Source of the DNA: a virus
Virus record (IMG/VR): IMGVR_UViG_3300030107_004029
Span: 1-30,992 of that record
Length of the DNA stretch: 30,992 nucleotides
Direction: 5' to 3' (one strand)
The translations under genes were made by a program, and so were the position numbers. Each line of letters starts with the position of its first letter. The stretch's first letter is position 1. The notes beneath the pieces were generated by a model. The model worked only from the letters and a program-made list of their open reading frames with translations, ran no database searches and was not told the DNA's origin. Positions 1 through 30,992 of this stretch are shown in pieces.

Positions 1-22
1 AATAGTAAAGCGCTGTGCTATA
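1..22. repeat. Left arm of a 22-bp inverted repeat
   Basis: Bases 1-22 are the exact reverse complement of 1088-1109. The core is TAAAGCGCTGTGCTATA here. The arm begins at the first base of the window, so it may continue outside it. Its inner end contains TATA of the -10 box of the first gene. The two arms bracket the first two genes. Confidence 0.85.
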
Positions 23-31
23 ATGGCAAGC
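19..31 (+). promoter_or_regulatory. -10 box of a likely leaderless promoter
   Basis: TATAAT lies at 19-24 and ATG at 32, seven bases later, so transcription should begin at or next to the start codon. The same geometry recurs before the genes at 1240, 1815, 2202 and 2886. The -35 region is outside the window. Confidence 0.5.
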
Positions 32-430
32 ATGATGAATACAAAACCTACTAATAAAATATCTGTCCTTTGTGACGGTGAACAATGGAGCGGCAGCCAT
101 AAAGCTAGCCAATATCTAGTATCCAATGAGCTGCAGGAGGATTTACAAAACGGCGTTAAACCGTACAATATTGAGAAAGATTATAAAGAGGGTGTAGACT
201 ATATAAAAGTTTATGCCGGAGATTTAGAAGAGACTCTTGATAGCGTTACGGATTTAATGGGCATAATGGCCGCATCTAATCCGAGCGAAAAAGAGAGAGG
301 CAGGCTTTTAGATATGATAGACAATATTAATACAATGGATTTACAGGAGCAGCTAGAATTATTTGAAGAAGATATAGCCAACGTTATGATGGAGAAACTA
401 TACCGCAAGTTGTCGGGGGGTGAAGCATGA
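32..430 (+). CDS. Hypothetical early phage protein (132 aa)
   Basis: I do not recognise this family. The protein is acidic and soluble in appearance, with a C-terminal half that looks helical and rich in Asp, Glu and Leu. No membrane segment, cysteine cluster or catalytic motif is visible. I chose the ATG at 32 rather than the in-frame ATG at 23. The ATG at 23 overlaps the -10 box, whereas 32 falls where transcription should start. No Shine-Dalgarno sequence precedes either start, which fits a leaderless message. The stop codon overlaps the next start (ATGA at 427-430), so it is translationally coupled to the GP88-like gene. The pair is flanked by a 22-bp inverted repeat. The reading frame is secure, the function unknown. 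Confidence 0.75.
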   Translation: MMNTKPTNKISVLCDGEQWSGSHKASQYLVSNELQEDLQNGVKPYNIEKDYKEGVDYIKVYAGDLEETLDSVTDLMGIMAASNPSEKERGRLLDMIDNINTMDLQEQLELFEEDIANVMMEKLYRKLSGGEA

Positions 431-1092
431 GCAAGCCTAAACTATCCGGCACGTCAAAGATGCCCTGTAAGTCTTGGAGCTTGCCCGCTTGGGAAACTTG
501 CCCTAGTGCCAAGGGTACAGATGGTAAACCTGTTGATGCATGCAGTAATTGTTACGCGTTGCAAGGTGCTTACCAATGGCCGGCCGCTAAAGCTTTGCGC
601 GCCTACAATTTAGAAAATTGGAAGCTTGATAATTGGGTAGATGATATGATTATTCTAATCACCAAAGAGGGCAAGCGAAATAAAAAGAATTTGTTTCGTT
701 GGTTTGACAGTGGCGATATCTATAAGAAAGAATTGGCTTTAAAGATTGAGCAAGTTATAAAAGGCACGCCGCAGGTCAAGCATTGGATACCGACTAGACA
801 ATACAAAGATGAAAAAGTAAGGCCTGTATTGGATAGAATAAATCAATTGCCTAATGCGGTAGCAAGATATAGCAGCGATAGCGTCAACGGTAAAATGTTA
901 GATTCTGATTTTAATTCGACCATAGCGCAGCATGCCGACGATATAAAATCTTCTAAGGGTGTGTTAGTATGCGGAGCTTATAGCCGGGGCGGCGAATGCC
1001 AAGATTGCAAGGCCTGTTGGGATAAGAGAGTTAATACTATTGTCTATCCCTTACATGGAAATAAAGTAAACGCAAAACAATTCGCGGTATAG
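427..1092 (+). CDS. GP88-like cysteine-rich phage protein (221 aa)
   Basis: The protein resembles the phage Gp88 family, first named from mycobacteriophages and of unknown biochemical function. What I see are two cysteine groups and two conserved blocks. The N-terminal group has CPSAKG at 25-30, then C39 and NCYA at 41-44 followed by GAY. The C-terminal group is C182, C191, C194 and C197, spaced like a metal or Fe-S cluster site. Between them are RWFDSGD (91-97) and HWIPTR (119-124), which resemble the conserved blocks of that family. It starts inside the stop of the upstream gene, with a G-rich Shine-Dalgarno sequence (GGGGGG) just upstream. Its stop codon lies within the right arm of the 22-bp inverted repeat. 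A terminator follows. Family assignment is from memory of motifs; a metal-cluster role is inference. Confidence 0.7.
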   Translation: MSKPKLSGTSKMPCKSWSLPAWETCPSAKGTDGKPVDACSNCYALQGAYQWPAAKALRAYNLENWKLDNWVDDMIILITKEGKRNKKNLFRWFDSGDIYKKELALKIEQVIKGTPQVKHWIPTRQYKDEKVRPVLDRINQLPNAVARYSSDSVNGKMLDSDFNSTIAQHADDIKSSKGVLVCGAYSRGGECQDCKACWDKRVNTIVYPLHGNKVNAKQFAV

Positions 1093-1109
1093 CACAGCGC
1101 TTTACTATT
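1088..1109. repeat. Right arm of the 22-bp inverted repeat
   Basis: This is the exact reverse complement of bases 1-22. It spans the stop codon of the GP88-like gene and lies just before its terminator. With the left arm it encloses a 1.06-kb two-gene segment. Confidence 0.85.
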
Positions 1110-1118
1110 TCATACAGG

Positions 1119-1146
1119 GTCGGCCATTAATTTGGTCGGCCTTTTT
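1119..1146 (+). terminator. Rho-independent terminator after the GP88-like gene
   Basis: GTCGGCCA (1119-1126) pairs with TGGTCGGC (1133-1140) to give 8 bp with two G-U pairs and a TTAATT loop. CTTTTT follows directly. The T run merges into the first GT-rich repeat. Confidence 0.8.
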
Positions 1147-1187
1147 GCTGTGGTGTGGTTAACTATTTGCTGTGGTGTGGTTAACTA
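1144..1187 (+). repeat. Tandem pair of the GT-rich early-gene element
   Basis: Two identical 22-bp units sit end to end at 1144-1165 and 1166-1187. Each has the core GCTGTGGTGTGGTTAAC, and the second continues into TAAGATC. Other copies of this element occur at 1730, 2126 and 2818, each upstream of an early promoter, with degenerate copies at 3267 and 3403. This is the only tandem copy. Confidence 0.9.
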
Positions 1188-1199
1188 AGATCAAGCCAC

Positions 1200-1239
1200 A
1201 CCATACCGTAGTAACCACAACGTATGGTATAATGTTGGC
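1200..1239 (+). promoter_or_regulatory. Leaderless promoter with an embedded dyad (gene at 1240)
   Basis: TATAAT is at 1228-1233, with six bases before the ATG at 1240. The inverted repeat ACCATAC/GTATGGT (1200-1206 and 1222-1228) occupies the -35 to -10 interval, where a repressor or regulator could bind. The -35 position (ACCGTA) is poor. Confidence 0.6.
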
Positions 1240-1725
1240 ATGAATGAACAAGACAAACTTATAACACCTAGTTATTCTGATATGAAAACTAGAATCACCA
1301 ATCACTTAGAAGACCATCCCGGTACTATAAAGGCATGCAATAAGAATCATGTCTCACCATATATGATGGCCACAAATTGGCTAACAGGATACACTCTAGA
1401 CCATGGCAAGGAAGCAGTCCAAGATTTGTGGGCTTACATCATGTACTCTTACGATGAGATGAAGGGGGATATATGCTCTGAATGTAATAGGCTTAAAGAT
1501 AAAGACCCTAGGCTACACGCTAGGTTTATTATGTTTGAAGATATATGTGTTGAGGGGTGGCCGTCACAAACCAAAGGCTTCTTTAAAAGGTGGGAAGCAT
1601 TCGTAGATACAGGAGATTGGTACGCTACGGTTCGGGTACAGGAGAACAGAGTTATGCCGGAGATTGAGAACATGAAGAAAGCAACAGACTCATTCTGTGA
1701 CAAATATATTAGAGCTGAAGAGTAA
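1240..1725 (+). CDS. Hypothetical early phage protein (161 aa)
   Basis: I do not recognise this family. The sequence looks soluble and mostly helical, rich in Trp, Tyr and acidic residues. It contains a CSEC pair near the middle and further single cysteines. There is no clear metal site, signal peptide or membrane segment. It is a monocistronic unit: a terminator and two repeats lie upstream, and a fresh repeat and promoter follow its stop. The ATG at 1240 is favoured because it lies exactly where a -10 box at 1228-1233 would start transcription. No Shine-Dalgarno sequence is present, so translation is probably from a leaderless mRNA. The gene is real by length and by its fit in the cassette; its role is unknown. 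Confidence 0.75.
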   Translation: MNEQDKLITPSYSDMKTRITNHLEDHPGTIKACNKNHVSPYMMATNWLTGYTLDHGKEAVQDLWAYIMYSYDEMKGDICSECNRLKDKDPRLHARFIMFEDICVEGWPSQTKGFFKRWEAFVDTGDWYATVRVQENRVMPEIENMKKATDSFCDKYIRAEE

Positions 1726-1729
1726 CTGT

Positions 1730-1753
1730 GCTGTGGTGTGGTTAACTGAGATC
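1730..1753 (+). repeat. GT-rich early-gene element, copy 3
   Basis: The core GCTGTGGTGTGGTTAAC is intact and is followed by TGAGATC. It begins five bases after the stop codon of the preceding gene, and no terminator hairpin separates them. Confidence 0.85.
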
Positions 1754-1779
1754 ATGAGTGGTTGGTCTAGCGTGCGCCG

Positions 1780-1808
1780 GGCTGACCACATTTTTAATAG
1801 GTTATAAT
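1780..1808 (+). promoter_or_regulatory. Leaderless promoter (gene at 1815)
   Basis: GGCTGA (1780-1785) lies 17 bases before TATAAT (1803-1808). Six bases then separate the -10 box from ATG. Related hexamers GGCAAC and GGCTAA stand at the same spacing before the genes at 2202 and 2886. Confidence 0.65.
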
Positions 1809-1814
1809 AGGGGT

Positions 1815-2078
1815 ATGAAAACTAAACAACAAGGAATTATAACCGTCGGTGATACCGTCATTTACAGAGGCAATTTTGGAAGGGGACATGAAGAGATTGT
1901 CAAAGTTACAAGCATGCAGCTACTTGAATATCCAAGAGATAAGATGAGCATTATAGAGCAAGATGCTCTTTGGTGTTCTTACGCACAGATACAGGAGAAC
2001 AGAATTATCTTTGATTTGGATAATAATAAATGGTGCTACGCCGAACAAATCGTCGGCAGGGTAGACATGGTAAGGTAA
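1815..2078 (+). CDS. Small hypothetical early protein (87 aa)
   Basis: I do not recognise this protein. It begins MKTKQQ and looks like a small beta-rich domain, with alternating hydrophobic residues in the segment IITVGDTVIYRG. That is compatible with an SH3-like or KOW-like fold, but the resemblance is only visual. An in-frame GTG at 1758 would extend the protein by 19 residues, but it lies upstream of the -35 and -10 boxes. The ATG at 1815 is at the predicted transcription start, and the MKTK start recurs in the genes at 2202 and 2886. No Shine-Dalgarno sequence precedes it. A good terminator follows at 2095-2121. Confidence 0.72.
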   Translation: MKTKQQGIITVGDTVIYRGNFGRGHEEIVKVTSMQLLEYPRDKMSIIEQDALWCSYAQIQENRIIFDLDNNKWCYAEQIVGRVDMVR

Positions 2079-2094
2079 CAATTTCAAACAGAAT

Positions 2095-2121
2095 TAAGCT
2101 CGCTTAACGGCGGGCTTTTTT
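2095..2121 (+). terminator. Rho-independent terminator
   Basis: AGCTCGC (2097-2103) pairs with GCGGGCT (2110-2116) through 7 bp including one T-G. Two outer A-T pairs extend the stem, the loop is TTAACG, and six T follow. The next repeat starts five bases downstream. Confidence 0.85.
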
Positions 2122-2125
2122 CTTT

Positions 2126-2141
2126 GCTGTGGTGTGGTTAA
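2126..2141 (+). repeat. GT-rich early-gene element, copy 4
   Basis: GCTGTGGTGTGGTTAA is intact, but the 3' part of the element (CTAAGATC in other copies) is replaced by TTACCATG. It is directly downstream of a terminator T run. Confidence 0.8.
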
Positions 2142-2166
2142 TTACCATGAACATCCACCACATCAG

Positions 2167-2195
2167 GGCAACACGCAAAATCGAGATGATACAAT
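2167..2195 (+). promoter_or_regulatory. Leaderless promoter (gene at 2202)
   Basis: GGCAAC (2167-2172) and TACAAT (2190-2195) are 17 bases apart. The -10 box is six bases before the ATG at 2202. A second ATG at 2196 touches the -10 box and is unlikely to be transcribed. Confidence 0.6.
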
Positions 2196-2201
2196 ATGCA
2201 C

Positions 2202-2423
2202 ATGAAAACTAAACACATAGAAGTACAACAAGTCTTAGACTTTTTAGATAAGGTCAAGCAACACATGGTGGCAACGCCTGAATCCTCTAAAGAGACAGCA
2301 GGCAAAGCGTCTTCTCAACACGACGTAGCCCTCTGTTGGATGATGCATAACGCCGCTATAGACCTAGCTTGTCACGCAATTGAAGCAGCTTCTTACGACG
2401 TGGAGGAGGAAGACAATGTCTAA
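2202..2423 (+). CDS. Small hypothetical early protein (73 aa)
   Basis: I do not recognise this protein. It is a short, probably helical polypeptide beginning MKTKH, with an acidic C-terminus (DVEEEDN). No domain or motif is evident. I prefer the ATG at 2202 over the ATG at 2196 for two reasons: it coincides with the predicted transcription start, and MKTK is the start used by two neighbouring cassettes. It is the first gene of a three-gene unit. Its last eight bases overlap the next gene, and its 3' end carries the Shine-Dalgarno sequence (GGAGGA) for that gene. The coding call is good, the function unknown. Confidence 0.7.
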   Translation: MKTKHIEVQQVLDFLDKVKQHMVATPESSKETAGKASSQHDVALCWMMHNAAIDLACHAIEAASYDVEEEDNV

Positions 2424-2601
2424 GAAATACACCTGCACTATTTGTAATCAAGTCAAGGAAGGCACGCCTGCAAAGGAATGGTTTAACATGGGAGAATTAA
2501 TGGAAGCTAGCAAGCGCAAAAAGAGAGGCATGAGTTATGAGAATCCTTTCAATAAAGAATGTAAGGACTGCTACGTCCCAAGGGAGGAGAAATTAGGATG
2601 A
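2416..2601 (+). CDS. Small zinc-ribbon-like protein (61 aa)
   Basis: The protein has an N-terminal CTIC pair (residues 6-9) and a C-terminal CKDC pair (about residues 48-51), separated by a basic, helical middle. This is the four-cysteine pattern of a treble-clef or zinc-ribbon fold, as found in many small phage DNA-binding or regulatory proteins. Zinc binding is inferred from the spacing. The ATG at 2416 is chosen because GGAGGA lies seven bases upstream; an in-frame ATG at 2380 would start inside the previous gene without such a site. It overlaps its upstream neighbour by eight bases and its downstream neighbour by four. It is therefore translated from the same message as the leaderless first gene. 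Confidence 0.72.
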   Translation: MSKKYTCTICNQVKEGTPAKEWFNMGELMEASKRKKRGMSYENPFNKECKDCYVPREEKLG

Positions 2602-2807
2602 ACAAAATAAACTTTAAACGTGAAGTATGGGAGGGGTGGACTGTAGGCGATTTTATTAAAAAGCTTGAGCTGCCTTGGCAATACAAAAAGTGGGATAATC
2701 CTACGAGGCAAGAAATGTCTAAATGGTTACGCGATGAGCAACCGTACTACAAAAAACATATCCCCGAAGTAGTGGCGTATTTTTGGGATAAATACCAAGG
2801 GGGCTAA
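2598..2807 (+). CDS. Small hypothetical basic protein (69 aa)
   Basis: I do not recognise this protein. It is basic and rich in Trp, Tyr and Lys. The segment WDNPTRQEMSKWLRDEQPYY could be helical and nucleic-acid binding, but that is only a guess from composition. The start overlaps the preceding stop (ATGA), with GGAGGAGAA just upstream as a Shine-Dalgarno sequence. It is the last gene of the 2202-2807 unit. Its TAA stop codon lies in the loop of a strong G/C hairpin. Confidence 0.72.
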   Translation: MNKINFKREVWEGWTVGDFIKKLELPWQYKKWDNPTRQEMSKWLRDEQPYYKKHIPEVVAYFWDKYQGG

Positions 2808-2814
2808 CGCCCCC
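2799..2814 (+). terminator. GC hairpin containing the stop codon
   Basis: GGGGGC (2799-2804) pairs perfectly with GCCCCC (2809-2814). The TAAC loop holds the stop codon of the preceding gene. No T run follows, so it may be a weak terminator or an mRNA 3'-end stabiliser. The next GT-rich repeat begins three bases later. Confidence 0.6.
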
Positions 2815-2817
2815 ACT

Positions 2818-2841
2818 GCTGTGGTGTGGTTAACTAAGATC
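2818..2841 (+). repeat. GT-rich early-gene element, copy 5
   Basis: This copy matches the second tandem copy through the core GCTGTGGTGTGGTTAAC and the following TAAGATC. It lies nine bases upstream of the -35 position of the next promoter. Confidence 0.88.
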
Positions 2842-2850
2842 TCCGCGCAG

Positions 2851-2879
2851 GGCTAATCCAAAATCCTCAATGATATAAT
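2851..2879 (+). promoter_or_regulatory. Leaderless promoter (gene at 2886)
   Basis: GGCTAA (2851-2856) and TATAAT (2874-2879) are separated by 17 bases. Six bases then lie between TATAAT and the ATG at 2886. A competing ATG at 2880 directly abuts the -10 box. Confidence 0.65.
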
Positions 2880-2885
2880 ATGAGC

Positions 2886-3197
2886 ATGAAAACTAAACGT
2901 AAATTTTTTAATCAAACCTATACTTTCTTTACGAGTCCTAATACGCCTCAAACATTCCTTGACAAGTTCGAGGAGAGAATTGAAGAATCAAAGATTGATG
3001 AGCAAAGCAAGGCAGAAATCATGGGATACTTTGACGACTTGGTCAATCACCATCACGAGTCTTGGAAATCTGCAGGTAGCTTTATGTACGCAGTAGTGAC
3101 GGGCAACTTCACTCATGCTGCAAGCAAGGCCGACCAAAGCAATTACGCACAGCTTGGCGAATACCTGAGACTGTGGGACAAGCTATCAGAAATCTAG
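2886..3197 (+). CDS. Hypothetical early protein (103 aa)
   Basis: I do not recognise this family. The protein starts MKTKRKFF and looks helical and soluble. Its acidic first half contains FEERIEESKIDEQ, and a histidine-rich patch (NHHHE) lies near the middle. Histidines alone are not enough to propose a metal site. It is a monocistronic cassette with its own repeat, promoter and probable terminator. The ATG at 2886 is preferred to the ATG at 2880 because of the -10 spacing and the shared MKTK start. It is the last intact plus-strand gene before the convergent late operon. Confidence 0.72.
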   Translation: MKTKRKFFNQTYTFFTSPNTPQTFLDKFEERIEESKIDEQSKAEIMGYFDDLVNHHHESWKSAGSFMYAVVTGNFTHAASKADQSNYAQLGEYLRLWDKLSEI

Positions 3198-3488
3198 TCT
3201 CCTTATGCGCCCGCCTGAGCGCTCCCCACAATCAGGCACCCCCCCCCACCCCCCATTTTTTTTTACCTGTGGTGTGGTTATATATGCCCTTTTATTTTTC
3301 CGCCAAAAAAAAGCGTATTCTTTACTATCCTGTATAAAGGTAATGCTCTACTGCCTGTTCTGCTTGATATGATGCCTCTGTTTGTAAGCCTTTCTAAAGC
3401 ACGCTGTGGTCACTGTGGCTATCGTGTGGTCTAATATGAGATCGCCCCTTGTAGCCCCCTTAAAAAGGTTCTGAGCGAAGGCTGTGGT
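3198..3488. other. Convergent spacer with a terminator and decayed repeat copies
   Basis: This spacer separates the early plus-strand genes from the end of the minus-strand late operon. GCCTGA (3213-3218) pairs with TCAGGC (3232-3237), and nine T at 3255-3263 follow a C-rich stretch; this probably terminates the early transcript. A repeat copy at 3267-3280 keeps CTGTGGTGTGGTTA. At 3403-3443 the parts GCTGTGGT, GTGTGGT and GAGATC are separated by extra bases, and GCTGTGGTCTA recurs at 3480-3490. TATAAA at 3333-3338 is followed by a nine-codon ORF. A 20-codon ORF starting at 3371 contains CGHC. I read these as remnants of a lost cassette. Confidence 0.55.
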
Positions 3489-5009
3489 CTATAGTCCCAT
3501 CCAATTGGGATTAGCCGGCTCGCCTATGCTTCTAGTATTAAGAATCGAGTCGAATTCTTTCTGCAATCTGTCCTCCCACTCCTTGTCCTTTGCCTTCTGT
3601 AGGTTGATAGCCATGTATTCCTGTATATGCCTAACGCCCATAGCCAAGCAATCAATATAATCATCATGCTTTAGTGACCCCTTCAGTGGAGTTATATTGC
3701 AAAACTGTGATATGCCTTTATTAAATAGGAAATCCTCCGAGACTACCACCTTGTGTTGGTTCAGGGCAGGCTCTAATGTAGTAATAATCCGCTTTTCCTT
3801 CTGAATATTATGGCGAATAGGGGTAATTGGTACGTTAATATTGGGCTGCAACAGGTGTAATATTAGGTCATCACCAAAATTAGTCTCTACAATTATCTCA
3901 TTTACCTTATATTTCTCTGCCAAATCCCTGATATCCCCGACTCTTGATCCTGCAAAGCCGTCCCAATGCCCCTGTTCTAGGACAAATACAAAGCCATTCC
4001 TAGTAGCTAGGACACAATAAGCAAAGTCATCCGCACCTGAACCTGCAGGGTCAAGAGCTATAATCTTTTTAGTGTACTCAACCTTCACCCCTTTATGGCC
4101 TGCGTACATAGGCTTGTCTCCACCCTTGGCTTCGGCAACAAATCTCTTTAAAGGATTCGTGGTTTGATAGTATTCTTCGTAACAATAGTATGGGTCTAAG
4201 TTGCTGCACACTAACAGGTCTGACAACTTCAATGGGAATTTGTCTTTGTCTGCTAGGCTAGTATCTAGCATATATTGCAGCATAAACGCTGTGTCCCCCA
4301 TGCCCCTTCTACGCTTCTCTAAGATCTTGGCAGGAAATCTATCAGGTTCAGTAGAGTTTCCCTCACTGTCATAGCATGGATACTTGTAAACCTTGTACCC
4401 TTTAGCAGGCAAAGCATTGTATATCGAGCTACTTGAGTGGGGCGTTCCTAGATATATAATCCTTCCCTTGGGCAGCAAGACAGCTTCAAATTCTGTAGCT
4501 AAGTTCTGTAGTTTTTCCCTACTCTCTGCACTCATAGAGTTAACACTTATCTCCAAGTCATCACAAATTATTATATTTGCACGGCTGCCTGTTATTTGCG
4601 CACCAATACTTTTTGCTGTAAGCGATGGAGTTTGGGAAGGCACACATCCACTAATGTCAAAGGAATAAGAAAGGTTTCTTTGCCCCTGTTGAGGCAGCAA
4701 ATGGGACAAGAATGGACACACATTAATAGTATCCTTGCAAAACTTTACAAACTCTGCAGCCCTCTTAGCTGTAGCAGAAACAATCAGAACCTTTTCATCA
4801 GGATTGTGATACAAAAGCCATAAGCTTCCTAGTGCAGAAATGTGAGACTTGCCGCAACCCCTAAATGCTTGGACAGCTTCTCGGCTTTCACCGCTTTGAA
4901 ACCTATCAGCGATCTTGTATTGAAGAGGAGTAGGTTCGGGAAGACCAATAAACTTGTGACACAAGAATAAAAAGTTCCTGAAATCTGTTAAGTCTTCCCT
5001 AAGTCTCAT
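3489..5009 (-). CDS. Terminase large subunit (packaging ATPase/nuclease)
   Basis: This is the motor that translocates DNA into the prohead and cuts the concatemer. At 506 residues it is somewhat shorter than T7 gp19. The ATPase half has a Walker A motif AFRGCGKS (48-55), a Walker B motif IIICDD (146-151) and the coupling motif GTP (188-190). The nuclease half has a first acidic strand IIALDPAGSG (D320), then IVETNFGDD (E375) and LKHDDYIDCLAMG (D449/D450/D453). This is the RNase H-like set of acidic residues seen in terminases. Its start overlaps the stop of the small upstream gene (TAATG). It is the last gene of the 23-kb late operon. Bases 3531-3607, coding for about residues 468-493, reappear inverted at the right end of the window. 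Confidence 0.95.
   Translation of the reverse strand: MRLREDLTDFRNFLFLCHKFIGLPEPTPLQYKIADRFQSGESREAVQAFRGCGKSHISALGSLWLLYHNPDEKVLIVSATAKRAAEFVKFCKDTINVCPFLSHLLPQQGQRNLSYSFDISGCVPSQTPSLTAKSIGAQITGSRANIIICDDLEISVNSMSAESREKLQNLATEFEAVLLPKGRIIYLGTPHSSSSIYNALPAKGYKVYKYPCYDSEGNSTEPDRFPAKILEKRRRGMGDTAFMLQYMLDTSLADKDKFPLKLSDLLVCSNLDPYYCYEEYYQTTNPLKRFVAEAKGGDKPMYAGHKGVKVEYTKKIIALDPAGSGADDFAYCVLATRNGFVFVLEQGHWDGFAGSRVGDIRDLAEKYKVNEIIVETNFGDDLILHLLQPNINVPITPIRHNIQKEKRIITTLEPALNQHKVVVSEDFLFNKGISQFCNITPLKGSLKHDDYIDCLAMGVRHIQEYMAINLQKAKDKEWEDRLQKEFDSILNTRSIGEPANPNWMGL
3531..3607 (-). repeat. 77-bp segment duplicated in inverted orientation at the window end
   Basis: These 77 bases inside the terminase gene are the exact reverse complement of 30916-30992, the last 77 bases of the window. 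Identity stops sharply at the next base. The sequence belongs here, since it completes the terminase reading frame. Confidence 0.95.
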
Positions 5010-5221
5010 TACTCAATCTTCTTAAAGGGTAATTTTACCGCATCCTCTATATGTTCGTCAACACTTTTACTAGGTTTCTCAACATAAAAGAACTTAATAA
5101 AATCAAACGCCAACTTCATAACTTGAGATGGGCATTCTTCTTGAGAAAGTTTACCTTTCATTTCCATTACCCATAGTCTGTAAATATCTTCTGCGTCTTT
5201 TTCTTTCTGAGCTTTGTTCAT
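5009..5221 (-). CDS. Probable terminase small subunit (70 aa)
   Basis: The identification rests mainly on position. It lies immediately upstream of the large terminase, with a one-base overlap (TAATG), exactly where T7 carries gene 18. The product is small, charged and apparently helical, with a mixed-charge N-terminus (MNKAQKEKDAEDIYRLW) and a basic C-terminus. A small terminase would recognise phage DNA and load the motor. At 70 residues it is somewhat shorter than T7 gp18. No helix-turn-helix is obvious by eye, so sequence support is weak. It is translationally coupled on both sides. Confidence 0.6.
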   Translation of the reverse strand: MNKAQKEKDAEDIYRLWVMEMKGKLSQEECPSQVMKLAFDFIKFFYVEKPSKSVDEHIEDAVKLPFKKIE

Positions 5222-5388
5222 TACATAAACTCCGGCTCTTCAATTATGATTGGCTGCTCTTCAACCTGATTGTCTATTAATATTAATGGTATCTCTAAAA
5301 GTTTTGGAACTGCTGTACATGACAAACAGATGTAAGCCCCTATCACGCTCAATATTGCTAGCAAAATAGTTCTAGTTCTTTTCTTCAT
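5221..5388 (-). CDS. Small signal-anchor or lipoprotein-like protein, possible spanin component (55 aa)
   Basis: The product has a basic N-terminus (MKKRTRT), one hydrophobic stretch (residues 8-27) and a lipobox-like LSC at 22-24. A short Pro- and Glu-rich tail follows (QVEEQP, EEPEF). That layout fits a small outer-membrane spanin lipoprotein or a signal-anchored lysis protein. The position between a two-membrane-segment protein and the terminase genes is where T7-like phages keep Rz/Rz1. The lipobox is not canonical, because a cysteine stands at -3. The stop overlaps the next start (TAATG), and the 5' end is coupled to a tiny basic ORF. The coding call is good and the spanin role is tentative. 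Confidence 0.6.
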   Translation of the reverse strand: MKKRTRTILLAILSVIGAYICLSCTAVPKLLEIPLILIDNQVEEQPIIIEEPEFM

Positions 5389-5441
5389 TAATACTTCCTC
5401 TTCTTTCCTTTAGTAGGTTTCTTTTTATTTTTTTTCTTCAT
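5388..5441 (-). CDS. Tiny lysine-rich ORF (17 aa), possible coupling peptide
   Basis: A 17-codon ORF starts inside the end of the upstream gene and stops at TAATG, on the start of the 55-aa gene. Twelve of its 17 residues are Lys, Arg or Asn. It may simply carry ribosomes across the 36-base gap, or it may be chance in A-rich DNA. Confidence 0.25.
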   Translation of the reverse strand: MKKKNKKKPTKGKKRKY

Positions 5442-5937
5442 GGTCATTCTCTAATTGTTGCTGAACAATATCGTGCATAAGTTCAGTAGGGTCTCGCTTC
5501 TCTGCGACATCAGTTATCCCCTTCAAGATTGTTGATAGTGAAGTTACTACCAACGTAATCAATGTTGCTACGATAGCAAGGTTTTCTCCCTCAATGTATT
5601 TAACACTGACAAGAAAAGCGAGTACTAAAATACACAAGTAAAATGCGCCGAATACCGCCAAATGTTTGCCCGCCTTCTCTTTCGCAGTCTCACGGGCTTT
5701 TATAGTATCTATCTTTTCTTTAAGCTCTACTTTACGAAGGGCTAATTCTGATTTTAATTCAGCGCGTTTAAGAGCAATAACTTCTTTTGTTGATCCTAAA
5801 AGTTCAGCTGCCTTAGCATCCTTATCACCGCCGTTACCATTGCCGTTTTCTTTAGGAACTTTATACGGCTCACCATTGTCTATTATTTTCTTGGCCTCTT
5901 CAGGCTCTAAATATTCTTTATCTTTCTTCTTCGCCAT
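5425..5937 (-). CDS. Coiled-coil protein with two membrane segments, holin candidate (170 aa)
   Basis: Residues 1-45 are charged, with a Gly/Asn-rich linker. Residues 50-90 look like a coiled coil of alternating Lys, Glu and Leu. Two hydrophobic segments follow at about 92-113 and 119-139, then a charged tail. Two closely spaced membrane segments in the lysis region suggest a holin or a membrane partner of one. The long cytoplasmic coiled coil is unusual for class II holins, which are typically near 70-100 residues. It overlaps the upstream lipoprotein gene by 20 bases. The membrane prediction is by eye; the function is inferred from location. Confidence 0.6.
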   Translation of the reverse strand: MAKKKDKEYLEPEEAKKIIDNGEPYKVPKENGNGNGGDKDAKAAELLGSTKEVIALKRAELKSELALRKVELKEKIDTIKARETAKEKAGKHLAVFGAFYLCILVLAFLVSVKYIEGENLAIVATLITLVVTSLSTILKGITDVAEKRDPTELMHDIVQQQLENDHEEKK

Positions 5938-6226
5938 CTTTTTTATATTTTTGGTTATACAACATTATAACATGGTCTAGCGGTAAACGAAGGACTGTGA
6001 ACAATGCTTTCAGGAACGCGACGATTGGCGCTCTCATGCTAGGAAATACAAACACTAATATAATACTTAGCCATGCGTAATTCCATAGGCTATCTTCTAC
6101 CCCTTTCATTGCTGCACCTACTTGCGTTGTCGGAGTCGTTGGAGCAGACACGCTTGGCAATGTAGGCAAGCTCGGTGTCAAAGCCGAACAACTTGACAGT
6201 AGCAAGAGAGGTATTAGATATTTCAT
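5918..6226 (-). CDS. Lipoprotein with an internal membrane segment, lysis protein candidate (102 aa)
   Basis: The N-terminus is a clear lipoprotein signal: MKYLIPLLLLSSC, with the lipobox LSSC giving Cys13 as the first mature residue. A Pro/Thr/Ser-rich stretch (about 15-36) follows, as in Rz1-type outer-membrane spanins. A strongly hydrophobic segment occupies about 50-80, and the tail is basic and charged. A lipidated N-terminus plus a downstream membrane segment is the layout of a unimolecular spanin, but the stretch between the two is short for crossing the periplasm. It starts on the last base of the fibre-like gene upstream and overlaps the coiled-coil membrane gene downstream. The lipoprotein call is firm; spanin function is tentative. 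Confidence 0.65.
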   Translation of the reverse strand: MKYLIPLLLLSSCSALTPSLPTLPSVSAPTTPTTQVGAAMKGVEDSLWNYAWLSIILVFVFPSMRAPIVAFLKALFTVLRLPLDHVIMLYNQKYKKDGEEER

Positions 6227-6732
6227 TATGTGTTATTCTCAAAGACCGCAAAGGTTACTGACTCAGAGTCATCTGATAAACTGTTAGACGCATCTCGGAT
6301 TGCGATGTTAAAGCCTGTAGCTGCTATAGAACTAGCCGAACAAGTCATAATAGTTCCTGCAGAATCCTCATAGGAAATTAAAACTGTGTAATTTACTGTA
6401 GTCATGTCGGTATCAATTACCACGCTATACTGCCCTGTTCCTCCCCTAGATACCGAGGCTACGTTGTAGCTAGTACCCAACAATGCAGGGCTTGCTACAG
6501 TAGTAAACCTACCAAACGCTTTAGGTATGAACTGCATCTTAGCTTCTAGTGCAGCGATCCTAGCTTCGTATCCTGACAGGCCTGCAGGCAAAGCTGCTAC
6601 TGCTGTATTCATAGTACTAAGGTTTACCGCTCCTGTAACAGTTATATAATCTGTCTTTTCCTCTACGCTAGTAAGCCTTTCGTCTGACATAGCATATCCT
6701 GCTTGAATGTTAGGGTGATTAGGACTACTCAT
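6226..6732 (-). CDS. Short tail-fibre-like protein (168 aa)
   Basis: The protein sits between the giant ejection protein and the lysis genes, the slot of the T7 tail fibre gene 17. Its first 75 residues look like a short trimeric coiled coil (repeated hydrophobics in DERLTSVEEKTDYI and ARIAALEAKM). The C-terminal half is a beta-rich domain, with FTTVASPALLGTSYNVASVS resembling C-terminal domains in phage fibres. No T7-type N-terminal attachment domain is seen. At 168 residues it could not form a long fibre, so it may be a short spike, an adaptor or a receptor-binding tip. It overlaps the end of the upstream gene by eight bases. Call by position and composition. Confidence 0.6.
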   Translation of the reverse strand: MSSPNHPNIQAGYAMSDERLTSVEEKTDYITVTGAVNLSTMNTAVAALPAGLSGYEARIAALEAKMQFIPKAFGRFTTVASPALLGTSYNVASVSRGGTGQYSVVIDTDMTTVNYTVLISYEDSAGTIMTCSASSIAATGFNIAIRDASNSLSDDSESVTFAVFENNT

Positions 6733-9700
6733 TAAAAACCTCTATTGTGTAATCATTTTCTTTTTGATTTAATCTTCCCTTTCTCATAGACTCTAATCTT
6801 GGTACTGTTCCTGTTTGATCGTTTAATCTTGCTTTAAGAACCTCGTCAAGACTTTCGCCATCTTTGTTTGTAACTTGTTTAACCCAACCAAATCTGCTTG
6901 CAAAGAGTTGAGTATTTCTATTACTAAAATTTGTAATTACGCTATTTGTTTTATCAGTAAACCTTGTCCTTATAGAGGCTAGTTGAGTTTCAATTTTATT
7001 TCTAGCATTTAAGCCATCATCATAAATGTCTCGATTAATTTGCCTTCTATATTTACTCATAACTTTCTCATATGGTTCAGGAGATTTTTTCTTATTAGCA
7101 ATTAAAGTTGTTAAGTCAAATCTTTCTTGATCGCTAACAGTCTTATTGTTTTTATCTTTAGCCCAATCCCAAACTTTTTTATCTGTCCACGTTTTAGTAC
7201 TGTTTGAAAGAGGATTTATTAAAGTGTGTTTAGTTACTTCACCACCAATATCATAAGTATCCCACCCTTTTATTCTCATAGCTGCATTGTAATCAGATAT
7301 AAATTCGTCAGTTAAAGTGTAAAGAAAAACTTCGCCCATAAGATTGACTGTTTTCTTATTGTTAATTAATAAATGATTTATCTTGGGGTCTGCTGCTACT
7401 TTGTTGTAAACTTTTTGATCTGCTAAATAGTTTGATTCTATTTTCAAATCTCCCATAGAGGTATGATACCACTCGTATCCATTAAAAATATTTCCTTCTC
7501 CAAACTCTTCACCCTCTACTATCTCCATTTCAAAGTCTCTTAAGTTTATATCTTCAAGAACATGAGCGCCGCCTGTATTAAATTTAGGCTCATAAGGCTG
7601 CAACAACTCAAGGTCTAAATCAAGAACTAATTTGTCAAAAGTATCGCTATATACTGTTTTTTTACCAAGCCAAAAAGTTTCCGGTGTATACTCGTCTTTA
7701 CCAACAGGAAGAGAAATGTAATTCAGATGAACAGGCAGCCTGTCAACTGTAGGATCAAAACCAAATACTCCATATTCTACAATTGGAGCCTTCATAATTT
7801 GAGCCATAGTTTTGCTCATTCCTTTAGTGTCATAAACAACATTGCCCCTTGTATCTGTTACATCTTTATAAAGACCTACACTAGGAGTTAAAACAGCGTC
7901 ATTCATAAATGAAGAAAAAAGATTGTCTAAAGAAGCATTGTTTCCAAAGTCATAAATGTTCATTGCCAAATCAAAAGGAAAGCTAGAAATATTTTCGTAA
8001 TAAACATTTGTTGATAATTTTGCAACATCTTCTACAAAATTAGTCTCTAACAATTCTTTAGATTTAAATCTTGGACTGTATTTGTTTATTGCCCAATCAG
8101 TTCTAACACCTGAGAAAAGCATATTAGATGCAGCTCCTGCTCTATCAAAAGTCATAGTTGAACCACCTCCTTTAGCAGGGGCAAAGAAAGCCCAAACTCT
8201 ATCTTCTATCCAAGCATCCTTTTGTTCTTTTGTAACAATGTAATATGTTTTTCCTTCAGCATCTTTTGTTTCTGTCATATAAGAATAATCTCCTCTTTCA
8301 AGACCGTCATTCTTTATTTTATAATCTAGCATTTCCGGAGACTGACTCCATCTTTTCAAAAAATATTCTTTACAATCTTCCACAGATTCTCTAACTTGAA
8401 GAGCTACGTCTTCTTGCCCCGGAAATATTCTTGAAGGCACTGTCGTAAAAGCCCTTTGAACAAATTCTTTTATTGGCTTGCCTTGTTCATCATAACCAAC
8501 TATTTCAGTCTCATCTTTTTTGTAACCTACGTTACGGTTTATCACAGCCCCTATACCAATAATTGCCATAGAAGCTTGAAGTTTCCCTAAAGCATTTGCT
8601 TTAACTGCAGGAGATGTATCAAATCTGTCTCTGAACAAGTACTCTTGTAACTGTCCTAGGATAGGAATTCTTTCAGTTCCAAAAGTCATAGTGTTTGCTG
8701 CAGTTCTACCAAACCTTCCAAAAAAACCAAAATTTCTATCCGTTGAAACATTTGCAAAAAATTTCGCTATACCATAATCTTCATTTTGCATGGTAAGTTC
8801 TTCCATTCTTGATCTAGCTCTATTGTCAGCGGCGTACATTAATTCAAGAACATTTTTATTTGCAGTAGCTACGTCAGAATCTATTACTTCCAAGCCTACA
8901 TATTCTTTATACCTTTCCATTGCGTAAGGGCTAGAATTAACTATATCAAATTCAGGAGTTCCTTCTTTTGGTATTTCTTTACTGCTAGCCCACAAGCCCA
9001 TTCTGTTTTTCATCCAAGCATCTTGAGAAACATTTTGACCTAAAATTCCTTGCGCTCTAAGCTGATTCCATTCCTGCAAAGCAAAGAACATTTCTTTAAC
9101 CAAGTCCATTCCCTCTTCAGAATTTATGTCTAAAACTTTTTTACCTGATTTTACCTGTTCCATCGCCATGCCTGTAATCTCTTTTAATATTTCAGCCATG
9201 TGAGGCTTGCCACCAAAACCTTTTGTAAAACGGTCAACAGTATTTGCCATGCCATGTCTTGCGCTAAGTTCTTGGATACTTGCTAGCACCATTAAAATGT
9301 CTTTCTTTATACTCTTGTCCATTTCTGCAATAATCATTGTAGGGTTAGTAATTCCATGGACAGGAACATCTAATGCAGGATTGTTAAACATTTCAATAGG
9401 AGGGTTAGAAGGGTCGTTAACATCAACCACTTTGCCTTGACCTGTTTTACCTGTTAACTCTTCAAATGTTTTAGCCCTAGCCTGATTATCAGTAGCAGGT
9501 ACAAGCAATCTTAACAATCTATCTAGCCAACTATATTCCGACTTTAAGGGAAGGTTGTATTGTTTTTTTAGTTCTTTATATTTTCTACCCATTATAGGTC
9601 TAATATCATCGAACCTAGGATCTTGTGAAACTTCATCAAAAAACTTAAGATAATTTTTAGCCCAAACTCGAACCTCATTACTTGCAATAGGGTTTGCATC

Positions 9701-12700
9701 ATTAGCTAAAGCTCTTATTGATACTTTGTCCCACCAATATCTAGGGTATTTAAATATACCTCCACCTGTTGCTGCAGCCGACAAGGTGCCAATACTAGAA
9801 ACTAGTCCTGAATTGCCAAACGAAAGCATTGCTGCTTGAATTCTAGGCGCTGATAAAAATGGATTTTGCCAACTAATTTTTCTATTAACTGATCTATCTT
9901 TTAATATAGTGTCAGTGTCAAACAAATCCCTTAATGCTTTTACTTGATCGCTAGATGGCGTGCCATATTCATCAGCTTCTTTTACAAGAACATCACCAAA
10001 AAACTTAACATAGTGTTCAGCACTGTAACGTCCCTTGTTTCTATTTCTTTTAGACCACTCAACCATTTGGTCATCAGTTGCTTTTGCGGAAGGAGGAAGC
10101 ATTTGTCTAATTACTTTCTGCTTACCTGATATTGCTTCAGGGGTTCCGTCAATTATATGTTGCAAAATTTCTTGTTTAGCTTTTTGTCTTTGATACAACA
10201 TAACAGCTGATTCAAAACGAGCAGCTTCAACACTGCTTGGTTGAGAACCTTCTGCAACCCAACGCTGATAAGTTGTTATCATTCTTCTAGCAGCTCTGTT
10301 TAATTTATCTTCAATACCTTGTAAACTTTTTGCAGCCTGTTCAGCAGTATCAAAATTTTCTAAATTATTAAACTCTTTAGTTTCTTCAGCATCTTCTATT
10401 CTTGCTCGCCGTTCTTCTGCCTGTTTAGCATTTACATCTTGTTCCTTTGCAGACAGCTTAGGCGTTCTTGTTTGTTTAGGCTCAGATACAGCTTCTACCT
10501 TAGGCTCAGTTGCAGGGTCAACTTTAGTTTCAAGTTCTTCTGCAAATTCTCCACTGCGCACTTTTTCAACGTGATCGTCAATAGCTTTTGTAGCGACATC
10601 GTACCAATCTTTTTCTTTCCAAAGTTTATTATTTTTACCTATAGGCACACCTATTAAAGAAACTAATTCTTTTAACTGAGTTTTTGCACCTCTTTCTGTA
10701 GGATCAAGCGCTCTATAATTCCAAGGCCAAAGATTTTTTAACGCGTCATTGTTTATAATATTATCTAACAAATTAATTCCTGCATCTTCTAATCCTAATT
10801 TTGCGTATCTACTAGCAGCTTCTTCACTTACACCTGACTTTAATGGAACATATCTTTCGCCTTCTCCAAATCTTTTTATAGCACCTTCCCCTAATTCTTC
10901 TATTTGTTCGTCGGTGTACCCTTCTTCTTTTAATTTCTTTGCTAACTGCTGCTGTTTTTTAACTAGCTTATTCATTCTTGTTTTAGCTGAAAAGTTATTA
11001 ACTTGAGCGTCAAGCTCTAATTTTTGTGCCTGTAAAATTATATTTGTAAAACTTTCTTCTAAATTCATAGCGCCGTTATTTAAAACTTTAGCTATTTCTG
11101 CAGGAGAAGTAAACATACCAACCTCTCCTGTAATCATAAGACCTCTGCTTTCAGCAATCTCTCTTAAATCTTCAGGAGAAGATTCTAAATGATTATAAAT
11201 AGGTCTTTCATAATCTGCTTCTCTTTGAGCAGCAGTTTTTTCAGGCTTAACTTCTTTTGGTTTGTCTTTAAATTTAGATTCAAATTCAGGGTACTTACTT
11301 TTAATTTTTTCTAAATATTTTGCTTTAGCTTTTCCTTCTAATGTTTCAATATAGTCATGGACTATAACAGCTTCTTTAGTTTCAAGAGCTGTTTTTCCTT
11401 CTATAGGAATACCTCTTTCAGCTGCAGCTTTTTTAACACCATCTCTAGATAAACTGTTTATTTTTTCTTCAATTGGTTTTAATTTCTTTTTATTAGCAGC
11501 AGTTCGCGCAACGTCCCAAGGAGATACGCCTCCTGTGATTCTTGCCATTTCTCTTGATTCCCTTACAGTATGTTCTGCTAGTTCTTCAGAAAGCTGTGTT
11601 TTGTTTTTCTTGTTGGCAGCGGATTTGCTTACTCCGAATACATCTACATATTCATCAACTAATTCTGATTTCTTTAGTTCAAACTTGGCTTCAAATTCAA
11701 TATCAAATTCAGCAGCCTCTCTTAATATTATTGCCTCATCACTAAAAGATTGCATTTCAATCTCTTTTGCTGTTGGTAATTTAATTGGTTCTCCTTTTCC
11801 GCCACCACCAAAACGAACAAATCCACCTTGGTTTTTTCTAGCGTTATGTAGATTGTCCATAGATTGTCTATATTCAAAGGCACTTTTATTTTTTCTTAAA
11901 TCATAATAGCCCTCTGTCCTTTCTAGAAAATCGTACAAAGATTCATTAGGATCAAATTTTCTCCATTCTTCAGGGTCAATAAGATTTTGGTTTTTAATAG
12001 CTTGTCGCCTTACGTTCATCGCAGATTCAAGCCTGCTTATACTTCTTTCAATTTGTGCTTTAGTTAATTTTTGTGGATTGTGTTGACGTTTTCTCCAATT
12101 ATTATTTTCAAGCAAAGATTCCATTTCTCTAAGACCGTGAACCGCCTGATTCCAAGAATCGTAAAGGTGGTATATGCCTTCTCTTCCTGCACCTCTTTGT
12201 CCTGATGCTCTACCTATAGGAATTCCCCTTTCCGCCATCTCTTGATACATGGCTGCTTGAGTAAGTCTTAATTGCTTTAACTCTTCTTTTGTTCCTACTA
12301 AATCTTGTCTGCCCGTTAACAAATCATTAATTTTGCTATTAACAACAGACAATGCTTTGTAAGCTCCATCATGTGCTGAATCAAAAATCTTGTCAATGTT
12401 GTCCCTAATAGTCTCGTGATACTCAGCAGCTATACTTCCTTTCCCTTTTCTTGAACCTTTAATTGCTTTAGATGCTGCATGAATATGATCAAAAAACATA
12501 TCAAGAGAACCTATTGAGTAGGCTTTATTTATAATTTTCTTAGCATTTGCTGCGTATATTGCTTTAGCTCTTTTAGCCGCTTCAGGATCAAGTTTAAGTT
12601 CGCTAACTACATAATCAATAAGTTGACCACCTGCTTTAGCAGACTTAATTGAACCTTTTGCAATACCTGTTAGTGCCATAGCAGTTACTAAAAGAGGAAC

Positions 12701-14710
12701 GCCTAAAGCTTTAGGAACAATTCTAGACATAGCTTCGCCTTCAATTGCTCCTGCAAAAGCTCTTTTAAATGCAACATCTTCTGCTTTATTTGACATTAAC
12801 TTTAGCACAGCATTGTCTGAAAGAAATTCGTCGATGTGCTTGCCTACACCTTCTCCAATAAAACTTGAAACAACTCTTGCCCCACCCATTTCTCTTATCA
12901 TATTTGCAATGTTAGGCTCTCTAGGATTCAATACAGACAAAACAGCATCGCCTACTAAAGTGTTAAATCCTACAGTCCCTGCTCCCTTAAGACTTCTTGC
13001 AGCTAAAGCAACTTGAAGAGGTATAGTCATCCAAGCGCCCATTTCTGAACTCCAATGCATATCGTATGATTGTCCCGGTTTTCCTGCAACTACAACAGGA
13101 GCGCTAATGTTTGCAAGATCTCCAACCTTATATGCCCACTGATTGTTTGTTGCTGACCACCAACCTTCTCCCATTTCTTTTCCTTCATGGGGAGCAACTC
13201 TTTTAACATAATCATCAACAGCTTCTTTGTTGGGATACAAAGCAAATGGTTTTAATTCCATAAGCTTTTCAAGCTCTTGATCTTTCTGCTCATTAGTTAA
13301 TTCCTGAACTTTTTCTTCGACATTTAAGCCTAATTCAGTTGCAGATTTAGCTAAAAGAGAAGGTCGGGGTATTGTTCCATTTTCATATGCTTCATAAGCA
13401 GAAGCCATATTGTCTAGATAATAATCATATAGATTAGTATTAAGTATTTCTTCCATAAAACCGTTTTCAACAGAAAATTGTTTTATATGTTCTTCATTGT
13501 CAGGGTCAAACCCTCCAAGTTTAAAAGAAAAATCTTGGTAAATTAAAGTTTTTACTATGTCTTCTTTTTTCTTTTGTTCTAAATTTGGTGAAAAAAAGTT
13601 TGTTTTTTCTAATTCCTGAACAACATCGGCAACGCTTCGACTAATAATTCCACCAAGCCTAATGTTGCCTACAGTGTCTTTATTGTTGTCGGTAATACTT
13701 TTCATAATTATTTCAGCAAAACCATTTGGACTTTCTTCATAATTCCACCTAACGTCTTTTATAAAACGCTCATGTTTTTTTATAGGATTCATCAACCTAT
13801 ATTCAGGGTTTTTACTATTAAGAAATTTACCTCTAGGTTTATAATTTGGGTCTATTGTCCCTGCAGCTGCTATTCTTTCATTCTCCTCTTCAATACTTTC
13901 GTTGTACCAATTTCTAACATTTCTGTTTTCGTCATCAATTCCTCTACCTCTTTGTGCAAGCATTTCTTCCGTTCTGTCAAGATCGGCAAGAGTTTTAGGA
14001 TCAACAGGTTCACCTGTGCCAACAAGATTTACAACCTCTTGAGCGCCCTCAAGACCTCTTCTCATTTCATCTCTTACTTGTTGAGTGGTTTTGTCAGGGT
14101 CTTTTGTAGAAACATATTCGTCTGAGCCATACAACCTTTCCATCTCTGCTAATTCTTCAGGAGTATACTGAGAAGTTATTCTTGCATCTCTAATCATTTC
14201 TGAAGAAATCCATTGCGCTCTTTTTGAATGAGTTTTAGAGTAAATGTTAGGAAGTCCTTGCTTATTAACTACAACTTCTCTTGAAGCCCTTTCCCAATCA
14301 TCGTTGTTAACAGCATCAATAAAATTAGTAAATCCTCTTTTAGGATCAGTAAATCTTGTAAGTCCAAAATTGTAAGCAAAATTTACAATAGCTTCTCTTT
14401 TGTGATGAGGTATAGTTTCCCAATTTTTAAACAATGCAGCAGTTTCAGGTATCGCAACATCGTTTACATATTCGTGAAACCTTCTTAACGCTTCCTCCTC
14501 TGTTATTTTTTCACCTTCAAAAGATTTTGTTCCTCCTCCAATTGAATAACCACCTTCTTGTCCGGGGTCAGGGTAGGCTTCTAAAGTTTGGCTTAAATCA
14601 TGAGTTTCAAATTCAAGGATTTTTTTAAGTCCTTTTTCGCTCATTGTAAATGGTTCAGAACCTTGTTGCTTTACAGGGTCTTGATTGTTATCGTTTAGTC
14701 CGTTTGCCAT
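6725..14710 (-). CDS. Giant ejection protein with an N-terminal lysozyme-like domain (2661 aa)
   Basis: This is the counterpart of T7 gp16, the internal virion protein that enters the envelope to help the DNA cross, but it is about twice as long. Residues 24-175 resemble a GH24 (T4-type) lysozyme. E35 is a candidate catalytic acid, AYPDPGQEGGYSIGGG (45-60) corresponds to the AYxDxxGxxTIGxGH motif, and REAIVNFAYNFG is the second conserved block. The Asp (D48) is four residues further from the Glu than usual, and Ser56 replaces Thr. T7 gp16 instead carries a lytic transglycosylase. The remainder is mostly helical and charged, with Lys/Glu-rich stretches and a few hydrophobic segments (for example VPLLVTAMALTGIA and ASMAIIGIGAVI) that could line an ejection channel. 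Its start is three bases after the previous stop. Confidence 0.88.
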   Translation of the reverse strand: MANGLNDNNQDPVKQQGSEPFTMSEKGLKKILEFETHDLSQTLEAYPDPGQEGGYSIGGGTKSFEGEKITEEEALRRFHEYVNDVAIPETAALFKNWETIPHHKREAIVNFAYNFGLTRFTDPKRGFTNFIDAVNNDDWERASREVVVNKQGLPNIYSKTHSKRAQWISSEMIRDARITSQYTPEELAEMERLYGSDEYVSTKDPDKTTQQVRDEMRRGLEGAQEVVNLVGTGEPVDPKTLADLDRTEEMLAQRGRGIDDENRNVRNWYNESIEEENERIAAAGTIDPNYKPRGKFLNSKNPEYRLMNPIKKHERFIKDVRWNYEESPNGFAEIIMKSITDNNKDTVGNIRLGGIISRSVADVVQELEKTNFFSPNLEQKKKEDIVKTLIYQDFSFKLGGFDPDNEEHIKQFSVENGFMEEILNTNLYDYYLDNMASAYEAYENGTIPRPSLLAKSATELGLNVEEKVQELTNEQKDQELEKLMELKPFALYPNKEAVDDYVKRVAPHEGKEMGEGWWSATNNQWAYKVGDLANISAPVVVAGKPGQSYDMHWSSEMGAWMTIPLQVALAARSLKGAGTVGFNTLVGDAVLSVLNPREPNIANMIREMGGARVVSSFIGEGVGKHIDEFLSDNAVLKLMSNKAEDVAFKRAFAGAIEGEAMSRIVPKALGVPLLVTAMALTGIAKGSIKSAKAGGQLIDYVVSELKLDPEAAKRAKAIYAANAKKIINKAYSIGSLDMFFDHIHAASKAIKGSRKGKGSIAAEYHETIRDNIDKIFDSAHDGAYKALSVVNSKINDLLTGRQDLVGTKEELKQLRLTQAAMYQEMAERGIPIGRASGQRGAGREGIYHLYDSWNQAVHGLREMESLLENNNWRKRQHNPQKLTKAQIERSISRLESAMNVRRQAIKNQNLIDPEEWRKFDPNESLYDFLERTEGYYDLRKNKSAFEYRQSMDNLHNARKNQGGFVRFGGGGKGEPIKLPTAKEIEMQSFSDEAIILREAAEFDIEFEAKFELKKSELVDEYVDVFGVSKSAANKKNKTQLSEELAEHTVRESREMARITGGVSPWDVARTAANKKKLKPIEEKINSLSRDGVKKAAAERGIPIEGKTALETKEAVIVHDYIETLEGKAKAKYLEKIKSKYPEFESKFKDKPKEVKPEKTAAQREADYERPIYNHLESSPEDLREIAESRGLMITGEVGMFTSPAEIAKVLNNGAMNLEESFTNIILQAQKLELDAQVNNFSAKTRMNKLVKKQQQLAKKLKEEGYTDEQIEELGEGAIKRFGEGERYVPLKSGVSEEAASRYAKLGLEDAGINLLDNIINNDALKNLWPWNYRALDPTERGAKTQLKELVSLIGVPIGKNNKLWKEKDWYDVATKAIDDHVEKVRSGEFAEELETKVDPATEPKVEAVSEPKQTRTPKLSAKEQDVNAKQAEERRARIEDAEETKEFNNLENFDTAEQAAKSLQGIEDKLNRAARRMITTYQRWVAEGSQPSSVEAARFESAVMLYQRQKAKQEILQHIIDGTPEAISGKQKVIRQMLPPSAKATDDQMVEWSKRNRNKGRYSAEHYVKFFGDVLVKEADEYGTPSSDQVKALRDLFDTDTILKDRSVNRKISWQNPFLSAPRIQAAMLSFGNSGLVSSIGTLSAAATGGGIFKYPRYWWDKVSIRALANDANPIASNEVRVWAKNYLKFFDEVSQDPRFDDIRPIMGRKYKELKKQYNLPLKSEYSWLDRLLRLLVPATDNQARAKTFEELTGKTGQGKVVDVNDPSNPPIEMFNNPALDVPVHGITNPTMIIAEMDKSIKKDILMVLASIQELSARHGMANTVDRFTKGFGGKPHMAEILKEITGMAMEQVKSGKKVLDINSEEGMDLVKEMFFALQEWNQLRAQGILGQNVSQDAWMKNRMGLWASSKEIPKEGTPEFDIVNSSPYAMERYKEYVGLEVIDSDVATANKNVLELMYAADNRARSRMEELTMQNEDYGIAKFFANVSTDRNFGFFGRFGRTAANTMTFGTERIPILGQLQEYLFRDRFDTSPAVKANALGKLQASMAIIGIGAVINRNVGYKKDETEIVGYDEQGKPIKEFVQRAFTTVPSRIFPGQEDVALQVRESVEDCKEYFLKRWSQSPEMLDYKIKNDGLERGDYSYMTETKDAEGKTYYIVTKEQKDAWIEDRVWAFFAPAKGGGSTMTFDRAGAASNMLFSGVRTDWAINKYSPRFKSKELLETNFVEDVAKLSTNVYYENISSFPFDLAMNIYDFGNNASLDNLFSSFMNDAVLTPSVGLYKDVTDTRGNVVYDTKGMSKTMAQIMKAPIVEYGVFGFDPTVDRLPVHLNYISLPVGKDEYTPETFWLGKKTVYSDTFDKLVLDLDLELLQPYEPKFNTGGAHVLEDINLRDFEMEIVEGEEFGEGNIFNGYEWYHTSMGDLKIESNYLADQKVYNKVAADPKINHLLINNKKTVNLMGEVFLYTLTDEFISDYNAAMRIKGWDTYDIGGEVTKHTLINPLSNSTKTWTDKKVWDWAKDKNNKTVSDQERFDLTTLIANKKKSPEPYEKVMSKYRRQINRDIYDDGLNARNKIETQLASIRTRFTDKTNSVITNFSNRNTQLFASRFGWVKQVTNKDGESLDEVLKARLNDQTGTVPRLESMRKGRLNQKENDYTIEVFNE

Positions 14711-14713
14711 AAT

Positions 14714-17233
14714 TTATTTTTTTCCGTTAAGTGTATCTACAAAGTTAACTTGTTCATCACCTTTAGGAGACTTATTATCTTTTCCAAAGTTTAAGCTGCG
14801 TATTACAGCAGGATCATTTCCGCTTACGTTAGTAGGAGTAAACGGTTCACTTTTCCCAATCACGTCTTCTTCTCCTGCCAACCTTTTTATTAATTTTTGA
14901 AAGTCTGATGCAAATTCTCTAATTGGGCTAAATCCGCTACTATCTGTTACGTTTCTTGAAGCATTTGCTCTTGTCTCTTCCATTTCTCCTTGTTGATATA
15001 CCCAATCTTTTTTTCTATACAAATCTTGTAATGCGTAATATTTTTTAACGCTCCCTAAATAATTGTTCATATGAAAAAGAGAATTGTCTACATTTTCTTC
15101 GTCTAATCCAACTTCAGTTAAAAGAGATTTTCCTAATACGCCTAAATCTTTAAGGCTAACATTAGTATTATTCACAATAAATTCTCTCATTGGTAAAGGA
15201 AATATTTGAATTAAAGCTTGGCTAACTTGCATATCTGTTGGCCTTTCTTCAGCGTTAGGATCTAAAGGAATTGTTATTTCATAAGCTTTTGCAAAAGAAG
15301 GAATATAATTATTTTGCTTAGAACTTAATGCTGTTCTTCCCAAATTTACTTCTCTAATAATTTTTTCTAACGAAAGCTCTGAAACAAGATTTCCAAGAGA
15401 CTCATGCTCGGCAATAGTAGCCCCCAACGCTTCCCCCCAATGTTTTGCCAATAATTGTCCTAAATTATTACTTATTGTATGCTTTTGATTTTGCGTATTA
15501 TAATTTCTCATTAGCGATCTTTCTTCAGGGGATAAACCTTTATACCTATTATCGTTTAATTGAGCTTCAGATTGAGCAAATGTATACAAACTGTCTATTT
15601 GCGTAGCGCTTAAAATGTTATCTGCGGTAAGAAACGTATCAGCTCCCTGAATTCTACCCTGATTTGCTTCTTCAAGCATTTCGCTAATGTAATCTTCAAC
15701 TGCATCTTCATAAATATTAGCAACATCTTTTGCAGACATACTAGCGTCTGCTCTTAATTTACTTTTAATTATTTTAAAATATTCATCAGAGTCGGGAGGA
15801 ACAGCATCTGTTATTGTATTCTTAGAAATCGTAGTTAATTTTGTTTGAAATTTTTGAAGGTCAAAATTTAATTTATATTTTTCCTCAGCTTGGTCTATAT
15901 ATTTTTGTTCTAAATCTATTATTCGCTGATCATCTTTTTGAATAAAAGGGTTGGCTTTTTTTAATTTCCTTAACTCTTTATTATAATTTCTGCTAAGTTG
16001 TTCTAATCCGCTTTCTGTGCCGCTAGGCATATTGCTAACCCTGTTTCTGTAATTAGTAATGGCAGCGTCGGCAAACCTTTCAATCTTTCTGTTAGGCTCT
16101 GTTCCTGCTGCGGCAAAAGCAACATCTCCTGATTCGTCATCTCTAGTAAAAAATGTTTCGTCTAACAATAATTCTTTAAAATTATATATCATTTGTTCTA
16201 CATTTCCACCTGTAGAAATTTGAGAAGCTGCAAGGTCTTGAAAAATGTCTTCTGCTATTTCTAAAAAAGCTTCATTTGGCTTGCCGCCTAAAGCTCTAAT
16301 CTGTTCTAATTCTCCACGAATAGTTTTAAATAATTCTATTTTTATAGACGTTCCCCCAAGTTTTTTTCTAATTTCGGGCATTGTCAACGTAGGGTCTTCC
16401 TTTATAAGCTTTTCAAATTCTTCTTGATTTACATCTAAAGAGCCTCCAATAGTAACTAAGTCTAATATTTCACTTGCAGTCTTGCCGACACCTTTGCTTA
16501 TTTGAGGTTGAATAGATAAAATTGTATCCCAAAGCTGACGGTGTATAGCATTTTTTGCTTTTCTTGTTGTTATATCTAAACTGTTTTCGTCAATTTTATC
16601 TCTAATTACTTTTTTTGAAACCAATTCATTAGCTGACATTTTTTGAGAAAGCATTATCTGCTCCATTGCGCTTAAAGAATTTATATCGTTTGTAATTGCA
16701 TCTCCTGCGCTATCAACACCAAGCTTTATAAAATTGCCATCCTTGTCTTTTGCCGTCAAAGCAGCTTTTACAGCGTCTTCATACGATGGCCTAAACTTAG
16801 AAGGCACTGTAAGTTTATTCATGTTTTTATCTACAATGTTATTTACATGATCAGCAATCTCGTTTACCCTGTCTTCAGACATTGCATTTTGATAAGTAAA
16901 AGTATCATAAGCTCTGATGTGACCAAATTTAGACACTTCAGTTTCCCAATCCCTCATTATCTTTTTAATGTTTTCATTATTGCTAAGATCTTTATCACCA
17001 ACATGTTTGTGTAAACCTTCAATCTGACTAAAATTATCTTGCATTTGTTTTCTAATAACCTCTTCTTTTTCAGCAAATTCTGAATGAATTGAAGCAGTTT
17101 GAGCAAGCTTTTGCATTGTGCTTGACAAATTAACATATTGATTTGGGTCTACATTAGGAACAGTTACTCTTCCTAAATTTCCTGCAGACTGACTAGAAAT
17201 TTTTATTGATTGCCCTTGTGTGTATTTTGCCAT
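14714..17233 (-). CDS. Internal virion protein, gp15-like (839 aa)
   Basis: Its position directly before the lysozyme-bearing giant protein and after the gp14-like gene marks it as the counterpart of T7 gp15. That protein forms the middle part of the ejectosome tube. The sequence is long, helical and charged, without cysteine motifs, enzyme motifs or membrane segments. It starts MAKYTQGQSIKISSQSAGNL, a pattern common in these proteins. At 839 residues it is somewhat longer than T7 gp15. It is three bases from its upstream and downstream neighbours. Sequence-level homology to T7 cannot be shown by eye, so the call rests on gene order, length and composition. Confidence 0.75.
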   Translation of the reverse strand: MAKYTQGQSIKISSQSAGNLGRVTVPNVDPNQYVNLSSTMQKLAQTASIHSEFAEKEEVIRKQMQDNFSQIEGLHKHVGDKDLSNNENIKKIMRDWETEVSKFGHIRAYDTFTYQNAMSEDRVNEIADHVNNIVDKNMNKLTVPSKFRPSYEDAVKAALTAKDKDGNFIKLGVDSAGDAITNDINSLSAMEQIMLSQKMSANELVSKKVIRDKIDENSLDITTRKAKNAIHRQLWDTILSIQPQISKGVGKTASEILDLVTIGGSLDVNQEEFEKLIKEDPTLTMPEIRKKLGGTSIKIELFKTIRGELEQIRALGGKPNEAFLEIAEDIFQDLAASQISTGGNVEQMIYNFKELLLDETFFTRDDESGDVAFAAAGTEPNRKIERFADAAITNYRNRVSNMPSGTESGLEQLSRNYNKELRKLKKANPFIQKDDQRIIDLEQKYIDQAEEKYKLNFDLQKFQTKLTTISKNTITDAVPPDSDEYFKIIKSKLRADASMSAKDVANIYEDAVEDYISEMLEEANQGRIQGADTFLTADNILSATQIDSLYTFAQSEAQLNDNRYKGLSPEERSLMRNYNTQNQKHTISNNLGQLLAKHWGEALGATIAEHESLGNLVSELSLEKIIREVNLGRTALSSKQNNYIPSFAKAYEITIPLDPNAEERPTDMQVSQALIQIFPLPMREFIVNNTNVSLKDLGVLGKSLLTEVGLDEENVDNSLFHMNNYLGSVKKYYALQDLYRKKDWVYQQGEMEETRANASRNVTDSSGFSPIREFASDFQKLIKRLAGEEDVIGKSEPFTPTNVSGNDPAVIRSLNFGKDNKSPKGDEQVNFVDTLNGKK

Positions 17234-17236
17234 TAT

Positions 17237-17848
17237 TTAGCCTCCTGTTCCTTTATTTAATTTCATAAACAATTGATAAGCATCTAATGACCCTTCAAAC
17301 GCACCCGTGGCAGCAGCCATTGCATCTTGAAAAGATGATCGTTTAGAAAAAATTTCATTTAATGACGTTTGCAAATCTCTTCTTCCTGCGCCTACAATCA
17401 TCCCATATTTCATAGTTGCTAAATCAGCCGTTTCAGTTAAGTGATTTCTAAGCATTATATTTTTTGCTTGCTCTGCTGCGCTTACTGTTTCTGCTTGTGA
17501 CTCAAGTGCACTTACTCCGCCTCTGTTCATTTCAGCGTTCATAACAGCTTGTTGGGCAATAATTTTTTGAGATTCTTTTTTTAACGCCCTGTTTTCTTCA
17601 GCTTGTTTAGCTAACAAATCTTCTTTTTGTTTAGCAAAAGCACGTTGCTCTTCATTAAATTGCATTCTGTTTTCAGATTCTGTAATTTGTTGTTGAAGAT
17701 CTCGCATCTTTTGTTGCTGTCTTAAACCAAGATATTGACTTGCAGAAGAAAGCAAAGAAGTCAACATTGATGCCTGACCTATGCTTTTGGCATCCTTTGT
17801 GCCAAGCTTCGCAAACCAACCCGTGTCATTGTTTTTTGCGTCAGACAT
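17237..17848 (-). CDS. Internal virion protein, gp14-like (203 aa)
   Basis: The protein is Ala/Gln-rich and almost wholly helical. A long coiled coil runs over residues 40-105 (LRQQQKMRDLQQQ and following repeats), with Ala-rich helices at the C-terminus. Length, composition and place (after tail tubular B, before the gp15-like gene) match T7 gp14, which inserts into the outer membrane as the first part of the ejection channel. The start overlaps the stop of the 85-aa gene by one base. The gp14 role is inferred from synteny. Confidence 0.75.
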   Translation of the reverse strand: MSDAKNNDTGWFAKLGTKDAKSIGQASMLTSLLSSASQYLGLRQQQKMRDLQQQITESENRMQFNEEQRAFAKQKEDLLAKQAEENRALKKESQKIIAQQAVMNAEMNRGGVSALESQAETVSAAEQAKNIMLRNHLTETADLATMKYGMIVGAGRRDLQTSLNEIFSKRSSFQDAMAAATGAFEGSLDAYQLFMKLNKGTGG

Positions 17849-18105
17849 TATTTAGACTCCTTCATTTGTTCAATTAATATTGTTATATCTTTTTGCATTA
17901 ATTTAATATTAGTATTGTTCTCAATTAACATGGAATCCATTCTTTCAATCTTTGCTTCTAACTTCTGTATATCTTCTGCGTTTTCTTCTACACCGCCCTT
18001 TAAAGTAAAAAAGAATCCTATTGCTGCAATTAATGGCGCAATAATAGTAAGGGCTAATTTAGTGTTTGTTAATACAAAATTTGTTTTGTTTTCTATAGAA
18101 TCCAT
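17848..18105 (-). CDS. Single-membrane-segment coiled-coil protein (85 aa)
   Basis: One hydrophobic segment (about residues 16-34, LALTIIAPLIAAIGFFFTL) is followed by a coiled coil of about 45 residues (EDIQKLEAKIERMDSML and onward). A short N-terminal tail, one membrane helix and a long coiled coil is the layout of an inner-membrane (Rz-type) spanin, though the length is short for one. It is not in the lysis cluster. It lies between tail tubular B and the gp14-like gene, where T7 has gene 13. It overlaps both neighbours by one base. It could be a virion-assembly or ejection accessory protein instead. The function is undecided. Confidence 0.65.
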   Translation of the reverse strand: MDSIENKTNFVLTNTKLALTIIAPLIAAIGFFFTLKGGVEENAEDIQKLEAKIERMDSMLIENNTNIKLMQKDITILIEQMKESK

Positions 18106-21100
18106 TAGGACAACCTCGTCAATCTAGATGTGTGAAGCAACTCAAACGTAGCTCCTGTAATAGTTGCTATTTGATAAGTGTCAGTAGTCAAAGTAATTGA
18201 ATCAACTGCCGTATTGCGAGAAGCAACCATTATTCGCATACGTTCTGTTTCTGAATTTAAATCTCCATAATTAGTAGTAACCGCTCCTGATGCAAATGTA
18301 TTGGTAAATACTTTTTCGTGATTTGTTCTTTTTAGCGAAGTGTCAAATTTAACCTCTGCTTTAAGATATTGAGTGTTTGTAAAGTAAACCTCTGCCCACT
18401 TAACTACAGTTCTCCCGTCAATAATAGGAGCCATTACTCCGTCCGCTGCCTGTCTCTTTAGGTACTGTTTGCTAAATTCATAGTTTGCTGTAAATTTTAA
18501 TCCAACAATTATGTTGGGATTACTGCCAATAGCCCCTGTAACTACAACGTATTCGTTTGTGCTGTTAGTAGTGTCTACTTCGTATTCAGTCCCTGTGCTT
18601 TTGTCAAAAACTATAATGTCTGCCTCTCTATCTGTGTTGTCTGCAATACGCCATTCCATGGTTATTTTTGATTTTCCACTGCTAGGGTCGTTGTCTTCAA
18701 TGCTTGATGTAGGAGGGTTATAAGCCAAATCTACCGAATACGCTGCAGCATTAGTATTATCAAGCTTCATATAACTTAAGATCTTGTATGTGTTCGCAGG
18801 AGCCGAACCTGAAGCTATGTGATACAGCTCTATCATGTACAGCCTGTCATTAATAAAATGAGGAGGGTGGACGTAGTCTGCTGCTAATTTAATTTTAGAC
18901 CAAGACGAGCGTACTCTTTTGCCTTCTTGATCAAAGAAATTGTATAAATATAATTCTCCGTCTGTATCGTCAGTTTGCAATATAACGGCATTAGACAAGG
19001 AAGAACCTGCCAAACTTATAGCTTTGCCTTTAATATAAGAAGGTACATGAGAAGTAATATTCCTTCCATCAAATGTAAGGTTTCTTCCTCCTGAAGGCAT
19101 TAACTCATAAACTGCTACAGAATCTGATTTGTTTTGAGCAAAAATAATAGAATTGTTTAAAGATACAGGTCTACAATTAGGACTTGCTTCATAACTAGAA
19201 ATAAGAGCTAAAGATGAATTGTTTGGCGTTAACCCCTCATCTCCGTAAAATATCATAAATTGATGCCTGTCTGAGAACACTAGCAATTGACTAGCAAAAG
19301 GAACAGCATAATTAAAACTAACAATTTCATTTACAGATGACGCTATATCAATTCTGTCCGTAGCCAATACTTGAGTAGCTGTTTTTCTAAAAAAGTTATA
19401 TGGGTCATCTAGTTTAGAAAGCACTACAGATTCAGATGTCAACAACCCTAATCTTCTTTTATAAAAAAAGACATCTTTAATGCTGTCCCCTATAAACGAA
19501 GGATTGGGAGTAATAGTTGTGTCTCCCACTAACATATCGTCCCATGTAGCTTCTTGAAGCCTGTATTCTGTAGTAGAATGTTTAACTAATTTATGAGGCA
19601 TTGTTGAAGGATCAAGTTGATATTGAATACCAATCTTCATGTCTTCTATCCACTTTCCTCTTGATATTTGATTACTGTGAGCAGTGTCTAAATCACAAAC
19701 AAATTTTATGTAGTAATCATCAATTTGTGTTTCAGGAGTGCCAATAACTTTTAAGTTGTAATTATTTGGCGCTGTTAAAGGCAACCCTTCATAAGACTCT
19801 GTTTCATCAGTAAAAGAACTTGCTAAGGTGTTGCCAAAAGTATCTGTTATTTCTATTTTTATAGGAGAAGCATCAGCATCTGTTTTGCTAGGATAAGCTG
19901 AAAACCAAGATATAACAGAGCCTATTGAGTCACCACCGCTTTTGGCCTCTAATCTTTCAAAAGTTATTGGATTTCTTACACCTGAAGTTGCGTCTGTAAG
20001 TGTCGCGTCACCCCCTGTTATGTCTCCTTTAGTCCCCCATGCACCTGCACCGTCGGCATCTAATAAAGTAATTCCTCCACCTCCACCTCCGCTAATATCT
20101 CCTGACTGTCTGCTATAAATAACTAGTGCAGGATTTGCATCTGCTATTTGACTTGTTGAAGCACCCCATTGATATTTTCCATTGTTTGCAGCAGCATTAA
20201 TTGCAGCAGCTAAATTGTCTATAGTTTCTAATATTGTTGTTCCTATTTCTACAGCAGTATATGCTCCATCTACTGTTGAAGTGTCTCCTGCAGCGTGAAA
20301 TTCAAAACGATACATAGGAGTTCCTCCGCCAAACTCTGAAGAAGGTGCGCCTCCATCAATTTGAACAGTATCGTTTACTGAAGGATTTGCAGAAAAATTT
20401 ATGTAACCCCTAGAATAATTACTTCCCCTTAAGTCAGTAGTGCCTCCTCCACCATTAAACAGAAGGTTAGTACCATCATCACTATAATTAATTCTAATGT
20501 TTGTATTTGTGTTTGTGTATGATCCATAATGGCTAGTATCAAAAGTCCTTTCACTTCTTGTTGCTTCCGTATCTTCTAAGGCAGCGTGTATAGCACCTGC
20601 AATCATATCTGTTCTGTTATCTCTATATCCTTCTTTGGCACCACCTGAACCATCTCCTGAAGCAGAGTTTGTAGTTCTAATTCTAATAATTCTTGTAGTG
20701 CCTTCTGAGTCTGTAGCCTTTACAATATACTTCCCGTTATATACACCCTCTTTAATAAAAAGAAGTCCTCTTTTATGAGTCTCCCTTTCGTACATTCCTG
20801 TGCCACCTGAAGTTGTAGATTTAAAAGCAGGAGTGATGTCAGCATTAGCAATAAAAGTTGTATCAGAAATTGTTACTGCAGAAAATCTATGAGTATCAGG
20901 AGCTGTTCCTCCGGCTACAGTCAAGTAACCTATCGTGTCACCTGTAAGAGCAACTCCATCTTTGTCTTTTATTTCAACTCTTTCTGCACTGTCAACTGTT
21001 GTATTTAATTTATATAAATCAATTTTTGCGTTTGAAGATGCTCCGCCATGACCTATAGTTAACATTAATTGCTCATCATCATTACGATTAATAATATGAG

Positions 21101-21308
21101 TAAATACGTTTTTAGGGCTATATCCTACTTCATCAGAGTCAGGATTAATTATTTGCATATAATTTGTGCCTTCTCTTTTAACTAACCCTTTAACAGGATC
21201 AGATATAAAGTTTTCTTGCAACGAACATTGCGTATCATTTCTTTCCGAATCAGGTTGTTCAGAAACTCCTCCGGTAAGATTTTTAATATGCTTTCTTGTG
21301 TACGCCAT
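18105..21308 (-). CDS. Tail tubular protein B, nozzle (1067 aa)
   Basis: The N-terminus (about 1-60) is diagnostic of T7 gp12-type proteins: KNLTGGVSEQPDSERN, then QENFISDPVKGLVKREGT. This protein forms the tail nozzle below the gatekeeper ring. The length exceeds T7 gp12 by roughly 270 residues. The extra material appears to lie around residues 210-450, which are Gly/Thr/Asp-rich. They include a beta domain (about 300-400) with VQIDGG, YRFEFHA, VEIGTT and NLAAAINAA, a pattern common in phage structural domains. The C-terminal half returns to the usual beta-propeller-like sequence (for example FYKRRLGLLTSESVVLSKLDDPYNFF, seen across this family in shorter form). One base separates it from tail tubular A. 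Confidence 0.9.
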   Translation of the reverse strand: MAYTRKHIKNLTGGVSEQPDSERNDTQCSLQENFISDPVKGLVKREGTNYMQIINPDSDEVGYSPKNVFTHIINRNDDEQLMLTIGHGGASSNAKIDLYKLNTTVDSAERVEIKDKDGVALTGDTIGYLTVAGGTAPDTHRFSAVTISDTTFIANADITPAFKSTTSGGTGMYERETHKRGLLFIKEGVYNGKYIVKATDSEGTTRIIRIRTTNSASGDGSGGAKEGYRDNRTDMIAGAIHAALEDTEATRSERTFDTSHYGSYTNTNTNIRINYSDDGTNLLFNGGGGTTDLRGSNYSRGYINFSANPSVNDTVQIDGGAPSSEFGGGTPMYRFEFHAAGDTSTVDGAYTAVEIGTTILETIDNLAAAINAAANNGKYQWGASTSQIADANPALVIYSRQSGDISGGGGGGITLLDADGAGAWGTKGDITGGDATLTDATSGVRNPITFERLEAKSGGDSIGSVISWFSAYPSKTDADASPIKIEITDTFGNTLASSFTDETESYEGLPLTAPNNYNLKVIGTPETQIDDYYIKFVCDLDTAHSNQISRGKWIEDMKIGIQYQLDPSTMPHKLVKHSTTEYRLQEATWDDMLVGDTTITPNPSFIGDSIKDVFFYKRRLGLLTSESVVLSKLDDPYNFFRKTATQVLATDRIDIASSVNEIVSFNYAVPFASQLLVFSDRHQFMIFYGDEGLTPNNSSLALISSYEASPNCRPVSLNNSIIFAQNKSDSVAVYELMPSGGRNLTFDGRNITSHVPSYIKGKAISLAGSSLSNAVILQTDDTDGELYLYNFFDQEGKRVRSSWSKIKLAADYVHPPHFINDRLYMIELYHIASGSAPANTYKILSYMKLDNTNAAAYSVDLAYNPPTSSIEDNDPSSGKSKITMEWRIADNTDREADIIVFDKSTGTEYEVDTTNSTNEYVVVTGAIGSNPNIIVGLKFTANYEFSKQYLKRQAADGVMAPIIDGRTVVKWAEVYFTNTQYLKAEVKFDTSLKRTNHEKVFTNTFASGAVTTNYGDLNSETERMRIMVASRNTAVDSITLTTDTYQIATITGATFELLHTSRLTRLS

Positions 21309-21309
21309 T

Positions 21310-21927
21310 TTATATTAGCCTTCTAGGATTTAACCCTCCTGAAGAATCCCTTCTGTGTCTCCTGCTCATTATCGAAGCACTAAAGCTACTGTCATTTAAC
21401 ATATTAACTCTGTCAACTTGATGTTGATAATCCATTAGTTTTGCTTTGGCTTCTAATTCGTCAACTGAAGTAAATGTTCTAATTTCTTTTGATCCTACAA
21501 ATCTGTCAGCAAATATTCGTGCAGCTCTAACTGTGCAGTATCGCTTTGCCGCTTCAGGCAAGTCTGCAAAATCTAACAGGTATACCACTGTAGCTGCTGT
21601 TACATCTTGATTAAGAACATCAGTTTTGTTTTCCATTGAATATAAAAAACCATTACGAATTACATATTCTTGTTCTGCTGTTCTTACTTGCACATAAGCT
21701 TTAGACGTAACAGGCACCTTATTGTCGCTGTTTTTAGCAAGAGTTACATTTTCTTCTGTGTTAAAAATAAATGAATCTTGAAGGGTTTCTCTAATTACTT
21801 CATTTAATATTGTTTGAGCGGAAGAAACTTCGTAAGGCAAAGTGCCATCAAGATTAGCAACTGTAGCTTCGCCAATAGTTTGAAGCATAGTATTTACTGC
21901 TTGTACTTCGGTAGTGACTGCTGCCAT
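21310..21927 (-). CDS. Tail tubular protein A, gatekeeper (205 aa)
   Basis: Length and sequence fit T7 gp11. The N-terminal part AVNTMLQTIGEATVANLDG, followed by a helix ending in VIRETLQDSF, is the usual start of these adaptor proteins. The ring it forms joins the portal to the nozzle. It is immediately upstream of the nozzle gene, with one base between them. The C-terminal tail is basic (MSRRHRRDSS). I am confident of the family. Confidence 0.88.
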   Translation of the reverse strand: MAAVTTEVQAVNTMLQTIGEATVANLDGTLPYEVSSAQTILNEVIRETLQDSFIFNTEENVTLAKNSDNKVPVTSKAYVQVRTAEQEYVIRNGFLYSMENKTDVLNQDVTAATVVYLLDFADLPEAAKRYCTVRAARIFADRFVGSKEIRTFTSVDELEAKAKLMDYQHQVDRVNMLNDSSFSASIMSRRHRRDSSGGLNPRRLI

Positions 21928-21928
21928 A

Positions 21929-22351
21929 TTAGTAAGTAACGTGAATTAAAACAGTTGTAGTTGTGCTTCCTGTAACTTTAACAGATAAAGAAGGAGGCAT
22001 TAAATTTCCTGAGATACAACCTGCACCTGAAGAACTAGGAACTACTACTCCCATACCAACACCTGCTCTTTCTTGAGTTCCATCTGAAACAAAACTTGCA
22101 GACATTTTTGTATAGTTTGTAGTTTCGCTTGCTACTATTTCTCCTCCTGAATAAGCAGGAATATAGAACTCTGCATCTTCAGTAGAAGCTAAAGTAACCC
22201 ATACAGATTTTGCTCCATGTAATTCTATAGGAGTAGTAAAGTCATTCTGAGCTACACCTGTAAAAGAATAAGTGTGTGCAGCTTTAACCGAGCGATTTAT
22301 ATTATTTTCTCGATTAGCTTGATAAACAGTTGTGCTTGTTTTGATTGCCAT
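21929..22351 (-). CDS. Beta-rich virion protein between capsid and tail genes (140 aa)
   Basis: The protein is rich in Thr, Ser, Val and Gly and has the alternating pattern of beta strands throughout (for example KSVWVTLAS, SLSVKVTGS and TTTTVLIHVTY). No signal or membrane segment is seen. Its place right after the major capsid gene suggests a head decoration or head-fibre protein. T7 has no gene between 10 and 11, so this is an addition to the basic plan. It is separated from the capsid gene by a terminator-like hairpin. Its start has no Shine-Dalgarno sequence, only an AT-rich leader. A structural role is inferred from position. Confidence 0.65.
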   Translation of the reverse strand: MAIKTSTTVYQANRENNINRSVKAAHTYSFTGVAQNDFTTPIELHGAKSVWVTLASTEDAEFYIPAYSGGEIVASETTNYTKMSASFVSDGTQERAGVGMGVVVPSSSGAGCISGNLMPPSLSVKVTGSTTTTVLIHVTY

Positions 22352-22355
22352 AATT

Positions 22356-22400
22356 AAAAAATTTTTTTAGAGAAAGGCAGGGTGCATAAGCACCCCACCT
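22356..22400 (-). terminator. Terminator after the major capsid gene
   Basis: Bases 22375-22385 and 22390-22400 form an 11-bp stem, with two G-U pairs on the RNA strand and a TTAT loop. TTCTCT follows, and six T lie 14 bases further on. T7 has its main terminator (T-phi) in the same place, right after gene 10, where it lowers expression of downstream tail genes relative to capsid. Confidence 0.7.
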
Positions 22401-22414
22401 ATAAATAATGCTAA

Positions 22415-23389
22415 TTAGTTATCAGCTAATATTTTCACAATACCTTCAGGTCTCAAGGCTCCACAACCTATCGCCATTTTTGTATTAAGGAGCGTCGCAT
22501 TGCGCTCAGGTATGTAATTCGCCTCAGCAGTAACACCTTTTAGAGTCAGAGTTCCCGCAGCAGATTTTTGGAATGCACAAGCAGTCAATAATGAACCATT
22601 AAATGAGTGATCAGTTGTTGGATCAACACCGCCAAAATCTAGCAAGCCTGCAGCAGCTTTCATCGCAGCAGCATTTTTACCGGAATAATCAGCTAAAGTT
22701 TTCATGCTTATAACTTCAAAACCAAGATAGTGGAATGATTGTATCCCTTTAGAGCGGTCACCTGTTGTATTAAAATCTGAGCTTAAAGCAGCGTCTAGAT
22801 TTAATAGTTGGTAAAACTCGTAAGGTCGCAATACTAAAATACGGTCATTGGTAGGCACAGCATTCAAATCCATTCTTAAAGCAGCAGCTTCAACCATTGC
22901 TTGCAATTCTGCATCTGTCGCAAATTGTGCTGTTGCACTAAATGCTCCGGCAAAAGTTCGCGTCATGGTAGTGGTAGAATCCCACTCATCATTAAGCATA
23001 GAAGCTAACAAAAAAGCGTCATGCTGAATCGCGAGAGCACTTCCGCTTTGGCTCGCCAAACTGCCTCTGATGTCATAATGAGCTTTCATCTCGTCAAGGT
23101 CATCAACTAATTGAGCTGCATAGATAAGTTTATCTACTACAATAGTTTTTTCGCCTGATGTAGCTGTTGATGCATTAGCACCTGTTGGGTTATTAAGAAT
23201 ATCCTCGCCCGGTGTGTGCATTTTTGCAGTTTCAACTGCGTAGGTAGGGAAAGAAGCGCTTTTCCCGGAAGCGATAGTACGATTCATCAAGCGGTCTTTT
23301 AGCTGTGATGTTTCGTTGTATGCAAGCAAAACTTCTCCGCCGTAGACGGTTAAAAAGTTTGAATGCGGATGAACTACAATATCTGACAT
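22415..23389 (-). CDS. Major capsid protein (324 aa)
   Basis: Length and place (after the scaffold, before the tail tubular genes) fit T7 gp10A. The sequence has the HK97-fold features of that group: an N-terminal arm and loop with LKDRLMNRTIASGKSASFPTYA, followed by TIVVDKLIYAAQLVDDLDEMKAHYD. A C-terminal part has LRPYEFYQLLN and VISMKTLADY. A strong Shine-Dalgarno sequence (GGAGG) precedes the ATG, in keeping with high expression, and a 168-base leader separates it from the scaffold gene. Stops in all three frames immediately follow the gene, so a T7-like -1 frameshift extension (10B) is not available at its end. Confidence 0.92.
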   Translation of the reverse strand: MSDIVVHPHSNFLTVYGGEVLLAYNETSQLKDRLMNRTIASGKSASFPTYAVETAKMHTPGEDILNNPTGANASTATSGEKTIVVDKLIYAAQLVDDLDEMKAHYDIRGSLASQSGSALAIQHDAFLLASMLNDEWDSTTTMTRTFAGAFSATAQFATDAELQAMVEAAALRMDLNAVPTNDRILVLRPYEFYQLLNLDAALSSDFNTTGDRSKGIQSFHYLGFEVISMKTLADYSGKNAAAMKAAAGLLDFGGVDPTTDHSFNGSLLTACAFQKSAAGTLTLKGVTAEANYIPERNATLLNTKMAIGCGALRPEGIVKILADN

Positions 23390-23557
23390 AATTAAACCTC
23401 CATAGGTTAGACAGATTGCCCTTGTTCAAGAGGGCTTGTAATGAATTGATTTTTAAACAACTCGTGAGAAAAAAAACAATGAACATTCCTCGAAAGTTGT
23501 CTCAACACTCTTGCAGTCGTAACCGATAGAAGGAGGCTTGCGTTAAGGTTCATTTAT
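23390..23557 (-). promoter_or_regulatory. 168-base leader of the capsid gene
   Basis: This is the only long gap within the late operon. On the minus strand it contains a small hairpin (GCCCT/AGGGC at 23418-23435) and the sequence TATGGAGGTT, a strong ribosome binding site just before the capsid ATG. I see no convincing sigma70 promoter. A phage-specific promoter or an mRNA-processing site is possible. Confidence 0.4.
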
Positions 23558-24352
23558 TTATAGATTTGATTTAGATACTTTTTGTGCAACTTTAGTTCTA
23601 TAGGCAGGGTCTTTTGAATACCTTGGGTCTGCCATATCTGCTAACATTTGCGCTTGTGATTCGTAACCCCCTGAACTAACTTTTGCTACTGCATCAGCCT
23701 TCAAAAGGTTTCGGGTAGACGGAGCAGGCTCTGCTTTATCTACCATTTGTGATTTAATTCCATTAATCATTAATTGTATTTCTGATTCTTCTCCTCTCTT
23801 TAAAGTATTGTTGTATGCATCTTTTTGAGAATCATTAAAGTTTTTATTAACCCAATCAATTAATTCTTCTCTCTTAGTATTACCCAACATAGAGTTCATG
23901 GTTGCCTCTGCTGCCTTACTTTTATACGCAAGAAATTGTTCTAAGAATTCTTTTGGCACTCCTTGTTCTGAAAATTCTTTTATTGTATCTTCATTAAGAT
24001 CTTCAGCAGACATTTCTTCTATTTGTTTAAAAACGGAAGACTCCTCTTCAACAGGCTTTTTGGTTGCCTCTTCAGTTGTTTCTTCAGTTACCTCTTCTTT
24101 ATTTTCTTCGCTTGGAAGGGTAACTTCTTCTTCTTTTTGAGAACTTAATTTTTTCTGTAGCTCTAAATAGCTTTTCTCTAATTCTTCTTGCGAATTAAAC
24201 TTACCCAATATTTTAGTTTCTTTTTTTTCTCCTTCTTGCTTGTCAAGCATTGTTTGTTGCTCTTCTGTGTAAGCAGGAGCAGGAGGTGTATCTGTAAGAG
24301 TGATTGAATTGTTTGCTTCATTAAAGGAGCTTGATTGTGTAATTTCTGACAT
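23558..24352 (-). CDS. Scaffold (capsid assembly) protein (264 aa)
   Basis: The protein is very acidic and Glu/Lys/Ser-rich. Low-complexity stretches (EEVTEETTEEATKKPVEE) precede helical segments, and the C-terminus is basic (TKVAQKVSKSNL). This composition, the length and the place between portal and capsid genes are typical of the T7 gp9 type. Scaffolds bind the capsid protein through their basic C-terminus during prohead assembly and are later removed. It is separated from the portal gene by one base. No protease motif is visible. Confidence 0.88.
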   Translation of the reverse strand: MSEITQSSSFNEANNSITLTDTPPAPAYTEEQQTMLDKQEGEKKETKILGKFNSQEELEKSYLELQKKLSSQKEEEVTLPSEENKEEVTEETTEEATKKPVEEESSVFKQIEEMSAEDLNEDTIKEFSEQGVPKEFLEQFLAYKSKAAEATMNSMLGNTKREELIDWVNKNFNDSQKDAYNNTLKRGEESEIQLMINGIKSQMVDKAEPAPSTRNLLKADAVAKVSSGGYESQAQMLADMADPRYSKDPAYRTKVAQKVSKSNL

Positions 24353-24353
24353 A

Positions 24354-25910
24354 TTAGGCCTGTTGTTGTTGTTGTTGTATTAGATGAGGAATAGCTTTTT
24401 CTGCCATTCTCCCTTCTTGTTGTTGCTGCATCATAGCTTGCTCTTGTTCTTGCTGTTGTTGCTGCATCATTTGAGCCATTTGAACTTCTTCCATTAACTG
24501 TTGCTCAGTTTTAAGTATAGATTTGTCAATGCCTATAGCGCTAGCAAGAGACTTCATTATTGCTTCAGGGTTAACCATTTGAGTAAACATCTCAGGTATC
24601 ATTTGAGATCCTAAAGAAACAAAAGTCTGAAGTCGCTCTAAATCAGAAGTTCGACCTAGATTTGTAATCCCTGTGCTAATAATTAATTTGACTTCTTTTG
24701 GCAGCTCAGGAATTTTATCTTCCTCGTTTAGCCTTTTCATAATAGCTTTAATTAGAGGACGCATAAATTCATTTGACAACAATGCGTATGTTCCTGCAAG
24801 CACCTTTTCTAATGAGTTAACAATTGCATTAATCTCAGTAGCGGTAGTCATTCCCTTAGTAGGAAGGCTTGCATCTAAAAGATTGTATGCATAAGAAAGT
24901 CTACGCTCTAAATTTGAAGTTAACTCAAAAGCAGTAGAAAGGTCTGAGTTTTTATTTACAACCAAAGGTGTAACATCACTAGCTCTTCCGTTAATAACAT
25001 CTCCATTTTCAGCTTCACTTAATGATCTTGCACGAGTTGTACTAGCGGGGTCAACCATAAAAATAACTTTACTAAGAATGGCGGCCGACTCTAATTGAGC
25101 CTTGCTTAAACCTTCTAGTGTAGACAAATCACCTAATGTAGTTTCAACGTAACCTCTTCCATAAGACTCTCCTGTTACTTTGCTTAATCTTAAAGGAATA
25201 AAAGGAAGCTCGTCAATTGGTATATACAGTTCACTTTGTTTTAATACATTTCCCTCAACTTCTTGATAAATATAATATTCATCTCCTTTCCTGTGAACAC
25301 AAGTGTAAAGCTCTATTTCTTTATCATCGCCATCTTCGCCTAATTCATTGTCATCTGATGGTAATTCAATTCCTTCTGATTTGGCTACATCTGCGCTAAT
25401 AATTTCTTTTGTAATAATGTGAATAATATTTCCTTCAACATCTCTATGGCAGACATAATCTTCAATAGTGTAAGTTCTAACTCCTCCGTCAGGCTGAACG
25501 TACACCAAGCAATTACCTGAAATAATTAAATTTTGAAGCGCAGCAATAATTGACGGTCTTAGATTTTTATCTTCTAGCTCTTCTAGTACTATTCTTTCAA
25601 TGTCTGATAATGAATTCTCAACCTCAAGTTTAATCTGTTCAGCATCTTGGCCAAACTGTTCAAAAGAATTAGAAGACACAAGCAATCTAAAAAATGGCAT
25701 ATTGCTAGGAAAAAGACTTAGCATTAAATTGCTAGATAAATTTAAAACTCCTCTAGCTCCAAGACTTTGATGGGGGGTATTATGGTCTGTAGAAGAATTG
25801 TCTCCTTCATCTCTAATAATAAGGGGAAGGGTAAGCTTTGAACAATCTCTTGCTCTGTCTAGAAAGGGCTTTCTTTCTGCTTCTAAGCTGTCATATTTTT
25901 TTTTACCCAT
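24354..25910 (-). CDS. Portal (head-tail connector) protein (518 aa)
   Basis: Length and sequence fit T7 gp8. Typical blocks are DRARDCSKLTLPLI near the N-terminus, then GARGVLNLSSNLMLSLFPSN, PFIPLRLSK with GESYGRGYVE, and LERRLSYAYN followed by TATEIN. The dodecameric ring forms the DNA channel at one capsid vertex and is where the terminase docks. The C-terminal 50 residues are extremely Gln-rich (MQQQQQEQEQ), which is longer and more repetitive than usual. It overlaps the upstream 100-aa gene by one base and is coupled to the scaffold gene downstream. Confidence 0.92.
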   Translation of the reverse strand: MGKKKYDSLEAERKPFLDRARDCSKLTLPLIIRDEGDNSSTDHNTPHQSLGARGVLNLSSNLMLSLFPSNMPFFRLLVSSNSFEQFGQDAEQIKLEVENSLSDIERIVLEELEDKNLRPSIIAALQNLIISGNCLVYVQPDGGVRTYTIEDYVCHRDVEGNIIHIITKEIISADVAKSEGIELPSDDNELGEDGDDKEIELYTCVHRKGDEYYIYQEVEGNVLKQSELYIPIDELPFIPLRLSKVTGESYGRGYVETTLGDLSTLEGLSKAQLESAAILSKVIFMVDPASTTRARSLSEAENGDVINGRASDVTPLVVNKNSDLSTAFELTSNLERRLSYAYNLLDASLPTKGMTTATEINAIVNSLEKVLAGTYALLSNEFMRPLIKAIMKRLNEEDKIPELPKEVKLIISTGITNLGRTSDLERLQTFVSLGSQMIPEMFTQMVNPEAIMKSLASAIGIDKSILKTEQQLMEEVQMAQMMQQQQQEQEQAMMQQQQEGRMAEKAIPHLIQQQQQQA

Positions 25911-26212
25911 TATGCCATATATCCTGTATCAGATCCTGTATCTGTAATTTCTTGTTCTTTATCCATATCAGATTTTAATAATTCAAAAATACTAAGACCT
26001 GCTGAGTCTTTATCGGGACGAACAACGGAAGCAGTTGCTTCTTCTTCCATACCTTCCGCTCGTTTTGCAGCAGCTTCTCTTTCCATTTGTTGCTGTGCCT
26101 CTAATTGCGCTTGCGCCTGATCTGCATCAATCCCTGCTTGAACGTGTTGTTTTCTTCCCATCTCTGCTGTTAAGGCTGTTAATGTCCAAGCTGCTGCTGC
26201 TAACCAACCCAT
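25910..26212 (-). CDS. Small virion-assembly-like protein before the portal (100 aa)
   Basis: The product has a short hydrophobic N-terminus (GWLAAAAWTLTALTA), an Ala/Gln/Glu-rich helical middle and a C-terminus ending TGYMA. It occupies the slot of T7 gene 7.3, a small tail-assembly and adsorption protein placed just before the portal gene. Sequence similarity cannot be claimed by eye. It starts on the last base of the 55-aa gene and ends on the first base of the portal gene. Confidence 0.55.
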   Translation of the reverse strand: MGWLAAAAWTLTALTAEMGRKQHVQAGIDADQAQAQLEAQQQMEREAAAKRAEGMEEEATASVVRPDKDSAGLSIFELLKSDMDKEQEITDTGSDTGYMA

Positions 26213-26379
26213 TATTGGTTCTCCTCTAAATCTTTTAAATGTGTAAGTATTGAATTCTTTCCTGCTTCGTACATAATATTTTCTATTGTATCTTTAGGGC
26301 TAGGAGGAGTATAACCTACAATAAGTTCAAGATACTTTATTAAGTCTTTACTAATAAAGGGTTTATCTAATTCTTCCAT
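26212..26379 (-). CDS. First gene of the late operon, hypothetical (55 aa)
   Basis: This short ORF begins MEELDKPFISKDLIKYLELI and ends LEENQ. It is acidic and mostly helical, with a PPSP turn in the middle. It is supported by TAATG coupling to the next gene, by the Shine-Dalgarno sequence (GAGGAG) it carries for that gene, and by AAGGA upstream of its own ATG. I do not recognise it. It is the promoter-proximal gene of the minus-strand operon. Confidence 0.6.
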   Translation of the reverse strand: MEELDKPFISKDLIKYLELIVGYTPPSPKDTIENIMYEAGKNSILTHLKDLEENQ

Positions 26380-26656
26380 AAGTAGCCGTATTCCTTTTTA
26401 AGGAGGGTTATTGTAGCCCTTTTTAAAAGGGTTAAAAGGTAATCCGCAAACCTTATATAAGGTGCGCGTAAGCGCAGTCTAGTCTCCTGAGAAAGCTTGT
26501 CAAGAACTTTCGCTTTATTTTTTGAAAATAGTAAATAAAAAAAAAGTAAAGAAATTACTTGATATATAGTAAAGTATCTATAAGATGGGTGGAACTAATC
26601 GGCAGAGGAGACTCTGTCATACTCAATTTTAACAACAATATTTTACTATACTTACT
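26380..26656. promoter_or_regulatory. Divergent control region between the late and DNA-metabolism operons
   Basis: This 277-base spacer feeds the late operon leftward and the gene at 26657 rightward. I see a perfect 14-bp palindrome ACCTTATATAAGGT (26450-26463). It is followed directly by a hairpin TGCGC/GCGCA with a GTAA loop (26463-26476). There is also a 7-bp hairpin GGCAGAG/CTCTGTC with a GAGA loop (26601-26618), and the imperfect direct repeats CCTTTTTAAGGAGGGTTA and CCCTTTTTAAAAGGGTTA. TTGACA is present on the minus strand, but no -10 box stands at the right distance. TACTAT (26644-26649) lies seven bases before the rightward ATG. The middle is A-rich. Confidence 0.5.
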
Positions 26657-27538
26657 ATGACTAGAGGTCAAGAAGCAATACAAAAGTTGGCAGGGAAATA
26701 TAATCTATCTAAAGGAATAGATCAAGATTATTACTTATGTCACAGCACTTGGTGTGTCACCAAAAATGGCGCACAAAAAATAATGGATGCCGAAGGTATC
26801 ACAATGGAGCAGCCTATTCCTCATGGAGAAGGCACTCCTTTTGTAGCATACATGGCTAAATTTAAAGATAAGCAGGGCAATGAAGTTTGGATTAACGGAA
26901 GTTGCCGAACTGATACTACAAAGAATACTCCCGAAAGAACTCACAGCCCTGAGCTTGCTTGGAAAAGGATGAAAGTCAGGGGTATATTGGAGCTAACTGC
27001 AGCAGGGCAAAGCATTTACGGAAGCGACGAGTTGACTGACGATTACAAGAAGCATGGTAATGATGCTCTTCAAATGAATGTTGGTTCTTCTGCTCCGGCA
27101 CAGCCTGTTCAGCAACAAGCTCCTGCTCAACCTGCTCCTGCTTTAACAGGGTATGCTGCAGACCTACCTACAGATTGGAATGATTTGATGGGCAAGTTTG
27201 CTGATGCAATGAGCCAAGACCGAGGAAGCTTTGAGTCCAAAGTCTTAGACCATGTAGGGAAATTTGAAAAAGAAGATGGCAGCCCTTGGTTTCCTTCTCA
27301 AAAATACTCATCATTTGTTGAAATCGTAAATGCAGGCAAATCAGGTTGGGCTTTAAAAATGCTTAAATCTGCAAGAACTCTTTACGATATGCTTTACAGC
27401 TTGGGCAGCGTAGAGATTGATGCTAGAAATTCTCATGGTGGTTCTTCAAAAGAAACTCTTGCTACTAAGAGTAACCGCCAATCGAACGAATCAGTTCCTC
27501 CTCAAATCCAAAACATCGCTGACGATGTACCATTCTAA
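26657..27538 (+). CDS. Recombination or ssDNA-binding protein with an SSB-type C-terminal tip (293 aa)
   Basis: Residues 1-130 form a domain with INGSCRTDTTKNTPER and SPELAWKRMKVRGILEL, then a GSDE motif. These features resemble phage recombination or ssDNA-associated proteins, although I cannot name the family securely. A Pro/Gln/Ala-rich linker (about 144-163) leads to a second region (165-255) and then a flexible polar tail. The last residues are ADDVPF, very close to the acidic tip of bacterial SSB (DDDIPF), which recruits replication and repair proteins. The gene leads a five-gene operon that includes a RuvC-like resolvase. No Shine-Dalgarno sequence precedes the ATG, so it may be leaderless. 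A role on single-stranded DNA is inferred. Confidence 0.6.
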   Translation: MTRGQEAIQKLAGKYNLSKGIDQDYYLCHSTWCVTKNGAQKIMDAEGITMEQPIPHGEGTPFVAYMAKFKDKQGNEVWINGSCRTDTTKNTPERTHSPELAWKRMKVRGILELTAAGQSIYGSDELTDDYKKHGNDALQMNVGSSAPAQPVQQQAPAQPAPALTGYAADLPTDWNDLMGKFADAMSQDRGSFESKVLDHVGKFEKEDGSPWFPSQKYSSFVEIVNAGKSGWALKMLKSARTLYDMLYSLGSVEIDARNSHGGSSKETLATKSNRQSNESVPPQIQNIADDVPF

Positions 27539-27993
27539 TGATTGGCTGCCCTATTTGTTCAGGTTCAGGATATGTAATGGAAAAACACGACGAAGATTCT
27601 ATGCATAAAGAAGAATGCCCCTGTGTTTCAAGATCTCAAAAGGATAACTTTGAGCATATGGTGGAAAGCGGTCACGCAGAAATACAAGATGCTAAGGCTA
27701 GAAAGCAATTGGGACAATCTAAAGTGCTAGATAATACCGAGCAAGAATCAAAAGATGCTATCTATTTGGCTATAATTTTACTTGCTGCTGAAGATAAAGA
27801 CTTTACATCTGATGATGTTAGACGAATGGTTGGCGAAGAAAAGCTTAACAACGTCAACAAAAACTGTTTGGGAGCCTTGATAACCAAGGCTTCTAGACAA
27901 GGAATTATTAAAGGCACAGGTCAATTTGTAAAATCAACAATACCTTCTGCTCATAGAAGACATATCCAAGTTTGGGAGGGAATCCATGCTTAA
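27538..27993 (+). CDS. Zinc-finger plus winged-helix-like protein (151 aa)
   Basis: The N-terminus has CPICSGSGYV (C4, C7) and CPC (C27, C29). This is a half-site like the DnaJ-type CxxCxGxG motif and probably binds zinc. Residues 85-151 (TSDDVRRMVG, then LGALITKASRQGIIKGTG, ending in HRRHIQVWEG) match a small winged-helix pattern seen in many phage proteins of unknown role. A nucleic-acid-binding role is therefore likely but unproven. It overlaps the upstream stop by one base and the next gene by eight. Confidence 0.62.
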   Translation: MIGCPICSGSGYVMEKHDEDSMHKEECPCVSRSQKDNFEHMVESGHAEIQDAKARKQLGQSKVLDNTEQESKDAIYLAIILLAAEDKDFTSDDVRRMVGEEKLNNVNKNCLGALITKASRQGIIKGTGQFVKSTIPSAHRRHIQVWEGIHA

Positions 27994-28267
27994 GCTAACC
28001 AACAAACAATTAAATTTATTAAGAAAGCTAGAGGGGTTTAAGCTTCTAGGTATTGAGCCAACTCACAAGCAGCTTGCTGAAGTGGTTGGCGTACGGCCTC
28101 CTGCAATTACTTATATGCTAAACACTTTGGTAGAAAAAGGAATTGTTAGGAAGGGTCGTGAATGGCGATCAATACAAATATTAATGACAAGTTCAGAATA
28201 CGAGCAATCCGTTCAAGATGCTGCAAGAATTAAAAGGGCTAAAAGCCAAAAATGTTGGAGCGATTAA
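27986..28267 (+). CDS. LexA-like helix-turn-helix regulator (93 aa)
   Basis: Residues 1-66 match the DNA-binding domain of LexA and related winged-helix proteins. LTNKQLNLLRKL is followed by EPTHKQLAEVVGVRPPAITYMLNTLVEKGIV (the helix-turn-helix, about 25-53) and the wing with WRSIQIL. There is no peptidase domain, so it would not self-cleave. It probably represses or modulates phage promoters; targets cannot be seen. The C-terminal 25 residues are charged and helical. It overlaps the zinc/winged-helix gene upstream and shares a TAATG junction with the resolvase gene. Confidence 0.72.
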   Translation: MLKLTNKQLNLLRKLEGFKLLGIEPTHKQLAEVVGVRPPAITYMLNTLVEKGIVRKGREWRSIQILMTSSEYEQSVQDAARIKRAKSQKCWSD

Positions 28268-28770
28268 TGAAGAAAGTATATATTGGTTTTGATGTAGGTA
28301 TTAATGGCTGCGCTTCAGCGGTTAATCAGGATGGAGAACTAATTGGAGCAATTGCTTTGCCTCATGTTAAAGAAGTTCCATGCTACAGAAAGGGTAAAAC
28401 TAGATCAGTTCTTGATTTGCTTAAGCTTATAAAATGGCTAAATAGTTTTGGTCAAATAACCTCATTTTGTGCAGAAGAAAGCGCGGGATGGGGGATGGGA
28501 ATTGTCAGCGCAACTACCTCGGCCTATAACAATGGCTTGCTGCATGGGCTTTGCAAGGGTGTTTATCCTGCAGTTCCTTTTAAAACAGTGGCTGCAAAGA
28601 CATGGCAAAAGGATTTATTCCCTGATGAAACTTGGTCTAAATCGTTTTCAATTGACCAAGCAATACTAAAGCATGGCGAGCTTACTATGTTTCGTCGACC
28701 TCGAAGAACGGCAGATGGCTACGCCGATTCTTGTCACATAGCCGAATGGAGCAGAATACAATGTCAATGA
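28267..28770 (+). CDS. RuvC-like Holliday junction resolvase (167 aa)
   Basis: The protein has the RNase H-fold acidic residues of the RuvC group: YIGFDVGING (D9) on the first strand, FCAEES (E70/E71) on a later strand, and ADGYADSCHIAEW (D150, D154) near the C-terminus. Length matches RuvC. It would resolve branched DNA formed by recombination or replication before packaging. T7 uses an unrelated endonuclease (gp3) for this job. I use the ATG at 28267 rather than 28252, because GGAG stands six bases upstream and the start then couples to the previous stop. It overlaps the next gene by ten bases. Confidence 0.85.
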   Translation: MKKVYIGFDVGINGCASAVNQDGELIGAIALPHVKEVPCYRKGKTRSVLDLLKLIKWLNSFGQITSFCAEESAGWGMGIVSATTSAYNNGLLHGLCKGVYPAVPFKTVAAKTWQKDLFPDETWSKSFSIDQAILKHGELTMFRRPRRTADGYADSCHIAEWSRIQCQ

Positions 28771-29045
28771 GCCTAAATGATTTAGCCTATGAAGATGACC
28801 AATGGGGTGGAGATTTCCACCACGATGATGTTACCTTTGATGGGCACCCTGATTTAACAAGTCATTATGAGATAAAGGGTTATGCTCGTTGTGACAAAGA
28901 TGACCGCATTGAGCTAGACATACACCTTGCTTTAAAGATAAATCCGGCAAATCCTGATGGAGATCTTATTCCTGTAAATGAAAAAGAAATGAAGGATATT
29001 AAAGAAATGTACTACCAAAGGGCTGAAAATAGAGAGCTTGATTAG
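28761..29045 (+). CDS. Hypothetical acidic protein, last gene of the operon (94 aa)
   Basis: I do not recognise this protein. It is strongly acidic and Asp/His-rich near the N-terminus (EDDQWGGDFHHDDVTFDGHPD). A beta-like segment follows (HYEIKGYARCDKDDRIELDIHLALKI), then a charged helical tail. Acidic residues next to histidines could bind metal, but no known motif is present. An in-frame ATG at 28731 is rejected because GGAG lies nine bases before the ATG at 28761. The stop codon abuts the -10 box of the downstream RNA. Confidence 0.68.
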   Translation: MSMSLNDLAYEDDQWGGDFHHDDVTFDGHPDLTSHYEIKGYARCDKDDRIELDIHLALKINPANPDGDLIPVNEKEMKDIKEMYYQRAENRELD

Positions 29046-29051
29046 TACAAT
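29046..29051 (+). promoter_or_regulatory. -10 box of the structured RNA
   Basis: TACAAT directly follows the TAG stop of the preceding gene. Six bases later, at 29058, the first base of the RNA's closing stem is reached, the same spacing as in the leaderless cassettes. GGCTGA, the hexamer seen at -35 before the gene at 1815, is at 29021-29026, but here the spacer is 19. Confidence 0.55.
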
Positions 29052-29057
29052 ATAAGC

Positions 29058-29232
29058 GCAGAGATGACTCTCCCATGTATGTAAACGCACCGGCAAGGAG
29101 TCGCACTAGGCAGGCTAGTAATCTCTGCACCAACTCCTCAGGGTATCGTTCTTAAAAACACTCTAGCATTACAGGCTCTAACAGAGGATGAAGAGTACAA
29201 TTTCACTGAGGGGACGATATCCTTTTTTTTTT
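29058..29232 (+). ncRNA. Candidate structured RNA with a three-way junction and terminator (about 175 nt)
   Basis: The 5' part folds as a three-way junction. GCAGAGAT (29058-29065) pairs with ATCTCTGC (29121-29128). Inside are GACTC/GAGTC (29066-29070, 29098-29102) and ACTAG/CTAGT (29105-29109, 29115-29119). ACCA follows the closing stem, giving a tRNA-sized unit, but there is no T-loop or anticodon arm. The 3' part is closed by GGGTATCGTT/GACGATATCC (29141-29150, 29213-29222) and contains ACTCT/AGAGT and CTCT/AGAG. Ten T follow at 29223-29232, giving a Rho-independent end. A promoter at the right distance, nested helices and a terminator make a discrete RNA likely. I know of no matching family. 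It could also be the 3' UTR of the operon. Confidence 0.65.
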
Positions 29233-29241
29233 AAATTAAAA

Positions 29242-29269
29242 TTGTTTTTGAGCTAAAAGGTTGTATAAT
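29242..29269 (+). promoter_or_regulatory. Promoter of the second structured RNA
   Basis: TTGTTT (29242-29247) and TATAAT (29264-29269) are 16 bases apart. The predicted start is about 29276-29278, just before the closing stem of the second RNA. It lies ten bases after the T run of the first RNA. Confidence 0.6.
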
Positions 29270-29275
29270 ATTCGC

Positions 29276-29370
29276 TCATCTAGGGGGCAACAGAAATTTC
29301 CTACTTAATAGGCAGTTGAGTTTTTAGTAAGTTTTCGACTCCTGTCTACTGTTGCCCTCGCCTTTTAATA
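29276..29370 (+). ncRNA. Second candidate structured RNA or leader (about 95 nt)
   Basis: GGGGGCAACAG (29283-29293) pairs with CTGTTGCCCTC (29349-29359) over 11 bp with one G-U. The helix closes a junction with two arms: CCTA/TAGG (29300-29303, 29309-29312), and CAG plus GAGT with ACTC plus CTG (29313-29321, 29338-29344) with a TT bulge. CGCCTTTTAATATT follows. The T run is short, so it may be a weak terminator, or the structure may be the leader of the 29-codon ORF that starts at 29373. No known riboswitch is recognised. Confidence 0.55.
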
Positions 29371-29372
29371 TT

Positions 29373-29462
29373 ATGGAAAGAGCCAAATTATTTATTCAGC
29401 AACACAGCGCCAAGCTAATTTGTTTCGTTTTGGGAGTCGCAGTCGGGCGATTTATTCTCTAG
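29373..29462 (+). CDS. Possible 29-aa membrane peptide
   Basis: A short ORF begins 13 bases after the closing helix of the second structured RNA. It encodes a polar N-terminus (MERAKLFIQQ) and a hydrophobic C-terminal half (LICFVLGVAVGRFIL) long enough to enter a membrane. Its size and a heavily structured leader are reminiscent of type I toxin peptides, but no antisense partner is evident. There is no Shine-Dalgarno sequence. The last 48 bases overlap the 3' end of a minus-strand gene. It may well be chance. Confidence 0.3.
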   Translation: MERAKLFIQQHSAKLICFVLGVAVGRFIL

Positions 29463-29762
29463 GCAAGCTTCAATCATAAACCTCAAAGCAAACACTGCAC
29501 GTTCTAGATCGCTAGGCTCAGGGTTTTCTTTGTGTATACGCTCTACCATTCCTGTAGATATCATTTCTTCAATAACCCATATTGAGCATTCAAGCAAACT
29601 TCTTAGCCTGTCGTTCTCATTTAAGATCCTAGCTAGAGATAGTCTGTCAATATCTATTGTTCCTTGAGTTAACCCTATTGCGTTAATTGCTTTTAGTTCT
29701 TCTTCTGAAAGAGCTATGTATTCTCCGGAAGTTAATTCACCTAATTGTTGCGCTCTGCTCAT
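29415..29762 (-). CDS. Hypothetical protein coupled to the phosphoesterase (115 aa)
   Basis: I do not recognise this protein. It appears helical and acidic, with a heptad-like middle segment (LARILNENDRLRSLLECSIWVIEEMI). The hydrophilic tail is DCDSQNETN. It starts within the stop of the metallophosphoesterase gene (ATGA), so the two are made together and may act together. Its end converges with the plus-strand RNA and peptide region. Confidence 0.65.
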   Translation of the reverse strand: MSRAQQLGELTSGEYIALSEEELKAINAIGLTQGTIDIDRLSLARILNENDRLRSLLECSIWVIEEMISTGMVERIHKENPEPSDLERAVFALRFMIEACLENKSPDCDSQNETN

Positions 29763-30487
29763 ACTGTGTAGAATGTAGGTAAGGGGCTGTCGTTATTTTT
29801 AGAATCATAAAGCGCATACGCCATGACCCAATCGCTTTGAGGGAAGGCGTAATGCATTCCTGCCTTGGATTTGTCTGCAACTAAGCCACCTTCAATTGCA
29901 AAACAGTCTCCCACCCTTGGCATAGTGAAACACATCACCCCCCACTTATGTGTATGGCCTATATGAATGTTACAGCCTAATAATCTACCGATTTTAAGGG
30001 CGTGTCTAGCAGGAAACATAGAGCCACCTCTGATCTCGTGGCCATGCATAAACCTTACCCTTTTGTTACAGCCGGTTTTAGTTATTACAGGTGTCTTTCC
30101 GGCATCTTCAATCCATTTAATATTTAATTCTTTTAGTTCTAAGAACCTAGGCAGCGAAACTCCTATCAATCTCATAACAGGCATTCGACCCTGAACGGTG
30201 CGATCCCACCTATCCTCGTGATTGCCTTTTATGTATATAATTTCGCACTTGTCCCCTGCTCTTTTCCTTACCCCTTCTAGATATTTTCTTACTGATTCTA
30301 GCTCAACCTCTAATTTGTCCATCCATCTTGGGTCTTGCCTATGTACTGTTAGGCTGTGAAGGTCAGCTACATCCCCTAGAAATATTATCTTGTCCGGCTT
30401 TTTCTTCTTTATAAGTTCGTGCAGCTTCTTCTCTGCCTGCACCGAGTGAAATGGACAGTGAACGTCGGGAATTATTAACGAGCGCAT
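29759..30487 (-). CDS. Calcineurin-like metallophosphoesterase (242 aa)
   Basis: All five signature blocks of the family are present: DVH (D8, H10), GDVAD (G38-D42), GNHE (88-91), HGHE (148-151) and GHTH (177-180). These bind two metal ions and hydrolyse phosphoester bonds. Phage members may act on nucleic acids, nucleotides or phosphoproteins, and the sequence does not say which. It lacks the extra domains of SbcD/Mre11 nucleases. It leads a two-gene minus-strand unit with a 4-base overlap to the next gene. Divergent from it, 117 bases away, is the HELLH gene. Confidence 0.85.
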   Translation of the reverse strand: MRSLIIPDVHCPFHSVQAEKKLHELIKKKKPDKIIFLGDVADLHSLTVHRQDPRWMDKLEVELESVRKYLEGVRKRAGDKCEIIYIKGNHEDRWDRTVQGRMPVMRLIGVSLPRFLELKELNIKWIEDAGKTPVITKTGCNKRVRFMHGHEIRGGSMFPARHALKIGRLLGCNIHIGHTHKWGVMCFTMPRVGDCFAIEGGLVADKSKAGMHYAFPQSDWVMAYALYDSKNNDSPLPTFYTV

Positions 30488-30604
30488 CTGAGCTTATGTG
30501 TTGTTTAACATACCTTAATAGTTGTATCGTCATTTTCTATAACAACTTGCTACTTTTTTACTAACTGTCCTTGATTAAAAAAAATATGTTGATTAAATAT
30601 ATTA
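30488..30604. promoter_or_regulatory. Divergent spacer with a small inverted repeat
   Basis: AGTTGT (30520-30525) and ACAACT (30542-30547) form a 6-bp inverted repeat between the divergent genes. On the plus strand TTGATT (30571-30576) and TAAATA (30594-30599) are 17 bases apart. The ATG at 30605 then falls at the predicted transcription start. No Shine-Dalgarno sequence precedes that gene. Confidence 0.4.
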
Positions 30605-30985
30605 ATGCCTAAAAAGGAATTACTGTTTACTATTAAGGTTCTTAGTGTTCCTGTAAAGGTGTTGTTAGTTGAGTATGGGGATGAGGAGGACGCGGTATTC
30701 GGACAATATGATTCTGAAACTTTTGAAATAGAACTGAACAGGCGTTGTTCTTCCCATCTCCACCTTCAAATAACCATTTTGCATGAGCTTTTACATTGCT
30801 GTGCAGATCTTCTCGGCATAGATAACCTCTCTCATAAGGATATTTACTCTTTATCTCAGGCTTTATTTGGGATACTTTCAGATAATCCCCAACTTGCCTA
30901 TTGGTTTTACGACGTTCAACCTACAGAAGGCAAAGGACAAGGAGTGGGAGGACAGATTGCAGAAAGAATTCGACTCGATTCTTAA
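30605..30985 (+). CDS. HELLH metallopeptidase-like protein with a chimeric 3' end
   Basis: Residues 58-64 (ILHELLH) are a zinc-metallopeptidase HExxH motif with H60, E61 and H64. They follow a beta-rich N-terminal half ending FEIELNRRC. The layout resembles small ImmA/IrrE-like or SprT-like phage proteins; the third zinc ligand cannot be placed. The real sequence runs to about residue 103. From base 30916 the DNA is the inverted copy of the terminase gene, read in a frame that is not the terminase frame, so the last 23 residues are artificial or the product of a rearrangement. The true C-terminus is unknown. It may be leaderless. Confidence 0.55.
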   Translation: MPKKELLFTIKVLSVPVKVLLVEYGDEEDAVFGQYDSETFEIELNRRCSSHLHLQITILHELLHCCADLLGIDNLSHKDIYSLSQALFGILSDNPQLAYWFYDVQPTEGKGQGVGGQIAERIRLDS

Positions 30986-30992
30986 TACTAGA
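30916..30992 (+). repeat. Inverted 77-bp copy of the terminase gene at the window end
   Basis: This is the exact reverse complement of 3531-3607, with a sharp boundary: the base before it differs. It runs to the last base of the window. A perfect, short overlap of this kind at a contig tip fits a de Bruijn graph overlap or an amplification chimera better than a biological repeat. Confidence 0.95.

Follow-up and report, generated by a model that had tools for sequence, protein, structure and literature searches.

The window, i.e., the whole stretch of DNA analyzed here, comprises 30,992 nt (31 kb) of a phage (IMGVR_UViG_3300030107_004029, positions 1 to 30,992). Within its first 3280 positions, a series of short genes is present, and the features described lie on the + strand unless stated otherwise. 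At the tip, an uncertain TATAAT box (19–24, TG at 16–17) precedes ORF 1 (32–430, 132 aa), which has a putative leaderless start and the best codon score in its frame. An internal gene of the GP88 family follows (PF17338, 427–1092, E 3e-30), preceded by the Shine-Dalgarno-like GGTGA. Behind a terminator-like stem with T tail (1116–1143), two copies of a 17-nt repeat, TGCTGTGGTGTGGTTAA, are found (copy 1, 1146–1162; copy 2, 1168–1184, then CTAAGATC), followed by the extended −10 TGGTATAAT (1225–1233, box 1228–1233) and the putatively leaderless ORF 3 (1240–1725, 161 aa), which matches no known family. The next module contains repeat copy 3 (1729–1745), a TATAAT box without TGN (1803–1808) and ORF 4 (1815–2078, 87 aa, MKTK, putatively leaderless). 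Another terminator-like stem with T tail (2096–2117), repeat copy 4 (2125–2141) and the extended −10 TGATACAAT (2187–2195, TACAAT box 2190–2195) lead to ORF 5 (2202–2423, 73 aa, MKTK, putatively leaderless) and to the internal ORF 6 (2416–2601, 61 aa, Shine-Dalgarno AGGAGG) and ORF 7 (2598–2807, 69 aa, Shine-Dalgarno AGGAG). At the end of ORF 7 lies a GC-rich hairpin, GGGGGC-GCCCCC (2799–2814), which is terminator-like on the − strand only, since a + strand T run is missing. Repeat copy 5, again followed by CTAAGATC (2817–2833), the extended −10 TGATATAAT (2871–2879, box 2874–2879) and ORF 8 (2886–3197, 103 aa, MKTK, putatively leaderless) form the last module. A partial sixth copy of the repeat, TGTGGTGTGGTTA (3268–3280), has no cassette downstream.

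An earlier note had claimed that TATAAT or TACAAT boxes stand 6–7 nt ahead of five ATGs (32, 1240, 1815, 2202, and 2886), that none of these genes has a Shine-Dalgarno sequence while the internal genes 427, 2416, and 2598 have one, and that genes 1815, 2202, and 2886 have the N-terminus MKTK in common. All of this was confirmed, with no Shine-Dalgarno sequence at a usable distance from any of the five ATGs. With d as the number of nucleotides between the end of the box and the ATG, the distances are 7, 6, 6, 6, and 6 nt, respectively, which is where a TANNNT about 12 bp upstream of the start (d about 6) would lie. The AGGGG ahead of ATG 1815 ends 1 nt short of the ATG and is unusable as Shine-Dalgarno sequence. 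In dinucleotide shuffles, a strict TATAAT or TACAAT at d = 6 or 7 has a p of ~0.002 per start. None of the remaining genes of the window is preceded by a strict box at d = 6–7, and two extra sites at d = 6 fall within a gene of 2661 aa. Extended −10 elements (TGN) are present in four of the five boxes, the box at 1803 being the one without, and the four TGN-TA[TC]AAT sites on the + strand of the window are all located at these starts. A −35 hexamer, sought 15–19 nt off the boxes, gave best matches of 2–4 of 6 positions, box 19 being not assessable; judged from the letters alone, these extended −10 boxes are independent of such a hexamer. The lack of a −35, and at gene 1815 also of a TGN, counts against leaderless promoters here.

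Transcription starts favor a pyrimidine-purine step. The nucleotides preceding the five ATGs are C, C, T, C, and C, thus a transcript beginning at the A of the ATG would fit such a step. Furthermore, the gene starts are A/C-rich and their first 50 nt are almost free of structure (−1.7 to −4.4 kcal/mol); leaderless translation is favored by CA repeats near the start and by low structure (PMC9031893). For genes 1240, 1815, 2202, and 2886 the in-frame codon score is the top one and the coding signal starts at the ATG, and the in-frame extension upstream of 1815 (1758–1814) has a negative codon score and appears to be non-coding. Further in-frame ATGs, at 2196 and 2880, are present immediately after the box, which counts against the chosen starts.

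The first box requires separate treatment. Positions 1–22, at the tip of the contig, are an inverted copy of 1088–1109, and the box overlaps this 22-nt inverted repeat. Because its TATA sits in the inverted repeat, box 19–24 is weak evidence, and a leaderless promoter placement for gene 32 is uncertain. The right end of the contig has an inverted overlap of 77 nt.

The 17-nt repeat is invariant and lies ~50–70 nt upstream of each of the four modules 1240, 1815, 2202, and 2886. The hexamer TGTGGT occurs 15 times on the + strand of the window, in all cases between 1149 and 3488. Modules 1815, 2202, and 2886 look like partial copies of one another, which reduces the independence of the five cases. 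An exact scan of viral contigs for the repeat TGTGGTGTGGTTAAC yielded 22 single matches, none with two copies per contig and by estimate not above chance. That the repeat is a phage RNA polymerase promoter is very unlikely, since no copy is present ahead of the late genes, and an activator site at fixed helical phase was rejected because the distances of −69, −83, −74, and −66 do not fit. Our guess is that the repeat is probably either the binding site of a regulator or a leftover of module copying.

In 111 other phage loci, promoters were scored by their d to the ATG. Here, strong sigma-70 promoters (−35/−10) cluster at d = 6, 7, and 9, separate from a group at d = 23–35, and those at d = 6–7 are limited to five of the 111 loci. 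Extended −10 elements lacking a −35 were found at d = 6–7 in none of 76 such sites, against all four TGN-TA[TC]AAT sites of the window; that these loci do not have the −35-less form also counts against it. In a T4-like contig (L134, G009), eight genes at 35.1–38.9 kb (~3.7 kb) have a TTGACA-like −35, a −10 box and an ATG at d = 6–7; the layouts of L138, L139, L140, L136, and L137 resemble it. When the L139 promoter module was sought in named phages, no more than short matches attributable to chance emerged. The contigs IMGVR_3300006789_000027, 3300017705_000681, 3300025066_001357, 3300030382_003995, and 3300044984_002188 contain rows of short genes with a −10 ending 6–7 (or 9) nt before the ATG. 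Two of these five also have repeated sequence upstream of the promoters (CTGCCATTTTGGCAG), and four have GP88 homologues, as the window does. In L050, L048, L049, and L134, GP88 directly follows a −35/−10 promoter of the leaderless type, and its N-terminus is conserved between these copies and the Shine-Dalgarno-led copy of the window. In contrast to the five contigs with their TTGACA-like −35, the window has no −35, mostly extended −10 elements and a 17-nt repeat upstream of the cassettes; furthermore, the tandem-cassette contig with a terminase that was examined is T4-like, whereas the phage of the window is T7-like. Since similar rows are present in a few unrelated phages, rows of leaderless cassettes are not unique but an uncommon, recurring way of phages to express small genes.

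Parallels exist in known systems. Mobile promoter-stem-loop cassettes of T4-type phages have reportedly been described by Arbiol et al. in 2010. By layout the window may resemble them, with a terminator hairpin and then a promoter between small accessory genes, spread probably by copying: terminator-like + strand stems lie at 1116 and 2096, the hairpin at 2799–2814 is without a + strand T run, and the modules are copied. The leaderless starts and the 17-nt repeat set it apart from these cassettes. The middle and late mRNAs of Thermus phage P23-45 are reported to be leaderless (Berdygulova et al., in 2011). Its middle and late promoters are of the extended −10 class, as here, and its gp39 blocks −10/−35 promoters (PMC7403470); however, P23-45 belongs to another phage family, and no counterpart of gp39 or gp76 was identified in the window. 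Zheng et al. (2011, PMC3160421) described TA-led leaderless bacterial genes, in which TANNNT stands ~12 bp ahead of the start codon, and promoter function is documented for a −10 motif adjoining the ORF in Deinococcus (PMC12340547). As in the TA-led genes, the −10 box of the window would place +1 on the start codon without a Shine-Dalgarno sequence, here read from sequence only; unlike them, the genes belong to a phage, form a cassette row and have a near-consensus TATAAT, mostly a TGN and a common upstream repeat. In cluster K mycobacteriophages, the SAS element of the SAS/ESAS pair spans and exceeds the ribosome-binding site 3–9 bp from the start (PMC11373665). Both systems combine a short conserved sequence at many starts with an upstream module of promoter and repeated motif, but what adjoins the start is a −10 box here and a sequence containing the ribosome-binding site in SAS.

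The designation T7-type holds for terminase, portal and capsid, which are Autographiviridae-like, but a T7-type RNA polymerase gene is not present in the window; PF00940 (single-subunit RNA polymerase) is absent from the window and from the close relatives, all of which are incomplete sequences. The close relatives found (L035–L043, L045, and L119) do not contain these cassettes and thus offer no orthologues with which to compare the starts. No relatives of ORF 8 and ORF 3, no DNA relatives of positions 1–3300 in the phage collection and, by pattern scan, none of the gene at 26657 were found, though homologues of the latter sit in L038 and L039. As clues to the host, bacterial genomes yielded no capsid homologue and GP88 in a single Halieaceae MAG, where the Shine-Dalgarno-like GAGGT precedes the start, which is uninformative on the host. 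That such genes are unusual for a Gram-negative host was overstated in the earlier note, as predictions of leaderless genes extend to Acidobacteria, delta-proteobacteria and part of the gamma-proteobacteria (PMC3160421) and leaderless arrays are present in other phages.

Thus, leaderless promoter placement is well supported for genes 1240, 1815, 2202, and 2886 by box, spacing, pyrimidine, lack of a Shine-Dalgarno sequence, starts that are rich in A/C and free of structure, and an equal layout with complete −35/−10 promoters in other phages, whereas for gene 32, with its box in the inverted-repeat tip, it is uncertain. The region ~1100–3200 probably consists of short transcription units that follow one another, each independent, in a phage with T7-like virion genes. 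It is probable that a host sigma-70-type RNA polymerase reads the four genes from −10 boxes without −35, three of the four being extended, and that the RNA begins at the A of the ATG. On the resulting leaderless mRNAs, 70S ribosomes would initiate without a Shine-Dalgarno sequence, and the downstream genes 2416 and 2598 of the 2202 unit would be translated via their ordinary Shine-Dalgarno sequences.

A variant of this view is that the −35-less extended −10 elements form a middle class of leaderless promoters, active once a phage protein blocks or replaces the sigma region 4 contacts, aided by a protein bound to TGTGGT. The lack of a −35 despite TGN in three of four modules and the confinement of all + strand TGTGGT copies to one region would fit, and the extended −10 promoters of P23-45, which are less affected by gp39, are a precedent (PMC7403470). 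However, no such regulator was identified in the window, and the distance between repeat and box is inconstant and off helical turns. Extended −10 promoters also function without helper proteins, and such a switch seems unlikely.

Similarly doubtful is that a single promoter-plus-start module arose once and was then duplicated, so that its recurrence says little on selection for leaderless mRNA. The families D2 and D3, i.e., sequence blocks common to modules at the repeat and at box-ATGAAAACTAAAC, and the MKTK of three genes point in this direction. Nevertheless, box, spacing and ATG persist across the modules, although the stretch from repeat to box varies in length and sequence and the six bases preceding the ATG are not the same (GTTGGC, AGGGGT, ATGCAC, and ATGAGC); the MKTK block is missing from gene 1240.

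Transcription might instead start from the 17-nt repeat, either as promoter of a phage single-subunit polymerase or by a weak −10 of its own, with leaders of ~45–65 nt and the boxes as AT-rich, unstructured landing sites for ribosomes. The invariance of the repeat and its position, mostly directly after a terminator-like hairpin or gene end, are in line with this, as are the phage-specific promoters of the T7-like phage LUZ100 with their conserved 17-bp motif (PMC10134795). We regard this as very unlikely, since copies with up to six mismatches are found neither on the − strand nor ahead of any late gene, as a phage promoter would require, and no T7-type RNA polymerase gene is present in the window or the searched close relatives (fragments). 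Furthermore, the repeat stands at a variable 66 to 83 nt from the ATG, in contrast to the fixed spacing of the box; a leader starting at the repeat would have no Shine-Dalgarno sequence; and boxes at this spacing in other phages are accompanied by a full TTGACA at 16–17 nt.

Chance is ruled out statistically: AT-rich DNA beside ATGs often holds TATAAT-like words, but ~0.002 boxes are expected per start against five of five observed, and with the three related modules counted once and gene 32 set aside, at least two of two remain (p about 4e-6).

Discussion of leaderless mRNA usually centers on certain bacteria or on individual genes of phages. Rows of such cassettes in unrelated phages suggest a modular addition of small genes that requires no ribosome-binding site: a box, six bases and an ATG. 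A more far-reaching view, which we consider rather unlikely, is that leaderless arrays are a distinct, recurring strategy of unrelated phages, and that a −35-less version evolved in the phage of the window, in which a phage regulator acting through TGTGGT switches the whole array and 70S ribosomes translate its mRNAs at times of disturbed normal initiation. For annotation, leaderless cassettes matter because gene callers demanding a Shine-Dalgarno sequence may set the starts of these small genes wrongly or overlook them.

In the window, the boxes and start codons lie as the earlier note had placed them, with TATAAT or TACAAT at 19, 1228, 1803, 2190 and 2874 followed by ATGs at 32, 1240, 1815, 2202 and 2886, and the gap between box end and ATG is 7, 6, 6, 6 and 6 nt, respectively. 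Also the absence of a usable Shine-Dalgarno sequence from all five starts, and its presence at the downstream genes 427, 2416 and 2598, was borne out. This layout of the cassettes is directly visible in the DNA. Dinucleotide shuffling places the chance of a strict box 6–7 nt before a start at ~0.002 per start, and no further gene of the window has one; the remaining sites with a 6-nt gap fall within the gene of a 2661 aa protein (6725–14710, no PHROG match). The modules have no -35 element (best match 2–4 of 6), and in three of the four well-supported ones a TGN extension stands in its place. The combination TGN-TA[TC]AAT occurs four times on the + strand, each time as one of the five boxes, and once on the - strand, away from these boxes.

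The nucleotides preceding the five ATGs are C, C, T, C and C, pyrimidines that would suit a transcription start at the A. The starts are A/C-rich and almost without structure, features reported to favor leaderless translation (PMC9031893), and codon scores back all five reading frames. At 1815, a possible upstream extension of the frame scores as non-coding. Modules 1815, 2202 and 2886 have blocks in common and are therefore not independent. Here, the sequence from repeat to box and the six bases before the ATG have diverged, and the box, the spacing and the ATG are retained.

Most likely, the host sigma-70 RNA polymerase would recognize the extended -10 element and start at the A of the ATG, the resulting leaderless mRNA would be initiated by 70S ribosomes, and genes further down the unit would use Shine-Dalgarno initiation. 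Timing, like start site, polymerase and translation mode, is inferred. A phage-made switch of the P23-45 kind (PMC7403470) is possible. By sequence, the cassettes agree with leaderless genes (PMC3160421) and with extended -10 promoters, but are not members of the SAS/ESAS class (PMC11373665), whose start-adjacent element differs. In the literature searched, of partial coverage, no description of arrays of leaderless cassettes in phages was found.

Positions 1–22, the left contig tip, cover half of box 19–24 and are an exact inverted copy of 1088–1109, a site at the gp88 3′ end. Should this tip be a chimera, or represent one state of an inverted structure, the promoter of gene 32 would not be established. 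The right tip (30916–30992) repeats 77 nt of the terminase end (3531–3607) exactly and in inverted orientation, and both tips are compatible with a single layout, a unit 23–1087 between inverted copies of 1088–3607. The related contig L045 likewise has an inverted tip in this position, of different sequence (1–34 versus 2125–2158). Among 510 other locus ends, 2 carry inverted tips of at least 18 nt. The arrangement may reflect an invertible segment, long inverted repeats or chimeras.

Upstream of each of the four modules 1240, 1815, 2202 and 2886 lies TGCTGTGGTGTGGTTAA, whose TGTGG begins 69, 83, 74 and 66 nt before the ATG. All 15 + strand copies of TGTGGT in the 31 kb lie between 1149 and 3488; C and T runs (3239–3266) separate the last cassette from the terminase. 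L045 carries seven TGTGGT/ACCACA copies, mostly on the opposite strand, in the comparable gp88-terminase stretch. A simple activator site is ruled out by the too variable spacing, and a general phage promoter by the late genes, which have no close copy upstream. In two other phage loci, L134 and L139, a different, palindromic repeat, CTGCCATTTTGGCAG, lies between cassettes in a comparable position; inter-cassette repeats may therefore be a common trait, and may be regulator sites or recombination seams.

The comparison with related contigs proposed in the earlier note yielded close relatives by capsid and terminase (L035–L043, L045, L119), none of which has such a row, and for the proteins of two cassettes, ORFs 1240 and 2886, no relatives were found. 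In L119, TATGAT precedes the ATG of a methyltransferase-like gene (16632), located past the o30605 homologue, by 6 nt; this one instance is at about chance level. In L038 (2340–2680) and L039 (6675–6960), the operon headed by the 26657 gene (26379–26657 in the window) is preceded by a conventional TTGACA-like promoter and a ~70-nt leader, and its ATG follows a Shine-Dalgarno sequence, which the window lacks at this place.

Among 111 other phage loci (1.15 Mb), picked without regard to promoters, the distance from strong -35/-10 promoters to the next ATG groups at 6, 7 and 9 nt and, after a trough, at ~23–35 nt and beyond. All 16 instances with 6–7 nt fall in five loci, at least two in each, and scrambled-hexamer controls gave none. 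A larger set, partly picked by promoter pattern, showed the same two modes with the picked sites excluded. Lactococcus cremoris RNA data are reported to show likewise two modes of leader length, separated by a gap from 4 to 14 nt (PMC10986495). None of the 76 extended -10 sites without a -35 in the 111 loci lies 6–7 nt before an ATG. In L134 (contig 3300006789_000027, 35.1–38.9 kb; terminase T4-like), eight genes within 3.7 kb have their starts 6–7 nt behind a -10 box, which itself follows a TTGACA-like hexamer at 16–17 nt. L136–L140 resemble it, with rows of short genes and TTGACA-N16/17-TATAAT ending at a distance of 6, 7 or 9 nt from the ATG; in several of these contigs the row includes GP88.

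GP88 (PF17338), gene 427 of the window, provides an internal control. It is internal and Shine-Dalgarno-led in the window, L045 and L121, and starts immediately after a TTGAC-N17-TATAAT-like promoter in L050, L048, L049 and L134. The N-termini are common to both modes (MSKPKLSGTSKM versus MKSSPKISNASK or MKASPKLSNASK). An ATG placed immediately after a box of this kind can therefore be a genuine protein start, and a single gene can switch between the Shine-Dalgarno-led and the box-adjacent mode.
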